In this document: piece after piece, positions 1 through 64,000 of the stretch | Layout of the letters: every line of letters begins with the position of its first letter | Numbering within the stretch: the stretch's first letter is position 1 | Origin: Oceaniferula flava | GTDB taxonomy: Bacteria > Verrucomicrobiota > Verrucomicrobiia > Verrucomicrobiales > Akkermansiaceae | Direction of reading: 5' to 3' | Assembly (NCBI RefSeq): GCF_016811075.1 | Contig: NZ_JAFBGL010000001.1 | Span: forward strand, 558,001-622,000 | DNA length: 64,000 bases | Notes under the pieces: generated by a model | The model's input: the letters and a program-made list of their open reading frames with translations, nothing else | What the model was told of the DNA's origin: nothing | Databases searched by the model: none | Made by a program: the position numbers and the translations under genes

Positions 1-186
1 TGGCTGGAGAAGGTCATCCTCGGAGCGGTCCTCTGCCAGATGGTTCTCGGCCTGATTCTCGCTCAGGTGGGGATTTTACCCTTTGCCCAGGTTCTGCACA
101 TCGGGCTTTCCTCGATCTTGGTCAGCGCCTTGTTCCTCTGGCTGCTGGCCTCCAGTCGTATGGACCTCCGTCCTTGGAACGGCTAA
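1..186 (+). CDS. C-terminal end of a heme A synthase (CtaA/COX15)-like membrane protein, partial
   Basis: Reading frame 1 is open from the window edge to a TAA at 184-186 and gives about 61 residues. They form two hydrophobic segments (roughly residues 5-22 and 32-50) separated by a short loop, and the second begins with a Q-V-L-H-I-G motif. A histidine at the start of the last helix is what the heme-binding C-terminal half of CtaA/COX15 shows. If correct, it would convert heme O to heme A for a cytochrome oxidase in the inner membrane. Only the tail is visible, so another polytopic membrane protein remains possible. Confidence 0.5.
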   Translation, partial: WLEKVILGAVLCQMVLGLILAQVGILPFAQVLHIGLSSILVSALFLWLLASSRMDLRPWNG

Positions 187-229
187 GGATGTTGGTCAGA
201 TAGGGCCGTCGAGTAGAATGTTACTCTAG

Positions 230-265
230 AAAAAACGAGCCGCGTAACAGGTCGTTGCGCGGCTC
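230..265 (-). terminator. Rho-independent terminator of the alanine dehydrogenase gene
   Basis: GAGCCGCG (237-244) pairs perfectly with CGCGGCTC (258-265) around a 13-nt loop. On the minus strand the stem is followed by a U-tract (A-run at 230-235 on the plus strand). It lies just past the stop of the minus-strand gene ending at 312, so it should end that transcript. Confidence 0.8.
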
Positions 266-311
266 GATCTGAGAATATAACCGAACAGTTTCCTGTTCTG
301 AAAAATCCTGC

Positions 312-1418
312 TTAGAAGAGGGTGGTAGGATCGACCACTTCGATGTCGTGCGCATGGCCCACTTCCGCATGAGTGACATGGCCTTTCATACAGTTGATGC
401 CGCCGAGTAGTTCTTTGCGTGATTCACAGGCAGCTTGCACGCCCATTTCAGCAATCATCATCGTCCAGCGCTGGGTGGTGTTGTTGAGTGCTTGGGTGGC
501 TGTGCGGGCGTAGGCACCCGGCATGTTGGCCACGCAGTAGTGCAGCACACCTTCTTCCACGTAAGTGGGGTCGTCGTGGGTGGTGGGGCGGGTTGTTTCC
601 GCACAACCACCTTGGTCCACTGCGATGTCCACCAAGACACTGCCTGGCTGCATCATCTTCAGCATTTCACGGGTGATCAATTTCGGTGCCTTGGCGCCGG
701 GAACAAGCACGGCACCAATCACCAGGTCGACGCGCGGTAACAGGTCGGCCAGGTTAGCTTCGTTGGAATACACGGTGTGGGCGCCTTCCATGGTGATATC
801 GAGGAATCTCATGCGATCGAAATCAACTTCCAAAATAGAAACGTCTGCGCCGATGCCGGTGGCAACCCGCGCGGCATTGACCCCGGCGGTTCCGCCACCA
901 ATCACCACGACACGACCAGGAGCCACGCCGGGCACACCGCCAAGCAGGGTGCCGCGTCCTCCACGGTGTTTGGCCAGGTGGTAGCTACCGACGATGGCCG
1001 ACATGCGACCTGCGATCTCACTCATGGGCTCCAAAAGTGGCAGTCTGCCGTTGATCTCAACGGTTTCGTAAGCAATCGCCGTGCAACCGGTCGCGGCCAG
1101 GCTCTCGGTGAGTTCCTTGTCGGCCGCCAGGTGCAGGTAAGTGAAGAGGGTGTGCTTTTCGTTGAGCATAGCCACTTCGCTGGCCTGAGGTTCTTTTACT
1201 TTAACAATGAGTTCTGCCTCAGCAAACACGCCCTCGGCGGTGTCCACCATTTCAGCTCCCACCGCTTGGTAAAGTTCGTCCGGATAGCTTGCGCCAGCTC
1301 CGGCATTCTTCTGCACCAGAACCCGGTGCCCCCGGCGCACAAGTTCAGCTACGGAAGAGGGAATCATCGAGACGCGGTGCTCTTGATTTTTAATTTCTTT
1401 GGGAATGCCAATGATCAT
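312..1418 (-). CDS. ald: Alanine dehydrogenase
   Basis: The 368-residue protein has the full family length. It should catalyse NAD-dependent oxidative deamination of L-alanine to pyruvate and ammonia in the cytosol. It starts MIIGIPKEIKNQEHRVSM, the usual N-terminus with the substrate-binding Arg. It continues with a V-K-V-K-E-P segment (substrate Lys near residue 75), a Y-L-H-L segment (His near 96) and a dinucleotide-binding V-V-V-I-G-G-G-T-A-G loop near 172. It is transcribed alone, ends at a clear terminator (230-265) and is divergent from the tRNA-Thr gene. A long open frame on the opposite strand is only its antisense shadow. Confidence 0.95.
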   Translation of the reverse strand: MIIGIPKEIKNQEHRVSMIPSSVAELVRRGHRVLVQKNAGAGASYPDELYQAVGAEMVDTAEGVFAEAELIVKVKEPQASEVAMLNEKHTLFTYLHLAADKELTESLAATGCTAIAYETVEINGRLPLLEPMSEIAGRMSAIVGSYHLAKHRGGRGTLLGGVPGVAPGRVVVIGGGTAGVNAARVATGIGADVSILEVDFDRMRFLDITMEGAHTVYSNEANLADLLPRVDLVIGAVLVPGAKAPKLITREMLKMMQPGSVLVDIAVDQGGCAETTRPTTHDDPTYVEEGVLHYCVANMPGAYARTATQALNNTTQRWTMMIAEMGVQAACESRKELLGGINCMKGHVTHAEVGHAHDIEVVDPTTLF

Positions 1419-1513
1419 GCGCGGAACATATTGCTAGCCCTCGAAAATTTGCCAGTGTTATTTCTTCCGTTTGAGGGTCTAAAAATAGCCATTATATTTT
1501 GCATCAAAAAAAC

Positions 1514-1541
1514 TTGCAATGAAGCCGGAAATAGAAATACT
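1514..1541 (+). promoter_or_regulatory. Candidate sigma70-type promoter for tRNA-Thr
   Basis: TTGCAA (1514-1519) and AATACT (1536-1541) each match four of six consensus bases, with a 16-nt spacer. A GC-rich stretch (CGCGCCGC) follows the -10 box; such discriminators are common at stringently controlled stable-RNA promoters. The tRNA begins about 60 nt downstream. This was found by eye and is not exclusive. Confidence 0.35.
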
Positions 1542-1604
1542 CGCGCCGCTTTCGGCACCTGCCGACCGCAGCCGACTTCCCACCGGAGGTCGCAACAATC
1601 AATC

Positions 1605-1680
1605 GCCGGTTTAGCTCAGTTGGTAGAGCAACTGATTTGTAATCAGTAGGTCAACGGTTCGAGTCCGTTAACCGGCTCCA
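1605..1680 (+). tRNA. tRNA-Thr (anticodon UGU)
   Basis: All cloverleaf parts are present. The acceptor arms GCCGGTT and AACCGGC pair fully, the D-arm has TAGCTCAGTTGGTAGAGC-type sequence, and the anticodon stem ACTGA/TCAGT encloses loop TTTGTAA with anticodon TGT. The T-arm carries GGTTCGAGTCC, the discriminator is T and CCA is encoded. The anticodon reads threonine ACA-type codons. The gene is 76 nt and followed at once by a terminator. Confidence 0.97.
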
Positions 1681-1685
1681 TTTCT

Positions 1686-1715
1686 AAAAAGCCCCTCAAC
1701 ACGAGGGGCTTTTTT
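1686..1715 (+). terminator. Terminator of tRNA-Thr
   Basis: AAAAAGCCCCTC (1686-1697) pairs with GAGGGGCTTTTT (1703-1714 and on) around a 5-nt loop, and the 3' arm runs into a T-tract. It begins 5 nt after the tRNA CCA end. Because the outer stem is A/T it could also work on the minus strand for the HNH gene, though that gene ends over 100 nt away. Confidence 0.85.
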
Positions 1716-1828
1716 GTTGTCGGGTAATGGGGCCGAACGCAGTTTGAAGGCCTCCCCGGGCATCGGTGAACCCGGAAAGGGTGTTTTCGAAATGTTGGTA
1801 GTTGGACATGGGATGAGTGAATGGGAGG

Positions 1829-2725
1829 CTAGGCTAATCGGCATTGACGCCATTCGAGGGCTTCGGGCAGGGGATGGTAGGCTGTTTCCTTGGGAAGGAT
1901 GAGTGGTCGGTTTGATAGGGCGATGAGATCCCTTTCTCCGGCTTGACGAGAATCCAGTGATTCACTCACCAGCCAGTGAAAATCAGGTCCGGGAGCAATC
2001 AGCGAGCGGTCCATCGCCCAGTGGTGGTTTTTGCACAGAGCGAGGCCATTGCGGGGATGATCATTCTGACTTTCTGAAAATGGGATAATGTGAGCCGCGT
2101 CGACAATGGTCGCTCCGTCTGGCCGACGCAGTCTTAACCCGCATGCAGCGCACTGATGTTCATAGACTTGGGTCACGATGCGCCTGAAGCCAGCTGATCT
2201 ACCAGGTAGCTGATAGGTTTCTTCGTCCTCCTTGGTGACACAGCTCACCACGGGTTGATTGAGCAGGAGGTGTCGGTGTTGAGGGAAGTATCGGGAAATG
2301 AGAACGTCTCGAAGTTGGCCTCGTTGTGTGGGATGGCTGACAGCATTCCATAAATCTGCAGCCAACTTCGCCCCTTCGATGAGAGCTGGAAGCTTACCAA
2401 TTGTAGGAGGTGAGCTGAGCGCTCTAACCACTGCCTCGTTTCCCGATGTGGCCACGTGTGACCAGAACGATTCACTGCGCATATAAAAGTAGGGATTGAT
2501 CGGAGTGTTCCGATCGTTCTCCAAACGAACGATATCGTAATAGAAAGTAAAGCGTTGCCGTAGCTCCGGGGAAAAGGGAATGAGGTTTTCCGTAAGAGCC
2601 CCCGACTCGATGAGGTCCATCACCGCCAATAACATCGCCGGCTTATGGGGACGCTCGTGATTGCCCACGACCCCAGTATGGAGGTCGTAGAATAGCTCTT
2701 CGTAATGGCTTATTGGGTCTGACAT
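1829..2725 (-). CDS. HNH endonuclease, putative restriction-type nuclease
   Basis: The 298-residue protein has a C-terminal HNH domain. A zinc-type pair C192-x2-C195 is followed by D-A-A-H-I-I-P-F (His212), R-N-G-L-A-L-C (Asn226, Cys231) and K-N-H-H (His234/235). The N-terminal half contains an R-P-H-K-P-A-M-L-L segment and a region rich in aromatics. This layout resembles uncharacterised HNH proteins annotated as putative restriction endonucleases (COG3440 type). It likely cuts DNA in the cytosol; target and any modification dependence cannot be read here. It is the last gene of the minus-strand defence island, 102 nt after the ImmA-type gene, and may belong to the same transcript. Confidence 0.8.
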   Translation of the reverse strand: MSDPISHYEELFYDLHTGVVGNHERPHKPAMLLAVMDLIESGALTENLIPFSPELRQRFTFYYDIVRLENDRNTPINPYFYMRSESFWSHVATSGNEAVVRALSSPPTIGKLPALIEGAKLAADLWNAVSHPTQRGQLRDVLISRYFPQHRHLLLNQPVVSCVTKEDEETYQLPGRSAGFRRIVTQVYEHQCAACGLRLRRPDGATIVDAAHIIPFSESQNDHPRNGLALCKNHHWAMDRSLIAPGPDFHWLVSESLDSRQAGERDLIALSNRPLILPKETAYHPLPEALEWRQCRLA

Positions 2726-2827
2726 GAACTCGATGGCTTTACTTGCGACAAAACGATGGAGGTGGGAAAGTGATCCATTTCATTGCCTGTCTCACCAGAG
2801 TCACAGGTGATGGACCTTTAAATGGGA

Positions 2828-3790
2828 TTAACTAAAGAGCTTGCTGAAGTCGACTACTGGATTATGTGAGCTTTTTCCCTCATATACGGCCATTGTTAGG
2901 GCATCATATCCATTGTAGAAAGTTTCAAATTTAAACGAATGGGGATCTCCATTTACATCTGTTAAAATGAGACTTCTTTTGCCTAAAGGCCCTCTGTTTC
3001 CATAGCAATATAAAGCTATTTTAGATTTGAGCCCGGTAAGTTCGGGCGGGTCGAATTGCTCTCTGAATTTACGTGATAGGATGATGTGCTTGAAGTCTGG
3101 TTTCTCGTCGGCAAAGTCTTTTGGATGCTGTCCGATTAGTCCCAGAATTGGGGTTTCTTCACCACAATGTTCAATTGTGCGCCAGAACGTGGTAGTGAGC
3201 GTATTTCCGTAGATTTTTTTGAGGTTGAGGACTGATGCTATGCTGGGTGGGGTCGATTTGACCTCCTCAACAAACCTTTGATTCAGAAAGAGCAGTGATC
3301 CTGCAGCATAGTTGGCCTCTGCTTCCATTTTGTCATGGGTGGCGACTGTTGGTGTAACGTCGTCGTCACCCAGCACCATACCCTCATGCCACGGAAGGAT
3401 GCCGTGGCCTATCTCATGGCCTTCTAGCCAGCGTTGTTTAGGCACTGGAACTTGATCATCAATAATGATCCTCTTTTGATCGGGGATATAGAGAGCACGT
3501 AAATCGAACTTTTTAACGGCATCCTTCAATATCGATGGGCGTTTTAGTATATTTTTTCCAGCTCTTTTCAAGCGGCTGAAAGTCTTGCCCATCAAGCCGT
3601 GGTCATCAGAGCTGAAGTAGGAACGATCCATCTCCAACAACTCCCGAACTGTGTCCAAACAGAGTGGGGGGGCTGGATTTCCTAGCTCATCAAGTATTCT
3701 TTGAGTGCGTTTATCGATTTTATCGCATACACGTTTTTTATTTTGCTTTGCAATCAGGGGTAGAATGTTCTTCGGAGAGGGTAGTGGCAA
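2828..3790 (-). CDS. ImmA/IrrE-family metallopeptidase
   Basis: The 320-residue protein carries a zinc peptidase signature W-L-E-G-H-E-I-G-H-G at about 121-130, giving metal ligands His125 and His129 and catalytic Glu126. A downstream K-M-E-A-E-A-N segment near 154-160 should supply the third ligand. ImmA/IrrE peptidases usually cleave a partner XRE-type repressor after a stress signal. The partner is likely the gene just upstream (3738-4241), which overlaps this one by 53 nt. The C-terminal 130 residues are unassigned and could sense the signal. Base composition is visibly AT-richer than the flanking genes, consistent with transfer. Confidence 0.85.
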   Translation of the reverse strand: MPLPSPKNILPLIAKQNKKRVCDKIDKRTQRILDELGNPAPPLCLDTVRELLEMDRSYFSSDDHGLMGKTFSRLKRAGKNILKRPSILKDAVKKFDLRALYIPDQKRIIIDDQVPVPKQRWLEGHEIGHGILPWHEGMVLGDDDVTPTVATHDKMEAEANYAAGSLLFLNQRFVEEVKSTPPSIASVLNLKKIYGNTLTTTFWRTIEHCGEETPILGLIGQHPKDFADEKPDFKHIILSRKFREQFDPPELTGLKSKIALYCYGNRGPLGKRSLILTDVNGDPHSFKFETFYNGYDALTMAVYEGKSSHNPVVDFSKLFS

Positions 3791-4241
3791 AGGCCTCGAA
3801 TGCTTCCCTCTCGTGGTGGGTCAGAGATTCTATGGACTCTGATCTGGCTGCGAAACGTATCGCTTCTTCGCGAAGCACTGGTGTGCGGCTTTCAGCCAGG
3901 CCTGCCAGTTCCATGAGTTTTGATGGTTTGACGTCAAACACCTGAGCCAGTGCGTGCACTGCATAGGCTTCGGGCTCACAGTGAGGATCATGTTCGATTT
4001 CTAAAATATCCTCCGTGTCAACGTCTGCGGCTTTGGCTAGTTCCTCCGCGTTCCAGCCTTTGTTACGGCGCCAGAGTTCGACGAATTGGCCGAAGGCGAT
4101 CCGGGTGTCCAGCTGCTTGATCGCTGCTGGACTGGTGGTTTGTGTGGGTCTGTGGGTAGGTGGGATGCCTGCACCAATCTCAGAATCGCCTTCGATTCGA
4201 GCGCTATTGGCAAACCATTCTTTTGGGTAGTCGATATTCAT
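3738..4241 (-). CDS. XRE-family helix-turn-helix regulator paired with ImmA
   Basis: The 167-residue protein has an HTH domain of the Cro/CI type at about 50-113. The F-G-Q-F-V-E-L-W-R-R segment leads into helices around E-E-L-A-K-A-A-D-V-D and I-L-E-I-E, ending in a V-F-D-V-K-P-S-K-L helix. The first 45 residues are Pro/Thr-rich and probably disordered. The last 50 residues (many Glu and Ala) may hold the cleavage or dimerisation region. The gene starts 3 nt after the GNAT gene stops and runs 53 nt into the ImmA-type gene, so the pair is translationally coupled. Role as a repressor cleaved by the peptidase is inferred from the family pairing. Confidence 0.8.
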   Translation of the reverse strand: MNIDYPKEWFANSARIEGDSEIGAGIPPTHRPTQTTSPAAIKQLDTRIAFGQFVELWRRNKGWNAEELAKAADVDTEDILEIEHDPHCEPEAYAVHALAQVFDVKPSKLMELAGLAESRTPVLREEAIRFAARSESIESLTHHEREAFEAFATTLSEEHSTPDCKAK

Positions 4242-4244
4242 TTT

Positions 4245-4874
4245 TCATAGTCGGTTATGGCAGAATTGCTCTGCCTGTTGTTCTGTCATTTCAAAGTAGG
4301 TGAGATTTTGGTGATTAGGATCTTTACCTAGTTGGGTCATACCACATTTGTGTTCATAGAAATTTGCGGCTTGGGATAGGGAGTGGAGACCGATGCGGCC
4401 TTTGAACCCCAGGTGTTTGCTGGCTTCTATGGCGGCGAGGATAAAAATGCTTCCGGTGCCACGGTACTTGGGAGGGCTTTGAAGCTCTGGTCTGTTCCAC
4501 GGAGCGGTGGCGACAAATTCGATGTAAACCAGTGGCTTGCCAAACTGTTCATTGAGCTTGGCAAACTTGGAGTTGTTGATGAGTAACAAGCCTTGCAGCT
4601 CGCCATCGCAGATGAGTGAGAATGAGCTGAATGCCAGATACTTTCTCCACTCGGAGGCCTTCATTTTCCAATCCCAGTGTGCGTCCTCGGGTGTTTGGCA
4701 TGTGGGGGGATTCGTTTTGTATTGCTGCATGATCGGCAGCCATGTGCTGCCCCACATGCTCAAGTGCTGATCCTCCGCCTCCTCGTGAAGTGTTGCTTCA
4801 CGGAGTTCTCCGGACTCAGTGTGGAAAAAGATAAACAGTATGCTCAGGCATGGTTTATAGGATGATGAGTTCAC
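4245..4874 (-). CDS. GNAT-family N-acetyltransferase, possible toxin component
   Basis: The 209-residue protein shows the GNAT acetyl-CoA site. A predicted beta strand V-Y-I-E-F-V-A-T-A-P is followed by a basic P-loop-like K-Y-R-G-T-G-S and a helix, and near 170-180 there is A-A-N-F-Y-E-H-K-C-G-M, the usual C-terminal motif. The first 70 residues are not recognised and make it longer than classical TacT/AtaT toxins (about 160). It overlaps the upstream RHH gene by 20 nt, the arrangement of RHH-GNAT toxin-antitoxin pairs that acetylate aminoacyl-tRNA. Its tight link to the XRE/ImmA pair is unusual. The substrate is unknown. Confidence 0.65.
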   Translation of the reverse strand: MNSSSYKPCLSILFIFFHTESGELREATLHEEAEDQHLSMWGSTWLPIMQQYKTNPPTCQTPEDAHWDWKMKASEWRKYLAFSSFSLICDGELQGLLLINNSKFAKLNEQFGKPLVYIEFVATAPWNRPELQSPPKYRGTGSIFILAAIEASKHLGFKGRIGLHSLSQAANFYEHKCGMTQLGKDPNHQNLTYFEMTEQQAEQFCHNRL

Positions 4875-5067
4875 TTTTTTCCTTTGTCACTTCGTCTTCG
4901 ACCAAGAGTTTTTTGCCAGGCTCCATTCTGGCATCTAGGACTTGCAGCATGCGTAGCGCGAGCTTCATCACGCCCGTTTTGTTGAGGTCTTTTTTCTCTG
5001 CAAGCTCTTCAAGCACTTTCATCTCCTGCTCCGTCAGGTTCAGTGTCATGGTGCGTTTCTTGTTCAT
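4855..5067 (-). CDS. Small ribbon-helix-helix DNA-binding protein, possible antitoxin
   Basis: The 70-residue protein starts MNKKRTMTLNLTEQEM. This fits an RHH fold: basic N-terminus, beta strand T-M-T-L-N-L, helix E-Q-E-M-K-V-L-E-E-L-A, then a second helix T-G-V-M-K-L-A-L-R-M-L. The C-terminal 25 residues are acidic/hydrophobic and could wrap a partner protein. It is the first gene of the four-gene cassette and overlaps the GNAT gene by 20 nt. A perfect 11-bp inverted repeat 37 nt upstream (5104-5130) is a good candidate operator for autoregulation. Confidence 0.75.
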   Translation of the reverse strand: MNKKRTMTLNLTEQEMKVLEELAEKKDLNKTGVMKLALRMLQVLDARMEPGKKLLVEDEVTKEKSELIIL

Positions 5068-5103
5068 GGTGAGAAACTAGCTCATAACTGGACGAAAACA
5101 AGG

Positions 5104-5130
5104 TTATTTAGCTAAAAAATAGCTAAATAA
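5104..5130. promoter_or_regulatory. Perfect 11-bp inverted repeat, candidate operator of the RHH-GNAT-XRE-ImmA cassette
   Basis: TTATTTAGCTA (5104-5114) and TAGCTAAATAA (5120-5130) are exact inverted copies around AAAAA. The element sits 37 nt upstream of the start of the RHH gene, where a promoter would be. RHH and XRE dimers typically bind such symmetric AT-rich sites. It is not followed by a T-tract long enough to argue for a terminator of the minus-strand hsdS transcript. Confidence 0.6.
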
Positions 5131-5183
5131 AGTGTCGATGGTGCCTTTTGCATGATGGCTATCGCATTAGCGCTGGAAACAGG

Positions 5184-6896
5184 TCAGTTCACAGCCTTCT
5201 CAACCATGGTGTCGGTGAGCTTGCGTTGGGTGGCTTGGGCGGTGGCTAGGCTGGCTTTGAGTTCATCGCAGAGGGCCATGAGTTCGTCGACTTTGGCGAC
5301 GATGCGGTGTTGCTCGGCTAGGGGGGGAATTGGTATGAGCATTCCCTGAAGATCCTTGGTGAGCAATTTGCAGGTTCCGTGACTAGACCGCTCAACGGTA
5401 TTCAGAAACTGGTCTCTCAGGGCTCTAAGCGCGAGGTGAAGATACGTCGCGGTGTCGTGGTAGTCAGGCAATAGAGCCTTCATGTCTTGATTGATTGTAA
5501 CTTCGCGTCCAGACCTAGCGACCGGGAATGAGTGTGCTAAGATCATGCCTCTAACGACCATCAAGAGGCTGTTTTTGGGAATTAGTTTGGCAGAGGATTT
5601 ATCTATAGCTTCTGCTGTTATCTGATCAATGGATTTGTGGATAATAGGGCGCTTCATGTCCTTTGGGCAGACCCAAGGTATTTCACCGTCCCAAAACTTT
5701 GTATTGCCTTTCGACGGGGTGCCTCCTCCGCGCCATTCTCCCAGTTTTCCGAGTGGGACACTCATCCATTGTGTAGGATGATCTAGACATTCATCTTTCG
5801 ATTCGTGTTTTTTCCAAGCGGGGAAGCAACATCTAGAATCCTCGTTGGGCACTTGGGGGACTAGTTTGCCGGTGACGGCTAGTTGGAGGGTGGTTTGTTT
5901 TAGGTGGTCGATGGAGGATTTGGTGGTGAAGAGGAGGTGGAAGTGGGCTTGGATGCGCTGCCAGGCTTGTTGGAATTGTGCCGCGTCGCTGGTGGTGGTG
6001 AGGGCGTCGAGGAGGGTTTTGACGAGGGTCTCGTGGGTGCGGATGCTGTCTTCCTGCTGCTGCTCGAGTCGGTCGCACAGCGCCATGAGTTCATCCACCT
6101 TCGCGACAATGCGTTGCTGCTCGGCTAGGGGCGGGATTGGGAATTCAAACTGCTCTAAAACCTTTTTGCTGAGGCCTTCGATAGCCATCCCAACTTGTCG
6201 CCCCCAAACGAGTTTTTGGACTAAGGGAGATAAGATTCCAAGGTGCAAGAACCGAGCCATACGCGTTTCAATCAGCCGAATGATAGTTACGTGCTGACTT
6301 ACGTTAGCTGTTTCTAACTCTGTAGGGAAAATTGTTGAACGTCCTAATGAAGCTCCAGTGATATTAAGGAGCACGTCATTCGGCTGAACTTGCGTATTCG
6401 ACATGTTTTCATGTATTTCTGCAGGTATGTAAGCTGTATCATTCAACTTTAATCCATCATTCCAAATATTCTGTGAGCGTAAAAAAATCACCCCAGAATC
6501 TACGTAGGCGCTTTTTCCTCCTCTTGGCGTGCTCCCAGATCCAAGTTTTGATGTTAAGCTGCCAATCCGCACAAATTCCCAACCATTTGGTTTCAAGAAT
6601 GGTTCATCCTCACTGAGCACCTTGGACAAGGGTTTTGTTTTTTTGATTTTCTTTTGTTGGATCAGGTCAGCTTTTGTTGACTCAATTCTATTTAACAGAA
6701 CTTCTGCAGGTTCATCCTCCGGATCCTGCGGCACAAGCAATCCGCGCACGGCCAAATCGAGAATCAGTTCGCGGAGTTTTTTGATGCCGTAGAGTTCTTG
6801 TTTTTTTGAGCTGCCGCGACCGGTGGTTTTTTGGGCGACGACGGTGGAGGTCCAGGTGTCGAGATGGTCGGTGATGAGTTGGGTGGCGTCGGGCAT
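5184..6896 (-). CDS. hsdS: Type I restriction-modification specificity subunit (HsdS)
   Basis: The 570-residue protein has two target recognition domains, each followed by a conserved spacer helix. TRD1 begins at about 110 (P-N-G-W-E-F-V-R-I) and ends with I-P-P-L-A-E-Q-Q-R-I-V-A-K-V-D-E-L-M-A-L. TRD2 begins at about 375 (P-T-Q-W-M-S-V-P-L) and ends with the same motif, Q-H replacing Q-Q. It determines the bipartite DNA sequence recognised by the HsdM/HsdR complex. It follows hsdM by 216 nt, an unusually long gap for this operon. The two spacer segments are repeats at DNA level (5266-5333, 6073-6140), which could permit TRD exchange. Confidence 0.93.
   Translation of the reverse strand: MPDATQLITDHLDTWTSTVVAQKTTGRGSSKKQELYGIKKLRELILDLAVRGLLVPQDPEDEPAEVLLNRIESTKADLIQQKKIKKTKPLSKVLSEDEPFLKPNGWEFVRIGSLTSKLGSGSTPRGGKSAYVDSGVIFLRSQNIWNDGLKLNDTAYIPAEIHENMSNTQVQPNDVLLNITGASLGRSTIFPTELETANVSQHVTIIRLIETRMARFLHLGILSPLVQKLVWGRQVGMAIEGLSKKVLEQFEFPIPPLAEQQRIVAKVDELMALCDRLEQQQEDSIRTHETLVKTLLDALTTTSDAAQFQQAWQRIQAHFHLLFTTKSSIDHLKQTTLQLAVTGKLVPQVPNEDSRCCFPAWKKHESKDECLDHPTQWMSVPLGKLGEWRGGGTPSKGNTKFWDGEIPWVCPKDMKRPIIHKSIDQITAEAIDKSSAKLIPKNSLLMVVRGMILAHSFPVARSGREVTINQDMKALLPDYHDTATYLHLALRALRDQFLNTVERSSHGTCKLLTKDLQGMLIPIPPLAEQHRIVAKVDELMALCDELKASLATAQATQRKLTDTMVEKAVN
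5266..5333 (-). repeat. Direct repeat copy 1 within hsdS (distal conserved region)
   Basis: This 68-nt segment encodes the P-L-A-E-Q-H-R-I-V-A-K-V-D-E-L-M-A-L-C-D region. It matches the segment at 6073-6140 at about 57 of 68 positions by my count, without gaps. Central and distal conserved regions of HsdS are always similar in protein; similarity at DNA level makes homologous exchange possible. Confidence 0.75.
6073..6140 (-). repeat. Direct repeat copy 2 within hsdS (central conserved region)
   Basis: Partner of 5266-5333 in the same orientation, 807 nt apart. It encodes the P-L-A-E-Q-Q-R-I-V-A-K-V-D-E-L-M-A-L-C-D spacer after the first target recognition domain. Recombination between the copies would delete or swap the second recognition domain. 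Confidence 0.75.
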
Positions 6897-7112
6897 GGTG
6901 GGATGGCGGAGATTGGTTATGGGGTGCTGTGGCTTGACACAGCTTTGTGGTTTGGTGAGGCTTGCCTCGCGAGGTGGGGTTTCGTCGTGCTGGTGGGGAG
7001 GGGGAGAAGTGCAGCTGCGCAGGGGCAGAACCGTCGAGCCGGTTCAGACAAAAGCGGTGTCAAGTCACACGCACTCCATATTGCATGTTCATCCTTTGTG
7101 ATATCGTTTGGT
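6897..7112 (-). other. Long hsdM-hsdS intercistronic region with hairpin and tiny ORF
   Basis: The 216 nt between hsdM and hsdS are much longer than the usual few bases. On the minus strand an AAAGG lies 6 nt before an ATG at 7086; an in-frame ATG also occurs at 7092. The frame ends at a TGA (7060-7062), giving a peptide of at most 10 residues (MNMQYGVRVT). A 6-bp hairpin, GAACCG/CGGTTC (7028-7045), follows. The + strand frame through this stretch is an antisense extension, not a gene. It could control HsdS levels or be a remnant. Confidence 0.5.
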
Positions 7113-8552
7113 TTATTTGCTGGTAAGAGCTTCGGAGAGGATGTCTTTGAGCTGGTTGCGGATTTCCTGAATGCCTTGCAACTGCTTGTCATACTGTGCG
7201 AGCAGCTCGTCGGGGTCGTGGTGCACGACCTCCTCTTGGTGCGGGTTGGAGATATCGAGGTTGTAGTTGCGGGCTTTGATGTCCTCGATGCTGACTTTCC
7301 AAGCGTGCTCGTTTTCCTCGCGCTTGGTCCACCAGGCTTTTTCAGCATCGAATTCCTGGATGCGGATGGGTTTGGTTTTGTTGTAGGACTTGACGCCTTC
7401 CGGGTAGGGGTGCTCGTAATACCAGACTTCCTTCGTAGGTGTGCCTTTTTCAAAGAAGAGCAAGTTGGTCTTGATGCCGGTGTAGGGATTGAAGACGCCG
7501 TTGGGGAGGCGGACGATAGTGTGGAGATTGCACTCGCTGAGGAGTTTTTCCTTGAGGCGGGTTTTGACGCCTTCGCCAAAGAGTGTGCCGTCCGGCAGGA
7601 CGAGAGCGGCGCGGCCTTTGTCCTTGAGCAGGCGCAGGATGAGCAGCAGGAAGAGATCGGCGGTGTCGCGGGTGCGGAAAGCAGAGGGGAAGTTGGACTC
7701 GATGCCATCGTCCTCGGTGCCGCCGAAGGGTGGGTTGGTGATGACGATATCGACCTTTTCGGATTTTCCGTAGGAAGTGAGCGGTCGGGCGAGGGTGTTG
7801 TCGTGGCGGATCTGGGAGGGGACTTCGATGCCGTGGAGCAGCATGTTGGTGACGCAGAGCAGGTGCGGCAGGGGCTTTTTCTCGACACCGTGGATGGCGG
7901 ACTGTAGCTGATCACGCTGGGCATTGGTCTGGACCTGGCTGCGGAGGTGCTCGATGGCACAGGTAAGGAAGCCGCCGGTGCCGCAGGCGGGATCGAGGAT
8001 GGACTCACCGAGCTGGGGATTGATCTGATCGACAATGAACTGGGTGATGGCGCGCGGGGTGTAGAATTCCCCGGAGTTTCCGGCGGCCTGGAGGTCGCGG
8101 AGGAGCTGCTCGTAGAGATCGCCGAAGGCGTGGCGATCGTCCGAGGAGTTGAAGTCGATGTCGTTGAGCTTGTTGATCACCTGGCGCAGGAGGTGGCCCT
8201 TTTTCATGTAGTTGTAGGCGTCTTCGAAGGCGTCTTTGACGCAGTGGCCGCGGGGATCGGCGCTGGAGAGATCGAGCTCCTTGAGGGTGGGGAAGAGCTC
8301 GTTGTTGATGAAGTCGCTGAGTTCATCGCCGGTGATGCCTTCTGGATCGGCGGCCCAGTTGCGCCACTGGAATTTTTCCGGGATGATGGAGACGTAGTCG
8401 TCGTCCATGAGCTCGAGCTCCTGGTCGCGGTCGTCGAAGATCTTGAGGAAGAGCATCCAGACGAGCTGGGAGAGACGCTGGGCATCGCCATCGACGCCGG
8501 CGTCCTTGCGCATGATGTCTTGGATGGATTTTACGGTGGAAGTAAGAGACAT
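7113..8552 (-). CDS. hsdM: Type I restriction-modification DNA methyltransferase subunit (HsdM)
   Basis: The 479-residue protein is an N6-adenine methyltransferase of gamma type. An N-terminal helical domain (about 5-130, D-A-Q-R-L-S-Q-L-V-W-M-L-F-L-K) is followed by G-E-F-Y-T-P-R near 161-167. The SAM-binding D-P-A-C-G-T-G-G is at 187-194 and the catalytic N-P-P-F at 273-276. With HsdS it methylates host DNA; with HsdR it forms the restriction complex. It lies 48 nt after the kinase-like gene. Large alternative frames on both strands here are composition-driven shadows. Confidence 0.95.
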   Translation of the reverse strand: MSLTSTVKSIQDIMRKDAGVDGDAQRLSQLVWMLFLKIFDDRDQELELMDDDYVSIIPEKFQWRNWAADPEGITGDELSDFINNELFPTLKELDLSSADPRGHCVKDAFEDAYNYMKKGHLLRQVINKLNDIDFNSSDDRHAFGDLYEQLLRDLQAAGNSGEFYTPRAITQFIVDQINPQLGESILDPACGTGGFLTCAIEHLRSQVQTNAQRDQLQSAIHGVEKKPLPHLLCVTNMLLHGIEVPSQIRHDNTLARPLTSYGKSEKVDIVITNPPFGGTEDDGIESNFPSAFRTRDTADLFLLLILRLLKDKGRAALVLPDGTLFGEGVKTRLKEKLLSECNLHTIVRLPNGVFNPYTGIKTNLLFFEKGTPTKEVWYYEHPYPEGVKSYNKTKPIRIQEFDAEKAWWTKREENEHAWKVSIEDIKARNYNLDISNPHQEEVVHHDPDELLAQYDKQLQGIQEIRNQLKDILSEALTSK

Positions 8553-8600
8553 GGTGGTGAAATAGTCGTGTATGGTGGCTGTGCCACACGTGGTGATTGA

Positions 8601-9284
8601 TTAGATTAAATTTTTGACGATGGAAAGTAAGGTATCGGTGAGGGGCTGGACGCGGAGATCGATGGGGGCGAGCAGGCCATCTGGCATGACGATGATATTT
8701 CCCCGGTGGGTGTCTGAGACAACGATTTTCCGCTCGGGATCAAAGAAGGCGAGATTGCCAGCGATGCGGAAGGGTTTCCAACCGGAGGAGGTAAAATAAG
8801 TGGAGATTTGTTCCTCGTTGGCAATGCTTCCACGGATTGCCGGCTGCTGAATGAGCAGGCGCATGCCGTCAGGCGTATCCAATGCGCCTAAAAACTCCAC
8901 CGCATCGCCAAACAGCGTGTTGTGAAGGTGCCAGCGTTCAAGGTAGTCGATGGGTGAGGCGGCAGGCTCTTCATCCGCACGGTGCACCACCTTCATGCCG
9001 AAATGATCAGGCCAAGTGGCCTTCAGAAAAGTGCTGGAGTTCTCACGGAACCAGACTTGGTGTTCATTACCCTCGGCAGTGGGAGCGGTGGCTAGCTCTG
9101 CTGGTGCTTGTTCGAGGATGAGATTGTGCTCTTGGGCGTAGGCACGAAAGATGGCGAGTTCCTCGGTGTAATAGGTTGAGCCGCCATGAAGGCGCGCACT
9201 TGCTTGGCAGCTTGCTCTGAGCTGCGCAACAAGTGACGGGAGCGTGACTCCCGAAGCTTTTCGGCTGTTTCCATATGGCGGCAT
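8601..9284 (-). CDS. Kinase-fold-like accessory protein in the type I RM operon; probable frameshift near the 5' end
   Basis: The 227-residue reading lies between hsdR and hsdM (55 and 48 nt gaps), so it is co-transcribed. Near the C-terminus it has V-S-D-T-H-R-G-N-I-I-V followed by L-L-A-P-I-D-L-R-V. This resembles the catalytic-loop and D-F-G-like segments of protein-kinase-fold proteins of the kind found in polyvalent phage proteins; that assignment is inference. The first 35 residues look out of frame. A second ATG at 9274 in another frame encodes a charged helix beginning METAEKLRESRSRHLLRS. A single extra base near 9171-9176 would join it to Y-Y-T-E-E-L-A-I-F-R-A-Y. The gene is thus either frameshifted or contains a sequence error. 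Confidence 0.55.
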   Translation of the reverse strand: MPPYGNSRKASGVTLPSLVAQLRASCQASARLHGGSTYYTEELAIFRAYAQEHNLILEQAPAELATAPTAEGNEHQVWFRENSSTFLKATWPDHFGMKVVHRADEEPAASPIDYLERWHLHNTLFGDAVEFLGALDTPDGMRLLIQQPAIRGSIANEEQISTYFTSSGWKPFRIAGNLAFFDPERKIVVSDTHRGNIIVMPDGLLAPIDLRVQPLTDTLLSIVKNLI

Positions 9285-9339
9285 TATAAATGAGATTGAA
9301 AGAGATGCAAGGTGGTATTAAGGATGAGGAATTGCGATT

Positions 9340-11820
9340 TCAAGCTGCGTAGAGGGCGTTTTCGAGCGATTTGACGGCGTCTAGGTAGGCATTTTTACTA
9401 CCGAAATGCTGGATGATCTCAATGGGACTGCCGAGGTGGGATATAGGCTGGACTTTGAGCAGCCGGATGGGATCGGTATCGATGTCCTTGAGGCCGGTTT
9501 CAGCGTATTTTTCCAACAGGGCATCGAGGACAGCGCGGGCTTGCTCGGAGTGCTGGGTGTAAACATCAGATTGCTGGGCTTTCTTGGCACGCTCACTACG
9601 AGTCAAGGCGGGCTGATCGAAGGCGACGTGGCAGATGAGATCAAAGGCATCGTAATCCTTGCCGACTTTATCGCGGAGGGCACCGAGGATGAGGCCCTGA
9701 TTCGCGAGTTCGTCGATGATGGCTTGTTTTTGCTCCTCGGACGACCAGCGCTGGAGAAAGTCGTCGAGGTTGGTGTAAGTTTTGCCGACCGTTTTTTTAG
9801 TGTAGTCTGTGAGCGAAGCAGTGATCAGCTGGCCTTTGGAATTGAGATACTGAATGCGCTCGGCAAGCACGCTGACACTGATGCCGCTAACACGGTATTT
9901 TTTGACTTCGGTGTCTTCTGGATCGAAGGCTCCGTCGCTGCCAGTGGTGGTGATGAAATCGCCAGGCTCTTCGTCTAAATCGCCGCTGCCTGTGCCTGGT
10001 AGATCGTTTTCGGGTTCGTCTGGCTCGGGTGACTTGTTGTTTTCATCCCCCTCGGGTGGTGTTAGTGGGTCGCCGGGTTTGGGTTCGTAGATCTGGACGG
10101 GATCGCCGTCGAAGTCAGGGTCGGCGAAATTATCGGTGGCCTTGCGGAAATCGATGATGGTGAAGAACGTTTTGCCGTGTTCCTCATTGATGCGGGTGCC
10201 ACGACCGATGATTTGCTTAAACTCGGTCATCGATTTGATGGTGCGATCAAGCACGATGAGCTTGCAGGTCTGGGCATCGACACCGGTGGTCATGAGCTTG
10301 GATGTGGTGGCGACGACGGGATAATCAGACTCGGGGTCGATGAAGTTATCGAGCTGGGCTTTGCCCTCCGGGTTATCGCCGGTGATGCGCATGACCCACT
10401 TATCGTTGGTGGCGTTCAATTCCGGGTTAGCGTTGACCATGGCCTGGCGCATGCGCTCGGCGTGGTCGATATTTTCACAGAAGATAATGGTCTTCGCCAT
10501 GGTGCCGGTCTCGGCGATGAACTTGGACACGGTGTTGGCGACGAGCTGGGTGCGATCGTCGATGATCATGTTTCTATCGAAATCTTTCTGACCATAGATG
10601 CGGTCTTCGATTTCGTTACCATCATCATCGAGTTGACCTGCTTCTGGTCGAAACCCCTGCACGTCTTTGTCGATATCGATGCGAACCACTTTGTAGGGAG
10701 CGAGAAAACCATCGTCGATGCCCTGCTTGAGCGAGTAGGTGTAGATGGGATCGCCGAAGTAATGGGTGTTTGATGCGTCTTTGGTTTCCTTCGGCGTGGC
10801 GGTGAGGCCGACCTGAGTGGCGGCGGAGAAGTAGTCGAGAATTTCCCGCCACTCGGAATCTTCTTTGGCGGAGCCGCGGTGGCACTCATCAATGATGATG
10901 AGGTCGAAGAAGTCCTCGGAGAACTGCTTGTAAACTTTCTTGGATTCGGTGGGGCCGGTGAGGGCCTGATAGAGGCCGAGGTAAATCTCGCGTGAGGTAT
11001 CGACCTTGCGTTTCTTGTCGATGCCGAGCCTGATAGTTTCCTTGGTGCCGTCGTCGCGTTCGATGGTTTTGGACTTGGTGGAGAGCTTGGCCATGGCATC
11101 GCCTAGCGGGCGGAAGTCGTTGACCATGGTTTGATCGATCAGGATGTTGCGGTCGGCGAGGAAGAGGACGCGTTTTTTGGTCTTCGCTTTCCAGAGCCGC
11201 CAGATGATCTGCAGGGCGGTGTAGGTTTTGCCCGTGCCGGTGGCCATGACGAGGAGGATGCGGTTTTGCCCTTTGGCGACAGCTTCGATAGTGCGGTTGA
11301 TGGCGTTGAGCTGATAGTAGCGCGGTTTTTTATCGGAGCCGTCGGAGTGGAAATTCTGGCGGATGAGCGGGAGCTGGTCGGCGGGCCATTGCTCGATTTT
11401 TTTCCAGCGTTCCCAGAGGGCTTTGGGTGAGGGGAACGCGTCGAGGGGGATTTCCGTTTCACTGGTGTATCCGGGGTGCGAGAGATCGCGCATGACAAAG
11501 CCGTCGCCATTGGATGAGAAAACGAAGGGGACGGGCATCATTTTTGCGTAGCCGAGTGCTTGCTGCATACCGGCGCCGATGCTGTGCTTGTTATCTTTCG
11601 CCTCGATGATGGCGATCGGGATGTTGGGTTTGTAGAAGAGAACGTAATCGATCTTTTTGCAGGCAGCGCGTGTGGAGTGGCTACCAAAAACCTGCACGCG
11701 GCCTTGAGTCAGGGGATATTCCTCAAGCATCTGAGTTATAATGTTCCAGCCGGCGGCCTTGATGGCTGGGGTGATGAATTTGGTGCGGATGTTGTATTCG
11801 CCGAGGTTTTTTTTATTCAT
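9340..11820 (-). CDS. hsdR: Type I restriction endonuclease subunit R (HsdR)
   Basis: The 826-residue protein begins with a PD-(D/E)xK nuclease domain: I-D-Y-V at Asp58, A-I-I-E-A-K with Glu73 and Lys75, and a Q-x3-Y motif at Gln87/Tyr91. A superfamily 2 translocase follows, with Walker A M-A-T-G-T-G-K-T (192-199), D-E-C-H (311-314), L-T-A-T-P and a Q-I-I-G-R-G-T-R motif VI. An acidic Pro/Asp/Glu linker near 590-640 precedes an EcoEI-type C-terminal domain. It cuts unmodified DNA after ATP-driven translocation. It is the first gene of the hsdR-X-hsdM-hsdS operon. Confidence 0.95.
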   Translation of the reverse strand: MNKKNLGEYNIRTKFITPAIKAAGWNIITQMLEEYPLTQGRVQVFGSHSTRAACKKIDYVLFYKPNIPIAIIEAKDNKHSIGAGMQQALGYAKMMPVPFVFSSNGDGFVMRDLSHPGYTSETEIPLDAFPSPKALWERWKKIEQWPADQLPLIRQNFHSDGSDKKPRYYQLNAINRTIEAVAKGQNRILLVMATGTGKTYTALQIIWRLWKAKTKKRVLFLADRNILIDQTMVNDFRPLGDAMAKLSTKSKTIERDDGTKETIRLGIDKKRKVDTSREIYLGLYQALTGPTESKKVYKQFSEDFFDLIIIDECHRGSAKEDSEWREILDYFSAATQVGLTATPKETKDASNTHYFGDPIYTYSLKQGIDDGFLAPYKVVRIDIDKDVQGFRPEAGQLDDDGNEIEDRIYGQKDFDRNMIIDDRTQLVANTVSKFIAETGTMAKTIIFCENIDHAERMRQAMVNANPELNATNDKWVMRITGDNPEGKAQLDNFIDPESDYPVVATTSKLMTTGVDAQTCKLIVLDRTIKSMTEFKQIIGRGTRINEEHGKTFFTIIDFRKATDNFADPDFDGDPVQIYEPKPGDPLTPPEGDENNKSPEPDEPENDLPGTGSGDLDEEPGDFITTTGSDGAFDPEDTEVKKYRVSGISVSVLAERIQYLNSKGQLITASLTDYTKKTVGKTYTNLDDFLQRWSSEEQKQAIIDELANQGLILGALRDKVGKDYDAFDLICHVAFDQPALTRSERAKKAQQSDVYTQHSEQARAVLDALLEKYAETGLKDIDTDPIRLLKVQPISHLGSPIEIIQHFGSKNAYLDAVKSLENALYAA

Positions 11821-12461
11821 GCTTTAGCCTGGATAAGGGGGGATTACTAACAGGTTTCAGTTGGATGAAAAAAATTAGCAGGAAGCCTAAGCGATGACAA
11901 GGAGTCAGGAGGTAATTATCGTTAGATGAAAACCAGTCTGCTTAAGTATCCGATCCACTGGCCAAAGATTGGATGATGGGGGCGCGGCGTTGCTTGGATG
12001 TCGTCCACTCCAGGTTCCAAGTAGCGACGGTGAGGGCTGATGCGTTCATGTCTGACGTTAGGATGCTACGGGGTCTCGGGCTAGATCTTTCCTCCTATAA
12101 AAAACTCCCAAAGTCTAACCACTGCGATAATCTCTGGGGATGGTTTTTAGCAGTAGGAGCAGGTCTTTTTCCAATCGGTCGGGGTCGTCTTTCATCAGTA
12201 GCTTGGGAAGAGGGGAGATCTAGTTAGTATGGGGCTAGCCTGAGGGGGGCTGTTTGGCATCACCGTATTGCCAGTGAAAGTGTGAGGACCATATCCTAGC
12301 TGCTGGGGTGTGACATTTAATGGGTGATCTGCATGTGTGATGTTAACTTGATCACAGGATGACAGGCTTTCTCAATGTTGCATGACAGAGCTTGGGTGGA
12401 TTTTCCTTATGTGAGAAAGTGCGCGCGCTATATTTCGCCAAAATCACCTGATTATCCGACG
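11821..12461. other. 641-nt intergenic region between divergent hsdR and the glycan locus
   Basis: It must hold the minus-strand hsdR promoter and the plus-strand promoter of the glycosidase at 12462. A short inverted repeat TGTGAT (12336-12341)/ATCACA (12351-12356) lies about 105 nt before that start and could be an operator. An 84-codon plus-strand frame at 11973-12227 has no recognisable composition or ribosome site and is not called. I found no tRNA 3'-end duplicate, integrase remnant or insertion sequence. Confidence 0.5.
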
Positions 12462-13439
12462 ATGAAAAAATTTCCATACTCCCTGTGTTTACTTGGTGCG
12501 ATTGTGTCCCAGGCGCTCGCTGCCCCCGCCAAGTCCGAGCTCCCGACCGTGAACGTTACCCATTCGGCCCTGGAAGGGATTGGTGTGGAGAAGGGGGTGA
12601 TGCGTCGTGACCCCAGTGATGTGATCAAGGTGGGGGATCTTTATTACGTCTGGTATTCCAAGGGGAAGATTTCGCCCGGCTACGATGCGACGGTGTGGTA
12701 TGCCACTTCGCCGGACGGCAAGCAGTGGACCGAACAAGGGATGGCTCTGGCCAAAGGAAAGGCGGGCACTTGGGAGGACGAGAGTGTGTTTACTCCGAAC
12801 ATCCTCGTGGCCGAAGGGCGCTACTGGTTGTTTTACACCGGCGTTTCGAAAAAATACGGCAAGGGCTTCAACCCCGATTCGAAAATTGGACTCGCTGTTG
12901 CCGATTCGCCCGACGGGCCATGGGAGCGCAGTCCGGCGAACCCGGTGATTACCAATAGCGAGCAGGCGGAGGATTTCGATAGTCATCTGATCGACGATGC
13001 CTGCCTGATCGTGCGCGATGGCAAATACTGGTGTTACTACAAAGGGCGCCAGCTTGGGAAAAGTCCGGGGCAGACACAAATGGGGGTGGCGATCGCGGAG
13101 AAACCTGGCGGTCCATATATCAAACATCCCAAAAACCCCGTCATCCCCGGCAACCATGAGGTGTTGGTCTGGCCCCAAGGCAAGGGGGTGGCCGCGATGA
13201 TCGGCTCGACCGGCCCGAAGGACATTATCAACTCGGTGATGTATGCGGAAGACGGGATTCACTTCACCAAGACCCACCAGGTTCAATCCGGTCCTTGGGC
13301 CGGTGGCGCCTATCGCCCTGAGGCCTTCACCGATAGCGATCAGGGCACGTTGCCTGAGTGGGGCGTGGAAATTGGCCGGGCCAAGAAGCAGCTGCCGTTC
13401 ATCCATCGCTTCGATGTGCAACTCGAACCCGCAGGCTAA
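12462..13439 (+). CDS. Secreted five-bladed propeller glycosidase, GH43/GH117-type
   Basis: The start at ATG 12462 gives MKKFPYSLCLLGAIVSQALA, a clean signal peptide; an earlier in-frame ATG at 12375 would spoil it. The mature 305 residues show repeated propeller motifs: R-R-D-P-S-D-V-I-K-V-G-D-L-Y-Y-V-W-Y, A-T-S-P-D-G-K-Q-W-T, S-V-F-T-P-N-I-L-V and D-D-A-C-L-I-V-R-D-G-K-Y-W. Such D-P-S and F-T-P-N motifs occur in GH43, GH117 (neoagarobiose hydrolase) and relatives. It probably removes a terminal sugar from a galactan or similar polymer in the periplasm or outside. Family choice between GH43 and GH117 needs a profile search. It is the first gene of the sulfatase-rich locus. Confidence 0.7.
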   Translation: MKKFPYSLCLLGAIVSQALAAPAKSELPTVNVTHSALEGIGVEKGVMRRDPSDVIKVGDLYYVWYSKGKISPGYDATVWYATSPDGKQWTEQGMALAKGKAGTWEDESVFTPNILVAEGRYWLFYTGVSKKYGKGFNPDSKIGLAVADSPDGPWERSPANPVITNSEQAEDFDSHLIDDACLIVRDGKYWCYYKGRQLGKSPGQTQMGVAIAEKPGGPYIKHPKNPVIPGNHEVLVWPQGKGVAAMIGSTGPKDIINSVMYAEDGIHFTKTHQVQSGPWAGGAYRPEAFTDSDQGTLPEWGVEIGRAKKQLPFIHRFDVQLEPAG

Positions 13440-13485
13440 ACTTATCCCATCAACCGACTCTTCTTAACGCATTATTCCAGACACT

Positions 13486-14772
13486 ATGAAAATGACCTCT
13501 GCACTCCCGCCCCTTGCCCCTCGTTGGCTCGCCCTCATGGCCGCTCCGGCCTTGATGATGCCAATTGGCTGCCAGCAAAAAGACAGCAGCACCTCATCGA
13601 ACAGCGAAATCGGTGCCTTCGCCGATGATGCCGCATTCATGAAAGAACACACCGATCTCGTGGTGTTGAAAAAAGGTGACGCTGCCGTGGCTGTGGCTCC
13701 GGCATGGCAGGGTAGGGTGATGACCAGCACCTACGACCACGAGCAAGGGCCGAGCTTCGGCTGGATCAATCGTCCCGTGATAGAGAATGGCATCCTTTCC
13801 GAAGAGGAGGCCCAAGGGAAGTTGGAGTCGCACATTTACATCTTCGGCGGTGAAGAGCGGTTCTGGCTGGGGCCTGAAGGTGGCCAGTATGCGCTCTATT
13901 TCAAACCTGGGGCAAAGTTCGAATTCTCCGATTGGAAAACGCCCGCCGTGATCGATACCGAGCCCTTCAAGATGGTGGAACAGAGCGAGGCATCAGCGAG
14001 CTTCGAGCATCAGGCGAAGCTGCAAAATTACAGCGGCACTGAGTTCCATGTCGGCATCAAGCGCACCGTCACCGTGCTGGATAAGGCGGATGCCTCGAAG
14101 CTGCTCGGCGTAGATCTCGCCGACGGGATTCGTATGGTGGGATACGAAACCGATAACCGCATCACCAATCAGGGTGACGAGGCATGGAAACCGGAGACCG
14201 GTTTGCTGTCGATTTGGTTGTTAGGTATGTATAACCCGTCACCCACCACCACTGTGGTCATCCCATTCAAGTCGGGCAGCGATGCCGAGCTGGGGCCGAA
14301 GGTGAACGATTCTTATTTCGGCAAGGTGCCGGAGGATTATCTGCAGGTCAAAGACGAGGTGCTTTACTTCAAGGGCGACGGCACACGCCGCGGGAAGATC
14401 GGCATCAGCCCGCAGCGCTCCAAGGGGATCGCCGGGAGCTACGATGCCGCCGGAAAGGTGCTGAACATCGTGACCTACAACGTGCAGGAAGCTCCTCACG
14501 GATTTGTGAACTCGATGTGGGAAATCCAGAAGGAACCATACGTCGGTGATGTGATCAACTCCTACAACGATGGCTCCCCTGAGCCTGGGGCCGATCCGCT
14601 GGGGCCTTTTTACGAGTTGGAAACCTCGTCGCCAGCGGCAGCTCTTGAGCCTGGGGGCACGATGCAGCATGTGCAGCGGACCTTCCACATCCAAGGCAGT
14701 GAAGATGAGCTGGAGCCGCTCGCCAAGAGCCTCTTGGGTGTCAGCCTGAAGAGTATCGAATCGGCTTTTTAA
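13486..14772 (+). CDS. Outer-membrane lipoprotein, DUF6786-like
   Basis: The 428-residue protein has a hydrophobic N-terminus ending in M-P-I-G-C-Q-Q, a lipobox with Cys29 and Gln at +2, predicting an outer-membrane lipoprotein. The body is beta-rich, with segments such as A-W-Q-G-R-V-M-T-S-T and G-L-L-S-I-W-L-L-G-M-Y reminiscent of the galactose-mutarotase-like fold. It resembles proteins annotated DUF6786 in Verrucomicrobiota and Planctomycetota; I recall the family but cannot verify it here. The gene lies 46 nt after the glycosidase and 128 nt before a sulfatase, so a role in binding or trimming the same glycan is likely. No catalytic residue is recognised. Confidence 0.6.
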   Translation: MKMTSALPPLAPRWLALMAAPALMMPIGCQQKDSSTSSNSEIGAFADDAAFMKEHTDLVVLKKGDAAVAVAPAWQGRVMTSTYDHEQGPSFGWINRPVIENGILSEEEAQGKLESHIYIFGGEERFWLGPEGGQYALYFKPGAKFEFSDWKTPAVIDTEPFKMVEQSEASASFEHQAKLQNYSGTEFHVGIKRTVTVLDKADASKLLGVDLADGIRMVGYETDNRITNQGDEAWKPETGLLSIWLLGMYNPSPTTTVVIPFKSGSDAELGPKVNDSYFGKVPEDYLQVKDEVLYFKGDGTRRGKIGISPQRSKGIAGSYDAAGKVLNIVTYNVQEAPHGFVNSMWEIQKEPYVGDVINSYNDGSPEPGADPLGPFYELETSSPAAALEPGGTMQHVQRTFHIQGSEDELEPLAKSLLGVSLKSIESAF

Positions 14773-14900
14773 GCCCGGCGATTTGGCATCGTTCGCGGCA
14801 ATCCCACGCTACTCCAGAAAAAATCCCCACTTTGAAAGATTCTTCGCTAGGTGCGGGGCGGTGACTCCGTATGCTTGTGGCACATCTACATTCGATCAAT

Positions 14901-16451
14901 ATGATTTTGAAAAAACACGCATTGTCACGACTTCTAATCACCGCGCTGGGTTCCATGGTGGGCCTGGGCGCATTACCCGCGGTCGACGCGGCCCGAAAAC
15001 CTAACGTCATTCTGATTTACGCCGACGACCTGGGGATTGGGATGCTCGGGTGTTACGGGCAGAAAATTGTCACCACTCCCAACATCGACCGGCTCGCCGC
15101 CGAGGGCATGAAGTTTAATAACTACTACGGCGGTGTGTTCTGTGCCCCGTCACGCTGGTCGCTCTCCACCGGGATGCACGACGGTCGTCTGGGCGGATGG
15201 AAGCACAACGCTCCCGGCTTGTTGATCCGACTCGATAAGAAGAACACGCCACCCGAAAAAGCGACCGAGCTGCTCAACCAGTATGTCGAGAAATCGTCTG
15301 CTCCGATCCCTAAAAAAGAGGTGTTCATGGCGCAAATTCCTCAGAAGGCCGGTTATAAGACCGCGCAGTTCGGAAAGCTGGATGTCGGCTTCCTAACAAA
15401 TCACGACCGAGTCAAGCGCTTCGGCTGGGATTTCTACGAAGGTTATTACAGCCACGGTCGTTGCCACGGCTTTTATCCTCCGTATCTTTGGCGCAATGGT
15501 GAGCGCTTTGAGCTCGAGGGGAACACCCGCGCCGACTGCGGCAAAATGAGTGAGAAGGGCAATGAACCTGTCGGAGAAGGCGGCGAGACCTACTCGCAAA
15601 ATGTTTTCATCGAGGGCATCCTCAAATACATCCGCGATCATAAAAACGAGCCGTTTTTCCTCTATCACTCCACCCAGCTTCCCCACGGACCGGTCGCCAT
15701 CCCCGAGCTGCATCCGGACTATGCCGATAACGACAAGCTTTCGCTGGCTGAGAAAAAATACGCCTCGATGGTGAAGATGTTAGACGATCATGTCGGTCTC
15801 ATCATGAAAGAGCTCAAGGCTCAGGGCCTGGACGAAAATACCATCGTAGCCTTCACCTCAGACAATGGTCACGAGATGTATTACGGCCCGAAGCAAAACG
15901 TGCACAAGCAGCTTGCGAACGGCGAGAAGGCGAACCTCACGGATAACAAGTGGCGCACCTCCAATGGCGGCGACGTCTTTGACGGTGCCGGCGGCCGTGC
16001 CGGGATCAAGCGCTCCGGCTACCAAGGTGGCATGCAGTGCCCGATGATCGTGCGCTGGCCTGGCAAAATTGCCCCCGGAAGCGAGACCGATATTCTCAGC
16101 GCCCACTACGACTTCATGGCCACGCTCGCCGACATCACCGGAACCCGCATGCCAAGAGGGAAGGACAGCATCTCGTATTTGCCAACCTTGTTAGGGAAGA
16201 AGCAAACCAAGCAGCACAACTACGTGATTGTGAATAATGGATTCGATCGCATGGGTCGCTCAGCGTTGATCTCCCAAGACGGCTGGAAAGTGGTCGAGCT
16301 CGATCGCAAAAAAGACGCCTTCCAACTCTACAATATCAAGAAAGACAATGAGGAGCGGGACGAACTCTCGGCCCAGCATCCTGAAAAATTATCCAGTCTG
16401 AAAAAACAGCTGGTCAGCGAGCTGAACTCGAAGCGCCCTGACCTAAAGTAA
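14901..16451 (+). CDS. Secreted sulfatase (type I, formylglycine-dependent)
   Basis: The start at 14901 gives MILKKHALSRLLITALGS with a signal peptide to about residue 30. The 516-residue protein has N-V-I-L-I-Y-A-D-D-L-G near 35-45 (metal Asp pair) and C-A-P-S-R at 81-85, the Cys-type formylglycine site. A T-S-D-N-G metal segment lies near 320. It hydrolyses a sulfate ester on a carbohydrate outside the cytosol after maturation of Cys81. An unusual insertion-rich middle (about 95-140, Lys/Glu-rich) may set substrate specificity. Upstream in-frame ATG 14871 is less likely as it would extend the signal. Confidence 0.93.
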   Translation: MILKKHALSRLLITALGSMVGLGALPAVDAARKPNVILIYADDLGIGMLGCYGQKIVTTPNIDRLAAEGMKFNNYYGGVFCAPSRWSLSTGMHDGRLGGWKHNAPGLLIRLDKKNTPPEKATELLNQYVEKSSAPIPKKEVFMAQIPQKAGYKTAQFGKLDVGFLTNHDRVKRFGWDFYEGYYSHGRCHGFYPPYLWRNGERFELEGNTRADCGKMSEKGNEPVGEGGETYSQNVFIEGILKYIRDHKNEPFFLYHSTQLPHGPVAIPELHPDYADNDKLSLAEKKYASMVKMLDDHVGLIMKELKAQGLDENTIVAFTSDNGHEMYYGPKQNVHKQLANGEKANLTDNKWRTSNGGDVFDGAGGRAGIKRSGYQGGMQCPMIVRWPGKIAPGSETDILSAHYDFMATLADITGTRMPRGKDSISYLPTLLGKKQTKQHNYVIVNNGFDRMGRSALISQDGWKVVELDRKKDAFQLYNIKKDNEERDELSAQHPEKLSSLKKQLVSELNSKRPDLK

Positions 16452-16589
16452 GCGGATCGATTGCAGAACATCGAGATCAGCTTTGGCGAGTGAATTATTG
16501 GCCAAAGCTGACGTGTTTCTCCCTTTATCCGTCGTATCTCGGCGCTAGTTTCTTAACCCCTCCCATTTCCTGAGCATTTTTATTTCATC

Positions 16590-19500
16590 ATGAACACCAT
16601 TCGTTTTTCCTTCCTCGCCATCGTCTCTCTCTGGGCGCTTTTGTTGTCGCCTCAACTCAGTGCTGCCGAAAAGTCGGATTACACCATTTTGTTCTATGGT
16701 AACTCGATGGTGGAACGTCTGCTAGAGCATGGTGAGCTGGAGGCGCGACTGCAAATTGCGCGGCCGAAGGCGAAGTTGAAAGTGCGCAGTTTTGCCTGGA
16801 CCGGAGACGAGGTGGGCAATCGGCTTCGACTCGAAGGCTACGCCAAGCACATGAAAAACCTCATCGCCGCGTGGCCGGCGGATAAGCTGGTGTTAGGCTA
16901 CGGGTTTTACGAATCCTTTGCCGGAAAAAAGGGGCTGGCTGAGTTCGAGGACCAATACCGGATTCACCTGACCCAGCTGTCCCAAGTCCACCCGGGAGCG
17001 AAGATCGTCATGCTCTCGCCAATTGCCAGTGAGGATGCACCCGCCGAGCGCAACGCCCAGATTGAGCTCTATGCCAATGCGATCAAGAAACTTGCCGCAG
17101 AGGTGAATGCGGAATACATCGATCTCTTCACCCCGACCCGTGACGCCTACGCCGCTTCCGAGGCCAAGCTGACGACGCGAGGCATCCACCTGAACGAGGC
17201 CGGAAACCGCCTAGTCGCCAAGATCATTGCCGAGGCTCTGGTCGGTGCGGTGAAAGTCAATCCCAAGCACCTCCACGAGGTGGCCCTCGCCGCCACGGCC
17301 AAGCACGAGCGCGTGGCTGAGATTGTGCGTCCTAAGAATGCCGTGGTCTACTTCGGCGTGCGCGCCCGCCCGCAGGAGTATGCCGATGAAATGCCGCGCT
17401 ATCACAAGATGATCGAGCTCACCGATGCGGTGGTCCACCAACTCGCTGCGAATCCAGGGAAGAAATTCTCCGAGATGGAAAAACCCTCTCTGCCACCGAT
17501 GCCGAAGGGGAAAAGCAAGAAGGCAAAAAATGGTTACGGGATCATCAAAAGTGTCACGGAAGCGGAAGCCGAGTTCAAGGTCGCCGATGACTACGAGGTC
17601 AACCTCTTCGCCTCGGAGGAACAATTCCCCGAACTGCGCAACCCCGTGCAGATCTCCTTCGATGCACGTGGTCGGCTCTGGGTGGTCACCATGCCATCGT
17701 TTCCCCACACCGTTCCTGGCCTGACACCTCCGGACAAGATCCTCATCCTCGAAGACACGGATCACGATGGAAAAGCCGACAAATGCACCACCTACATGGA
17801 AGGTCTCGACGCCCTCGACGGAGTCGCTTTTCACCGTGAGGGAGTCATCATTTCTGAGCAACCACGCTTGTGGATGACTCGCGATACCGATGGCGATGGC
17901 AAAGCCGACGTGCAACATGAGCTGCTGCGCGGTATCGATGTCACCGACTCCCACCACGGAGGGATGATTCAATCCGACCCGAGCGGCGACATCATTTTCA
18001 GTGACGGGGTGTTCCACCGCTCGCAGTTAGAGACTCCCTTCGGTGTGCACCGCGGGATCGACGCCACCACTTACCGACTCGATGTCGCCAGTGGCAAAAT
18101 CAACACCGAATATCAACACACCACACCGAACCCATGGAATGTCGATTTCGATCGCTACGGTGACATGTTCCAGATGTATGGGGACGGCATCTTTTACGAT
18201 AGCACTGTGCTGCCATGGACGCCGCTGGGCGCTTACCATCCATTCCGCTACGGCTCGATTGGCCAGTTTGGCAAAGGCTCCGGGATTGCCGTGGTTTCCA
18301 GCCCGAATTTCCCGGAAATCTATCAGCAAGGCATGGTGTCCGCCTCGCTGCTGGGTAAATACGCCGTGACCCTGACCCAGTTTGATTACAGCGAGGGCAT
18401 GATCAAACGCGACAAGACCGAAGTCATCCTCTCCTCTCCGAACGCCGCCTTCCGCCCGGCTGATCTGGAGTTCGGGATGGACGGAGCTCTCTACGTCTCC
18501 GATTTCTGCAGCCCGATCATTGGTCACGCCCAGCACCCGATGCGTGATCCAGGCTGGGATCATGACTATGGCAGAATTTGGAGAGTCGTTCACAAGGGGA
18601 AACCTCTCGTGAAAGAGGTTCCCAACATTGAAGGAGCATCACCGGACGAACTCTGCGAGCTGCTCGTAAGTCCCCAAGATTTGGTGCGCAAGCACGCCCG
18701 CATCGAGCTGCGCAAACATGGCGCCGAAGGCATTGCGGCGGTCGATCGCTGGATCGGCAAAATGGATCGCAACAGCCCGAATTTTGATCAAGCAGCGTTG
18801 GAGACTCTGTTTGTCTGCGGTGGCCTCAATGAAGCTCGTCCTGAGTTGCTCAAGGCCCTGTTGAACTCCAAATCCTACCATTTCCGTGGTGCGGCCGTGA
18901 ACCAAATCCGTCTGCTGGCAGAGCATCTCGACAACGTGGGCCAACTGCTCGGCAAGATGGCCAAGGACGAACATCCGCGGGTTCTCATCCAGGTGATCGG
19001 TGCGATTTCCCACCTGCAGAAAACCCATCCGGAGCTCACGCAGATCTTGGATTCCATCGAATCCGACAACAAACACGTGGTCAACACCCTGAAAGCGTTA
19101 GAATACGGCACGGAGCCGATCAAGGGGCGCAGTGTCCCGGTGTTGGAGGTGGATCCACAATCTGAACTCACCCACTGGTTCCGCTATGCTCCAGGAGGAA
19201 AAGGTCAGCCAGTTCTGCACACTTCGAAGAAACCTTCCGGAGGTGGTGTGAACCTCTACCGGACATTCATCGAATCGGAGAAAGAGCAATCGGCCATCAT
19301 CGGCATCAATCACAAGGCGCTTGATATCTTCGTCAACGGCAGCCTCGTATTCAGCCAGAATTCTCTGTGGAGTGGCGACCAGCAAGTCCAAGTCGATCTG
19401 CAGGCCGGGGTGAATGTCATCGAAATCGAGCTCCAAAAAGGGCGGAGATCCACGAAGAGGCTTCCTGCTGTGTATCTCTACGATCCAGTGGGCCGCGCCC

Positions 19501-20552
19501 TTGGTGGGGTCAAGTATGTCAGTAGCACGCAAGAGCTGAAACGTCTCACCGCGGCGCACGACAAGATGCTAAAGGCGCGCGGCACGGTGCTCCGTGTCAC
19601 CGCCGCTCCCGGTTTACAATTTGCCCCGAAGACTCTGCGTGTGGAGCCTGGATCGAAAGTCAGGCTCATCTTTGAAAACCCGGACAACATGGAGCACAAC
19701 TGGTTGCTCTTGGCTCCAGGGAGCGTGGCGGAAATCGGAGCCCTCGCCGATCAAATGGCGGCGGAGTCTGGAGCTGTCGAAAAGCATTACATTCCAGAGT
19801 CGAATAAAATCCTCGTCCACTCGAAACTACTCGGACCCGGCTCGAAGCAAGAGCTGGTCTTCACCGCTCCGGAGCAAGCTGGCGAATACCCCTACATCTG
19901 CACCTTCCCTGGCCACTGGCGTGTCATGCAGGGTGTGCTGACCGTGGCGAAAGCCGACGCCCCCGAAGCCAAGCCAGCCAACAATCAGGGTAAGGTGAAA
20001 AAGGGGAAAGCTCCCGTCCGGAACATTGGCAACGGGGTGATCTATGAAAGCAGCGCGAAGGCCAATGGTTTTCAAAAGCTGGTGCCACCCAGCCAGCCCA
20101 GAGGCAAGGTCACTAGCTCGACCAAGACCAACAACCAGCCGCTGTCGGTTCTCACCGATGGCAAGCTGACCGCCGGATTTGGTCCGATATTTGCCAACAA
20201 GGTGACCGATGGCGCCTACAAGATGGACCTTGGGAAAAGTGAATCCGTCACGGCCATCACCAGCTGGGCGAACAACCACAAAGGCGTTCGCGGTGCCCAG
20301 AAAATCTCGATTTACGGCAGCAACCATAGCTCGGACCCCGGCTGGGATTTGTCCGATCAAAAACGATTCACTCCGCTGGCGAGCCTCAGTAGCCAAGGCG
20401 AAAAGGTGGAGGCATTCACTGCGCTGTCCCTGCGTGATGCCAAGGGAAAACCACTGGGCCAGTTCCGCTGGATCGTCTGGCAGGTGCACCCGATTTCCCG
20501 CAGCGGAGAGAATACCGCATTCCAAGAACTCGCGGTTCAGACAGCCAAGTAA
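16590..20552 (+). CDS. Secreted multidomain PVC-type dehydrogenase with SGNH, HEAT, azurin-like and discoidin-like domains
   Basis: The 1320-residue protein has a signal peptide ending S-P-Q-L-S-A-A-E. Residues about 30-220 form an SGNH hydrolase-like domain (F-Y-G-N-S-M near the start, G-I-H-L-N-E-A-G-N at its end). About 330-680 form a six-bladed PVC membrane-bound dehydrogenase propeller with D-T-D-G-D-G-K-A-D calcium-type loops. About 685-860 hold alpha-helical HEAT-like repeats, then a beta domain with D-I-F-V-N-G. About 1000-1125 form an azurin-like domain with copper ligands His1036, Cys1104, His1109 and Met1113. The C-terminal 170 residues look discoidin-like. It likely oxidises a sugar and passes electrons to copper. 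No C-x2-C-H heme motif is present, unlike many relatives. Confidence 0.85.
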   Translation: MNTIRFSFLAIVSLWALLLSPQLSAAEKSDYTILFYGNSMVERLLEHGELEARLQIARPKAKLKVRSFAWTGDEVGNRLRLEGYAKHMKNLIAAWPADKLVLGYGFYESFAGKKGLAEFEDQYRIHLTQLSQVHPGAKIVMLSPIASEDAPAERNAQIELYANAIKKLAAEVNAEYIDLFTPTRDAYAASEAKLTTRGIHLNEAGNRLVAKIIAEALVGAVKVNPKHLHEVALAATAKHERVAEIVRPKNAVVYFGVRARPQEYADEMPRYHKMIELTDAVVHQLAANPGKKFSEMEKPSLPPMPKGKSKKAKNGYGIIKSVTEAEAEFKVADDYEVNLFASEEQFPELRNPVQISFDARGRLWVVTMPSFPHTVPGLTPPDKILILEDTDHDGKADKCTTYMEGLDALDGVAFHREGVIISEQPRLWMTRDTDGDGKADVQHELLRGIDVTDSHHGGMIQSDPSGDIIFSDGVFHRSQLETPFGVHRGIDATTYRLDVASGKINTEYQHTTPNPWNVDFDRYGDMFQMYGDGIFYDSTVLPWTPLGAYHPFRYGSIGQFGKGSGIAVVSSPNFPEIYQQGMVSASLLGKYAVTLTQFDYSEGMIKRDKTEVILSSPNAAFRPADLEFGMDGALYVSDFCSPIIGHAQHPMRDPGWDHDYGRIWRVVHKGKPLVKEVPNIEGASPDELCELLVSPQDLVRKHARIELRKHGAEGIAAVDRWIGKMDRNSPNFDQAALETLFVCGGLNEARPELLKALLNSKSYHFRGAAVNQIRLLAEHLDNVGQLLGKMAKDEHPRVLIQVIGAISHLQKTHPELTQILDSIESDNKHVVNTLKALEYGTEPIKGRSVPVLEVDPQSELTHWFRYAPGGKGQPVLHTSKKPSGGGVNLYRTFIESEKEQSAIIGINHKALDIFVNGSLVFSQNSLWSGDQQVQVDLQAGVNVIEIELQKGRRSTKRLPAVYLYDPVGRALGGVKYVSSTQELKRLTAAHDKMLKARGTVLRVTAAPGLQFAPKTLRVEPGSKVRLIFENPDNMEHNWLLLAPGSVAEIGALADQMAAESGAVEKHYIPESNKILVHSKLLGPGSKQELVFTAPEQAGEYPYICTFPGHWRVMQGVLTVAKADAPEAKPANNQGKVKKGKAPVRNIGNGVIYESSAKANGFQKLVPPSQPRGKVTSSTKTNNQPLSVLTDGKLTAGFGPIFANKVTDGAYKMDLGKSESVTAITSWANNHKGVRGAQKISIYGSNHSSDPGWDLSDQKRFTPLASLSSQGEKVEAFTALSLRDAKGKPLGQFRWIVWQVHPISRSGENTAFQELAVQTAK

Positions 20553-20586
20553 TTCTTAATTTTCAGATAAACTAGACCCCCAACTC

Positions 20587-21993
20587 ATGATTAAAAAATA
20601 CCTCCAGCTTTCCGTGCTTGCCGCCGCTGCGGTGGCGACGAGTCATGTGCAAGCAGACGACACCGCTGCCAAGCCACGCCCTAACATCCTGTTCATCTTT
20701 TCCGACGACTGGGGCTGGGGCGATCTCAGCTGCCACGGGCACCCGTATATCAAGACCCCCAACATCGATCGCCTCGCCAAAGAGGGGACCGATTTCCAGA
20801 ACTTCACCGTGGCCAGCGGCGTCTGCTCACCGAGTCGGGCCGCCGTGATGACCGGCTTGTTTCCTGCGCGCTTAAATATCACCGGTCACTTCGCCACACC
20901 GCGAAGCAATGCCGCGCGCAACATGCCCGACTGGGTAGACCCCGAGATCGTGACGATTCCTCGACTGCTGAAAAAAGCCGGCTACATGACCGGCCACTTC
21001 GGCAAGTGGCATCTATCGAACAACATGATCCCGGACTCACCGCGTCCTGAAAAATATGGTTACGATATGGTCGGTGCCTTCAACTGCTCCGACGAGCAGA
21101 TGCCGGTGCATGACGACGCTAAAAATGCCATCGCCCTGATCGAAAAAAGTGTCAAAGCGGAGAAACCGTTTTTCATCAACCTCTGGGTGCACGAACCGCA
21201 CACGCCGTTCCACACTCTGCCGGAATACCGCAAGCGTTTCCCCGATCTTCCGGAAAAGGCGAACATCTATGCCTCCGTGCTGTCCCATGCGGACGACCGC
21301 ATCGGCGAGGTGCTGGACACCTTGGATCGTCTCAACCTGACCAAAAACACGCTGGTGATTTTCAGCTCGGACAACGGACCGGCCGGAAGTGGGCCCACTA
21401 ACAATAGAAAGCTCACCACCATGCATGATACCGCCACTGGCGAAGGCTATGGCATCGCTGCCAGCGTGGGGACGACGGGTGGTCGTCAGGGACGCAAGGG
21501 GTCGATCTATCAAGGTGGCATTGGCGTGCCCTTCCTCGTGCGCTGGCCGGAACAAGTCGCTGCCGGGGCTCACGACAAAGTGTCGTGGATTTCCGCTGTC
21601 GATCTACTGCCGACCTTCTGTGAAATTGCCGGAGCTCCCTTGCCTGCCGGCTATCAACCGGACGGCGTGAGTCAGGTTTCCGTGCTCAAAGGCAGCCCGG
21701 CCAAGCTGCGCTCGAAGCCGCTTTTCTGGAAAAAGCAGAAGGCGCGCAAAAGTGATGCCGACTACGCTGTGCTCGATCAAAAATGGAAGCTGCTCGCCAG
21801 TGCCGATTTGAAAAAAGTCCAGCTCTACGACATCAGCGTTGACCCTCTGGAGAAAACGGAGATCCGCAGCAAGCACCCTGAGGTCGTTGCCGAATTGGTG
21901 AAACAACTCGAAGCCTGGATCGCCACACTGCCGACCAAGGTGGATCCCAAACTCATGTCCGATCACCGCCCTAAACAAGGGGCAACCAAGTAA
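20587..21993 (+). CDS. Secreted sulfatase (type I)
   Basis: The 468-residue protein has signal peptide MIKKYLQLSVLAAAAVATSH with cleavage near V-Q-A. It shows P-N-I-L-F-I-F-S-D-D-W-G-W-G-D (metal Asp pair 40-41) and the formylglycine motif C-S-P-S-R at Cys80. It then has H-F-G-K-W-H-L (near 140) and S-S-D-N-G-P (near 261). It desulfates a glycan in the periplasm or outside. It starts 35 nt after the azurin-fusion gene and ends 36 nt before the esterase, so the three genes are one transcript. Confidence 0.95.
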   Translation: MIKKYLQLSVLAAAAVATSHVQADDTAAKPRPNILFIFSDDWGWGDLSCHGHPYIKTPNIDRLAKEGTDFQNFTVASGVCSPSRAAVMTGLFPARLNITGHFATPRSNAARNMPDWVDPEIVTIPRLLKKAGYMTGHFGKWHLSNNMIPDSPRPEKYGYDMVGAFNCSDEQMPVHDDAKNAIALIEKSVKAEKPFFINLWVHEPHTPFHTLPEYRKRFPDLPEKANIYASVLSHADDRIGEVLDTLDRLNLTKNTLVIFSSDNGPAGSGPTNNRKLTTMHDTATGEGYGIAASVGTTGGRQGRKGSIYQGGIGVPFLVRWPEQVAAGAHDKVSWISAVDLLPTFCEIAGAPLPAGYQPDGVSQVSVLKGSPAKLRSKPLFWKKQKARKSDADYAVLDQKWKLLASADLKKVQLYDISVDPLEKTEIRSKHPEVVAELVKQLEAWIATLPTKVDPKLMSDHRPKQGATK

Positions 21994-22028
21994 ACAAGCA
22001 ATCGCGCGATCGCGCCAACCATCCACTC

Positions 22029-23570
22029 ATGCTCAAATCATCCATTCTCCTCAGCGCCGCCCTGCTCGCAGGCACCTTGGCCAACTTACAGGCCGAGCTT
22101 CGTCCTGCTTCCTTGTTCCAGAGCCACATGGTTCTTCAACGCGGCACCCAGCTCCCGGTCTGGGGAGATGCCGATCCGGGCGCGACGGTCACCGTTGAGT
22201 TCTCCGGACAGAAAAAGTCGGCCCGCGCCGACGCCAAGGGGAAGTGGATGCTCAAGCTGGATCCTCTGCCGGCGACCAAGCAGGCAAAGACGATGACCTT
22301 TTCCTCCAAGCTCAAAACGGAAGCGGAGAAACTGGAACTCCGTGATGTCGTGGTTGGCGAGGTGTGGATCTGTGCCGGGCAATCGAACATGCAGTTCGGC
22401 GTTAAGAATTCGCCGGGAGTGAAGGCCTTGCTGCCCAAGGTGAAGAACATCCGCAGCTTTACCGTGAAGCGCACCGTCGCCTTCACCGAGCAAGACCGCT
22501 GCGAAGGCAAGTGGGTGGATCAATACCCGGACAGTGCCGTCGCCTTGGCCTTTGCCCATTCCCTGCAGCAGCACGAAGATGTGCCGGTGGGGATCATTCT
22601 TACCTGCTGGGGCAGCTCATCACTGGAGGCTTGGATGCCGCGTGACATGACCGAGACGGTGCCGCATTTCAAAACTATGATGGAGGAGTTCGATGCCAAT
22701 AAGGAAGCGCACGAGCAGATCAAGGCCGCTCTGAATGCGCCTAAGGGGTGGACGAAAAAAGAGGACATCTTTCTGCGCCGGCAAACGAACATTCTCTACA
22801 ATGCCATGATGCACCCGCTGGCTCCCTACGCCTGCCGCGGACTGGTCTGGTATCAGGGCGAGCGCAATACCCAATCGATGTTCGGTATGCTGAAAACCCC
22901 ATGGTTTTCGAGAAACTCCGGCATGCTGATCTACGGTGATGTGCTGAAAAAGTGGATCGCACGCTACCGTCAGGAATGGGACAACGAGGAGATGCACTTC
23001 CTCATCGCGATGCTGCCAGGTTACGGCAAAGTGCTGCCCACCGGACCGAACCGCGATCCCCAAAGCCCCACGGCTCACTCATGGGCATGGATGCGCGAAG
23101 CCCAGCTCAAGGCACTGCAACTTGATGGCGTCAGCGTGGCCAACACGGTGGACCTCGGCGATATGAAAAATGTGCACCCCAAGGACAAGCTTCCCGTCGG
23201 GCAGCGTTTGGCTCTGCTAGCCGCCCGTGATGTGTATGGCAAAAAACTAGAAGCTCAAGGGCCAGTGATGAACAAGGTGATTGGCAGTGGGGGGCGCATT
23301 CATGTGGTCTTCGATCACGCCGAGGGGTTGAAAACCAACGATGGCAAGAGCCCGAGCGCTTTCTGGATCGCGGATAGCAATCGGAAGTGGCACCAAGCGG
23401 AGGCGAAGATCGTGGGCCAAAGTGTCGTGTTGCAGTCGGATCAAGTGGCCGAACCAAAGTTCGTCCGCTACGCCTTTGCCGGTATGCCGAAAGTAAATTT
23501 GGTCAATGGGGAGGGGCTTCCAGCCTATCCGTTCCGCAGCGACGACTTCCAGCCGAAGCTGCGGAAATAG
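22029..23570 (+). CDS. Secreted sialate O-acetylesterase-type carbohydrate esterase
   Basis: The 513-residue protein has a signal peptide (MLKSSILLSAALLAGTLANL). It starts its mature part with a G-A-T-V-T-V-E-F-S-G beta domain, followed by E-V-W-I-C-A-G-Q-S-N-M, the SGNH nucleophile block near residue 117. Other blocks are C-W-G-S-S-S-L-E-A-W, G-L-V-W-Y-Q-G-E-R-N-T and a C-terminal D-M-K-N-V-H-P-K-D-K-L-P-V-G catalytic His block near 383. It should remove O-acetyl groups from sugars of the sulfated polymer rather than sialic acid as such. It is the last gene of the transcript started upstream. Confidence 0.88.
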   Translation: MLKSSILLSAALLAGTLANLQAELRPASLFQSHMVLQRGTQLPVWGDADPGATVTVEFSGQKKSARADAKGKWMLKLDPLPATKQAKTMTFSSKLKTEAEKLELRDVVVGEVWICAGQSNMQFGVKNSPGVKALLPKVKNIRSFTVKRTVAFTEQDRCEGKWVDQYPDSAVALAFAHSLQQHEDVPVGIILTCWGSSSLEAWMPRDMTETVPHFKTMMEEFDANKEAHEQIKAALNAPKGWTKKEDIFLRRQTNILYNAMMHPLAPYACRGLVWYQGERNTQSMFGMLKTPWFSRNSGMLIYGDVLKKWIARYRQEWDNEEMHFLIAMLPGYGKVLPTGPNRDPQSPTAHSWAWMREAQLKALQLDGVSVANTVDLGDMKNVHPKDKLPVGQRLALLAARDVYGKKLEAQGPVMNKVIGSGGRIHVVFDHAEGLKTNDGKSPSAFWIADSNRKWHQAEAKIVGQSVVLQSDQVAEPKFVRYAFAGMPKVNLVNGEGLPAYPFRSDDFQPKLRK

Positions 23571-23604
23571 GCCAACAGACCGCCCCCCATGGGTGGAAAC
23601 TATC

Positions 23605-23638
23605 TCAGATGGATTCTTTTCAAATCAGATCCATCTGA
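23605..23638. repeat. 10-bp inverted repeat upstream of the pseudopilin gene
   Basis: TCAGATGGAT (23605-23614) and ATCCATCTGA (23629-23638) pair exactly around a 14-nt loop. The 3' side lacks a T-tract, so a terminator of the esterase transcript is weaker than an operator or mRNA-end stabiliser. It lies 82 nt before the pseudopilin start. Confidence 0.5.
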
Positions 23639-23719
23639 TAGCTTGACGAGAACGAGGGCAATTTGGGGTCTGATTTCCAAGCTTGCCAAATCGAAATACA
23701 TAATACATACATCACAATC

Positions 23720-24283
23720 ATGAAGGTTAAGCATTCAAGTTCTAGGAGTTCGGTCGGCGGCTTTACACTGGTCGAAATCATCGTGGTCATCGCGATCATT
23801 GCCGTTCTGGCGACCATGACCGTGGGCGGTTTGAGTTTTTACAAGCAGAAGGCAGCTGAGAATAAGACCAAGGTATTCATTGCCAGCGTCTCCAGAGCCC
23901 TGGACGAGTATCATTCTGACTTCAACGAGTATCCGGAGGAAACTGCCAGCGATCTCGATGACAGCACCGAGATTTTGTATCGTGAACTTTACGGCGACGG
24001 AGCGGACGTCAATGTCGGCACCGGTGGAGCCGGAACCACTGATGGCTCACCGGATGAAGGCGCCACAGTCTACCTCGATGCCTTGAACCCGAACCTCGCC
24101 GGCTCGCAGAAGAATGTGGAAGAGTCCGGTGGCGAATACTTCCTCATCGACGGTTTCCGCAACCGACTGCGCTACCGCAACGATCCCAACAGCCCGGATA
24201 TGCAAAACCCGGACTACGATCTCTGGTCGGCTGGTCGCGATGGCGATGACGACGAAGAGAAGGACAATATCGATAACTGGTAA
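23720..24283 (+). CDS. GspG-like type II secretion pseudopilin
   Basis: The start at ATG 23720 gives a short basic leader (MKVKHSSSRSSVGGF) and a prepilin peptidase site G-G-F-T-L-V-E-I followed by a hydrophobic helix (I-V-V-I-A-I-I-A-V-L-A). The body has the GspG pattern E-N-K-T-K-V-F-I-A-S-V-S-R-A-L-D-E-Y and ends D-L-W-S-A-G-R-D-G-D-D-D-E-E, as GspG does. At 187 residues it is slightly longer than the usual 140-150, with an acidic Gly/Thr insert near 100-120. It sits alone between esterase and unknown genes and ends at its own terminator. No other secretion gene is nearby. Confidence 0.85.
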   Translation: MKVKHSSSRSSVGGFTLVEIIVVIAIIAVLATMTVGGLSFYKQKAAENKTKVFIASVSRALDEYHSDFNEYPEETASDLDDSTEILYRELYGDGADVNVGTGGAGTTDGSPDEGATVYLDALNPNLAGSQKNVEESGGEYFLIDGFRNRLRYRNDPNSPDMQNPDYDLWSAGRDGDDDEEKDNIDNW

Positions 24284-24327
24284 TCGCTAGCCAGCACAGG
24301 CACCACCCAGCAGGTGCCATTTTCCAG

Positions 24328-24360
24328 ACGGGGGACTCTTGCTAGAGTCCTCCGTTTTTT
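24328..24360 (+). terminator. Terminator after the pseudopilin gene
   Basis: ACGGGGGACTCT pairs with AGAGTCCTCCGT around TGCT and is followed by TTTTT. A weaker hairpin GGCACC/GGTGCC (24299-24318) precedes it. It separates the pseudopilin from the membrane protein gene at 24449. Confidence 0.8.
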
Positions 24361-24448
24361 GTTCGGACGTGCGCAGGACAGGGAATCAAGCGAGGCACAA
24401 TCCGTGCTTCCCATGGTCTGCAGGATTTGATAACTCCTTGACCACGCT

Positions 24449-25201
24449 ATGGCAAAAAAGAACGTCGAGAAGAAAGAAGACGCCCCCGCAAAGAAATCGG
24501 GGTGCATGAAGAGACTTACACTCATGGTTCTCTTACTGCTGCTGGCCTACTTCGGCCTGCATATTTATTTCATCTGGCAACCCGCAGGAAAACCCGCCGA
24601 ATTCAACCAGCAGATCATTGATGCCAACGTCGCAGGCACCAAGGTGTTTCCCGCCATTCAAGCATACGACATCGATCAAATTGCGGGTCGTAGCGAAATT
24701 TTGAATGGTCGCTCGATCAAGGCCCCTCTGCTCAAGGAACGCCTGAAAAGTGCCATCTCCAGTGGCTATCCCATCACCTTCCGCGAGGAGGAAATCAACG
24801 CTTGGCTGAGTAAGCGAGTAGCATTGGAGCAGGAAGGTCTGTTCGCCAGCTATGTCACCGCCAGCCATGTCTGGGTGGATTTTAAACCGGATGAAATCGA
24901 AATCATCATCGAGCGTGAACTACCGAACAAGCAGTCGCACATGACCTCCTTGTTCATGAAATTCGAGCGCGCTAAAAATGGCTTCAGCATCAGCCGTCAC
25001 GCGTCGCACATCGGCCAAGTCAGAGCTCCCGGTGGCTTTGCCCGATTGATCATGCCCGCATTTAACAGCCTCGCCGAGGAACTGAGTGAAGAGCTCAAGT
25101 TGTATAAAAACGACGCCGGCCAGCTGAAAATTTTCGATATCAAAGTGGAAGAAGGGAAAATCACGCTCGATCCACGTCGCCCCGAGGAACGTAGTTCATG
25201 A
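24449..25201 (+). CDS. Membrane-anchored protein of unknown function
   Basis: The 250-residue protein begins with a Lys-rich cytosolic segment (about 1-25) and one transmembrane helix (L-T-L-M-V-L-L-L-L-L-L-A-Y-F-G). A 200-residue extracytoplasmic domain follows. It contains I-T-F-R-E-E-E-I-N-A-W-L-S near 111-124, a pattern seen in YpmS/DUF2140-like proteins, but the match is too short to name a family. The last 4 nt overlap the ATG of the next gene (25198), so the two are translationally coupled. No catalytic motif is visible. Confidence 0.75.
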   Translation: MAKKNVEKKEDAPAKKSGCMKRLTLMVLLLLLAYFGLHIYFIWQPAGKPAEFNQQIIDANVAGTKVFPAIQAYDIDQIAGRSEILNGRSIKAPLLKERLKSAISSGYPITFREEEINAWLSKRVALEQEGLFASYVTASHVWVDFKPDEIEIIIERELPNKQSHMTSLFMKFERAKNGFSISRHASHIGQVRAPGGFARLIMPAFNSLAEELSEELKLYKNDAGQLKIFDIKVEEGKITLDPRRPEERSS

Positions 25202-26613
25202 AGCTTGCCTCCTCCATGCTCAGCCTGCTGATGGTAGCCACATCTCTGTTGGCTGAAGAAGGTGAGCCGCGCTTGGATGATCCGGTTGCACCGAAGGCGA
25301 TTCCTGTGGAGCCTGAAGCTCCGCTTGGACTTCAGGACCTGACCCCTGATATCGATGCCCAGCCAGGTGTGACCCACTTCGGCAAGATCTCGGTGGTGGG
25401 TAGTCGTCAGGTGATTCGTGGTGGCATTGCATCGATCGCTGAGAACCTGCGCGTGCAGCTCAACAGCCTGACCGGTGATAATGATCGCAAACTCCAGATC
25501 CCCATCATCATCCGCCTCTACGGTAAGGAAGGGGACAAGGAGAGAAAGGAAAACTTGGTAAGCGAAATCGTCGATATCCAAGGTCAATATCAGCTGCGCT
25601 TACACATCCACCTGGCCAAGGGCGTGGATAACCGTCGACTGCGTTACCACCTGATGGAGCTGCTGCTCTACGAGCGAGGACTGGGCGCGGGCCAAAATGT
25701 GGAGGACGACGAGCGGGTGCTGGTCAAACCTTGGCTCATCGTCGGCATGCTGGAGGCTCTCGATATCAAAGCCGGCACCGCGGAGAAGAAAATCTACCAG
25801 GCTGACCTGCCGTATTTCAAAATCCTACCGCTCGACCAAGTATTCGCAGCGAGCGAGGCAGAGTGGCAGGCCATGCAGGGGCGCAAACCCTTGGCCTTCC
25901 GTGCCATCTCAGGAGCCATGGTCAATGCTCTGCTACGTCAGCCAGACGGCCGTAGCAGCATCTCTAACTACCTCGCCGATGTCGCCACATTCAAGGGCGA
26001 GATGGAGAACCTGATGCGCAAGCATTTCCCCGGCATGAACAAGTCCCAAAATAGCTTGGAAAAATGGGTGGACCTCGAGATGGCCGAGCTCGGCACGGCG
26101 CACATGACCGATGTCTACTCCATCGTGGATACTGATCGACGGCTGGAAAGCATCCTCGTGCTGCGCTACCAAGACCCCGAGCGGGGAGCTGTTTCCGTAG
26201 GGATCGATGGCTATCAGGAAGTGCTCAAGCTGGAGCCCGCCGAGCGCTTCAATGCCGTCGCCGGAGCTCGGGCGGAGTTAGAGCGGTTGAGCTATCGGTG
26301 TTTCCCCACCTATCGACCGTTGTTAGGCGAGTATGCCGAGATTCTGCGTGAGCTCGCCGAAGGTGAGGATAAGGAGATCAGCACGCGACTGAAAAACCTC
26401 AGCGATGTGCGCATGAAGTTCCAAGCGGCGGGCAAGCGGGTGCGCGATTATCTCGACTGGTTCTACATAACGCAATCGCACGATGTCAGTGGCGCCTTCA
26501 AGGAATACCGTGAGCTTAGCGATGCATTGAAGCGTGAGGCCATGCGTCCCAGCAGCCAGGATTCCACAGAACAGTATCTGGATCAGGTGCAGAAAATTTT
26601 TGGTGGCGAGTAG
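25198..26613 (+). CDS. Secreted protein of unknown function
   Basis: The 471-residue protein has signal peptide MKLASSMLSLLMVATSLLAE. A Pro/Glu-rich linker (about 20-65) leads to an alpha/beta region and a largely helical C-terminal half with charged repeats (for example E-L-E-R-L-S-Y-R-C-F). The block I-I-I-R-L-Y-G-K-E-G-D-K lies near 100-115. I recognise no family; length and helical content would fit a periplasmic scaffolding protein. It forms a two-gene unit with the membrane protein before it, and both look like lineage-specific envelope proteins. Confidence 0.75.
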   Translation: MKLASSMLSLLMVATSLLAEEGEPRLDDPVAPKAIPVEPEAPLGLQDLTPDIDAQPGVTHFGKISVVGSRQVIRGGIASIAENLRVQLNSLTGDNDRKLQIPIIIRLYGKEGDKERKENLVSEIVDIQGQYQLRLHIHLAKGVDNRRLRYHLMELLLYERGLGAGQNVEDDERVLVKPWLIVGMLEALDIKAGTAEKKIYQADLPYFKILPLDQVFAASEAEWQAMQGRKPLAFRAISGAMVNALLRQPDGRSSISNYLADVATFKGEMENLMRKHFPGMNKSQNSLEKWVDLEMAELGTAHMTDVYSIVDTDRRLESILVLRYQDPERGAVSVGIDGYQEVLKLEPAERFNAVAGARAELERLSYRCFPTYRPLLGEYAEILRELAEGEDKEISTRLKNLSDVRMKFQAAGKRVRDYLDWFYITQSHDVSGAFKEYRELSDALKREAMRPSSQDSTEQYLDQVQKIFGGE

Positions 26614-26702
26614 TCGGTTCTCCTCCATTTGGAGGGTAGACGCGATGACGCGCTTCGTGAAAGGATCGTCGAGTGGGCAAGGTAGATTGCCTGATAGACA
26701 TC

Positions 26703-29189
26703 ATGATGATCCTCAAAAAAATAAGCTTCACATTGGGCTGCGCTCTGGTGGCGCACTCGCTAGCGCATGCGGACGCGCGTTTTGAGCTGCACTATGACCG
26801 CCCTGCGAACGACGAGGCTCCACCTAATCGGGCCATGGGGAAATCGACTCAGAAATCCGGGTTCATCCAGACGGCGTTGCCCTTGGGGAATGGTCGCTTG
26901 GGCGCGATGTTTTCTGGCGGCATTTCCAAGGAACACTTGATGACTAATGACATCACTTTGTGGATGAATGCCAAGCGCGGCCAAGATGCCGGCGAGCAAT
27001 CATCCTCTCGCAAGGTCACTCCGGAGCAGCTTGATCAGGTGCGTGAGGTTTATCGCAAGGGGAACACAGGCACCGGTCCGGAGAGCATGGAGACGATGTC
27101 GACCAAGTATCTCAGCACCCAAGAAAAGTTAGGAAATTACGCGCCGTTCACCGATGTTTGGATCGATACCGGGCATGATCCCAAGCAGGTGACCGATTAC
27201 CGTCGGGCACTCGATATCCGAAGCGGAGTGGGATTGGTTTCCTACGAGCTCAACGGTGGCCAGTTCACGCGCGAAATTTTCTGCAGCTACCCGCACGATG
27301 TGATGGTCACGCGGCTACGTGCGAAGGAGTCGACCCTGAACCTGACGGTGAGCACAAAAACCAAGCACAAGGGGGCGAAAGTTTCTGCCGAGGGAAATCG
27401 GATCACCTTGCTCGGCGAGGCGGCGATGATTCAAGACAACGTCGAGTTCATGCAACTCATCCACATCGAGGCCGTCGATGGTGAGCTCGCGGCGCAGCCT
27501 GATGGATCGGTCAAGATCAGTGGAGCCACGGATGTGCGAATCTATCTGGCGGGGTATAACGATTACTTGCCGAAGTATCCCAGCTTCAAAGGCAGAGACC
27601 ACCGAGGAGATACGCTCAGCACCCTGAATGCCGCTGTGAAACTCGGCTACGAGGTGCTCAAGGAGGCCCATGTGGCGGATGTCGCCAGCCTGATGGATCG
27701 CTGCCGTTTGGAGCTCGATTTCACAGCGTCCGGAGTCCCCACCAATCAACTGGCCAAGCAGGAGAGCCGGGAGCTGGAGAACCTTTATTTCCATTACTCA
27801 CGCTACCTGCAGATCAGCTGCTCGCGGGGAGCTCCGGTGCCTTCCAACCTGCAAGGACTGTGGAACGATCGGCTGAAGCCGGTTTGGAACTGCGATTACC
27901 ACACCGATATCAACCTCGCGATGAACTACTGGATGGTGGAAACGGCGAACCTGCCAGAATCCTTCAGCCCTTATGTGGAATACATGAAGGTGATCGCCGA
28001 GTCGGGGGCCCACAGCGCCCGCCGGACCTTCAATGTGAACAAGGGCTGGAGCATGGGGCTGAATGGCAACGTCTTTGGATTCACGGCCCAGAATGAACAC
28101 GGACGCCGCACCCAGCAGGCGGGACACTGGCTGTCACAGCATCTTTTTGAACACTACGCATTCGGTCGCGACCCGCAATACCTCGAGCAGGTGTATCCCA
28201 TCATGAAAGGCGCGGCGGAGTTCTTTGTGGAGCACCTCGCGCCATGGAAGGATGGCAGCTTGGTGGTGTATCCGACTTGGTCGCCAGAAAATAACTACCA
28301 CCGACAGAAACTCAACAAGCAGGCATACGGCGCGTCATGGGATCAGCAATTGGTGCTCAATCTGTTCACCGACTGCATTGAGGCGTCCTACATTCTCGAG
28401 CGCGATACTGAGTTCCGCCAGACTTTGCAAAAGATGATCCCACGACTCTGTCCGCAGAAAATTGGCAAACACGGCCAGCTGCAAGAGTGGCCCGAGGATT
28501 GGGATGACCCCAAGAATACCCACCGTCATATTTCGCACCTCATCGCCCTGCACCCGGGTCGAGATATCTCACCCTTGACCACTCCTGAACTCTATCAGGC
28601 GGCGCTGGTCACGATGAAACATCGCGGGGATCAATCGACGGGATGGAGCACCGGCTGGAAGACCAACTTCTGGGCTCGACTGCACAATGGCGACCGGGCG
28701 CATAAGATTTACAAGTTTCTAACGTCCAAGAGATCTTATCCCAACCTTTTCGATTTCCACCCGCCGTTCCAGATCGATGGCAACTTCGGCGGTGGTGCCG
28801 GCGTCTGCGAAATGCTACTGCAAAGTCACCTGCGCAGTGTGAATGATGAGGCCACAAGCATCGAAGAAGCTGCCTTTGTCGCTTACCAGCCGGATGCCAA
28901 TCATCCGCAGCACTTTGTCCCCGTCGTGCCGGATGACAAGCTGGTCGAGGCTCCCTACATCCTGCACCTGCTACCGGCCTTGCCCACCGCGTGGTCGAAA
29001 GGAAACGTCCGAGGCCTCCGCGCTCGCGGCGGTCTGGAAGTGGATATCGATTGGGCCGAGAACCGCCTGCAAAAAGCCACCATCCGCGCCACCTGCGACA
29101 CCCGCTTCCGTCTCTATCACGATGGATCATTCAGCGAGGTGATGACCTTGAAAAAAGGGGAGTCGACCCGGTGGCCAGCCAAAGACTAA
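26703..29189 (+). CDS. GH95 alpha-L-fucosidase
   Basis: The start at 26703 gives MMILKKISFTLGCALVAHS, a signal peptide; the frame is open further upstream to 26673. The 828-residue protein has the N-terminal beta domain block A-L-P-L-G-N-G-R-L-G-A-M. The (alpha/alpha)6 barrel carries N-L-Q-G-L-W-N, D-I-N-L-A-M-N-Y-W with Asp402 and Asn404, S-P-E-N with Glu529, and I-D-G-N-F-G-G with Asp692. These map to the catalytic set Asn, Asn, Glu, Asp of GH95 (1,2-alpha-L-fucosidases), except that the first Asn is Asp here. It would release terminal fucose (or galactose-configured) residues by inversion. It lies between unknown genes and two sulfatases. Confidence 0.9.
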   Translation: MMILKKISFTLGCALVAHSLAHADARFELHYDRPANDEAPPNRAMGKSTQKSGFIQTALPLGNGRLGAMFSGGISKEHLMTNDITLWMNAKRGQDAGEQSSSRKVTPEQLDQVREVYRKGNTGTGPESMETMSTKYLSTQEKLGNYAPFTDVWIDTGHDPKQVTDYRRALDIRSGVGLVSYELNGGQFTREIFCSYPHDVMVTRLRAKESTLNLTVSTKTKHKGAKVSAEGNRITLLGEAAMIQDNVEFMQLIHIEAVDGELAAQPDGSVKISGATDVRIYLAGYNDYLPKYPSFKGRDHRGDTLSTLNAAVKLGYEVLKEAHVADVASLMDRCRLELDFTASGVPTNQLAKQESRELENLYFHYSRYLQISCSRGAPVPSNLQGLWNDRLKPVWNCDYHTDINLAMNYWMVETANLPESFSPYVEYMKVIAESGAHSARRTFNVNKGWSMGLNGNVFGFTAQNEHGRRTQQAGHWLSQHLFEHYAFGRDPQYLEQVYPIMKGAAEFFVEHLAPWKDGSLVVYPTWSPENNYHRQKLNKQAYGASWDQQLVLNLFTDCIEASYILERDTEFRQTLQKMIPRLCPQKIGKHGQLQEWPEDWDDPKNTHRHISHLIALHPGRDISPLTTPELYQAALVTMKHRGDQSTGWSTGWKTNFWARLHNGDRAHKIYKFLTSKRSYPNLFDFHPPFQIDGNFGGGAGVCEMLLQSHLRSVNDEATSIEEAAFVAYQPDANHPQHFVPVVPDDKLVEAPYILHLLPALPTAWSKGNVRGLRARGGLEVDIDWAENRLQKATIRATCDTRFRLYHDGSFSEVMTLKKGESTRWPAKD

Positions 29190-29201
29190 ACTGATATCCT
29201 C

Positions 29202-30710
29202 ATGATTCATTCCATTCGCTCACGCCTGAATACCTGCCTGTTTGCTCTGCTGGGCTTGACTGCAGTCGCCAGTGCCAAGCCGCCTAACATCGTGTTCATC
29301 CTTGCCGATGACCTCGGCTGGCAGGATGTGGGATTCATGGGCAGTGAGTATTTCGAAACCCCGACCTTGGATGCGCTGGCGAAAGAGAGTGTGGTTTTTG
29401 AAAATGCCTTCATGTATCCCACCTGTTCGCCGTCACGTGCGGCGATTCTGACCGGTCAGCAGTCGTTCCGCACCGGCTGCTACACGGTGCCTGTGTTAGA
29501 GCGGGGCAAGGCGAAGGATAATATCTTTTCCAAGTGGACGGTCGGCACCGATCACCCGGTCTACGCCGAGCCGTTGAACCGGGCGGGGTATCAATTGATC
29601 CACTTGGGCAAGTGGCACATCGTCGGCCCACACCCGGACAAGGAGCAAAGTGACCCACTCCCGAAAAAACTTGGCCAACCGAAGAATGGCGACATGAGCT
29701 GGCTGCCGGCGCATCGCTCGCCCGAGCTGCAAAAGTATTACCCCACCGGGCGCGGCTTCCATGAAAACGTCGGCGGCAGCTGGTGGGGCGATCCCTCACG
29801 CGGCTATACGAAAGGTTACAAGGCTCCCGGTGGTGGCTATGTCGCGCCGTTTAAGAACCCGTTTATCGAAGAGAAACCTGACGACCAGTGGCTCACCGAT
29901 CGCCTCACCGATGACGCCATCGATTTCATCAAACGTCACCGGGACGGTCCGTTTTTTGTCAACCTGCACTACTACGCGCCGCACCGGCCGTCAGTTCCTC
30001 GCAGCGAGGAATTACTCGCCCATTTCATGCAGAAGAAAGGCGATCCGAACACCGGCCAGGGGATGGGGCCAGCGAAGAAGAAACAGGAAATCGCCGCCTA
30101 CGCAACGATGGTGAAATCCATCGACGACAATGTGCGTCGCCTCCTCGACTTCCTCGACCGCTCAGGTCTCCGTGAAAACACCGTGGTCGTCTTCACCTCC
30201 GACAACGGCTTCAATGGCTTGCAAAGCGCCAGCAAGAACCTCCGGGGAGCCAAGGGCAATGTCTACGATGGTGGCCTGCGTGTCCCGGCTCTGATTCACT
30301 GGCCCAAGGTGGTCACTCCCGGCCGCAAGCAGACACCGGTTCATGGGCTCGACCTCTTTCCCACCTTCCTCGAACTCGCGGGCGTCGACGACTACACGGG
30401 CACCCTCGACGGAGAGAGTTTGTTACCGATCGCCAAAGGCGGAACTCTCGAAGAACGCCCGCTTTTCTGGCACATCGCCAGCGCCTACAAGGACCCGCCG
30501 TGCTCGATCATCCGCAAAGGAAAGTGGAAGCTCATCCAGTTTCTGAAAGATGGTAAAACCGAGCTCTACAACACGGAGAAAGACCTGAAGGAAAGTCGGA
30601 ATCTACTCCAAAGTCACCCGGAAGTTGCCCAGCGTCTGAAGGCTGAACTCATCGCCTGGAGGAAGCAACACGACGTTCCTCTGCCACCTAGTTCGACGCT
30701 TAAAAATTAA
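29202..30710 (+). CDS. Secreted sulfatase (type I)
   Basis: The 502-residue protein has a signal peptide ending near A-V-A-S-A. It shows N-I-V-F-I-L-A-D-D-L-G-W-Q-D (Asp36/37), the formylglycine motif C-S-P-S-R at Cys75, L-G-K-W-H-I near 145, and F-T-S-D-N-G-F. The start is 12 nt after the fucosidase stop, so translation is coupled or the genes are co-transcribed. This sulfatase probably acts on the same fucosylated polymer. A Gly/Pro-rich loop near 185-215 is longer than in its neighbours. Confidence 0.94.
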   Translation: MIHSIRSRLNTCLFALLGLTAVASAKPPNIVFILADDLGWQDVGFMGSEYFETPTLDALAKESVVFENAFMYPTCSPSRAAILTGQQSFRTGCYTVPVLERGKAKDNIFSKWTVGTDHPVYAEPLNRAGYQLIHLGKWHIVGPHPDKEQSDPLPKKLGQPKNGDMSWLPAHRSPELQKYYPTGRGFHENVGGSWWGDPSRGYTKGYKAPGGGYVAPFKNPFIEEKPDDQWLTDRLTDDAIDFIKRHRDGPFFVNLHYYAPHRPSVPRSEELLAHFMQKKGDPNTGQGMGPAKKKQEIAAYATMVKSIDDNVRRLLDFLDRSGLRENTVVVFTSDNGFNGLQSASKNLRGAKGNVYDGGLRVPALIHWPKVVTPGRKQTPVHGLDLFPTFLELAGVDDYTGTLDGESLLPIAKGGTLEERPLFWHIASAYKDPPCSIIRKGKWKLIQFLKDGKTELYNTEKDLKESRNLLQSHPEVAQRLKAELIAWRKQHDVPLPPSSTLKN

Positions 30711-30731
30711 AGTCACCACCCCAATCTAACA

Positions 30732-32126
30732 ATGAAGTTCGTTCTCCCTCGTCCTGCCATTTTCTTCCTCGCCCTCATCTCGATATCGACTCCCTTCACA
30801 CTGGCCGAGACGGCGAAACCTAACATCGTTTTCATCATGGCGGATGACTTGGGTCCCGGCTGGGTGGATTTCGATGGTAGTGATCCAAAAATCAACACGC
30901 CGAACCTACAACGCTTAGCCAAGACGGGGGTGGTTTTCACTCGGGCTTATGCTGCCGCGACCGTTTGCTCACCCACACGTGCGGCCTGCATCACAGGCAT
31001 GTCACCCGCGCAGATTGGGTTGACGACGCATATCCCGGGAAAAGCTGGAAATGAACGACGTGCTCCGAAAGGTGGCCCGCGCGATGCAGATTCTCTCAAG
31101 CACCTGCCGCTCGATCTCCCCAGCTATGCCCGCGAGCTGAAAAAGTTACATTATGTGACGGGTTTCATTGGCAAGTGGCACCTGGCAGGCGAGGGATCAA
31201 TCGCCACCAAGGACGGAGTGGTGAACAGCGACTGGCACCCGGAACACTATGGCTTTGAAAGCAATATCGGAGGCTGTGCCTACGGACAACCAAAGTCCTG
31301 GTTCTCTCCATTCAAGAATGCCACGATCGAAAATGGAGCAAAAGGGGAGTATCTTACCAATCACCTGGGCGATGCCGCAGCCTCGTTCATTCAGGCAAAC
31401 CACGAACAACCATTCCATCTCACACTCTGGCCCTATTCGGTGCACACGCCCATCAAGGGCCCTAAAGATCTGGTGAAAAAAAATGGCGGGAATAATTACC
31501 TGGCCATGCTCGAGAGCCTCGACAATGCCGTGGGCAAGGTGATCGCGGCTCTGGAGAAAACGAACACACTGGAGAATACGATGATCGTTTTTTACTCCGA
31601 CAACGGCGGCCACAAACCCACCCAGTGGCTCGCTGATAAAAAAGGATCATTGTTAGAAGGTGGTGTGCGAGTTCCCATGGTGGTCAGCTGGCCGGGTGTC
31701 ACCAAGGGAGGAACGACCTGTGACGTGCCTGTGACGAGCATGGACTTCTTTCCGACCTTTGTGCATGCAGCCGGCGGCTCGACCACTGAGATCACACAGC
31801 TGGAGGGCCTGGACCTGAAGCCTCTGTTGCAAGGTGCGGAGAAATTGGACCGGGACGCTTTGTTCTGGCATTATCCTCACAACCGCCCGGACGTGAAATA
31901 TTACATGGGTAGCACGATTCTTCAGGGCGATTGGAAATTGTATGTCGGTCACGGAGTGAAAGCGGACGCTTTGTTCAATCTCAAAGACGATCCGATGGAG
32001 AAAAACAATCTGCTGAAAAAGCATCCCGAGCTAGCTGGTCAGCTGCGCGGCAAGCTCAATGGATGGCTGACAAAGGTGTCGGCCAAGATGCCGAAACCTG
32101 CGCAGGCTCAACCGCGTAAGAAGTAA
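30732..32126 (+). CDS. Secreted sulfatase (type I)
   Basis: The 464-residue protein has a signal peptide (MKFVLPRPAIFFLALISIST) and P-N-I-V-F-I-M-A-D-D-L-G-P. The formylglycine motif is C-S-P-T-R at Cys79 (Thr instead of Ser at the fourth position is allowed), then G-K-W-H-L and Y-S-D-N-G-G-H. It follows the previous sulfatase by 21 nt and closes the plus-strand glycan transcript. A short palindrome lies after it, between it and the convergent amidase gene. Confidence 0.94.
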   Translation: MKFVLPRPAIFFLALISISTPFTLAETAKPNIVFIMADDLGPGWVDFDGSDPKINTPNLQRLAKTGVVFTRAYAAATVCSPTRAACITGMSPAQIGLTTHIPGKAGNERRAPKGGPRDADSLKHLPLDLPSYARELKKLHYVTGFIGKWHLAGEGSIATKDGVVNSDWHPEHYGFESNIGGCAYGQPKSWFSPFKNATIENGAKGEYLTNHLGDAAASFIQANHEQPFHLTLWPYSVHTPIKGPKDLVKKNGGNNYLAMLESLDNAVGKVIAALEKTNTLENTMIVFYSDNGGHKPTQWLADKKGSLLEGGVRVPMVVSWPGVTKGGTTCDVPVTSMDFFPTFVHAAGGSTTEITQLEGLDLKPLLQGAEKLDRDALFWHYPHNRPDVKYYMGSTILQGDWKLYVGHGVKADALFNLKDDPMEKNNLLKKHPELAGQLRGKLNGWLTKVSAKMPKPAQAQPRKK

Positions 32127-32134
32127 GACGGTCT

Positions 32135-32146
32135 GGTCAATTGACC
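32135..32146. repeat. 12-bp palindrome between convergent genes
   Basis: GGTCAATTGACC is a perfect palindrome located 8 nt after the last sulfatase stop and 38 nt before the convergent amidase stop. It has no loop or T-tract, so it is not a convincing terminator, though flanking GTC/GAC add symmetry. Confidence 0.35.
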
Positions 32147-32183
32147 GACTGTGAGTGAGCCGAGCGGAGATCTCGCGGGAGCT

Positions 32184-33566
32184 CTACTCACGAATGATGC
32201 GGTGGTCGAGGTAGTATGCCTTCAGCGCTTCGACCACTGATTCCGCATACTCACGGAAGATCGACTTCCGCTCGACACCATTGATCATCTTGGTTCCCTC
32301 GTAGTCGCCGAGCTGCACCCGATCGAACACCTCCTGATTATTCATCACATAGGGTTCCAGGAAGATGACCGGGCATTGGTAAAGGCGGTTGGCTAACAGG
32401 TTTCTCGCCCACAGCCCTTCGACACCATTAATTTTAATCTCCACGGCCCGTGAGGACATCGGCTGATAGCGGTATGCGGGAAGCTTGGTGAACTGGGCAA
32501 AGCCTTGCGCGATGTAGGCCCCGACCGGTTTTTCTTCGTCATGCGAGCGAGTGAGGATTTTCACTAACATCTCGTAGCGTTCGTCATCGTGCGCTAGCTC
32601 AGAGCTGGTGAGTGCTCCGTGTAGCAGCACATGGTAGTGGTTGTTCTCCGTGAGTGTCGGGTTTGTGGGATCGGCCCAGGACTCGGCATTGTAGTGCAGG
32701 GCGAGCACGATGTCGGGACGGAAAGCGAGGTTCACCCGCCGCGCACGCTCGCGAATTTCGCCGGTGCGATAGAACAGCTTCTCTTGCAGGCTTTGGATTT
32801 TTTCTTCGTCAAGGATGCCGAGTGAGCGGGCTTTGGCCACGGCCTCATCCCGATAGTCGGCGGGGCGAAGTTGGCTGACCGGTTTGTTGTCCTTGCGAAT
32901 CAGATAGACTTTCGCCCCCAGCGCGCGGAGCTGGCGTTTGATGATTTTGGCCGTCTGCAAGGTCATGTTTCCTTCCATCACCGGTGGCTGGTCGCCAATT
33001 TGGAACCAACGTTCTTCTATCTTGGCGAAGGCTCCTCCGATGTGGCCGGGGTCGATGGCAATGTGCACGCCTGCCAGTGGTTTGTCCTTGGTGCCTGGGG
33101 GAAGGTCTCCCGCAGCATTCCAGTTTCGGTCAGGTGATGCGGCACTCAGTTCGTAGGAGAAATCCAGTCGGTAGGTGGCATTGGGCACCCGGGTATCGGT
33201 GCGGATGATTGCGTGATCCGGATGGATGGTGATGTAGCGCTTCCAGGAGTCGTCCACAGTATAGACCTTGGTGAGCAGGTATTCGAAGTCGTCGCGGGTG
33301 ATCGTTTCCTGCCAGATGTCGAGCGAGTTCCAGTCGGGCCGCACACCGAGATCCGCCAGGGTGTTATCGTGACTGGGTGGCAGTGGGGGATCGCCGTCGT
33401 CGGGAGCGTCCGGTAGTTCTTCCAGGGCGTCGGCCAGCTCGGCTTCCGGCACGGGGCTGGGGGCCGGGCTGTGGTGGAGCATGGTGAGGATGTAAGTCCC
33501 CGCTGCCACGAGCAAGAGGCTGAGAACGACAACTAAGGGGCTGAGATGCGATGATTTTTGAGACAT
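32184..33566 (-). CDS. N-acetylmuramoyl-L-alanine amidase (Amidase_3)
   Basis: The 460-residue protein has an N-terminal membrane anchor or signal (L-V-V-V-L-S-L-L-L-V-A-A-G-T-Y-I-L) and a Pro/Glu/Asp-rich linker. The zinc amidase blocks are H-I-A-I-D-P-G-H-I-G-G (His near 160), M-E-G-N-M-T-L (Glu near 190) and L-A-L-H-Y-N-A-E (His near 290). It cleaves the amide between N-acetylmuramic acid and L-alanine in peptidoglycan at septation or remodelling. The 460 length exceeds the classical 200-residue catalytic core; the extra 140-residue N-terminal domain is not assigned. It runs toward the sulfatase operon. Confidence 0.88.
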   Translation of the reverse strand: MSQKSSHLSPLVVVLSLLLVAAGTYILTMLHHSPAPSPVPEAELADALEELPDAPDDGDPPLPPSHDNTLADLGVRPDWNSLDIWQETITRDDFEYLLTKVYTVDDSWKRYITIHPDHAIIRTDTRVPNATYRLDFSYELSAASPDRNWNAAGDLPPGTKDKPLAGVHIAIDPGHIGGAFAKIEERWFQIGDQPPVMEGNMTLQTAKIIKRQLRALGAKVYLIRKDNKPVSQLRPADYRDEAVAKARSLGILDEEKIQSLQEKLFYRTGEIRERARRVNLAFRPDIVLALHYNAESWADPTNPTLTENNHYHVLLHGALTSSELAHDDERYEMLVKILTRSHDEEKPVGAYIAQGFAQFTKLPAYRYQPMSSRAVEIKINGVEGLWARNLLANRLYQCPVIFLEPYVMNNQEVFDRVQLGDYEGTKMINGVERKSIFREYAESVVEALKAYYLDHRIIRE

Positions 33567-33623
33567 CAGAGGTGAGTAGTGATAAGTATTGGCGGGCGGC
33601 TCTGGCTGTGATTCACTTGCGCC

Positions 33624-34424
33624 GTGATTCGTATACTTTTTCTAGGAGATATCGTAGGTGAGCCGGGACGCAAGGCTGTAATTGGTCGTGTGCCATCATT
33701 GAAACGTGAGCGGGAGATTGATTTTATCATCGCAAATGGTGAAAATTCCGCCGCAGGACGCGGGATTACACCGAAAATTTCGATCGATCTGTTGCGCTGC
33801 GGCATCGCCGTGCTGACCTCCGGCGATCATATCTGGGACCAGAAGGAAATCGTGGATTACCTTCCGAACGAACCCCGCTTGCTGCGGCCGATCAACTACG
33901 AAGATGGCACGCCGGGCAATGGCAGCGTCGTCTTGGAAACCGCGAAAGGAAAAGTGGCTGTGATGAATGGCCAGGGACGCACCTTCATGAATCCTCCCTT
34001 GGAAAACCCATTCACCACCATGGAGGCCGAGGCCGACCGACTGCGTGAGGAGGAAGGCGTGAAGGTTATCTTTGTCGATTTCCATGCCGAGACCACGAGT
34101 GAATCGATCGCCATGGGGTGGCATCTCGATGGCAAAGTTTCCGCCGTCGCCGGCACTCACACCCACGTGCAAACGGCGGATGAGAAGATTCTCCCCAAAG
34201 GCACCGCGCACCTGACCGATGCCGGTATGTGCGGGCCCGATGTTTCTGTGTTAGGCCGAAATGTGGAGTCGGTGGTGTGGCGGTTCAAAACCGGCATGCC
34301 CACACGTTTCCCTGTGGCCAAAGGGCAGGTGCGTCTCTGCGGTGTCATCGTTGATGTCGATGAGGAAACCGGCAAGACCATCGCGGTGGAGCGCTACAAC
34401 GAGCTCTTGCCGCTTGGCTCCTAA
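33624..34424 (+). CDS. YmdB-family metallophosphoesterase
   Basis: The 266-residue protein starts at a GTG and reads MIRILFLGDIVGEPGRKAV, the family N-terminus with the metal Asp. It continues N-G-E-N-S-A-A-G-R-G-I, a metal-ligand loop S-G-D-H-I-W-D-Q and G-T-H-T-H-V-Q-T-A-D. YmdB-type proteins hydrolyse 2',3'-cyclic nucleotides. The usual G-N-H metal loop is G-D-H here, confirmed by the codon GAT. It is divergent from the amidase gene with 57 nt between, so promoters overlap. Confidence 0.88.
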   Translation: MIRILFLGDIVGEPGRKAVIGRVPSLKREREIDFIIANGENSAAGRGITPKISIDLLRCGIAVLTSGDHIWDQKEIVDYLPNEPRLLRPINYEDGTPGNGSVVLETAKGKVAVMNGQGRTFMNPPLENPFTTMEAEADRLREEEGVKVIFVDFHAETTSESIAMGWHLDGKVSAVAGTHTHVQTADEKILPKGTAHLTDAGMCGPDVSVLGRNVESVVWRFKTGMPTRFPVAKGQVRLCGVIVDVDEETGKTIAVERYNELLPLGS

Positions 34425-34515
34425 TCGGCGCGGCTCATCCGGGGCCTCGGCCCATCGATTTCCCCAGCCCCATCTTTGCGCTGGTCAAATGCAGCTGCCT
34501 CGCTATTTCTAACGC

Positions 34516-35574
34516 ATGGCTATCGACGTTGACCTACTGACCCGCATCTGTGAAGCACCCGGCGCCCCCGGGTTTGAAAAAGAAATCCGTGAGCTTGTCC
34601 TGAAAGAAGTGGATGGACTGGCCGACTCGGTCAGGGTGGACAACATGGGCAACGTGGTGGCTCTGAAAAAGGGCAAGTCGTCGAAGAAAAAGTCCATGGC
34701 CGCTGCGCATATGGATGAGATCGGCTTTATCGTCACTCACATCGATGACAATGGCTTCGTCCGCTTCAACCCACTCGGCGGCTTCGATCCCAAGACCCTG
34801 ACATCCCAGCGCGTGATCATTCACGGCAAGAAGGACGTCATCGGCGTCATGGGCTGCAAGCCGATCCATATCATGTCGCCGGAAGAACGCGGCAAGAACC
34901 TCAAGCTCAGCGACTACTTCATCGATCTCGGCATGAGCAAAAAAGAGGTGGAGAAAATCGTCACCATTGGTGATCCGATCACGCGCCGCAGTGAATTGTT
35001 GGAGCTGGGCGACTGCGTCAATGTGAAGTCTCTCGATAACCGGGTCTCTGTCTTCGTGCTGCTGGAAGCGCTGCGCGCCATCAAGAAAAGCCGTCGCAAG
35101 CCATGTTATGATTTTTACGCGGTGTTCACCGTGCAGGAGGAAGTCGGTCTGCGTGGCGCCAATGTCAGTGCCTTGGAAATTCAGCCGGACTTCGGTTTCG
35201 GTCTCGATACCACCATCGCCTATGACACCCCCGGCTCACAACCACAAGAACGCTGCACCAGCCTTGGAAAGGGTGCCGCGATCAAGATCATGGACAGCTC
35301 TACCATCTGCGACTACCGCATGGTGGCGTTCATGAAAGAAACCGCCGATGCCAAAAAGATCAAATGGCAGCCGGAGATCCTCGCCGCGGGTGGAACCGAT
35401 ACCGCCAGCCTGCAGCGGATGAACCCCGGTGGCTCGATTGCCGGGGCGATTTCCATCCCCACTCGCCACATTCACCAGAGCATCGAGATGTCCGATAAAA
35501 AGGACATCGAAGCCTGTATCAAACTGCTGGCCGCCTGCGCCTGTGATCTGGACAAGGGCGACTGGAAATTCTAG
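34516..35574 (+). CDS. M42-family aminopeptidase/glutamyl aminopeptidase
   Basis: The 352-residue protein is a full-length dinuclear metallopeptidase. A-A-H-M-D-E-I-G near 67-74 supplies the first metal ligands, D-N-R-V-S-V a bridging Asp, V-Q-E-E-V-G-L the catalytic Glu pair, D-T-T-I-A-Y another ligand, and R-H-I-H-Q-S the last His. Such enzymes form dodecameric tetrahedra and trim peptides in the cytosol. No signal peptide is visible. It precedes a small unknown gene by 19 nt and is probably co-transcribed with it. Confidence 0.93.
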   Translation: MAIDVDLLTRICEAPGAPGFEKEIRELVLKEVDGLADSVRVDNMGNVVALKKGKSSKKKSMAAAHMDEIGFIVTHIDDNGFVRFNPLGGFDPKTLTSQRVIIHGKKDVIGVMGCKPIHIMSPEERGKNLKLSDYFIDLGMSKKEVEKIVTIGDPITRRSELLELGDCVNVKSLDNRVSVFVLLEALRAIKKSRRKPCYDFYAVFTVQEEVGLRGANVSALEIQPDFGFGLDTTIAYDTPGSQPQERCTSLGKGAAIKIMDSSTICDYRMVAFMKETADAKKIKWQPEILAAGGTDTASLQRMNPGGSIAGAISIPTRHIHQSIEMSDKKDIEACIKLLAACACDLDKGDWKF

Positions 35575-35593
35575 CAGCTTCGGCTGTTGACCG

Positions 35594-36211
35594 ATGAAGT
35601 TTTTCTATCCGACACCCCCGGATCGCTTAGAGCATGAAACCAAGTCTGGTGTCAATGTCAGCTATTCGGTGGAGATCTGCGTGCCTCAAAATACGGTTCA
35701 GTGGTCGGTTTACCGCCACCTGCCCGAGGGCATGCATTGGAAAAAAGGCGACGAAATGGGGCTGGGGGCCACGCATCATGAAAAGACCCAGACCTTTGCC
35801 CAATTTCTAGAACATCCGTTCAGAGAGCTCCCGGAGGATTTGAATTTCTTGAAGGTTTACGTGGAAAAACAATCGCTGGGAACCGGAACTGACACCGAGA
35901 TGCCGCCATTGCGCTACGATGGTTTTCCCTTCGGTGGTCCTGAAATTTTGTATCGAAGGGAAAAGGATACCAATGGTGTTGCAGTGTCCTATTTCGTCTC
36001 TCCACACCCTTATGAGAAAGTGGTGCGCTGGAGCTTTTTTCCTCACCTAACGGAAGGGATTTGCGCCAAGAAGGGGGACGAGTCTGGTCTCGGCTCCATG
36101 CATTCGGACGGTGAGCAGACTTATGCAGAGTTTCTGAAGACTCCAAAGCATCAAGTCCCTGATGAGGTGATGGCAATGGTTTCGGCAAAAATGGAAGAGT
36201 CGGGGAATTAA
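35594..36211 (+). CDS. Unknown cytosolic protein with an internal tandem duplication
   Basis: The 205-residue protein consists of two related halves. Residues about 18-100 and 122-205 share the pattern G-V-x-V-S-Y-x-V, W-S-x-x-x-H-L-x-E-G, K-K-G-D-E-x-G-L-G, H-x-x-x-Q-T-x-A-x-F-L and P near the end. Roughly a third of aligned residues are identical by eye. No signal peptide, membrane helix or known motif is seen. It follows the M42 peptidase by 19 nt and looks co-transcribed with it. The family is not known to me. Confidence 0.75.
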   Translation: MKFFYPTPPDRLEHETKSGVNVSYSVEICVPQNTVQWSVYRHLPEGMHWKKGDEMGLGATHHEKTQTFAQFLEHPFRELPEDLNFLKVYVEKQSLGTGTDTEMPPLRYDGFPFGGPEILYRREKDTNGVAVSYFVSPHPYEKVVRWSFFPHLTEGICAKKGDESGLGSMHSDGEQTYAEFLKTPKHQVPDEVMAMVSAKMEESGN

Positions 36212-36380
36212 GGATAGTCCAAGAAGTGGCTATTACTTACTGCGGCAAGAAGATGATTCTGCGAAGCCGGTTGCTGTATGTGGGTCTCCAGCTTGCTTGA
36301 CGGGATGAGTCCATCGAAGCGGTTACGCGTGCAGCTTGATTGCGGCACTCATTTTAGGATGACAGCTAGCAACGGATCGA

Positions 36381-37232
36381 TTAAAAAATGCCGTCGGCGA
36401 ATTCCTCTTTGTTGAACTTCTTGAACTGTTCCGGCTCTTCGCCGAGGCCGATAAACCAGGTAGGAAGATCGAGTTCTTTCTGAATCAACACGGCGACGCC
36501 TCCTTTTCCTGAGCCATCCATTTTGGTCACGATTAAGCCGTCGAGCTCGATAGCTTTGTTGAATTCCTTCGCCTGGGCGAGGGCATTGCCGCCGGTAGTG
36601 GCGTCCACGACTAACAACTTCAGGTGCGGTGCGGATTCGTCCTGTTTGCCAATGGTTCGCTCGATCTTGCCGAGCTCCTGCATCAGGTTGTGTCGAGTGT
36701 GAATCCGGCCGGCGGTGTCGCAAATGAGGAAGTCGGCACCGTCGGTGATGGCTTTTTGGTGGGCGGTGTAACAGACCGATGCCGGGTCGGCATTGTGCGC
36801 GCCCTTGACCACGGGGATATCGAGTCGTTCACCCCAGCGGCCGAGCTGCTCCACGGCGGCGGCGCGGAAGGTGTCGGCGGCGGCGAGCATCACCGAGTGG
36901 CCTTGCGACTTGAGAAGATAGGCCAGCTTGGCCGACGAAGTGGTCTTGCCGGTGCCATTGACGCCGACCACGAGGATTACCATCGGTTTTCCATCGCTAC
37001 GTGGTTTCAGTTCTGCCTGGTCGTCTTTCAGAATGGCCGCGATGTGTTGCTTGCAGACCTCGACGATATCGTCGCCGGAAACCTTGCGACCGAGCGCCTG
37101 GAGGTCGTCGATGATGGCCATCGCGGTGCGGGCGCCGAGATCGGCACCAATGAGGTCGGCCTCGAGTTCATCCCAATCGATCTCTGCCTTGTTGGTGACC
37201 TTGTTGAGAAGCTTTTTGAAAAATCCTGCCAT
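36381..37232 (-). CDS. ftsY: Signal recognition particle receptor FtsY
   Basis: The start at ATG 37232 gives MAGFFKKLLNKVTNKAEIDW; the frame is open further to 37274, but the upstream part is Pro/His/Thr-rich and atypical. The 283 residues form an N-domain (about 1-80) and a GTPase domain with G1 G-V-N-G-T-G-K-T-T near 100. Beyond it are D-T-A-G-R-I-H-T-R and T-K-M-D-G-S-G-K-G-G. It docks ribosome-SRP complexes at the membrane. The long acidic A-domain of E. coli FtsY is absent, as in many other bacteria. Confidence 0.96.
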   Translation of the reverse strand: MAGFFKKLLNKVTNKAEIDWDELEADLIGADLGARTAMAIIDDLQALGRKVSGDDIVEVCKQHIAAILKDDQAELKPRSDGKPMVILVVGVNGTGKTTSSAKLAYLLKSQGHSVMLAAADTFRAAAVEQLGRWGERLDIPVVKGAHNADPASVCYTAHQKAITDGADFLICDTAGRIHTRHNLMQELGKIERTIGKQDESAPHLKLLVVDATTGGNALAQAKEFNKAIELDGLIVTKMDGSGKGGVAVLIQKELDLPTWFIGLGEEPEQFKKFNKEEFADGIF

Positions 37233-37331
37233 AATGAAAGTGGTGGTGATGTGAGGGGGTGGGGGTAGCTGCATGTAAAGGCGGGTAGGTTTTTTCGCAA
37301 GACTTTTGAGTCTGATATCGTAGCCCTCTGT

Positions 37332-38072
37332 GTGCGAAGCCTATTCATCATCATGATCCTCACTTGTTCAGTCTGGGCCGGTGAGCTGCGTGTCTTTTCC
37401 TATAACATCCATCACGGAGCGGGAATGGACGGTGCGCTCGATCTTAAACGCATCGCCGAGGTGATCAAAAAACAGAAGCCTGACATCGTCGCCCTGCAGG
37501 AAGTCGACAAACACGTTCCCCGCAGTGGCAAGGTGGATCAGGCGGCGGAGTTGGCGAAGCTGCTTGGCATGCATTACGCCTTTGGCAAATGCATCGACCT
37601 CCAAGGCGGCGAATATGGCAATGCGATCCTTTCCAAGTATCCCATCCGCGATACCTTTATCCACCCACTGCCAGGCCCAGGCGAGCCGCGTGCGGTGCTG
37701 GAGGTGATTCTCAATGTCAAAGGGAAGAAACTTTCCTTCGCCAGTGTGCATCTGGATTGGAAAGAAAACGACACCCGGGTGGCTCAGATCAGTGCGATGG
37801 AGAAGGTGCTCTCGCTGCGGAACTATCCGGTGATCATCGCCGGGGACTTCAATGCCAAACCGGACTCGGAGGCCATGCGCCTGCTGGCGACCACCTGGTC
37901 GCTGACGCCGAAATCCGGTGCCCGCCTGACCATGCCGGCAAACGACCCGGACAAGGAAATCGATTACATTGCCTACCGCGGGTTTGAATCGGTGAAGGCC
38001 AGCTGCTTGGTGCTGGAGGAGGAGCTAGCCTCCGACCACCGACCTCTGATCGGTGTGATCCTGCTGCCGTAA
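37332..38072 (+). CDS. Secreted endonuclease/exonuclease/phosphatase-family protein
   Basis: The 246-residue protein begins at GTG 37332 with a hydrophobic signal (L-F-I-I-M-I-L-T-C-S-V-W-A). The EEP fold follows: F-S-Y-N-I-H-H-G, V-A-L-Q-E-V-D (metal Glu), G-D-F-N-A-K-P-D-S (catalytic Asp/Asn), and A-S-D-H-R-P-L at the C-terminus. A start at ATG 37353 is possible. The substrate (DNA, phosphoinositide or other phosphoester) cannot be read. It diverges from ftsY with about 100 nt between. Confidence 0.88.
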   Translation: MRSLFIIMILTCSVWAGELRVFSYNIHHGAGMDGALDLKRIAEVIKKQKPDIVALQEVDKHVPRSGKVDQAAELAKLLGMHYAFGKCIDLQGGEYGNAILSKYPIRDTFIHPLPGPGEPRAVLEVILNVKGKKLSFASVHLDWKENDTRVAQISAMEKVLSLRNYPVIIAGDFNAKPDSEAMRLLATTWSLTPKSGARLTMPANDPDKEIDYIAYRGFESVKASCLVLEEELASDHRPLIGVILLP

Positions 38073-38193
38073 AAGGGCTGCCTGTGAGGTGGCTGGTTGT
38101 GGTTTTTTAGGAAAACTGTGTCGAAATGGCAAAGATTGATGGTTTAGGTGAAGAAATATTTATGAAATCACGATTTCTTGGGTGGTAGTCAAC

Positions 38194-38222
38194 TTGCTTG
38201 AGGTGAGTGTGTTAAGTATTTT
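38194..38222 (+). promoter_or_regulatory. Candidate promoter of the intergenic RNA
   Basis: TTGCTT (38194-38199) and TATTTT (38217-38222) are separated by exactly 17 nt. Each box matches four of six consensus bases. It points at the hairpin-rich segment ending at 38455. Confidence 0.45.
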
Positions 38223-38333
38223 AAAGGGGGCTTATTGGAAATCATCATCCATGAAAATGTAAGAAAAGCTGACTTTCTTTGAACGGATGGAGAAGTGGGG
38301 GGTCTATGTATAGCGAACACCGTATGATGCGGG

Positions 38334-38455
38334 GTTCACAACCAACAAGGGTGAACACAACAGTTGCAGTTGTCAGTCTCCAACACAGTATCAGCGTGTA
38401 GGACAAACTGAAGAATCCAATGCCCCGGGAGTCCTCCAACTCCCGGGGCCTTTTT
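38334..38455 (+). ncRNA. Structured small RNA candidate
   Basis: GTTCAC (38334-38339) pairs with GTGAAC (38351-38356), and ACAAC (38357-38361) pairs with GTTGT (38369-38373). These two hairpins are followed by about 48 nt of single-stranded-looking sequence and a strong terminator (38422-38455). With the upstream promoter-like pair, a transcript of about 225 nt would result. No known RNA family is recognised; a long 3' UTR of the EEP gene is the alternative. Confidence 0.45.
38422..38455 (+). terminator. Rho-independent terminator (plus strand)
   Basis: GCCCCGGGAG and CTCCCGGGGC form a perfect 10-bp stem with an 8-nt loop, followed by C and TTTTT. It ends either the small RNA or the EEP transcript. 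Confidence 0.9.
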
Positions 38456-38482
38456 GTCGAGATACGCAGGGTTTTACCCGAT

Positions 38483-38513
38483 AAAAAAAGCCCGCAACCG
38501 AAGTGGCGGGCTT
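38483..38513 (-). terminator. Rho-independent terminator of the sodium:solute symporter gene
   Basis: AAGCCCGC (38488-38495) pairs with GCGGGCTT (38506-38513) around a 10-nt loop. On the minus strand the A-run at 38483-38489 becomes a U-tract. It lies 27 nt past the symporter stop. Confidence 0.85.
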
Positions 38514-38539
38514 GGTGGTCTGCTTGAGTCTGCACGAAG

Positions 38540-40348
38540 CTAGCTCACCGACTTTTTCCAGGTGGCGATGATACCGATGCCGGCCAGCACGGCGGCAGCC
38601 ACGAAGGCACCTCCCATGCCTGTTTGACCATACATGATCAGACCGGAGCCGAGCAGAATGCCGTAGACCAACACACAGCCAAGCACCGTGTTGAGAATGC
38701 CGAGAGGCAAGTTGACGGCATCGTGCAGAGGTTTGATCGGAGTGCCCGCTTGTTCGGCCTCGGTGATGATTTTTTTCCACCCGGGGCCACCGGGGTTGGT
38801 TTTCTCGATGAAACTACGCAGCTTCGCGGTGTCGGATGGTTTGGTGAACAAGGCGGTCAACAACCAGGCGGCGGTGGTGATGCCAACAATCAGACAGAGC
38901 TCCTGCCAAACTTCGAAGCTGCCTTTTTCCACGCCGAAACGTAACCACATCGCCACGGCGAAGGAGACCAGCATGGCGGCGATTTCGCTGGCGGGGTTGA
39001 TGCGCCACCAGAACCAGCGAAGGATGAACAACAGGCCGGTGCCGGCGCCGATGTGGGTGATCAGCTTGAAGTTGTCCAAGGCGCTTTCCATGCTCAAGGC
39101 GAGCAGGGCGGTGAGTCCCATCATCACCACGGTGGACACGCGGCCGACCAATACCAGCTGCTTTTCGCTCGCGTCCGGTTTGATAAAGCGCTTCCAAAAA
39201 TCGTTCACCACATAGGAGGAGCCCCAGTTCAAGTGGGTGGAAATAGTCGACATATAAGCCGCCACTAGCGAGGTCAGAACCAGTCCCAGCCAGCCGGCCG
39301 GCAGGAAGGTGAGCATCGCCGGGTAGCCGCTGTCGTGCGCCACTTTCTTGGCGTCAGGGAAGGCTTTCTGGATGTCGGAAATCTCGGGGAACACGACGAG
39401 TGAAGCCAGTGCCACAATGATCCACGGCCACGGGCGGATGGCGTAGTGGGCAACCTGGAAAAAGAGCGTAGCGCCCACGGCGTGCTTTTCGTTTTTGGCT
39501 GCCAGCATACGCTGCGCCAGATAGCCGCCACCACCCGGCTCGGCACCAGGATACCAGACCGACCACCATTGGATCGCCAATGGCAGCACAAAGAGCGTGA
39601 TCACCGCATTTTTGGTATCGGTATCGTTCCAATCTCCCTGGGTGGGGAAGAGGTTGAGTTTTTGCTTCACCGCCTCGTGATTGAAGAGCCCGTCCAGCCC
39701 GCCGATATCCGGATGGCTGACCGCGTAGTAAGCCGCGGCAAATGCGCCCACCATGGCAATGATGAACAGCAGGAAATCGGTGAGAATGACGCCCTTGAAT
39801 CCTCCCATGGAGGAAAAAATCACGGTCACCACCATGGCGACCACCACCGATTGCCCCGGTCCCCAGCCGAGCATGGTTTCGCCAATCTTGATAGCCGCCA
39901 GAGAGACCGAGGCCATGATGATGATGTTAAACAGCACCCCGAGATAGATCGCGCGGAAGCCTCGCAGGAAGGCGGCAGACTTGCCGCTGTATCGCAGTTC
40001 GTAGAACTCCACATCGGTCAGCACCTCGGATCGGCGCCATAGTTTAGCGTAAATAAAAACGGTCAGCATTCCCGTGATGATGAAGGCCCACCACATCCAG
40101 TTCGCCCAGACGCCGCTGGTGCGGACCAGGTCGGTGACGAAGTTGGGGGTGTCGGTGGAAAATGTGGTGGCCACCATGGAGAAACCTAACAGCCACCACG
40201 GCATGTGGCGCCCGGAAAGAAAAAACTCACCGGAGGATTTCCCCGATTGGCGGGAGACCACCACCCCAATGCCAAGGGCGACTGCGAAGAAGGAGATGAG
40301 GATAGTCCAATCGATGCCGGCCAGTTTCATTTCTGCTAGAATATGCAT
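38540..40348 (-). CDS. Sodium:solute symporter (SSS family)
   Basis: The 602-residue protein has about 13 hydrophobic helices and the SSS layout, including I-S-F-F-A-V-A-L-G-I-G-V-V near 20-32, S-G-R-H-M-P-W-W-L near 45-53 and S-M-V-A-T-T-F-S-T-D-T near 55-66. Family members co-transport Na+ with sugars, amino acids or organic acids across the inner membrane. Proteins of this subtype in Verrucomicrobiota and Planctomycetota often sit near sugar catabolism genes. An alternative start lies at 40330. Substrate is unknown; a monosaccharide released by the glycan locus is only a guess. Confidence 0.9.
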   Translation of the reverse strand: MHILAEMKLAGIDWTILISFFAVALGIGVVVSRQSGKSSGEFFLSGRHMPWWLLGFSMVATTFSTDTPNFVTDLVRTSGVWANWMWWAFIITGMLTVFIYAKLWRRSEVLTDVEFYELRYSGKSAAFLRGFRAIYLGVLFNIIIMASVSLAAIKIGETMLGWGPGQSVVVAMVVTVIFSSMGGFKGVILTDFLLFIIAMVGAFAAAYYAVSHPDIGGLDGLFNHEAVKQKLNLFPTQGDWNDTDTKNAVITLFVLPLAIQWWSVWYPGAEPGGGGYLAQRMLAAKNEKHAVGATLFFQVAHYAIRPWPWIIVALASLVVFPEISDIQKAFPDAKKVAHDSGYPAMLTFLPAGWLGLVLTSLVAAYMSTISTHLNWGSSYVVNDFWKRFIKPDASEKQLVLVGRVSTVVMMGLTALLALSMESALDNFKLITHIGAGTGLLFILRWFWWRINPASEIAAMLVSFAVAMWLRFGVEKGSFEVWQELCLIVGITTAAWLLTALFTKPSDTAKLRSFIEKTNPGGPGWKKIITEAEQAGTPIKPLHDAVNLPLGILNTVLGCVLVYGILLGSGLIMYGQTGMGGAFVAAAVLAGIGIIATWKKSVS

Positions 40349-40470
40349 AGGTGTGTTTAGAGAGGTTCAGATAACTCCCGAAAAACTAGGAATTCGAAGC
40401 TCCCCTGACAACGTCAAACAGGGCGTCATATCTCTACGCGGGGTTCAATTTTCCCACTTGCAGAGAAGTG

Positions 40471-41877
40471 TTAGGCGTCTGGCTCGGTGGTGCCGAGACG
40501 TTTGCCTAACTGCAGTCCGTTGAGGATACAGTCGGGCACCGAAATGCCACCGCGATAGTTGCCGGCGAAATAGAGTCCGGTGTGGCTGTTCTCGCAGGCC
40601 TCTAACGCTTCCACGGCCTCTTGGTAATCCAATCCGTATTGAGGAATGGCATTTTCCCAGCTGCTGCGGTATCGGAATGTGGGGGTGCCGCGGACTCCAA
40701 GCAATCGATGCAGTTCGGCCAGCACCACCTCGTCACTATTCTCCGCGAGCTCGGGTGACAGGCTGCCACCCATCATGCAGGTGAGCGTGACGTGTCCTTC
40801 CGGTGCGCGGTGGTCGAACATGCTGGAAGAAAACAAAACACCTAACAGGGGGCTGTTTTCATCGGCCTTAATCAACATGCCAAAACCATCCAGCGGGTGC
40901 TCCACGTCTTCGCGCTTGAAGCCTAAAACCAGGCTGGTGACCGGTGGTGCGTCCAAGGTGCGCACAGGCTTTAACTGCTCGATGATTTCCGTGGGCAAGG
41001 GCAGTGCGCCGAGCCGATGGTGCGGCGTGGCAATGACCAGGCGGGAATACTCGGTGTTGAACGCGTGACCGGACGCATCGGTCCAGCTGATCTGCCATCC
41101 ATCGGGGAGAGGGCGGATTGCGTTGATCTGGGATTTCAAATGCACGGTGCCGGTGGGAAGGCCGGCGACGATGGCCTGGGGCAGAGCGGCCATGCCGGAG
41201 CGGAAGGAGATCATCTCCGGAGTCATTCGCGGATTGGGTGATTTTTTCTGTTCCGATCGTAGCGCAATCGCGCCGAGGACCAGTGAACGATGTTCATTTT
41301 CCAATTTCCACAAGCGGGGGAAGGCGTGGCGCACCGAGAGCTCCTCCGGGTTTCCCGCATAGATGCCACTGACAAAGGGAGCTGCCGCGTTGCTGAGGAT
41401 TTCCGACCCGAGACGGCGGCGGACGAAATGGCCAAAGCTTTCTTCTCCTTCACCACGATATCGTCCGATCATCGGTTCCGTCGCAGCGCGCAGAATACCA
41501 CGCAGACTGAACAGTGGGCTCTTCAGCAGTGCCATGGGACTGGTGGGCATGGCTCGGGGTGCTCCATCATGCACCACATAGCGCTTCTTGGCGGCGGGGA
41601 GGGAACTGATCACTTCGCTACCAATGCCGGTGCTTTTTAGGCCAGTGCTTTCCAACAGTTGCATGACCCTGCGGTCTTTGATCATGATGCTGTTAGGTCC
41701 TTGCTCTGCGAGGTAGCCGTCTTGGGCGAAGCTTCGCAGCGCGCCACCGGCTTGGTCAGCACTTTCCAGAATATCACAAGGTTGACCCGATTCGTGCAGG
41801 GCGTGCGCTACACAGAGTCCCGAGATCCCAGCGCCGATGATGGCGGTCTTCGCAGTTTCTTCCACGGCGATAGACAA
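40471..41877 (-). CDS. Protoporphyrinogen oxidase (FAD-dependent, HemY type)
   Basis: The 468-residue flavoprotein has a dinucleotide-binding A-I-I-G-A-G-I-S-G-L-C near 12-22, followed by G-G-A-L-R-S and L-A-E-Q-G-P-N-S near 45-62. The C-terminal FAD block F-A-G-N-Y-R-G-G-I-S-V-P-D lies near 440. These are diagnostic for the oxygen-dependent protoporphyrinogen/coproporphyrinogen oxidase family, which aromatises the porphyrinogen ring during heme synthesis. Protein length is typical. It runs before the symporter on the same strand with 122 nt between, so separate transcription is likely. Confidence 0.9.
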   Translation of the reverse strand: MSIAVEETAKTAIIGAGISGLCVAHALHESGQPCDILESADQAGGALRSFAQDGYLAEQGPNSIMIKDRRVMQLLESTGLKSTGIGSEVISSLPAAKKRYVVHDGAPRAMPTSPMALLKSPLFSLRGILRAATEPMIGRYRGEGEESFGHFVRRRLGSEILSNAAAPFVSGIYAGNPEELSVRHAFPRLWKLENEHRSLVLGAIALRSEQKKSPNPRMTPEMISFRSGMAALPQAIVAGLPTGTVHLKSQINAIRPLPDGWQISWTDASGHAFNTEYSRLVIATPHHRLGALPLPTEIIEQLKPVRTLDAPPVTSLVLGFKREDVEHPLDGFGMLIKADENSPLLGVLFSSSMFDHRAPEGHVTLTCMMGGSLSPELAENSDEVVLAELHRLLGVRGTPTFRYRSSWENAIPQYGLDYQEAVEALEACENSHTGLYFAGNYRGGISVPDCILNGLQLGKRLGTTEPDA

Positions 41878-42016
41878 GCAAGAGCCGTGCAGCTTGGCGA
41901 TTTCTTTTTGTAAAACCGGTCGGCCAGACCTGTTTCCGTAGGATGGAGGATGGAGGTGTTAGTTTATGCGATGGTGTTCAAATTCGTTTACGGTTTGTAA
42001 AGGTTGACATTCTGGA

Positions 42017-42045
42017 TTGACAGACCAAGGCGCTTGTTGGTAAAT
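42017..42045 (+). promoter_or_regulatory. Weak candidate promoter of the 723-residue protein
   Basis: A perfect TTGACA (42017-42022) is followed after 17 nt by GTAAAT, a poor -10 box. A second TTGACA occurs 13 nt upstream (42004-42009). The start codon is 31 nt after the -10. The exact -35 matches make this worth noting, but the -10 is weak. Confidence 0.3.
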
Positions 42046-42075
42046 GTAGCCCTGAAGTTTTCACCTTAAGATACA

Positions 42076-44247
42076 ATGACACTCACCAATTCTCTCAATG
42101 GATTCGATGGCGCTCAAGAGCTCTTGATCAAGCTGGTCGAGCAGAGCCCAGAGGAATGGGAGACGCGAAAGCGAGTGGTGCAGGTGCTATATGATGCTGG
42201 AAAATTCCGTGACGCATCAAAGCTGGTCTGGAATGCTCCGGAGATTCCCCCGGTAGCCGAGGAGATGGTTTTCACAGCACGGATCGTTGCCAAAGGGCAG
42301 CCTGAACGGGCTGTGCGACTGCTTTCGACAGTTGTCGAACGCAACATGGGAAACCCTGCTGAGAACCTGATCATGGCCAAGCTGCTGATGGAGCATGGGC
42401 TTACTCTACAAGCCTTGCGCTTTTACGGTGCCGCCACGGCAGAGGATAAAACTCTCATCGATGAGAGTTTTGAACTCGCTCTGGTGAAAACCGATTCATC
42501 TGAAGATGTTTGGAAAGATGTCGCCAAGGCGGATGATTTTCCATGGCCAGGACCAAGAGATATCAAGATTTCTGACATCATGACCGATGATGGAAAAGGC
42601 GATATGTCTGCGGCTGATGTGTTACTTAGCAGCGTGACTCAACGGGTGCCACTGAAGGCTCCGACGCAACAGCCAGACTGCCCGGCGGAATCACTGACCG
42701 AGCAGTCGGACACTGCAGGACAAGCCGCTGTTAGTGAGGCTTTGGCCGCCGTAAGCTCATCTTCGTCGATGCTTTCGCCAGCTGCTGAAGCACTGGTGAA
42801 GAAAATGCGCGATCAGGGGAGTTCGTCCGAAGAGATCGCCGCCAGCCTGAATGCTACCTCGGAGCAGACAAACGGTTCGTTTTCGTCGATGGTCAGTTTC
42901 TTCAAAAGCAAGGAAGAGGAAGTTGGCGCGCCAACACGGTCGCCTGTGGCATCGCAGCCGATGCCTGAGAGCTCGGCCCCGCCAGCACCTACGCCACCCT
43001 CAACCGGCTCAGCCGCCGGAACCAAGAAGCCGACCCCATCTTCTTCGTTGATCCAAGATTTTAAACCGACGCCTAGCGGAGCTTTGAAAACCGTCGTGCC
43101 TGATCCGGCTCCGATTACGAAGTCTGCGCAAGAGGCACCGGCCCCTCAAGCCGAGCCCCCTCAAGCTCAAGCCTCAGAGTCCCCATCGGCCCCAGCTCCC
43201 TCAGCGGCTCAGCCTCCGGCAGCTCAGAACGGAAATGCTCATCCTGAGCCGACGTCTGTTTCTCTTCAGCAAGAGGCTAAGGAGGAGACGGCGTCACCAT
43301 TTTCTCCCGATAGAATCAGCCAGCCTCTCTCGGGCGACCTTGCTCCGCCATCCTTTGATGTCACCGCTCAGGCGGCTAGCCCATTTTCAGCGGAGGCCCA
43401 TTCCTCGGCTCCTGTTCCGCAAGAAGCCCCAAATCCTCCAAGCACGTCCACTGACGATCTTAGTGATGTAGTGGCTGATGCGCTGGCTGAACGTGAAGCC
43501 GAACAACCGAAAAGTAAAAACGGTGGTTTCCTTTCCAAGTGCCGAAGCTTGTTTGGGAAAAATAAATCTCAAGAGGACTCCGCCGGATTCACTGCGGAGA
43601 GTGGCACTGCCATGAACGGTGCGGAGGAAACTCCATCCACTCAAACAGGGAGCATCCCTGAGAAGCGCGAGAATGGAACGTCACCGATGTCGCTGAAAAG
43701 TTCTGATTCAAAAAATGGAGCAACCGCGGCTCAATCCTCATCCGCTCAGTCAAAGCAGCCTGAGCCCATTTCTCGAGCTAGTATTGAGGGCACAACTTCT
43801 ACCCCCGTGCCTCGTAAGCCGGAGAGTAATGGACATGAGCCACCGCGTGAGCTGGATGGTCGCACCCAGCTCGTTGCACTAGCTCCACGTGATGGCAACA
43901 GCTTCTTCGAGCAGCTCTTGAAAAAATACAATGCCCTTCCTGAGGGACAGGTGTCTCAAGCGGCGGCGATCGCGCGTGATATGGCCAATCTCGATTACTT
44001 GGGTCTCATTCATGCGGCTTGCTCCAAAGATCTCGATGCCTTCTCCAAGCTCTTGGGGCTGCATCGCGTGATGAGCGATGCCCGCTGCTACGATTGGGTC
44101 AACGATATGGATCTGCTCCGCAAAGGTTACGGTGATGCCGTCCTGGCGACGGTGGTTTCCAAATACAGCGTGGAAGAGTGCCGCGAGATTCTTAGTGCCG
44201 TTTACCAGCAAGCTCCGGCTGTTCCTACGCAGGCGGTTGCCGGTTAG
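42076..44247 (+). CDS. Large protein with TPR-like N-terminus, low-complexity middle and conserved-looking C-terminal domain
   Basis: The 723-residue protein has three parts. Residues 1-190 look like helical TPR-type repeats (for example L-L-I-K-L-V-E-Q-S-P-E-E-W-E, A-L-R-F-Y-G-A-A-T-A-E). Residues about 190-590 are Pro/Ala/Ser/Gln-rich and probably disordered; they contain two short patches, S-M-V-S-F-F-K-S-K and K-C-R-S-L-F-G-K-N-K, that could bind membrane or a partner. Residues about 600-715 form an ordered helical domain (F-F-E-Q-L-L-K-K-Y-N, E-C-R-E-I-L-S-A-V-Y). No signal peptide is present. I recognise no family. Confidence 0.8.
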   Translation: MTLTNSLNGFDGAQELLIKLVEQSPEEWETRKRVVQVLYDAGKFRDASKLVWNAPEIPPVAEEMVFTARIVAKGQPERAVRLLSTVVERNMGNPAENLIMAKLLMEHGLTLQALRFYGAATAEDKTLIDESFELALVKTDSSEDVWKDVAKADDFPWPGPRDIKISDIMTDDGKGDMSAADVLLSSVTQRVPLKAPTQQPDCPAESLTEQSDTAGQAAVSEALAAVSSSSSMLSPAAEALVKKMRDQGSSSEEIAASLNATSEQTNGSFSSMVSFFKSKEEEVGAPTRSPVASQPMPESSAPPAPTPPSTGSAAGTKKPTPSSSLIQDFKPTPSGALKTVVPDPAPITKSAQEAPAPQAEPPQAQASESPSAPAPSAAQPPAAQNGNAHPEPTSVSLQQEAKEETASPFSPDRISQPLSGDLAPPSFDVTAQAASPFSAEAHSSAPVPQEAPNPPSTSTDDLSDVVADALAEREAEQPKSKNGGFLSKCRSLFGKNKSQEDSAGFTAESGTAMNGAEETPSTQTGSIPEKRENGTSPMSLKSSDSKNGATAAQSSSAQSKQPEPISRASIEGTTSTPVPRKPESNGHEPPRELDGRTQLVALAPRDGNSFFEQLLKKYNALPEGQVSQAAAIARDMANLDYLGLIHAACSKDLDAFSKLLGLHRVMSDARCYDWVNDMDLLRKGYGDAVLATVVSKYSVEECREILSAVYQQAPAVPTQAVAG

Positions 44248-44492
44248 CTAGTCACTTGGTAGCTTAGCCGACAAGTGCCGTCTGCCTGTGGCTCAAACTG
44301 GCAGAGGTTGAGTTGCAGCGAATGTTTCAGAAATGTTCGGCCGTGGCCTAATATGGTAGCGGCCTCTGCTCCGCCAACTAGCTGTTTGCCATCGAGAATT
44401 ACAGAGAAGGTATCGCCTGCCTCGAGGTCACCAAGCGTTTGTCCGCTCAGCAGTTTGCCGTCGGCAGAGAGGGTAATGAGGTCGTTGGGCAC
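44244..44492 (-). CDS. Small protein of unknown function, convergent
   Basis: An 82-codon frame beginning at GTG 44492 overlaps the end of the upstream plus-strand gene by 4 nt, so their stop codons interlock. The sequence has alternating strand-like segments (L-I-T-L-S-A-D-G-K, D-T-F-S-V-I-L-D-G-K) and could be a small beta-rich domain. There is no clear ribosome-binding site. It is reported because it fills the otherwise empty 335-nt stretch; a chance frame is possible. Confidence 0.4.
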   Translation of the reverse strand: MPNDLITLSADGKLLSGQTLGDLEAGDTFSVILDGKQLVGGAEAATILGHGRTFLKHSLQLNLCQFEPQADGTCRLSYQVTS

Positions 44493-44582
44493 AGGGCGAT
44501 CTAAGTGACATCAGGGTGAAATTCAAGTTGCAATGCCTGCCTGATTGGAGTCCTTTCTCCGCAACAACCTATTTGAAACCTA

Positions 44583-44894
44583 ATGAGTGAGCAAAACCTA
44601 GACATTACCGTTTATCTGAAAACTTTCTGCGGCTGGAGCGAGGGCGTGCGTGCCATCATGCGCAAGTATGACCTCGAATACACTGAGAAGGACATCATCA
44701 AGAACCCGGCCTTCCGCTGGGAGATGGAGCAGAAAAGCGGCCAGCCGCTGAGCCCCTGCGTGCTGGTCAATGGCACCATGCTTGCCGACGTTTCCGGTGA
44801 TGAAGTCGAGCAGTATCTTGTGGAGCAGAACTTGGTTGCCCCCATTGATGCTCCTGCAGATGCGCCCACGGACAGTAGCTGCCCGGGCCATTAA
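44583..44894 (+). CDS. Glutaredoxin-fold protein with monothiol C-G-W-S active site
   Basis: The 103-residue protein has a thioredoxin fold: V-Y-L-K-T-F-C-G-W-S near 10-19, an acidic helix and beta strand, and Q-P-L-S-P-C-V-L-V-N-G with the cis-proline of the family near 60. Cys16 is kept but the second active-site Cys is Ser19, so it is monothiol. A second cysteine directly follows the cis-Pro. It may reduce glutathione mixed disulfides or handle Fe-S clusters. Length is normal for a single-domain glutaredoxin. Neighbours give no functional hint. Confidence 0.8.
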   Translation: MSEQNLDITVYLKTFCGWSEGVRAIMRKYDLEYTEKDIIKNPAFRWEMEQKSGQPLSPCVLVNGTMLADVSGDEVEQYLVEQNLVAPIDAPADAPTDSSCPGH

Positions 44895-45007
44895 TCGTCG
44901 CCCCCTAAGACGGGGTGAAATTCCTACCTTGGCGTCATTTTTGCCGATTTGCCAAGGCAAGGGGCTTTCGTGATCAAATGCCATATCCTCCTGCGTAGTA
45001 GGTGATC

Positions 45008-45958
45008 ATGGCAACGCATTATCACGATAAAACGCAGCATAGTTCCCGGCGCAGGTTTCTCAAACAGGCCACCGTCGGAGGGCTCGCTCTTTCTTCCTTG
45101 GGGTCCCAATTGCTGGGGGCAGCCCCTAAGACGAGCGCAAACGTTGTCGCCAGTCTGGACGGTCGCTTGTTCAAGACACTCAAGTTTGGCATGATCAAGG
45201 GAGGCTCCGTGTTGGAGCGCTTCCAGATGGCAAAAGAGGCTGGCTTTTCCGGCGTCGAATTGGATGTGCCCGGTCTGCCGATCGAGGAAGCGAATGCCGC
45301 GAGTGCTGCCACCGGCATCACCGTAGACGGCGCCGTGGGTAGCTCACACTGGGCCATACGGCACAGTGATCCAGATCCTGCTGTCCGCGCCAAGGCCTTG
45401 GAGAAGTTAATCAAGGGCATTGAGGAAACACGGGCAGTTGGAGGTAGCACCATCCTGTTAGTTGTCGGTCATGGCAAAGACGGGAGCCATGAAGAAGTTT
45501 GGGAGCGCTCGATCGCGAATATCAAACTGGCCTTACCTCATGCGGCAAAACATGGCGTGACCATCGTGATTGAAAACGTCTGGAACCATTTTTGCTACGA
45601 TCATCAAGGCGACTCTAACCAGACTGCTGAATTGTTGGCCAAATACGTCGATGCTTTCCAATCGCCCTTCGTGGGACTCCAGTTCGACATTGGGAATCAT
45701 TGGAAATACGGCAGCATGGGCGATTGGATAAGGTTGTTAGGAAAACGCATCGTGAAGCTCGATGTGAAAGGGTTCTCACGGCAGAAGAACAAATTCAGCA
45801 AGATCGGCGAAGGGGACATTGATTTTGCCGACGTCCGCAAGGCTCTTGTGGAGATCAACTACCATGGGTGGTGCGCCGCCGAAGTGGGGGGAGGCGATCT
45901 CACAAGGCTCAAAGAAATCTCGAAGAATATGGACCAAGCTTTCGGTCTAACAAAATAA
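45008..45958 (+). CDS. Exported sugar phosphate isomerase/epimerase-type TIM-barrel protein
   Basis: The start at ATG 45008 (a GTG lies 6 nt upstream) gives MATHYHDKTQHSSRRRFLKQ, a twin-arginine signal. The 316-residue protein is an AP-endonuclease-2-like TIM barrel. Typical motifs are A-G-F-S-G-V-E-L-D-V-P near 83, V-V-G-H-G-K-D-G near 155, I-V-I-E-N-V-W-N near 190, L-Q-F-D-I-G-N-H near 230 and A-A-E-V-G-G-G-D-L near 290. Family members isomerise sugars with metal help. Folded export by Tat suggests periplasmic sugar processing. It starts the run with Gfo/Idh, SUMF1 and ApbE genes. Confidence 0.85.
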   Translation: MATHYHDKTQHSSRRRFLKQATVGGLALSSLGSQLLGAAPKTSANVVASLDGRLFKTLKFGMIKGGSVLERFQMAKEAGFSGVELDVPGLPIEEANAASAATGITVDGAVGSSHWAIRHSDPDPAVRAKALEKLIKGIEETRAVGGSTILLVVGHGKDGSHEEVWERSIANIKLALPHAAKHGVTIVIENVWNHFCYDHQGDSNQTAELLAKYVDAFQSPFVGLQFDIGNHWKYGSMGDWIRLLGKRIVKLDVKGFSRQKNKFSKIGEGDIDFADVRKALVEINYHGWCAAEVGGGDLTRLKEISKNMDQAFGLTK

Positions 45959-45981
45959 CAACTCAACTATCAATCATTCTC

Positions 45982-47316
45982 ATGTCTGAATCATCATCAA
46001 GCAATCAATCATCGCAGCTGACTCGCCGGCATTTTATCAAAAACACATCCTTGGGGGCCGCCGCATTGGGGCTCTCCCCGGTGGTTTTGCCAAGTGCCCA
46101 CGCGGCGAAGGCGGCAGGAAATAGGAAATTAAAAGTGGGAGTGGTCGGCCTTGGTGGTCGTGGCTCGGGAGCTGTCCGAGATATTTTAACGGCCGACCCG
46201 AACACCATCCTATGGGCTGTCGGTGATATCTTCGAAAAACCCCTGCAAAAAGTCGCCAAGTTCGAGAAGAAATATTCTGGGCGTGTTGATACCGATGGTG
46301 GCAAGCGACATTTCGTTGGCTTTGATGCCTATCAGAAGGTGATCGACAGCGGCGTGGACATAGTGCTCTTGACCAGCACGCCCGCCTTCCGTCCGCTCCA
46401 TTTCGAGGCTTCCGTGGCCGCAGGTAAACATACCTTCCTGGAGAAACCCATCGCTCTGGATATCCCAGGCATGAAGAGTGTGATCGAGAGTGCGAAAAAG
46501 GCGCAGAGTAATGGTCAATCGGTCCTAACAGGCTTGGTCTGGCGATACAGCCCGCACCTGATGGAGATGCACAAGCGCGTGCAAGACGGCGTCATCGGCG
46601 AAGTGCTCACCACGTCGTCGTCCTACTGCGGAGGAGGGCGGCCGAACAAGATGCCCGACATCAAATACAAACCGGCCAAGATGCCCGATATGGAATGGGC
46701 GCAGAGATATTGGCAGAATTACTTGGAGCTGGGTGGTGATGGTGCCCTGGAGTTCATGATCCACGGGATGGATCGCATGTCATGGGCCATGGGGGATGGC
46801 ATGCCTGTGAAGTGTTACGCCAATGGCGCAAACATCCATCCCGTCAAAGGTGCCAACGCTTGGGATAGTTTCAACCTGCGTTATGTCTATGCGGATGGGC
46901 GCACGGCAGACTTCTTTGGTCGACAGATCCCCGGCTCCTACGCACCCAGTGGCGATACGATTGTGGGCACGAAAGGTCAGGCCTTCGTGAGTGGGTCAGC
47001 AGCTTCGATCATCGTGGATGGCAAAACGATCTGGCATAAAAAAGGAGGCTTGGGTTATGTCAACGAACACAGAATTTTCACCGCGCATATCCGCAAAGGT
47101 GAGGTTTACAATGACGTGGTGGACAAACACAAACTGGCCACCAGTCATATCATCGGCATCATGGGGCGGACCGCAGCTTACACCGGCAAGCTGATTACGG
47201 ATCAGCAAATCATGAGCTCGAAGGATGTGCTATTGGCAGACATCAAGAACCTCAACTTCGACACTCCGTTCAAGCCGCGTGAGTCGGCGGTCCCGGGTAA
47301 AACTCCATTTGTCTAA
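45982..47316 (+). CDS. Exported Gfo/Idh/MocA-family oxidoreductase
   Basis: The start at 45982 gives MSESSSSNQSSQLTRRHFIK with a Tat motif (R-R-H-F-I-K); the open frame continues 38 codons upstream without a better start. The 444-residue protein has V-G-V-V-G-L-G-G-R-G-S-G near 53 (nucleotide binding), E-K-P-I-A-L near 156 and a C-terminal domain with G-D-G-A-L-E-F-M-I-H-G-M-D-R. Proteins of this type, exported by Tat in Verrucomicrobiota and Planctomycetota, oxidise sugars or act in glycosidase-like redox. NAD(P) would need to be carried along with the protein. It begins 23 nt after the isomerase stop. Confidence 0.88.
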   Translation: MSESSSSNQSSQLTRRHFIKNTSLGAAALGLSPVVLPSAHAAKAAGNRKLKVGVVGLGGRGSGAVRDILTADPNTILWAVGDIFEKPLQKVAKFEKKYSGRVDTDGGKRHFVGFDAYQKVIDSGVDIVLLTSTPAFRPLHFEASVAAGKHTFLEKPIALDIPGMKSVIESAKKAQSNGQSVLTGLVWRYSPHLMEMHKRVQDGVIGEVLTTSSSYCGGGRPNKMPDIKYKPAKMPDMEWAQRYWQNYLELGGDGALEFMIHGMDRMSWAMGDGMPVKCYANGANIHPVKGANAWDSFNLRYVYADGRTADFFGRQIPGSYAPSGDTIVGTKGQAFVSGSAASIIVDGKTIWHKKGGLGYVNEHRIFTAHIRKGEVYNDVVDKHKLATSHIIGIMGRTAAYTGKLITDQQIMSSKDVLLADIKNLNFDTPFKPRESAVPGKTPFV

Positions 47317-47321
47317 CGAAC

Positions 47322-48455
47322 ATGATCTCTAGCATAAATCCTCACAGGGCGATCTTGGCAATCACCGCACTCACGGCATTCGACCTGTGTGCGGAGGGGC
47401 CGGCGGCGGCAAAGCCAGCAGCAGATGTAAAGCCGGCGATGGCGAAGAATGGATTCGACAAGGAGCAGATGCGCCTGGCGAAGATCATCCACAAGCGGAT
47501 AGTCGATTATAAGCAAATCAAGAACCAGACCAACGGCAACAAGCCTCAGCCATTCGAGAGCTACACGGAAACATTGAAAACGGGTGCGCAGTTCAAGATG
47601 TTGCCGGTTCAAGGCGGTTCGTTCACTTGGCAGGGAAAAGAACTGGGCGACAAACTTGAGGTAACGCTCTCACCATTCTGGATGGGGAAGACAGAGGTGA
47701 CTTGGGAAGAATACGAGCCCTTTATGCTGTCGCAAATCCCACGACAAAAAGACGGCCAGGTGCTGGACTTTATGCGCGAGCAGATTGAAAACGACATCGA
47801 TTTTCTGGCTCGCCCCACGCCACCGTATCACCCGATGACTTACGGGATGAAACGAGACGGTCACCCAGCGATCAGCATGACCCAGCACGCCGCCAACAAA
47901 TACTGCCAGTGGCTGAGTTATCAAACGGGGCACTTTTACCGTCTCCCCACAGAGGCCGAGTGGGAGTATGCCGCCCGTGCAGGCACCAACACCAAATACA
48001 GCTGGGGGGATTCCGAAGCGGATGCCGATCAATATGCCTGGTTCGGTGGTGACAATGCCTCACACTATCAAAAACCTGCTCAGAAAAAACCGAATGCCTG
48101 GGGGTTTTACGATATGCACGGTAATGTGTTAGAATGGACCTTGGATCAATGCGTGCCGAACCGGAAAGAATACTTTGGCAAAGGTCAAGTCCGCAACCCG
48201 TGGATCAAAGCGACCAAGCCGTATCCTCACGTCACCAAGGGTGGTCACTGGAAAATGCCGCTCAAGGAGATAAGTTCTGCCGGCAGAACTCCTTCCGATG
48301 CCAATTGGAAACTCTCTGATCCGCAAGACCCCAAAAGTCTTTGGTATCACACCAATGCGCCGTGGTTAGGTTTCCGTGTGGTCCGCCCGGCCGAGATCCC
48401 CACCGCTGAAGCAATGTATCATTATTGGAATTCCGGTGTGGAGGCCGATGAGTAA
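47322..48455 (+). CDS. Exported SUMF1-fold (formylglycine-generating-like) protein lacking the catalytic cysteines
   Basis: The 377-residue protein has a signal-like N-terminus. Its C-terminal 270 residues form a SUMF1/FGE-type domain, with W-M-G-K-T-E-V-T-W-E-E-Y, Y-R-L-P-T-E-A-E-W-E-Y-A-A-R-A-G and F-Y-D-M-H-G-N-V-L-E-W-T. In formylglycine-generating enzymes the G-G-S-W segment near the C-terminus is followed by the copper-binding cysteines. Here the corresponding G-G-H-W-K-M-P-L-K-E-I-S has none, so maturation of sulfatases by this protein is unlikely. It starts 5 nt after the oxidoreductase stop. Confidence 0.85.
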   Translation: MISSINPHRAILAITALTAFDLCAEGPAAAKPAADVKPAMAKNGFDKEQMRLAKIIHKRIVDYKQIKNQTNGNKPQPFESYTETLKTGAQFKMLPVQGGSFTWQGKELGDKLEVTLSPFWMGKTEVTWEEYEPFMLSQIPRQKDGQVLDFMREQIENDIDFLARPTPPYHPMTYGMKRDGHPAISMTQHAANKYCQWLSYQTGHFYRLPTEAEWEYAARAGTNTKYSWGDSEADADQYAWFGGDNASHYQKPAQKKPNAWGFYDMHGNVLEWTLDQCVPNRKEYFGKGQVRNPWIKATKPYPHVTKGGHWKMPLKEISSAGRTPSDANWKLSDPQDPKSLWYHTNAPWLGFRVVRPAEIPTAEAMYHYWNSGVEADE

Positions 48456-49443
48456 GTGGCTCATTTTCTTGGGGCTGTTCTTCATGCCTCCCGCGATCAG
48501 TGCCGAGTTGGCTGAACTGAAAAAGTATCATTTTTCAGAAGCGCATCTCGGCACCGATGTGCACCTCGTGTTTTATTCTGACAGTCCCGAGCAAGCGGAG
48601 GCCTTGGCGCAGAGGTGTTTTCAGCGGGTGCAAGCGCTCGATGCGGTGCTCTCCGACTACCAGTCTCACAGTGAGCTCAGCCAGCTCTGCCGGAAACCGA
48701 TTGGGAAAGCGCATCCAGTCAGCAAGGACCTCTTTGCCGTGATCGCCCGGGCCCAGCAGATTAGTTGTCTATCACACGGTGCCTTTGATATCACCATGGG
48801 AAAAGCAAGCCACTCCTGGCGTGCCCGGCGTCTCTCGAAACCGGTGCCGAAAGATCACGCTAACCAAGGCTCTGAGATGGTGAGTTTCCGAGATGTCGGT
48901 CTAGTGGCCGAGCAGCGCTTGGTCACCTTGCGCAAGACGATGCGCCTTGACCTTGGTGGAATCGGCAAGGGCTATATCGCGGATCAGGTGATGCTGGTCT
49001 TGAAAAAAGCTGATGTGACGCACGCGGCGGTGATCATCGGGGGGGAGACCTTGTTAGCCGATGCCCCGCCGGGGAAAACAGGCTGGAGAATCGGGATTGA
49101 AAACCCAGAACACCAAATCATCGGCACCCTCGACTTGGCGAACACCGCGGTCTCGACCTCCGGCGATAGCTACCAGTTCTTCGAAGTGGAGGGGGAGCGG
49201 GAATCTCATCTGATTGACCCCGCGACGAGGCGAAGCAAAACAAACCGACTCAACGTCGTCACTATTGCACGATCGTCGATGTTGGCAGACGCCTGGGCCA
49301 CGGCGCTACGGGTCCTACCCACTAGCGAGGCCCGTGATTTGGCCGATCAACAGCCCGGAATCGAAGCTCTGTTCATTCCGTATCGTCAGGCCACGTCAGG
49401 GACGAAGCATTTTCCCAAGCTGGCAGTTCCTGAGAAGAACTGA
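48448..49443 (+). CDS. apbE: FAD:protein FMN transferase (ApbE)
   Basis: The start at 48448 overlaps the previous stop by 8 nt and gives MSKWLIFLGLFFMPPAISAE, a signal peptide. The 331-residue protein has the ApbE pattern: G-A-F-D-I-T-M-G-K near 113, L-D-L-G-G-I-G-K-G-Y near 170, A-V-S-T-S-G-D-S-Y near 233, H-L-I-D-P near 254 and S-M-L-A-D-A-W-A-T-A near 275. ApbE attaches FMN covalently to threonine or serine of extracytoplasmic proteins. The target is not visible in this window. An Mg2+ site fits the conserved Asp/Thr set. Confidence 0.93.
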   Translation: MSKWLIFLGLFFMPPAISAELAELKKYHFSEAHLGTDVHLVFYSDSPEQAEALAQRCFQRVQALDAVLSDYQSHSELSQLCRKPIGKAHPVSKDLFAVIARAQQISCLSHGAFDITMGKASHSWRARRLSKPVPKDHANQGSEMVSFRDVGLVAEQRLVTLRKTMRLDLGGIGKGYIADQVMLVLKKADVTHAAVIIGGETLLADAPPGKTGWRIGIENPEHQIIGTLDLANTAVSTSGDSYQFFEVEGERESHLIDPATRRSKTNRLNVVTIARSSMLADAWATALRVLPTSEARDLADQQPGIEALFIPYRQATSGTKHFPKLAVPEKN

Positions 49444-49447
49444 GTGA

Positions 49448-50554
49448 CTACCCAGCCTTCACCGGTGCGGGGATGATTCCCTCGGCGGTTTCCTTTTTCA
49501 GTCGGAGCTGACCGCAAGCGGCGTTGATATCGTGGCCCTTTTCCAGTCGGAGCGTAGTATTGATTCCGGCGTCGGCGACGATATCGCGGAAGCCATAACA
49601 CACCTCCTCGGACGGACGCACCCAGTCGAGCCCTTCCACCGTATTGTAAGGGATCAGGTTCACCTTGGCGTTGATGCCTTTGGCGCGTTTGGCCAGGATG
49701 GTGGCCTGCTCTTTGGAGTCGTTGACTCCTTTGATGAGAATATATTCCAGCGAGATTTTCTGTTTCTTGAACGTGCGCCAGTAGTGCAGGGAGTCGAACA
49801 GCTCCTTGATCTGCCATTTTTTGTTCACGGGCATGATGAGGTCGCGCACGTCGTCGGTGGCACCGTGCAGCGAGATCGCCAGACGGATCGGGACGGGGAA
49901 CTCGGCGAGCTTTTTAATCATTGGTGCCAGTCCGGAGGTCGAGACCGTGATGTGACGAGCTCCAATGTTCAGCCCCCAGTGGCCGGTGATGATTTCCAGC
50001 GCCTTGATCAGATTCTTGATGTTTGCCAGGGGCTCACCCATGCCCATGAAGACGATGTTATTGATCGATTCCCCAGTCAGCTTTTCCACCATCATCATCT
50101 GCCCGATGATCTCATCCGCGGTCAGGTTGCGGGTGAATCCGGCCAAACCTGAAGCGCAGAATTTGCAGCCGTAGGCGCAGCCGACCTGAGAGGAAACACA
50201 GATCGTTTTCCGATCGGACTGTTTTCCCTTCAGTCCTTTGGAGGCGGGAATGAAGACGGTTTCGACATAGCGGCCGTCCTGCAGGCGGAAAAGAAACTTG
50301 CGTGTGGTGTCCTCCGAGCCGCTGGTTTCCACATGGCTCATGCTGTTGATGTGAAACTCACTGGCCAGCTTGTCACGCATCGGCGCTGGCAGATTGCTCA
50401 TCTCCTCGATGTCTTCTACCCGTTGTTGGTAGAGCCATTCCAGGATTTGTTTGGCGCGATAGGGTTTTTGACCTGCGCTGACAACATAAGCCTCAAGGTC
50501 TTCTTTGCTGAGGCCTCGGAGTGATTGGGTAGCTGGTTTTTCGGTGGCTGACAC
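49448..50554 (-). CDS. rlmN: 23S rRNA (adenine-2503-C2)-methyltransferase RlmN
   Basis: The chosen start is GTG at 50554, giving VSATEKPATQSLRGLSKE; a 54-codon N-terminal extension to 50716 would overlap cysK and has an atypical composition. The 368-residue protein has the radical SAM motif G-C-A-Y-G-C-K-F-C (C-x3-C-x2-C) near 120, G-M-G-E-P-L-A-N near 172 and a catalytic Cys near the C-terminus. It methylates 23S rRNA A2503 and some tRNAs. Its stop lies only 4 nt from the convergent apbE stop. Confidence 0.93.
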   Translation of the reverse strand: MSATEKPATQSLRGLSKEDLEAYVVSAGQKPYRAKQILEWLYQQRVEDIEEMSNLPAPMRDKLASEFHINSMSHVETSGSEDTTRKFLFRLQDGRYVETVFIPASKGLKGKQSDRKTICVSSQVGCAYGCKFCASGLAGFTRNLTADEIIGQMMMVEKLTGESINNIVFMGMGEPLANIKNLIKALEIITGHWGLNIGARHITVSTSGLAPMIKKLAEFPVPIRLAISLHGATDDVRDLIMPVNKKWQIKELFDSLHYWRTFKKQKISLEYILIKGVNDSKEQATILAKRAKGINAKVNLIPYNTVEGLDWVRPSEEVCYGFRDIVADAGINTTLRLEKGHDINAACGQLRLKKETAEGIIPAPVKAG

Positions 50555-50714
50555 GGCGTGCTTGTAGCATGAATTGTGGAAAAGGCACGGATTTTTACTA
50601 ATCTCGGACAGATGACGAGAACTGGCGCGGATCTTGCTTGAAAGAGGCAGGGAATAGGAGAGAGTTGGGCGAAAGCAATCATTGCTCAATAATCGATTCA
50701 AACATTCCAATATC

Positions 50715-51680
50715 ATGACTCAAATTGCCAACAATCTCGTCGAGACCGTGGGGAACACTCCACTGGTCAAACTCAACCACGTTACTCAGGGCTTAGACGC
50801 TGAGATTCTCGTGAAGTGTGAGTTTTTCAACCCTCTGTTCAGCGTCAAGGACCGGATTGGGCGCTCGATGGTGGAGACGGCGGAAAAAGATGGTAGCCTC
50901 AAACCCGGCGGCACCATTGTGGAGCCCACTTCAGGAAACACTGGGATCGCACTCGCTTTTGTAGCTCGCTCCAAGGGCTACCGCTGTATTCTGACGATGC
51001 CGGAAACCATGTCGATGGAACGCCGCATGCTGCTGCGTATGCTCGGTGCGGAAATCGTGCTCACCCCAGGGCCTAAGGGCATGAACGGCGCCATTGTCAA
51101 AGCCAAGCAGCTCTGCGAAGAGCTCGGCGAAATGGCTTTCAACCCAAGCCAATTTGATAACCCGGCAAACCCCGAAGCTCACCGCTTGACCACCGCGGAG
51201 GAAATCTGGGAAGCCACCGGCGGAAACATCGATGCCTTCGTGGCTGGTGTGGGCACCGGCGGCACATTGACTGGAGTCAGTGAGGTGCTGAAAGACCGCT
51301 GTGATATGAAAGCTTTCGCCGTTGAGCCGACCGATAGTCCGGTCATCTCAGGCGGCAAACCTGGGCCACACAAGATCCAAGGGATCGGTGCTGGCTTTAT
51401 CCCTGGCAACCTCAATGTCGATATCATCGATGAGGTGATCCAGGTCAGTAACGAAGACGCCTTTGCCACGGCCCAAGATGTGGCGCAGAACGAAGGTCTG
51501 CCAGTGGGGATTTCCAGTGGTGGCAATATCTGGTCGGCTATTCAGCTGGCCAAGCGCCCTGAGTTCGCCGGCAAACGCATCGTCACCGTGGCCTGCAGCT
51601 CCACCGAGCGCTACCTCAGCACTCCACTCGCCGAGAAGGTGAAGGAGGAGGTCAGCAACTTAGCTGTCCAAGACGTGTAA
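50715..51680 (+). CDS. cysK: Cysteine synthase A
   Basis: The start at ATG 50715 gives MTQIANNLVETVGNTPLVKL, the canonical N-terminus; an earlier start (50682) adds 11 unlike residues. The 321-residue protein contains N-P-L-F-S-V-K-D-R-I-G with PLP Lys45, T-S-G-N-T-G-I-A-L near 75 and G-T-G-G-T-L-T-G near 180. It condenses O-acetylserine with sulfide in the cytosol. It is divergent from rlmN with 160 nt between and likely co-transcribed with the 72-residue gene downstream. Confidence 0.95.
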   Translation: MTQIANNLVETVGNTPLVKLNHVTQGLDAEILVKCEFFNPLFSVKDRIGRSMVETAEKDGSLKPGGTIVEPTSGNTGIALAFVARSKGYRCILTMPETMSMERRMLLRMLGAEIVLTPGPKGMNGAIVKAKQLCEELGEMAFNPSQFDNPANPEAHRLTTAEEIWEATGGNIDAFVAGVGTGGTLTGVSEVLKDRCDMKAFAVEPTDSPVISGGKPGPHKIQGIGAGFIPGNLNVDIIDEVIQVSNEDAFATAQDVAQNEGLPVGISSGGNIWSAIQLAKRPEFAGKRIVTVACSSTERYLSTPLAEKVKEEVSNLAVQDV

Positions 51681-51693
51681 CCAATAAGAATCT

Positions 51694-51912
51694 ATGCAAC
51701 GAAAAGTAACTCGAGACATCATACTGGATCCAAATTCATCGGAAGTTCACAGGAATAATGTGATCGCCGTGTCGTTTGCCAGAGAGGGGGCGGAAATCAG
51801 CAATGATCTCGTCCCTGTTGATGTTCTCGGTGACTTTTCCTTGGTAGCCTCGGACGAGGAATGGGAAGCAGGTTATCAGGATCTGCTCTACCGCATCCAG
51901 GCCGTTGCCTGA
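51694..51912 (+). CDS. Small protein of unknown function downstream of cysK
   Basis: The 72-residue protein starts MQRKVTRDIILDPNSSEVH, 13 nt after the cysK stop. It is mixed charged/hydrophobic, ends Y-Q-D-L-L-Y-R-I-Q-A-V-A and has no transmembrane helix or cysteine. The tight spacing suggests co-transcription. No family is recognised, and a regulator of sulfur assimilation would be a guess. Confidence 0.55.
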   Translation: MQRKVTRDIILDPNSSEVHRNNVIAVSFAREGAEISNDLVPVDVLGDFSLVASDEEWEAGYQDLLYRIQAVA

Positions 51913-51933
51913 CTGCCAGAGGGTGCGGACCCC

Positions 51934-52788
51934 TTAGTCTGGGAAGACAATCGCGCGGTTGTTCTGAATGATGGTGCGATCGTTGACGTGGTAGCGGATA
52001 CCACGAGCGATGGCATTGCGTTCGCAGTCGCGACCTAAGCGCATCAGGTCCTTGGGGGTGTGGAAGTGCTGCACCCGCTTGACCTCCTGCTCAATAATCG
52101 GGCCGGCATCGAGGTCACTGGTGACATAGTGGCAGGTAGCGCCAATTAGTTTCACCCCACGCTCGTAGGCCTGCCGATACGGATTGGCTCCGATGAAGGC
52201 CGGGAGGAAGGAGTGGTGGATGTTGATGATTTTTCCACCGAACTCGGAGCAGAACCAATCGGGGAGGATCTGCATGAAACGTGCTAGTACGGTGAGCTCC
52301 ACATCTTCCTCGTGCAGGATGCTGCGGATTTGCTGGAAGCCGGCTTCTTTTTGGTCGCCATCCATGTCGATCAGGTGAAAGGGGAGCCCGGCCTGCTCGG
52401 CAATGCTGCGGCAGGTGTCGCGATTGCCAATCACGGAGGTGATTTCGATGGGCATTTCACCCAGTTTGGTGCGCCAGAGGATTTCGTTCAGGCAGTGATC
52501 GGTTTTGGTCACTAGAACCGCAGTGCGCATTTTGTAGGGCAGTCGACGAAAGTGCCAGGTGGCATGCAGGGATTTGCCCAGGGTGTTGAATCCATCAATG
52601 AAGTCCTCAACCTCCACAGAGAGATGGGTGGTGTCGATTTCCACCCGCGCAAAAAACTTCTCGTTCACCGCATCCGTGAACTGGGAGAATTCGGTCATGT
52701 TTCCGGCATAATCCGCCACGTAGGAGGCGATTTTGGCAACGATGCCGTGTTGGTCCGGACAGTCGATTTTGAGGATGAGCCCTTGCAT
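51934..52788 (-). CDS. purU: Formyltetrahydrofolate deformylase (PurU)
   Basis: The start at 52788 gives MQGLILKIDCPDQHGIVAKI; an upstream start at 52800 is possible. The 284-residue protein has an N-terminal ACT domain (about 1-80) and a formyltransferase domain. Its catalytic region includes G-N-R-D-T-C-R near 116, I-N-I-H-H-S-F-L-P near 215 (His) and D-L-D-A-G-P-I-I near 250 (Asp). It hydrolyses 10-formyl-THF to formate for purine synthesis and balances one-carbon pools. It is convergent with the cysK operon. Confidence 0.94.
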   Translation of the reverse strand: MQGLILKIDCPDQHGIVAKIASYVADYAGNMTEFSQFTDAVNEKFFARVEIDTTHLSVEVEDFIDGFNTLGKSLHATWHFRRLPYKMRTAVLVTKTDHCLNEILWRTKLGEMPIEITSVIGNRDTCRSIAEQAGLPFHLIDMDGDQKEAGFQQIRSILHEEDVELTVLARFMQILPDWFCSEFGGKIINIHHSFLPAFIGANPYRQAYERGVKLIGATCHYVTSDLDAGPIIEQEVKRVQHFHTPKDLMRLGRDCERNAIARGIRYHVNDRTIIQNNRAIVFPD

Positions 52789-52979
52789 GACGGTGATCAT
52801 GCATAGTTAGAGAGCTTTGGCTACTGCTGTCTGTGATCATGACTCGATCGATTCATGGCTTTATTCCACGGCATACAGTCACGCAAGACTTAGATGATCA
52901 TTGACGTGCCATCACACACTCTGCTGGAATTCATCAACATGAGGTGAGCTCCCGTGCTCGACACCACCTCTCAAATAAT

Positions 52980-55076
52980 ATGATGATACGAATCGGTTTT
53001 TTAATCACCGCCCTGCTATGTGCATGGATTCAGGCAGAGGATCAATACGGCACATATGAGCTGGGTGAGGGCAACGAAATTGTCGTCACCGATGGCGTGA
53101 TCATCAGGGAGGTTCCCGTTGGAAAAGGCAAACGGCCGATGATCGCAGTGGGCACGAAGGCTGGTTATAACTACATGTATGATCCGAACGATCGGTCGAT
53201 GGAGGGGATTTGGACAGGGCACTTTGGTCGCCAAGATCCCGCTGGCCAGTTCGAGCCGATGAACCAGAAAATGAAGTCGTTTCACCTCAAACGACTGCCG
53301 TGGATCTTCTCCGAGCCACTGCGCTTGAAGATGAAGCTCAAGCAGGACCACAAGTGGGTCGGGGTGGAAGTGGTCGATGGCAAGGTGTATTTCAAAACCA
53401 TCCTCACCGAGGCGATCACCGGCATGCGCTGGGAAATTAAAGAGCACCTCGAATACATCTCGGAACTCGAGCAAAATATTCACTTCGACATCAAGGCGAA
53501 TAAGAAGACCAAGGAGAACCTGAACTACAAACTGACTCAGGTGCCATTCCGCCGACTATCCACCAATGGGAAGCAGAACCAGCGCAACGGACTGAAAAAC
53601 CTCTTTCCCAACCAGGAGAAGTTCACCATTTCCTTCCTGCGCCGGGGAGAGAAGGTGACCATCCCCAATGGTTACACGGTGGAAAAAGTCGACCTCCCCA
53701 AGGTGCGCCGACCGTTCTTGTTTGAGCCGACTGATATTGCCTTTGCCGACGATGGTTCCGCGTATATCTCAACACGCACCGGAGCCGTTTGGAAAAATAA
53801 GGATGGTAAATGGATCCTCTTCGCCGATGGCCTTCAGGAGGTCAATGGCGTGCTCATCGCTCCCGATGGCAAGGGCGTCTACGTGATGCAGAAGCCGGAA
53901 CTCACCCTGCTCAAGGACACGGATGGGGACGACATCGCGGACGTGTATGTATCAGTGGAAGATCGCTACCGCTACACAGGGAACTACCACGAATTCGTCT
54001 ACGGCCCGCGCATGGATTCCGAGGGGAATCTGTATTTCTCCACCGGCCTCGCCGCCCGTGGCTACCACCAGGTGAAAGGCGATTTTAAAAAGCCAATGTC
54101 CACTTCGCTCGGCTACCGCGGCTGGGTCATGAAGGTCGATAAGGATGGCAATATCACTCCTTACGCCTCCGGATTACGGTCGCCCGCCGGCATTGGCATG
54201 AACGATCAGGACGAGCTTTTTGTCACCGATAACCAAGGCGACTGGGTGGCCTCATCTTATCTGGGTCACGTGGAGAAGGACGATTTCCTCGGTCACCCGG
54301 CTGCACTCTGGGATCTGCCGGAATACGGTCTTACACCGAGTGTGTTAGATTACAAAACCAGTCCGCAAACGGTGCCATCCGTGCCTGAACTCGATCAGGA
54401 AAAGTTCGCCAAAGCCAGAAAGCACCCCGCCGTGTGGCTGTCCCACGGTGATCTCACTAACTCCCCTGGTCATCCGGCCTTTGCACCAGCAGAAGGTTTT
54501 GGCCCTTTTGGCGGGCAGGCCTTTATTGCGGACATTGCCCAACGTAATGTGGTGCGTGTGTCCTTGGAAAAAGTAGGTGGAGCCTATCAAGGTGCGGTCT
54601 ACCCATTTATTCGCCCGCTCAGCAGCGCAGCCTACTCGGCAGGCTTTGATAAGAAGGGAAACCTATGGATTGGTTCCGTCGGTCGCGGTTGGGTTGCCGG
54701 TGAGTCTGAGCTTGAGGTGATTCGCTACAAGGAAGGCGAATCGCCCTTCGAGATTCATCATTTTGCGCTCACAAAGGATGGTTTCGATATCGTGCTGACC
54801 CAGCCTATGGCTGAGAAGTCACTGGTTGCAGACGCGATCAAGGTCCGCGAATATGATTACAAATATTGGGATGGCTACGGTTCCGAGCCCATGCATGAGG
54901 CCCCGGTGCCGGTAAAAAAGGTCAGCGTCTCCGACGATGGTCTTACAGTTTCTATCGAGCTCGATCGCAAAGAGCACTTCATCTATCAGATCGAGCTTCC
55001 CAAGCTCAAATCCAAGTCCGGCCTCGTGCTTGAGAACAACTACGGTGTCTACACCCTGAACAAACTCCTTCCATGA
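52980..55076 (+). CDS. Secreted beta-propeller dehydrogenase-like protein with PVC-specific N-terminal module (DUF6797-like)
   Basis: The start at 52980 gives MMIRIGFLITALLCAWIQAE, a signal peptide; earlier in-frame GTG 52944 is disfavoured. The 698-residue protein has an N-terminal module (about 25-115) with G-V-I-I-R-E-V-P, M-I-A-V-G-T-K-A-G-Y-N-Y and D-R-S-M-E-G-I-W. A mixed region follows, then a beta-propeller (about 230-620) with F-E-P-T-D-I-A-F-A-D-D-G-S, D-T-D-G-D-D-I-A-D and G-L-R-S-P-A-G-I-G. Propellers of this type resemble PQQ-dependent sugar dehydrogenases. It overlaps the cytochrome gene by 4 nt (ATGA), so the two are coupled. No heme motif is present in it. Confidence 0.8.
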   Translation: MMIRIGFLITALLCAWIQAEDQYGTYELGEGNEIVVTDGVIIREVPVGKGKRPMIAVGTKAGYNYMYDPNDRSMEGIWTGHFGRQDPAGQFEPMNQKMKSFHLKRLPWIFSEPLRLKMKLKQDHKWVGVEVVDGKVYFKTILTEAITGMRWEIKEHLEYISELEQNIHFDIKANKKTKENLNYKLTQVPFRRLSTNGKQNQRNGLKNLFPNQEKFTISFLRRGEKVTIPNGYTVEKVDLPKVRRPFLFEPTDIAFADDGSAYISTRTGAVWKNKDGKWILFADGLQEVNGVLIAPDGKGVYVMQKPELTLLKDTDGDDIADVYVSVEDRYRYTGNYHEFVYGPRMDSEGNLYFSTGLAARGYHQVKGDFKKPMSTSLGYRGWVMKVDKDGNITPYASGLRSPAGIGMNDQDELFVTDNQGDWVASSYLGHVEKDDFLGHPAALWDLPEYGLTPSVLDYKTSPQTVPSVPELDQEKFAKARKHPAVWLSHGDLTNSPGHPAFAPAEGFGPFGGQAFIADIAQRNVVRVSLEKVGGAYQGAVYPFIRPLSSAAYSAGFDKKGNLWIGSVGRGWVAGESELEVIRYKEGESPFEIHHFALTKDGFDIVLTQPMAEKSLVADAIKVREYDYKYWDGYGSEPMHEAPVPVKKVSVSDDGLTVSIELDRKEHFIYQIELPKLKSKSGLVLENNYGVYTLNKLLP

Positions 55077-56026
55077 TTCATCTGCTTACCAACCTGACCC
55101 TTATTTCCTCCTGCGTGTCCCTGGCCTATGCCCAGGCCACTGATATCACCGTGCAGGATAAAACGCTGATCCAGCGCTGCCTCATCGATGACGCTCCTTC
55201 CACTCGTATGATCGCGGTGGGAAATCCCGGCGGTTTTAACTATGCCTTTGATGCACTGCATTGCGCTCCCGTCTTTGCTTGGAGTGGCGGTTTTTTGGAT
55301 TTTAAGGGCGAAGTCAATGGTCGTGGTGGTAACCCCAGCAAGGTGCTCGGGGTGAGACAGAGCCTTGGCACGGATACGATTCCATTTCGCGTCAAAAAAT
55401 CCGACGTCGCTCCGGAGGCGATTAAGTTCCATGGCTACCGTCGCGATGCAGAAACCGGCGAGCCGACATTTACCTACGCGATCGATGGGTTTCCTGTTGA
55501 GCAGAAGGTCGATTTCACCACGGCGAACGTGGTCACTCTGAACTTCACCTTTCCCAAACCGAGCGAGAGCAAGAACTACTACCGCGTTGATGTCGCCCAG
55601 GTCGACAAGGTGGAGCTGAGCGAAGGGCTTACACTCAGTGGCAAGCAGGTGATCGAATTTCCCGCCGGCGCCACCACTGCGAAGATCACCCTGCACCTCA
55701 AACCTGCCAACAAGAAGTTTGTCCGCAAGATCGTCAAACTTTCCGGCGAGCAAATTTACAAGATGCACTGCAACGCCTGCCACTCGCTCGACGGCAGCAA
55801 GTTGATCGGCCCCAGTTTCAAGGGCTTCTTCGGCAAGAAACACAACGTTGTGAGAAATGGTCAGGAGCAGCAAGTGCTCGTGGATGCTGCCTACCTGAAG
55901 GAATCGATCACCGATCCACAGGCCGCGATTGTCAAAGGTTACGAAGCGGTGCCCATGCCAAGTTTCTCCAAGGTGCTGAGTAAAAGGGAAATTGAGACCT
56001 TGGTGAAATACCTCTCGAAGCTCTAA
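55073..56026 (+). CDS. Secreted cytochrome c with a PVC-specific N-terminal module
   Basis: The 317-residue protein has a signal peptide ending near A-Y-A-Q-A. Residues about 22-90 repeat the module of the preceding protein: L-I-Q-R-C-L-I-D-D, M-I-A-V-G-N-P-G-G-F-N-Y and F-D-A-L-H-C-A-P-V-F-A-W. The C-terminal 95 residues are a class I cytochrome c with heme site C-N-A-C-H near 234, G-P-S-F-K-G and ligand-type M-P-S-F-S-K. It should take electrons from the propeller protein encoded upstream. Coupling through an ATGA overlap supports a joint complex. Confidence 0.85.
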   Translation: MIHLLTNLTLISSCVSLAYAQATDITVQDKTLIQRCLIDDAPSTRMIAVGNPGGFNYAFDALHCAPVFAWSGGFLDFKGEVNGRGGNPSKVLGVRQSLGTDTIPFRVKKSDVAPEAIKFHGYRRDAETGEPTFTYAIDGFPVEQKVDFTTANVVTLNFTFPKPSESKNYYRVDVAQVDKVELSEGLTLSGKQVIEFPAGATTAKITLHLKPANKKFVRKIVKLSGEQIYKMHCNACHSLDGSKLIGPSFKGFFGKKHNVVRNGQEQQVLVDAAYLKESITDPQAAIVKGYEAVPMPSFSKVLSKREIETLVKYLSKL

Positions 56027-56244
56027 ACCCTGCTGCTGGAAGGGGAAATCCGGAGTGTTACCGCTGTGGAGCGATTCCTTAGGGCATGGGTGTCGAAGCG
56101 TTGGAATCTCAAATAAGGCCATAATTGGACAGAAATTGATGGATATGCGCTGCCTAATAGGCATCTAACAATGTCGAAATATCCCTTTGCATCACGATTC
56201 CGATTCTGGCATAAGCATTAACACTGATACTGTAATCATCCACT

Positions 56245-57207
56245 ATGCGTGTCCCATTCATACTTAAAACTTCCGCCGTGCTTGTGCTCGGGGTCTTGCC
56301 TCGTCTAGCCACCGCTGAACCTGAGTCGCTTACGGAGGGGGATCGCATTGCTCTGGATGAACAGCTGCTCAAGATCCAGCAACAGTCACAAGACCGGGTG
56401 GGAGGTTTGTATCGGCGCGCGATTCAAGATTACCGCAACGCCATTCAATCGGATGACGCCACCATGAATCTCTACCTTAAATGTTACGAGAAGGTGCGCT
56501 ACACCGATGAAAAACGCAAAACCCAGGACTTCCGCGAGTGGAAACGCCGCAACAAAGATCGACTGAACTCCGCATCCATGCGCATGGCCCTGCGTCACCA
56601 ATTGTCGTGGTTGCTGCTGAGTATTGAAGCGGCGCAGCGCGATGGTGAGATCAGTGAGATGGGGCAACGAGCGATGACCCACCTTGACCAGATCTTTAAA
56701 AATGCCGAAAGGTTGCAGGAGCACCGCAATGTTCTTAGTCAAAACGCACTCAGCTCGGTGTTTGCTCAAGCGTATGACCTCAATATCAAAGTGAAAGACT
56801 GGCCGACGTCCGCCTTGGACATTGGTGGGATTTACAAGCAGGTAATCATGCCGCCACTGCGCAGCAGGGATCGAGTGGGATTGCTCCGCTCGGCCTGGAT
56901 TCGCCGCATCCAGCACGAAGGGCTGGTGCATGAGAAGTGGGGTAAGCGAGAGGGCACCAGCATCGGGAAAAAAGACGCCATGCTGCCACCCGAGTATGAA
57001 AAATTCCTCGCCGAAAACCGTCCGGCACTGCTCTGGCAAATGGAGGTGGACTGCTTTAAAGTAGGCGATGAAAAAGCGGCTGCCGTCAACATGCTCAACC
57101 ATTTGCAAAAATATCTGTATCACAAAAATGCCCCCGATTGGATCAAGGACTTCCAAGAGTTGATCAATCCGGAGAAGCTGGAAGGTGACGAAGTGGCTGA
57201 AAAGTAA
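56245..57207 (+). CDS. Secreted helical protein of unknown function
   Basis: The 320-residue protein has signal peptide MRVPFILKTSAVLVLGVLPR. The mature part is mostly alpha-helical and charged (for example K-I-Q-Q-Q-S-Q-D-R-V-G-G-L-Y, K-R-R-N-K-D-R-L-N-S-A). No cysteine pair, heme or known motif is seen. It follows the cytochrome gene by 218 nt and precedes a PEP-CTERM gene by 198 nt, so it is probably monocistronic. Function unknown. Confidence 0.75.
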   Translation: MRVPFILKTSAVLVLGVLPRLATAEPESLTEGDRIALDEQLLKIQQQSQDRVGGLYRRAIQDYRNAIQSDDATMNLYLKCYEKVRYTDEKRKTQDFREWKRRNKDRLNSASMRMALRHQLSWLLLSIEAAQRDGEISEMGQRAMTHLDQIFKNAERLQEHRNVLSQNALSSVFAQAYDLNIKVKDWPTSALDIGGIYKQVIMPPLRSRDRVGLLRSAWIRRIQHEGLVHEKWGKREGTSIGKKDAMLPPEYEKFLAENRPALLWQMEVDCFKVGDEKAAAVNMLNHLQKYLYHKNAPDWIKDFQELINPEKLEGDEVAEK

Positions 57208-57405
57208 GTCAATGAGCACGTATGCTCGAAGTGTCCTCTTCGCTTTGCGGTGGGGATATCTATGTAGGTAAAAGAGCAACCTATTTGCTCGGAAGTTGTT
57301 TGCTGACGTATCTGGAGCAATCAACCAATTGTGTGAGTGATGTGATGATTCATCAAGGAGACGCAGCCATGCTGAGAATCACACAGCGAACAAACACCAC
57401 AAAAC

Positions 57406-58116
57406 ATGAACCTACTCAACAAAGCAAATCTGATGCTGCTCTCCGGGGCGCTTCTTACGGGCACAAGTAGTGCTATCACCCTGATCGGCACGGAATTCGA
57501 CGGCACCAAAAATGGCACTGCCATGAATGGTATCGCATGGACGACCAATGGTGTGACCGCCAGCTCAACCACGATGACTGCAGTCAACGATTTCCAGTCC
57601 ACAGGCACGGGTGACTTATTCACGACGACAGATGCCAATTCTTTGTTCGCCGTGAATAACAACCTGGGGCACAACAGCGGGCAGGGAACATGGAACACCT
57701 CATTTTCATTCACCACGAGTGCGACTGATATCATCGTGCTCAATGATTTCACTCTGGTAAGTGATAACTTCGGGGGCACAGGAGATTTCAATATCACTAG
57801 CAATACCACCCTCTGGACCATTGAACTTACCGGTGGCACGGGGGCTGAAACCATCACTACCGAGCACGTCCATGCAGCCGATGATGGAACGGCTCATCCG
57901 CTTTCCACCACAGCCTCCTTCGCAGGGGTAACCTTGGATGCGAACACTACCTATACGGTGAAAATTACCGCAGACGGAACCAATGGTGCAGGCTTTCACA
58001 TCGGTTTGGACAGCATTGCCATGGGAGGCACCGTCTCGACGGTTCCTGAGCCATCATCCGCCTTGCTGCTTGGCCTGGCCGGTTCAGCCTGCCTGATTCT
58101 GCGCCGTCGCGTGTAG
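57406..58116 (+). CDS. PEP-CTERM sorting-signal protein
   Basis: The 236-residue protein has a signal peptide (MNLLNKANLMLLSGALLTGT). The Thr/Ala/Gly-rich beta body has few charges. The C-terminus carries the PEP-CTERM signal: V-P-E-P-S-S, a hydrophobic helix A-L-L-L-G-L-A-G-S-A-C-L-I-L and a basic tail R-R-R. Such proteins are anchored or exported by exosortase systems and often belong to extracellular matrix. No exosortase gene is in the window. The gene ends at a clear terminator. Confidence 0.9.
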   Translation: MNLLNKANLMLLSGALLTGTSSAITLIGTEFDGTKNGTAMNGIAWTTNGVTASSTTMTAVNDFQSTGTGDLFTTTDANSLFAVNNNLGHNSGQGTWNTSFSFTTSATDIIVLNDFTLVSDNFGGTGDFNITSNTTLWTIELTGGTGAETITTEHVHAADDGTAHPLSTTASFAGVTLDANTTYTVKITADGTNGAGFHIGLDSIAMGGTVSTVPEPSSALLLGLAGSACLILRRRV

Positions 58117-58141
58117 AGAGACACCCTTTATTTTCAAAGCC

Positions 58142-58177
58142 AAGACCTTCTTCCGATACGGGAGAAGGTCTTTTTTT
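58142..58177 (+). terminator. Terminator after the PEP-CTERM gene
   Basis: AAGACCTTCT (58142-58151) pairs with AGAAGGTCTT (58163-58172) around an 11-nt loop, and the 3' arm runs into seven T residues. It lies 26 nt after the stop. Confidence 0.9.
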
Positions 58178-58263
58178 GTGTGCTTGTTGTGGGTTGGCGG
58201 GATTCGCTGAGCACGTTCACCTCGCTGCTGATGGGGCTTTGTCTGGGCTCCACGTTCCAGCAC

Positions 58264-58316
58264 AAAAAAAATCCCGCGCCCTTGCTCAACCTAAAGTGGC
58301 TGGCGGGACGCGGGAT
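58264..58316 (-). terminator. Terminator of the glutamate synthase gene
   Basis: ATCCCGCG (58271-58278) pairs with CGCGGGAT (58309-58316) around a 30-nt loop. On the minus strand the A-run at 58264-58270 becomes a U-tract. It starts 21 nt past the gltB stop. Confidence 0.8.
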
Positions 58317-58336
58317 GGAGAGGGGGCGTTGGCGAA

Positions 58337-61300
58337 TTAGCGGCCTACGTTTGAGGCGGCTTCGTGCGACTCTTCGGCGGCTTCCAGTTCGGCGCGTTCT
58401 TTGGGGATCACGCGGATGAATTTCTTCACGGACTTTTCCCAGTTATCCAAGATTCGCTGAGCACGGGCACTGCCGGTGAGTTCAACGTGTTTTTCAACCA
58501 GACGTTTGACCTCGGCGATGTCCTGCTCACGCCGGATGGGGAGGGGGGCCACCATCTCGGTGTTGATGCGCGATTGGAAACGGCCGTCTTTATCGTAAAC
58601 AAAGGCGGTGCCTCCGGACATACCGGCTCCGAAGTTCTTGCCAGTGAGGCCGAGGATAAGCACCAGACCGTTGGTCATGTATTCACAGCCGTGGTCGCCG
58701 ACGCCTTCACAGACGGCGGTGCCACCGGAGTTACGAACGCAGAAGCGCTCTCCGGCACGACCATTGATGTAGAGCTCACCACCAGTGGCTCCATACATGC
58801 AGGTGTTACCTGCCAGGGAGTTGTCAGCAGGTTCGAACTGAACGTTGTCTTCCGGCTGCACCACGATGCGGCCACCAGCCATGCCTTTACCGACGTAGTC
58901 GTTAGCTTCGCCGATGGCATTGATGTTGATGCCGCCACAGAGGAAGGTGCCCAGCGATTGTCCGGCGGAGCCGCGGAAGGTCAGGTTGATTGTGCCGTTT
59001 GGCAGGCCATGGTTGCCGTGCACTTCGGCAATGCGTCCGGAGAGGCGGGTGCCGAGGTTGCGGTCGGTATTGACCACCTTGTATTCAAGGTTCACCGGCT
59101 GACGATCCATGAGATCGGCAAAGTCCTCGCTGCCGATGCTGCTCTTGACGTCTTCGATGATCTGTAGGTCGAGCGCTGGCTTTTGGATACCATCGTTGCG
59201 ATCCTGTTGGCAAATGCGAGCCACGTCCTTGGGATCGCACTCCAGCGTCTTGGCCACGGCAGGAGCGATGTCCTTGAGCACGGGGCTGAGGTCGATGGAG
59301 TTTGCCTTTGGATGGTCTGGGACCTCGCGCTGACGCAGGAACTCGGGGCGGCCAATCAGCTCGTCCAAGGTTTTGACACCGAGGCCTGCCATGATCTTGC
59401 GTGCTTCGTCGGCGACTGCGTAGAAGTATTTCACCACCATTTCCGGAGTGCCGTTGAACTTGGCGCGCCATTTGGGATCGGTGGTGGCAACACCTACCGG
59501 GCAGTTGTTCAGGTGACAGCGGCGGACGTAGACACAGCCCATGGCAATCATCGCCATGGTGCCGAAGTTGTATTCCTCCGCGCCGAGGATGGCGGCGGTG
59601 ATGATATCGCGTCCGTTTTTCATGCCACCATCGGTGCGCAGTGTAACTCGCGAGCGCAGGTTGTTCAGCACCAGAGTCTGCTGAGCCTCGGAAAGGCCCA
59701 TTTCCCATGGCAGGCCGGCGTGTTTGGTGGAGGACAGCGGTGAGGCTGCGGTTCCGCCGTCGTGACCGGAGATCAGGATGACATCGGCATCGGCCTTGGC
59801 CACACCGGCGGCCACGGTGCCGACACCGGCTTCTGCCACCAGCTTGACGGTGACTTTGGCACGTGGGTTGATTTCCTTCAGGTCGTGGATCAGCTGGGCC
59901 AGATCCTCGATGGAGTAAATATCGTGGTGCGGCGGTGGTGAGATCAGCTGCACACCCGGCTGGGTGTTGCGCAGGCGGGCGATGATGCCATTCACCTTGT
60001 GACCGGGAAGCTGGCCACCTTCACCGGGCTTCGCTCCTTGGGCCATCTTGATTTCCAGCTCATCGGCATTGACCAGATAGTGCGCGGAAACGCCGAAACG
60101 TCCGGATGCGATCTGCTTGATTCGGGAGCGTGCCCAGTCGCCATTTGGATAAGGTTGGAAACGACGAGGGTCCTCGCCGCCTTCACCGGAGTCCGACTTG
60201 GCACCGATGCGGTTCATGGCAATGGCCAAAGTTTCGTGGGCTTCCGGTGACAGCGCCCCCATGGACATGGCGGCGGTGGTGAAGCGGCGCACGATGTTCT
60301 CGCGGGGCTCTACTTCTTCGAGTGGCACAGCACCATCGCTGGACGGCACAAATTCAAAGAGGTCCTTGATGGTGACCGGATGCGTTTCCAGGGAGGCTTT
60401 GACGTAGTCATCGTAGTCCTCCTGCTTACCGTCCTTGAGGTAGGTGTGGAAGTTCTTGATCACCTCGGTGGTGATGGCGTGACGTTCGCCCTGCTTGCGG
60501 TAGCGGTAGTAGCCAGGATCGCCCAAGGGCAGTGGCTTGCCTTTGCTGATGAGCACGCGCAGCTCGTCGAGCTCTTCGCTGTCGTCCAAGACATCGGCGA
60601 AGGCCGCTTTGTGACGGATGATGGATTCCTCGGCGATTTCTTTGAAGCCGATGCCGCTGAGGCGTGACGGAGCGCCGGTAAAACAGACATCCATGACTTC
60701 TTTGCCAATGCCGATGGCCTCGAAAATCTGCGCTCCCTGATAGGAGTTCAGCACGGAGATACCCATCTTGGACATGATCTTGAGCAGGCCTTTTTCCAGT
60801 GCCTTGCGGTAGTTGCTCATCGCCTTGCTCTCGGAGATGCCGTCGCCAATTTTGCCTTTGGTGTCGTTGCGCACGATGTCGCGGACGGTGGCGTAGCCGA
60901 GGTATGGGCAGACGGCGGTGGCGCCGAAGCCGAACAGGCAGGCGATTTGGTGGGTATCGCGGGCTTCACCGCACTCGACCACCAAGGAGCAGCGAAGACG
61001 CTTGCGCACGCGGTTCAAGTGGTGGTGCACGGCACCGGTGATCAGCATGGCGGGCAGAGGCACGCGCTCGGCGGATGCGGCGCGGTCGGAAAGGATGAGC
61101 ACGTTGATGTTTTCATCCACGGTGGCCTCAGCTTCCATGCAGACTCGTTTCACGGCGTCTTCCATGCCGGCTGCTCCGGTGGAGGCGTCCCAGGTGATGT
61201 CGATCACGCGGTTCGGGAAGCCATGTTCCTCCATGTCTTTGATCCGGTGCATTTCCTGCTCGAGCAGGATGGCGGAGTCGAGATTCAGCACGCGGGCGTG

Positions 61301-62986
61301 TTCCGGAGTTTCGGCTAACAGGTTACACTCGGCACCGAGACCGGCGGCGAGCGTCATCACGGAGCGCTCGCGGATCGGATCGATCGGTGGGTTGGTCACC
61401 TGGGCGAAGAGCTGCTTGAAGTAAGTCGGCAGGAGACGTGGGTAGCTGGAAAGCACGGCCAGTGGGATGTCGTCACCCATGGAGAAAACCGCTTCCTGAG
61501 CGCCTTTGATCATCGGCGGGAAGACCATGTCGAGTTCCTCGGTGTTGATCGCATGCATGATCTGCATGCGTGAGAGGTCGACGGGGTCGATTTCCACGGC
61601 GGGAGTTTGAGGGTCCGGGGAGATGAAATCGTGGAGTTCCAGACGGTTTTCATCGATCCAGCGACGGTAGGGGGCTTTTTTCGCCAGACCTTCCTTGATT
61701 TCACGGTCGAACTTCAGCTCTCCAGTGCTGAGGTCAGCGCTGAGCATCTGTCCGGGTCCGAGACGGCCGGTGCGGATCACCTTGCTGCTGTCGATCTGCA
61801 CGGCACCGATTTCGGAACCGATGTAAAGCAGGCCGTCTTCGGTGAGTTTGAAGCGCGACGGGCGAAGGCCATTTCGATCGAGCGAGGCGCAGAGTTTGTT
61901 GCCATCGGTGTAGACCAGGCCGGCAGGGCCGTCCCATGGCTCGGCGAACGAGCGGTGATACTGATAGAAGGCGCGCAGGTCATCGGAGATGTCGGCATCG
62001 TCGCGGAAGGCGGGGGGAACCAGCATGCACATCGAGTGCTCCAGCGAGCGGCCGGAGAGGGTGAGTAGCTCCAGCGCGTGGTCGAGGCTGGCGGAGTCAC
62101 TTTCGTCTTCGCGGAGAACATTCTTCAGCAGCTCGACATCTTCGCCCCAGATTTCGGATTCGAAGAATTCCTCACGGGAGGCCATCCAGTTGCGGTTGCC
62201 GCGCACGGTGTTGATTTCCCCGTTGTGGCACATCATGCGGAATGGCTGACCGAGCGGCCAAGCGGGGAATGTGTTGGTGGAGAAACGTTGGTGGTAAAGA
62301 CAGATGGCGGTCTCGAACTCAGGATTCTGGAGATCGAGGTAGAAGGCCTTGAGGGTGGCTGGCATGGCCAGGCCCTTGTAAGAGATCAATCGACTGGAAA
62401 AGGAGGGGATGTAGAAGTTTTCAATCGTCTTGGTATCGCGCTCGATGCTGCGGCGGCAGAGGTAGAGCTGACGCTCAAAGTGATCGGCGTCCCAGCCCTC
62501 GGGTTTTTCCATCAGCAGGTGGAGGATCTGCGGGCGGGTTTTCTGCGCCAGCTTGCCCAGCTCTTCAGGAGCCACGGGAGCCTCGCGCCAGCCAATCAGG
62601 GAGATTCCGCGGGCCGCGATAGTTTTGGCCGTCAGCTGCTTGATTTCTTCCTGCGCAGCTTGGTCGTCGAAGGGGAGGAAGAATACGCCCACCGCCAGAT
62701 CGGTATCGTCTTTCAGCTCGGTGCCGAATTCAGCGGCAGCCTTGCGGAAAATCGGGTAGGGGATCTGGCTGAGGATGCCTGAGCCGTCGCCGGTTTTCAT
62801 ATCAGCGTCAACAGCTCCGCGGTGCGTCATGTTACATACGGACTCGATCGCCAAATCGACGATTTGATATGAGCGCTTGCCGTGGATGTTGGCAATCGCG
62901 CCCATGCCGCAGTTATCTCTCTCGGTGGAGAAACTGTGCATGGATCCGGTGCTGTCTGGTGTGTTGTTGTGATATGGGAATGACAT
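58337..62986 (-). CDS. gltB: Glutamate synthase large subunit
   Basis: The start at 62986 gives MSFPYHNNTPDSTGSMHSFS, a short propeptide before the catalytic Cys26 of D-N-C-G-M-G; an extension to 63052 is possible. The 1549-residue protein has a class II glutamine amidotransferase domain (to about 430), a central domain, and an FMN-binding synthase domain with K-P-G-E-G-G-Q-L-P-G-H-K-V near 990-1005. A 3Fe-4S motif C-V-Y-V-R-R-C-H-L-N-N-C-P near 1135 follows, and a glycine-rich C-terminal beta-helix domain ends it. It makes glutamate from glutamine and 2-oxoglutarate. No small subunit (gltD) is visible in the window. Confidence 0.95.
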   Translation of the reverse strand: MSFPYHNNTPDSTGSMHSFSTERDNCGMGAIANIHGKRSYQIVDLAIESVCNMTHRGAVDADMKTGDGSGILSQIPYPIFRKAAAEFGTELKDDTDLAVGVFFLPFDDQAAQEEIKQLTAKTIAARGISLIGWREAPVAPEELGKLAQKTRPQILHLLMEKPEGWDADHFERQLYLCRRSIERDTKTIENFYIPSFSSRLISYKGLAMPATLKAFYLDLQNPEFETAICLYHQRFSTNTFPAWPLGQPFRMMCHNGEINTVRGNRNWMASREEFFESEIWGEDVELLKNVLREDESDSASLDHALELLTLSGRSLEHSMCMLVPPAFRDDADISDDLRAFYQYHRSFAEPWDGPAGLVYTDGNKLCASLDRNGLRPSRFKLTEDGLLYIGSEIGAVQIDSSKVIRTGRLGPGQMLSADLSTGELKFDREIKEGLAKKAPYRRWIDENRLELHDFISPDPQTPAVEIDPVDLSRMQIMHAINTEELDMVFPPMIKGAQEAVFSMGDDIPLAVLSSYPRLLPTYFKQLFAQVTNPPIDPIRERSVMTLAAGLGAECNLLAETPEHARVLNLDSAILLEQEMHRIKDMEEHGFPNRVIDITWDASTGAAGMEDAVKRVCMEAEATVDENINVLILSDRAASAERVPLPAMLITGAVHHHLNRVRKRLRCSLVVECGEARDTHQIACLFGFGATAVCPYLGYATVRDIVRNDTKGKIGDGISESKAMSNYRKALEKGLLKIMSKMGISVLNSYQGAQIFEAIGIGKEVMDVCFTGAPSRLSGIGFKEIAEESIIRHKAAFADVLDDSEELDELRVLISKGKPLPLGDPGYYRYRKQGERHAITTEVIKNFHTYLKDGKQEDYDDYVKASLETHPVTIKDLFEFVPSSDGAVPLEEVEPRENIVRRFTTAAMSMGALSPEAHETLAIAMNRIGAKSDSGEGGEDPRRFQPYPNGDWARSRIKQIASGRFGVSAHYLVNADELEIKMAQGAKPGEGGQLPGHKVNGIIARLRNTQPGVQLISPPPHHDIYSIEDLAQLIHDLKEINPRAKVTVKLVAEAGVGTVAAGVAKADADVILISGHDGGTAASPLSSTKHAGLPWEMGLSEAQQTLVLNNLRSRVTLRTDGGMKNGRDIITAAILGAEEYNFGTMAMIAMGCVYVRRCHLNNCPVGVATTDPKWRAKFNGTPEMVVKYFYAVADEARKIMAGLGVKTLDELIGRPEFLRQREVPDHPKANSIDLSPVLKDIAPAVAKTLECDPKDVARICQQDRNDGIQKPALDLQIIEDVKSSIGSEDFADLMDRQPVNLEYKVVNTDRNLGTRLSGRIAEVHGNHGLPNGTINLTFRGSAGQSLGTFLCGGININAIGEANDYVGKGMAGGRIVVQPEDNVQFEPADNSLAGNTCMYGATGGELYINGRAGERFCVRNSGGTAVCEGVGDHGCEYMTNGLVLILGLTGKNFGAGMSGGTAFVYDKDGRFQSRINTEMVAPLPIRREQDIAEVKRLVEKHVELTGSARAQRILDNWEKSVKKFIRVIPKERAELEAAEESHEAASNVGR

Positions 62987-63148
62987 GATGAGAAAAACTG
63001 ATTCGTTGAAAATGAGGGGCTTGTCTTCAGGGTGGAAGTCGAAGCTCGTCATCGGGCGATTCGGCGGCAGAGCAATTAAGCCCTTAGCAGGTCGCTTGCC
63101 AAGTGCGAAGTCTGTCAGGACAAAGGCGGAGCGAGGGGGCTGAAATGG

Positions 63149-63628
63149 TTAGATTTTGCCGGACAGAAGCACGATAGCCGAGATTCCGATGGTGACTAGA
63201 TAGAGGATCAGCATGATGAGGATCATGATTCCCATTTGAGTCCAGAACGTTCGCTGGTGGGCGATCGCTTGCTCGAGATCCTCGATGCGATGGCTGATGT
63301 TGAGCCGGGTGATCGAGCGCTCGTATCTCGAGAGTCTGAGAGAGGGGATGATGAACAGCACTGCCAGCACCAGGTAGAAGGAAGCCAGCAGGATGATTGA
63401 GAGCAGAGGAAAGCTGCCCAGCATCTTGCGCGCGGTCATCGCCGCGATAATCAGGATGAACCCTGCTGTGATATAACCGGCTAAGCTACAGAATTTCACC
63501 CAAGGGCGGGTATGACGCAGGTGCTCTACCACCAGTGCGGGAGCCTCGCCGGGCTGCTGTGGGGCGGAGTCATGCCACTCCTCGATCTCGGGAGACTCCA
63601 AGGGTGGGCGGTAGGGATCTTCGTTCAC
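63149..63628 (-). CDS. Small membrane protein of unknown function
   Basis: The 159-residue protein has an acidic/Pro-rich N-terminal tail (about 1-35). Three hydrophobic segments lie near 47-66, 75-95 and 131-155, joined by a conserved-looking S-R-Y-E-R-S-I-T-R-L loop. This hydropathy fits uncharacterised three-helix inner-membrane proteins. No catalytic residue is recognised. It precedes gltB on the same strand with 162 nt between. Confidence 0.7.
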   Translation of the reverse strand: MNEDPYRPPLESPEIEEWHDSAPQQPGEAPALVVEHLRHTRPWVKFCSLAGYITAGFILIIAAMTARKMLGSFPLLSIILLASFYLVLAVLFIIPSLRLSRYERSITRLNISHRIEDLEQAIAHQRTFWTQMGIMILIMLILYLVTIGISAIVLLSGKI

Positions 63629-63745
63629 GGGCCAGATTCTAATCTCTTAAAACAAATTTTGGCACTTCCAAGTTACGAAAAAGAACGATAGTTCGGTGCT
63701 CGTCACCGCGATGACTTGAAGTTATCCAGTGGTCATTAGCAAAAA

Positions 63746-64000
63746 ATGAGTAGTGAGGAATTCCAGGCCGTGGAGAGTGGCGACGGGCTATCGGTGATCG
63801 ATGAGCCCCCGGCCGTTGCTGTGCCGATGGAGTTAGGTGGGAAGCTTGCCGGCCTCTCACTACCTCGGCAGGTGCTGGCTCTTGCGCTGTGGCCATTTTT
63901 ACAAAACCTGATGGGCGTGGGTGTCGGTTTCGCAGACATGATGATCGCGGGCCGGATGGAAAGTGGCGAAGCCAGTGAGGCAGTCATGGATATGATGGGA
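63746..64000 (+). CDS. Start of a MATE-family efflux transporter, partial
   Basis: The ATG at 63746 opens a frame running off the window after 85 codons. After about 35 hydrophilic residues it enters a hydrophobic helix containing A-L-W-P-F-L-Q-N-L-M-G-V-G-V-G-F-A-D-M-M, which matches the first helix of MATE transporters (P-x-x-L-x-x-L-x-G-x-x-D-x-x-M). It would export cationic compounds using Na+ or H+. An open frame on the other strand here is antisense. Confidence 0.7.
   Translation, partial: MSSEEFQAVESGDGLSVIDEPPAVAVPMELGGKLAGLSLPRQVLALALWPFLQNLMGVGVGFADMMIAGRMESGEASEAVMDMMG

Follow-up and report, generated by a model that had tools for sequence, protein, structure and literature searches.

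A verrucomicrobial dehydrogenase-type propeller protein with an azurin-like copper domain in the place of a cytochrome c

A large secreted protein encoded by Oceaniferula flava (Verrucomicrobiota) combines a propeller related to sugar dehydrogenases with a domain of the azurin type, at the place where its sister proteins carry a cytochrome c. It is probably an enzyme that oxidises sugars and brings its own electron acceptor in the form of copper, acting in a locus of the sulfated-fucan type; copper loading, direction of electron flow and substrate are what we infer from sequence and models. The parts are already known, as are tethered redox partners, and sequence databases contain many examples of the architecture. 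What is new, and apparently undescribed, is the repeated exchange of copper and heme modules that comparison of sequences indicates, together with the occurrence of copper and heme in series within one chain. The window analysed here, a stretch of 64,000 nucleotides, comes from a genome of 3,953,077 bases in 51 contigs. Its relevant features are the following:

12375-13439, forward strand: GH43/GH32-like gene (Pfam)
13486-14772, forward strand: DUF6786 gene (Pfam)
14871..16451, forward strand: sulfatase, upstream (Pfam)
16590..20552, forward strand: SGNH - propeller - HEAT - beta-sandwich - azurin protein, 1320 aa, ATG start, predicted secreted
16590..16667, forward strand: Sec signal peptide, residues 1-26 (sequence read by eye)
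16773..17213, forward strand: GDSL/SGNH-like domain, residues 62-208 (Pfam Lipase_GDSL_2, 45.9 bits, cut-off 32.9)
17553..18590, forward strand: six-bladed dehydrogenase-type propeller (DUF7133/TIGR02604), residues 322-667 (Pfam, NCBIfam, AF2 model)
17952-17954, forward strand: codon of H455, counterpart of the GSDH catalytic His
18642..19109, forward strand: HEAT-type helical repeats, residues 685-840 (helices in the AF2 model)
19167..19514, forward strand: beta-sandwich, family unassigned, residues about 860-975 (strands in the AF2 model)
19557..19955, forward strand: azurin/auracyanin-like type-1 copper domain, residues 990-1122 (Pfam, phmmer, AF2 fold)
19695-19697, 19899-19901, 19914-19916 and 19926-19928, forward strand: codons of the copper ligands H1036, C1104, H1109 and M1113
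20007..20549, forward strand: C-terminal extension, residues 1140-1320, discoidin-like by eye
20587..21993, forward strand: sulfatase, 34 bp downstream of the azurin gene (Pfam)
22029..23570, forward strand: SASA-type acetylesterase, 35 bp further downstream (Pfam)
26673-29189, forward strand: GH95, alpha-L-fucosidase/galactosidase family (Pfam)
29202-30710 and 30732-32126, forward strand: two sulfatases (Pfam)

The chain opens with a Sec-type signal peptide, MNTIRFSFLAIVSLWALLLSPQLSAA, which reads by eye as devoid of a lipobox. In the GDSL/SGNH-like domain the Ser of GNS and the His of GIHLN are present, the block III Asn is replaced by Tyr107, though it is Asn in orthologues, and the block V Asp is absent (all by eye). 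Pfam places DUF7133 on residues 322-528 and NCBIfam places TIGR02604, the PVC-type heme-binding CxxCH protein, on residues 334-529 (169.8 bits for a cut-off of 122.2). Despite this match, no CxxCH motif exists anywhere in the 1320 residues, as originally predicted from the sequence. The SGNH, propeller and HEAT parts of the chain then proposed also stand, the last through helices of the structural model and a weak HEAT_2 match at residues 751-831, under the Pfam cut-off; the discoidin part does not fare as well, the extension at 1140-1320, found in close orthologues only, having no Pfam match at all. An AlphaFold2 model of residues 318-1125, made with 52 homologues, reached a pLDDT of 89.5 and a pTM of 0.72. 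A scan for promoters and terminators gave nothing exceeding chance.

The copper domain is the best defined of these parts. Pfam Copper-bind (PF00127) matches residues 1008-1119 (E 1.3e-11, 45.2 bits, cut-off 21.2), within the segment 1000-1125 where a cupredoxin had been predicted, and it is the only such match in the genome; the result named beforehand as refuting the prediction, a segment lacking any cupredoxin match, thus did not arise. When searched with phmmer against the PDB, auracyanin A came top (3.9e-14), followed by azurins, and the predicted ligand set, His1036 with Cys1104-x4-His1109-x3-Met1113, fell on the copper ligands of these proteins; all four residues are invariant in 52 of 52 relatives. 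Modelled in isolation the domain has a pLDDT of 94, and it superposes on auracyanin with Z 19.3 and an rmsd of 1.3-1.4 A, and on azurins with Z about 17. We therefore regard residues 990-1122 as confirmed, at the level of sequence and model, to have an azurin/auracyanin-type cupredoxin fold with a type-1 ligand set, which would bind copper. Since the azurin equivalog TIGR02695 scores only 40.4 bits, under its cut-off of 105.1, the domain is azurin-like rather than azurin proper. It shares fold (Z 17-19) and ligand pattern with auracyanins A and B and azurin; these are, however, free small proteins, and the residue beside the first ligand His departs from their Gly, being E1035 in our protein and varying among relatives.

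The propeller is more divergent. Its best structural neighbour is the PQQ-dependent sugar dehydrogenase 3a9g (Z 26.1, 3.0 A over 284 residues), followed by AA12 (Z 25.1) and the Coprinopsis pyranose dehydrogenase (Z 24.5). To be sure, the fold by itself is only suggestive, because lactonases and other propellers, non-redox ones included, reach Z 22-23. A profile-profile comparison by hhalign, with a GSDH (PF07995) profile built on GSDH sequences of related genomes, gave a probability of 94 and an E of 1.4e-7. In this alignment H455, invariant in 52 of 52 relatives, matches the conserved His of the GSDH H-x-G-G motif, the catalytic residue in sGDH; N514 matches the Asn of the RNPW motif, kept as Asn in all 52. 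The Arg and Asn of that motif are PQQ contacts in sGDH, and the Arg position is Pro in 46 of the 52 relatives, as it is here, and Thr in the other six. No PqqE scored over the cut-off in the genome. The Arg to Pro change and this negative result together make PQQ doubtful, or scavenged; it may be taken up from outside. The soluble PQQ sugar dehydrogenases thus share with our protein the fold, the position of the catalytic His and the RNPW Asn, but they are single-domain, carrier-free enzymes that keep the Arg, and the similarity is detectable by profiles only: searched by sequence against the PDB, the propeller profile retrieved no sugar dehydrogenase, and the link rests on fold and profile-profile comparison. 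On these grounds the propeller reads as a divergent relative of PQQ sugar dehydrogenases. A Ketogulonicigenium plasmid dehydrogenase is 27% identical across the propeller, and we found nothing tying it to a characterised enzyme.

How common is this arrangement? The first reading of the locus implied that it was unique, and this does not hold. An azurin-like match (E at most 1e-6) is present in 66 of 388 genomes of the phylum Verrucomicrobiota, in many cases within large proteins, and 57 of the 60 matching proteins that were read are fusions, of 418-1570 aa. The C-x4-H-x3-M spacing is kept in all of the 60 but one (L096), and CxxCH is absent from every one of them. A Pfam scan of 37 fusions found DUF7133 in 24, DUF6797 in 10, GDSL in 14, ThuA in six, a xylose-isomerase-like barrel in five and a 3-keto-disaccharide hydrolase in one. 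When named genome contigs were scanned with the family at full length, 79 loci were added, under titles that are almost all verrucomicrobial; the scan retained the best 80 of 343, a set that leans to close relatives. A MAG titled Klebsiella and another titled Proteobacteria, also among the 79, are probably mislabelled. All 80 ORFs reaching the region in that scan carry the azurin, and contig ends truncate two. Viral contigs gave one azurin-like match. Independent assemblies share the architecture, among them those of Roseibacillus persicicus and R. ishigakijimensis isolates, and a single occurrence is rejected. We found no published description of it in the open literature, subscription papers lying outside the search, in agreement with the earlier remark that no described example was known; in a 2021 survey of azurins the words 'fusion' and 'multidomain' do not occur (PMC8779525).

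Relatives in the PVC group were said usually to bear a heme domain. Each of the eight propeller paralogs examined from this genome has CxxCH and lacks azurin; the motif is also found in 29 of 30 DUF7133 loci fetched from the order, the remaining one being cut off. A tree of propellers only, from which three long branches had been removed, requires three changes between copper and heme. Forcing the azurin proteins into one clade costs 122 log units (AU test, p-AU 2e-34), which rules out a one-time gain of azurin and argues that the modules were swapped repeatedly. In the first tree, as cases in point, a heme paralog (L100, the same protein as L002) sits on the azurin side, and an azurin pair (L063/L097) on the heme side. 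As far as sequences can tell, azurin occupies the place of the cytochrome c of sister proteins, and replacement of one module by the other took place several times. Strict mutual exclusion is true of the 60 proteins read, and is broken by six loci of the contig scan (L124, L130, L133, L134, L142 and L173), where a CxxCH follows 66 residues past the azurin Cys; Pfam assigns this segment to Cytochrom_C in both loci tested. Because of these six, mutual exclusion gives way to modules that are exchangeable or in series, and the claim that heme is lacking, valid for our protein, fails for the family as a whole. The azurin-cytochrome c series is predicted to form a ready-made Cu-heme relay.

Several known systems help to place the protein. 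In copper nitrite reductases the tethered partner can also be a cytochrome. Those linked to redox partners show that a cupredoxin can be covalently attached to the enzyme that it serves, but the enzyme is unrelated and electrons enter the catalytic domain (PMC9358711). The PQQ pyranose dehydrogenase of Coprinopsis cinerea (AA12) likewise joins a sugar-dehydrogenase propeller (Z 24.5) to a one-electron carrier; it differs in being fungal, in its N-terminal heme b (cytochrome b) domain and in its proven PQQ, in ours only a candidate cofactor (PMC4332668; PMC5960967). Closest are the PVC propeller-HEAT-cytochrome c proteins of TIGR02604, such as Lac161_ORF7 (PMC5342196), which have in common with our protein the propeller and HEAT scaffold, a C-terminal carrier and the phylum; their carrier is heme c (CxxCH), whereas ours would be type-1 copper.

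The neighbourhood bears on the substrate. The gene had been placed in a sulfatase locus, and the sulfatases at 14871..16451, 20587..21993, 29202-30710 and 30732-32126 agree with this. In one relative (L151) the gene next downstream of the azurin protein encodes a sulfatase 60% identical to that of 20587..21993. In others such functions are joined in a single polypeptide: L116 is a chain of 3033 aa in which the propeller-azurin part is followed first by a sulfatase, then by a discoidin domain and last by a SASA esterase; L112 fuses the propeller-azurin chain to a sulfatase, and L109 to an alpha-L-fucosidase-like domain. The domain types resemble the neighbours of our gene, and the likeness is limited to their order, because the fused sulfatases of L112 and L116 are only about 28-33% identical to those of the window (BLAST), which does not support orthology; the SASA part of L116 gave no BLAST match with the SASA of the window. 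Sulfatases are the most frequent neighbour family of the relatives, yet at 14 loci only; they are thus rejected as general partners, and the link with sulfated glycans is confined to close relatives. Oceaniferula flavus 5K15 is a kelp isolate for which fucoidanase families have been reported (PMC9865893). Together with GH95, the sulfatases and the fucosidase fusion of L109, these families suggest, from gene content, a fucan-type substrate.

In the mechanism that we favour the protein would be exported to the periplasm or outside, where the propeller would oxidise a sugar hydroxyl, probably within a sulfated fucose-containing glycan. The tethered azurin would receive the electrons from the propeller one by one at its type-1 copper and relay them through cytochromes to aerobic oxidases; the genome has three COX1-type oxidase genes. 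Copper-based electron acceptance during sugar oxidation had been proposed at the outset: the acceptor role is the best reading, strengthened by the relatives with azurin directly before cytochrome c, while sugar oxidation and PQQ are only inferred. Against this reading count the RNPW change and the lack of a PqqE over cut-off, the Z of 22-23 of non-redox propellers, the report of a heme-bearing relative as a beta-galactosidase, and a sulfatase context limited to a minority of relatives.

The main rival, unlikely in our view but kept open by that relative, is a redox-assisted glycosidase: the propeller would cleave a glycoside, either through a transient oxidation followed by elimination or simply by hydrolysis, with the azurin merely resetting or tuning a cofactor, perhaps tightly held, and no net supply of electrons to respiration. 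Lac161_ORF7, a TIGR02604-HEAT-cytochrome c protein of a Chthoniobacter-like organism, was purified and is reported to hydrolyse lactose with a Km of 1.8 mM (PMC5342196), and the ThuA, xylose-isomerase-like and 3-keto-disaccharide hydrolase domains of fusion relatives fit a chemistry of 3-keto sugars. Yet a plain hydrolase needs no electron carrier, and all sampled members keep copper, heme or both; moreover, the propeller resembles sugar oxidases, not known glycosidases. One could also reverse the flow, with electrons of the respiratory chain entering the propeller, or an external copper oxygenase, by way of the azurin, as cupredoxins tethered to nitrite reductases donate to their enzyme (PMC9358711) and as AA12 pyranose dehydrogenase can drive LPMOs (PMC5960967). 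We hold this distinctly improbable: the propeller groups with sugar-oxidising folds, and the Pfam scan of neighbouring genes, as far as it extended, brought up no LPMO.

A role of the cupredoxin domain in storing or tolerating copper, or a structural one, apart from catalysis, would accord with a weak NCBIfam match to the copper-resistance cuproprotein CopI (19.8 bits for a cut-off of 280). It is very improbable in the face of an invariant type-1 ligand set, of a position interchangeable with heme c and of the azurin-cytochrome c series within single chains. As for a chance motif, or an artefact of assembly or fusion, no supporting point was found, and recurrence in independent assemblies with strong profile and fold matches already refutes it, leaving it hardly any credence.

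Propeller-plus-carrier proteins number in the dozens in many PVC genomes. That copper naturally stands in for heme at one site, and that some relatives have the two together, speaks strongly, on comparative grounds, for an electron-carrying role of the C-terminal modules and a redox role of the propellers. The copper variant opens a direct assay, as the right sugar should bleach its blue band. The sulfatase and fucosidase fusions suggest that oxidation is one of the steps by which fucoidan and similar sulfated glycans of algae are broken down, compounds that are recalcitrant and important as a carbon sink. Tentatively, and with more doubt than confidence, one may envisage in the Verrucomicrobiota a large and so far undescribed class of secreted sugar oxidisers built on one propeller scaffold, with azurin and heme c as interchangeable plugs or both serially, some of them fused with sulfatase, esterase and fucosidase into single-chain machines dismantling fucans. 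If true, this class would open recalcitrant sulfated glycans to attack by an oxidative route that is coupled to respiration.

Azurin is also joined to chains of another kind. In a second fusion family (loci L043, L046, L047, L048 and L050, read outside the window), it forms the C-terminus of proteins combining a xylose-isomerase-like barrel, DUF6797 and a propeller-like part, without DUF7133; these domains were identified by Pfam in L043 and L047, and assigned to L046, L048 and L050 by similarity to L043. At six further loci (L124, L130, L133, L134, L142 and L173) a single chain carries azurin with a cytochrome c domain immediately behind it. At L142, two adjoining but different dehydrogenase genes have in common a near-identical azurin-linker-cytochrome tail, as if it had been copied from one neighbour to the other.

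In the window protein itself, the block III oxyanion Asn of the SGNH domain is replaced by Tyr (residue 107, window 16908-16910), while Asn occupies this position in all four aligned orthologues. Because of this replacement, to judge from sequence, the esterase domain may be impaired. Other genes of the window include:

9340-11820 (-), type I restriction R-subunit-like gene
23663-24283 (+), pseudopilin-like protein, GFTLVEIIVVIAIIAVLATM
58337-63052 (-), 1571-aa ORF

The pseudopilin-like gene stands immediately after the azurin-fusion/sulfatase/SASA locus, and its product is possibly related to secretion.

The description of the strain lists GH29 fucosidases (PMC9865893), yet a PF01120 search of its whole genome gave no match. 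Neither the azurin fusion nor DUF7133 propellers were found in the listed g2-coded genomes of the same family, although among relatives the number reaches up to about 30. In another chain of the window's genome (L102:2406-5333, contig C5), a 3-keto-disaccharide hydrolase domain is combined with a DUF7133 propeller and with cytochrome c, and this single protein may thus wire together 3-keto cleavage and sugar oxidation.

Follow-up and report, generated by a model that had tools for sequence, protein, structure and literature searches.

A run of four forward-strand genes in the window (the whole 64,000-nucleotide stretch that was analyzed) probably constitutes an extracytoplasmic sugar-oxidation module, in which a SUMF1-fold protein flavinylated by ApbE would relay electrons from a Gfo/Idh oxidoreductase. 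The sequences themselves document which genes the run holds, that their linkage and co-occurrence are conserved, that haem fusions exist, and that there is a motif column, while the covalent FMN on T166, the direction and partners of electron flow, and the sugar substrate are inferred and not measured. A sequence-only reading had proposed that ApbE may attach FMN covalently to one of the run's proteins, and the sequence evidence supports this, though no measurement does.

Gene content of the run

The ORF check confirmed four genes, all on the forward strand, with intergenic spacings of 23, 5, and -8 nt. Both the ORFs and Pfam agreed with the isomerase, Gfo/Idh, SUMF1, ApbE order and spacing read earlier, and Pfam matches for all four genes exceeded the curated cut-offs. 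Gene 1 (45008..45958, +, 316 aa) is an AP_endonuc_2 sugar isomerase/epimerase with a xylose-isomerase-like TIM barrel (PF01261, 1.6e-39) and a Tat motif, S-R-R-R-F-L-K, that was read by eye without a signal-peptide program. Gene 2 (45982..47316, +, 444 aa) is a Gfo/Idh/MocA oxidoreductase that combines the Rossmann NAD-binding domain GFO_IDH_MocA (PF01408, 7.7e-10) with the C-terminal domain GFO_IDH_MocA_C3 (PF22725, 6.3e-8) and was matched by the Tat signal model TIGR01409 (TAT_signal_seq). Gene 3 (47322..48455, +, 377 aa) encodes a SUMF1-fold (FGE-sulfatase) protein (PF03781, 9.5e-36), and gene 4 (48448..49443, +, 331 aa) an ApbE flavin transferase (PF02424, 4.5e-69; 233.4 bits vs a cut-off of 25.6). 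The N-termini of genes 3 and 4 are hydrophobic, again by eye and with no signal-peptide program.

Most of the 13 PDB relatives of the gene 4 ApbE are named FAD:protein FMN transferase. The accessible part of the published account of Vibrio cholerae ApbE names His257 and Asp285 as catalytic residues; from the surrounding motifs we infer that H254 and D281 are their equivalents. H254 was present in 44/44 module ApbEs and D281 in 43/44, the remaining one being a gap. Gene 4 is predicted to be an exported flavin transferase, with FMN transfer activity and export both inferred.

The AlphaFold model of gene 3 (pLDDT 79.9) matched the structures of TvpA, PvdO, and FGE. A loop specific to this SUMF1 family, D333-P-Q-D-P-K-S339-L-W-Y-H-T344 (48318..48353, +), has D333, P334, Q335, P337, and S339 invariant in the 22 rows of alignment A1, and the matching residues are likewise invariant in the 12 rows of alignment A2. 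Its DPQxPKS signature was absent from the C-terminal tails of 19 generic SUMF1 loci. The loop is perhaps part of a flavin pocket, which is a guess. Some family members carry fused PSCyt1 haem domains, and in some Bacteroidota SUMF1 shares its polypeptide with a NapC/NirT-type tetrahaem domain; L227 and L279 exemplify the haem fusions. Among the best 80 of 565 relatives, CxxCH occurred in the SUMF1 ORF of 15/61 motif-bearing vs 0/19 generic loci, and the ten loci with four CxxCH motifs had no ApbE within 5 kb.

Linkage and co-occurrence

Two sets of loci were compared. The 65 loci from the window's own family were fetched on a match to ApbE or SUMF1, which biases their neighbor counts toward the module. 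The GTDB-wide set came from a SUMF1 search alone and is no census: it holds the best 80 of 565 relatives, 61 of them motif-bearing and 19 generic. Since the motif-bearing label was set by the regular expression DP[QN].P[KRQ]S, conservation of S339 is drawn only from A1, A2, and a 141-row alignment. Neighbors were counted in the 5 kb around SUMF1 by BLAST against a small set of reference proteins, with any Gfo/Idh subfamily accepted, and short contigs make these counts lower bounds.

In the biased own-family set, ApbE lay within 5 kb of SUMF1 at 45/65 loci and Gfo/Idh at 52/65. Among the best 80 of 565 relatives, ApbE was found at 19/61 motif-bearing loci from four phyla vs 0/19 generic loci, and Gfo/Idh of any subfamily at 51/61 vs 0/19. 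Named loci with SUMF1-ApbE linkage belong to Planctomycetota, Acidobacteria, Bacteroidota, and Verrucomicrobiota. The isomerase was far sparser (7/65 in the biased own-family set; 1/61 GTDB-wide, within the best 80 of 565), and all four families occurred together in L227 and L228, which come from two congeneric genomes of a different class. We regard the isomerase as an optional fourth member of the module, putatively exported on the strength of its by-eye Tat motif.

Across 145 family genomes with 132 SUMF1 matches, a same-strand ApbE lay within 400 nt in at least 41 cases and within 3 kb in at least 22 more; this count rests on the 150 ApbE places among the matches listed and leaves out opposite-strand pairs. 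Beyond the window's class, 4/4 SUMF1 genomes had an ApbE neighbor, upstream in three and divergent in one, unlike the run, where ApbE is downstream of SUMF1. The linkage of the run's genes is more than chance.

SUMF1 was present in 102 of the 145 genomes, and ApbE in 100/102 of these vs 27/43 without SUMF1. Homologues lacking ApbE had been named beforehand as a refutation of the flavin hypothesis. Gfo-SUMF1 pairs without a linked ApbE do exist (e.g., L148, L152, and L155), but nearly every SUMF1 genome has an ApbE somewhere. Among the matches listed, 38 genomes had SUMF1 and ApbE with neither FMN_bind nor DUF2271 over the cut-off, and 17 had ApbE without SUMF1, FMN_bind, or DUF2271 over the cut-off; in one of the 17, G062, a piece of SUMF1 lies at the end of a contig. 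In genus g3, which we take to be Akkermansia (genomes of 2.2-3.3 Mb), SUMF1, ApbE, and Gfo lie apart from each other and were jointly present in 12 and jointly absent in 7 genomes, among the matches listed. The co-occurrence tests were uncorrected for ancestry, and the g3 pattern may represent one gain or loss.

A conserved putative acceptor column in the SUMF1-fold protein

The proposed flavinylation site, D160-F-L-A-R-P-T166 (47799..47819, +), falls in a conserved alignment column. We define the family as the 141 rows left once those of the 19 generic loci are set aside; 138 of them are ungapped at the T166 column. Generic rows numbered 21, with 14 gapped at this column, leaving only 7 that test the motif. 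Long rows were trimmed before alignment to the last 460 residues for the site alignment and the last 400 for the comparison of linked and unlinked proteins. The column held T or S in 138/138 family rows, with A or P at -1 in 138/138, D at -6 in 119/138, and S or T at -3 in 102/138. The exact ApbE motif D-[AG]-[VI]-S-G-A-T occurred in 6/138 family rows, always at this column and in L246 as D-A-V-S-G-A-T, and the canonical D-x-x-[ST]-G-A-[ST] in 6/155 SUMF1 rows. None of the six exact-motif rows came from the window's family, and none had an ApbE within 5 kb in the fetched loci. The pattern D..[ST]G[AP][ST] occurred 15 times in the 141 family rows, 15/15 at the T166 column, compared with a mean of 0.58 and a maximum of 4 in shuffled sequences. 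These 15 derive from three flavobacterial sequences, ten tetrahaem Bacteroidota, L281, and L282, and coming from so few lineages they are not 15 independent events. In L281 (D-G-V-T-G-P-T) an ApbE lies 2 nt downstream.

The run's own site has A at -3, R at -2, and P at -1, so it does not meet the strict motif; by the published motif it is weak, and we read it as a degenerate version. No Ser/Thr column separated ApbE-linked from unlinked SUMF1 proteins (50 and 22 rows), the conserved columns being identical. The earlier statement that none of the first three genes has a canonical motif is literally true but passed over this degenerate version in gene 3. Its suggestion to look for a Thr/Ser context in the isomerase and oxidoreductase led nowhere: the canonical motif was found in 0/10 isomerase rows and in 0/138 Gfo/Idh rows, paralogous subfamilies included. 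In addition, [ST]G[AG][ST] was missing from 20/20 module Gfo/Idh members, and most SUMF1 genes have no isomerase gene nearby. The possibility that unlinked ApbEs have a hidden partner in a small upstream gene was also considered and set aside: judged by reading alone, some of these sequences resembled uracil phosphoribosyltransferase or HAD phosphatase, and the rest were other unrelated proteins. The gene 3 SUMF1-fold protein is most likely what ApbE flavinylates, as judged from sequence evidence alone. The target, left open before, is no longer quite so, although the covalent FMN remains an inference.

Alternative targets and roles

ApbE could instead act on another, unlinked protein, the SUMF1-Gfo pair being a mere genomic companion, which we consider unlikely. 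The window genome encodes a DUF2271 protein with D-G-V-S-G-P-T, and a clear target elsewhere had been named in advance as a refutation; this candidate is real, but a very divergent ApbE on a very long branch lies two DUF4198 genes away from it. In the ApbE tree, linked and unlinked ApbEs do not form separate groups, and the ApbEs of G025, G081, G104, and G101, genomes without this SUMF1, fall among the module ApbEs, as an unlinked target would allow. The L048 second copy and L194, unlinked ApbEs of SUMF1-bearing genomes, joined the DUF2271-linked ApbE on long branches. A DNA pattern scan of the window's own genome for D..[ST]GA[ST] gave 71 matches vs 82 in a reversed control. Of the 71, 30 were covered by loci already fetched, and from the remaining 41 a further 17 were chosen by their codons and followed up; this gave nine ORFs with the motif and no plausible exported redox protein among them; nor did the genome have an FMN_bind domain at E <= 0.001. 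One of the nine encodes an exported sulfatase-like protein in which the match overlaps the active-site region. Also against an unlinked target, the module occurs in three single-ApbE genomes (G061, G082, and G130) for which neither FMN_bind nor DUF2271 is among the matches listed, and the linkage was found again in other phyla with different gene orders. A different acceptor within gene 3, S339 of the DPQxPKS loop, was our initial candidate and was dropped on the 141-row motif alignment; we now think it quite improbable. S339 with D at -6 is kept in 141/141 aligned family rows, but its context has S/T at -3 in only 6% of rows, never G at -2, and never A/P at -1, and no member has the canonical motif there, all six lying on T166.

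The remaining alternatives concern function. ApbE might be mainly a periplasmic FAD pyrophosphatase of the Ftp type, its free FMN going to a flavoprotein that binds it non-covalently, for instance the SUMF1 protein. Flavin attachment here is inferred and not measured, and some Ftp enzymes do show FAD pyrophosphatase activity; in the portion of that account available, however, both Ftp classes retain transferase activity (PMC4767422). This role would also not account for why the T/S column is conserved or why relatives carry exact flavinylation motifs, and we hold it to be very unlikely. Least credible, to the point of near dismissal, is that gene 3 is a formylglycine-generating enzyme for the genome's sulfatases with ApbE unrelated. 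Its fold and Pfam family fit, and sulfatase-like genes were read from translations elsewhere in the window. FGE has a C-terminal catalytic Cys pair, and gene 3 has no Cys after residue 307 (none following GG 307-308) in its translation or in alignment A2, so the pair is missing: the fold requirement for FGE membership is met and the cysteine requirement is not. The family is, moreover, linked to Gfo/Idh, ApbE, and haem.

Proposed mechanism and significance

In the proposed SUMF1 relay, ApbE would move FMN from FAD onto Thr166 of the SUMF1-fold protein at the degenerate motif. The exported Gfo/Idh would oxidize a sugar or glycoside, with a 3-keto sugar as the probable product, and the SUMF1 FMN would re-oxidize the nicotinamide bound to this enzyme. 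Electrons may then pass, in many relatives, through fused c-type haem domains to the quinone pool or a cytochrome, and the window species would use a separate carrier instead, while the isomerase would process the Gfo/Idh product. A 3-keto-disaccharide hydrolase (DUF1080) is fused to SUMF1 in L051 and adjoins the module in L036 and L053. DUF1080 lay within 5 kb at 5/65 loci of the biased own-family set (one also a fusion) and 2/61 GTDB-wide (best 80 of 565 relatives). It is not among the run's four genes; in the genome's second module (L035) it lies ~5.6 kb downstream of SUMF1.

More broadly, we lean slightly toward the view that this phylum-spanning SUMF1-fold family comprises unrecognized covalent flavoproteins, often flavo-haem proteins, that re-oxidize exported nicotinamide-dependent Gfo/Idh sugar dehydrogenases and couple extracytoplasmic sugar oxidation directly to respiration, with ApbE reading a relaxed D-x-[VIL]-[ST/A]-[RQG]-[PA]-[TS]. 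Some genomes with ApbE, 4% of the 2021 eLife set as given in the accessible text, still lacked a known substrate (PMC8238504). For such genomes the SUMF1 family offers a candidate that is both widespread and specific, down to the residue predicted to accept the flavin. No soluble NAD pool is known outside the cytoplasm for exported NAD(P)-dependent Gfo/Idh enzymes, and the relay is a possible answer to how these dispose of electrons. The Gfo, SUMF1, and ApbE set that is jointly present or absent across 19 g3 genomes (among the matches listed) and the tetrahaem fusions in Bacteroidota are both directly testable systems.

Comparison with known systems

PvdO (NCBIfam: dihydropyoverdine dehydrogenase) and FGE share the SUMF1 fold with gene 3. 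The PvdO alignment leaves both the T166 segment and the DPQxPKS loop uncovered, and FGE relies on cysteines and copper. To our knowledge, no flavin has been described in SUMF1-fold proteins, and we know of no ApbE or haem partner for PvdO or FGE. A literature search found no published report of a SUMF1-fold ApbE substrate. The LacABC and BT2157/BT2158 3-ketoglycoside pathways (PMC9007349, PMC11300592) are alike in oxidizing sugars to 3-keto products in the periplasm and in having DUF1080 hydrolases and epimerase-type partners; LacABC differs in its membrane-bound dehydrogenase, and the available portions of these accounts mention no SUMF1 protein or ApbE. Flavodoxin_4 and FMN_red proteins, flavinylated by ApbE according to the accessible text of PMC11334425, are further non-FMN_bind domains flavinylated at an inserted or C-terminal segment, although, unlike the SUMF1 protein, they are kin to known non-covalent flavoproteins. 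Close in setting are DUF2271 and DUF3570, the ApbE substrates of orphan-apbE genomes, which, as far as the accessible text of PMC8238504 goes, likewise are exported, adjoin apbE, carry an [S/T]GA[S/T]-like site, and occur in genomes without FMN_bind. The SUMF1 proteins depart from them in fold, in a mostly degenerate motif, in having a Gfo/Idh partner, and, in part of the family, in their fusion to haem domains.

Four-gene run and its surroundings

The four-gene run is real. Genes for an isomerase (AP_endonuc_2, 45008-45958), a Gfo/Idh oxidoreductase (GFO_IDH_MocA, 45982-47316), a SUMF1-fold protein (FGE-sulfatase, 47322-48455), and ApbE (48448-49443) all lie on the + strand with gaps of 23, 5, and -8 nt, as the sequence-only reading had described, and each matched its Pfam family over cut-off. 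Tat export of the Gfo/Idh, claimed in the same reading, was supported by an NCBIfam Tat signal match, itself a sequence-model prediction. ApbE has the conserved His and Asp, and most of its 13 PDB relatives carry the name FAD:protein FMN transferase. On one side of the run lies a glutaredoxin gene (44583-44894), on the other a convergent putative rlmN read from its translation (49448-50716). Elsewhere the window contains a type I restriction-modification locus on the - strand (5184-11820; HsdR by Pfam, HsdS and HsdM from translations), a protein of 1320 aa whose domains are of the GDSL lipase, DUF7133, and plastocyanin-type copper kinds (16590-20552), and a GH95-type glycoside hydrolase gene (26673-29189) surrounded by sulfatase-like genes read from translations (14871-16451, 20587-21993, 29202-30710, and 30732-32126).

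Predicted flavin acceptor

The missing flavin target of the run is most likely encoded by gene 3 of the run itself, and we consider it probable that ApbE places FMN on T166 of the SUMF1-fold protein, with the attachment inferred. The ApbE acceptor motif is D-x-x-[ST]-G-A-[ST], and G-to-A and A-to-V changes leave flavinylation at about half (PMC12052999). The canonical form D-[AG]-[VI]-S-G-A-T occurred in six SUMF1 proteins (155 rows searched), all at one column of the 162-row alignment, where the window protein has T166 in the segment D160-F-L-A-R-P-T. The earlier statement that the run has no canonical motif and an open target stands for the strict motif in the window, but D160-T166 of gene 3 is a degenerate form that aligns with the exact motifs of its relatives. 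Among 138 rows of this SUMF1 family with a letter at this column, 138 had T/S, 119 had D at -6, 102 had S/T at -3, and 138 had A/P at -1. Seven S/T columns were conserved in 90% of the family, and T166 was the only one where the majority of rows had both D at -6 and S/T at -3. All 15 occurrences of the relaxed motif D..[ST]G[AP][ST] fell at the T166 column (200 shuffles: mean 0.58, maximum 4), and none occurred in 21 generic SUMF1 rows, which lack the family's C-terminal signature and of which 14 were gapped there. The 15 came from three flavobacterial loci, ten tetrahaem loci, and loci L281 and L282, so with few source lineages they are not independent. L281 has D-G-V-T-G-P-T with ApbE 2 nt downstream; the six exact-motif loci had no ApbE within 5 kb. 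The protein shares its fold with TvpA, PvdO, and FGE. Its AlphaFold model places the site in a loop that follows helix 158-161 (block pLDDT 78), and the model of exact-motif locus L246 places it in a low-confidence loop (pLDDT under 50).

The flavin could instead be carried by the isomerase or the Gfo/Idh, in which a search for a conserved Thr/Ser context had been suggested. The canonical motif was absent from all 10 isomerase and all 138 Gfo/Idh rows, and we rejected both as targets. For targets elsewhere in the genome, D-x-x-[ST]-G-A-[ST] was not enriched genome-wide (71 matches vs 82 in a reversed control), and nine motif ORFs in the examined loci included no plausible exported redox protein. 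Homologous runs without ApbE had been named as refuting evidence. Gfo/Idh-SUMF1 loci without a linked ApbE do exist, yet 100 of 102 SUMF1 genomes in the family have an ApbE.

Linkage and co-occurrence

Within Akkermansiaceae, 19 of 20 close orthologues of the window ApbE (44-68% identity) had a SUMF1 gene upstream, and the 20th begins at a contig end. Among the 132 listed SUMF1 matches (E ≤ 1e-30, 145 genomes), a same-strand ApbE lay within 400 nt in 41, within 3 kb in 22 more, and further away in 2; the remaining 67 shared contig and strand with no ApbE among the 150 listed. ApbE was downstream in 62 of 63 linked cases among these matches. Gfo/Idh was found within 5 kb of SUMF1 in 52/65 retrieved loci, a biased set, including loci without ApbE. 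When 75 ApbEs were placed in a maximum-likelihood tree, the module ApbEs were interspersed with most of the family's unlinked ApbEs, including four from genomes without this SUMF1 (G025, G081, G104, and G101); the DUF2271-linked ApbE grouped with two unlinked ApbEs on a very long branch, and its position is unsure. Three loci (L143, L144, and L147) had an apparent peroxiredoxin-like frame, read by eye from translations, on the opposite strand between SUMF1 and ApbE. In four genomes (L058, L063, L198, and L199), DUF2271-like matches that were weak and did not reach the cut-off (E about 5e-5 to 1e-4) lay ~2 kb from unlinked ApbEs and are possibly another substrate group.

Family-type SUMF1 was present in 102/145 family genomes and ApbE in 127/145: 100 had both, 2 SUMF1 alone, 27 ApbE alone, and 16 neither (Fisher p = 3.4e-8, not corrected for ancestry). 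The two SUMF1-only genomes were 72% and 61% complete. FMN_bind occurred in 63/145 and DUF2271 over cut-off in 14/145, and 38/145 had SUMF1 and ApbE with neither. In one genus of 19 genomes, SUMF1 and ApbE were jointly present in 12 and jointly absent in 7, a split that may be a single event; Gfo/Idh followed it (12/12 vs 0/7), though the three loci lie apart. At the phylum level (213 genomes, E ≤ 1e-60 to SUMF1 alignment A1), SUMF1 occurred in 21 genomes, 13 of them Akkermansiaceae, and ApbE accompanied it in 21/21 vs 139/192 others among the ApbE matches listed. In all four SUMF1 genomes outside the window's class ApbE was a neighbour: two of one genus had the order Gfo/Idh-isomerase-X-ApbE-SUMF1 (X being Exo_endo_phos, typed in L227 only), one had ApbE-SUMF1, and one had divergent ApbE/SUMF1. 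No ApbE was found in the stretches retrieved from four SUMF1 genomes of another family in the same order.

Wider SUMF1 family

A GTDB genome scan with a second SUMF1 alignment (A2) gave at least 565 relatives, and 61 of the best 80 had DP[QN]xP[KRQ]S near the C-terminus. Of these, 51 had Gfo/Idh within 5 kb, 19 had ApbE within 5 kb (13 confirmed by Pfam), and 15 had CxxCH haem motifs within the SUMF1 ORF, vs none of the three in the 19 other loci of the best 80 (Fisher p = 1.7e-11, 0.004, and 0.016, respectively). ApbE-linked loci among the best 80 spanned Planctomycetota, Bacteroidota, Acidobacteria, and Verrucomicrobiota. In several Verrucomicrobiota, SUMF1 was fused to PSCyt1 haem domains, either one or two of them (L227, L232, L128, L065, and L237 over cut-off, L230 just under). 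Ten loci of the Bacteroidota tetrahaem type had four CxxCH, and both tested by Pfam (L279 and L290) matched a fused NapC/NirT domain. Given the cytochrome fusions and the dehydrogenase and flavin-transferase partners, the SUMF1-fold protein is best read, from sequence evidence, as a putative electron carrier. A 3-keto-disaccharide hydrolase (DUF1080) was fused to SUMF1 in L051 and adjoined the module in L036 and L053. Two Maribacter loci (L266 and L278) encoded a 181-186 aa protein between SUMF1 and ApbE that appears YceI-like by reading ('VDGTSTLHDW').

Proposed mechanism

Following export, T166 would receive FMN from ApbE. The Gfo/Idh, whose nicotinamide would have to remain bound outside the cytoplasm, would pass electrons to this FMN, a step that is also inferred, and from there they would move to haem where it is fused to the protein, and to a separate carrier in the window species. 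A c-type cytochrome (55073-56026), which follows a DUF7133 protein (together 52944-56026) and starts ~5.6 kb downstream of the run, is a mere possibility for that carrier. The isomerase and DUF1080 links suggest 3-keto glycosides, a reading weakened by the presence of DUF1080 near few loci only.

Comparison with known ApbE systems

Three ApbE genes are present in the window's genome, in which a profile search gave no match to FMN_bind. One, on contig C7, ends a Gfo/Idh-SUMF1-ApbE run as the window's does. Another, on contig C4 (L034:4438-15669), is a divergent ApbE that sits with a DUF2271 protein reading D-G-V-S-G-P-T, alongside two DUF4198 genes, a ferritin-like gene, and a TonB receptor; it resembles known ApbE neighbourhoods as regards DUF2271 only. 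Substrates named in PMC8238504, PMC11334425, and PMC12052999 include FMN_bind, NqrB/RnfD, DUF2271, DUF3570, Flavodoxin_4, and FMN_red, with some orphan ApbE genomes remaining. The word 'sulfatase' is absent from the main text of all three and 'Verrucomicrob' from that of the two examined for it. Judged by title and the beginning of the abstract, none of the open-licence papers listed dealt with the association of ApbE and SUMF1 described here, which does not prove absence from print. ApbE-based extracytoplasmic electron transfer is already known as a type of system; what is new, as far as could be found, is that the substrate has a SUMF1 fold, is partnered by a sugar dehydrogenase, and in some relatives is fused to haem domains.
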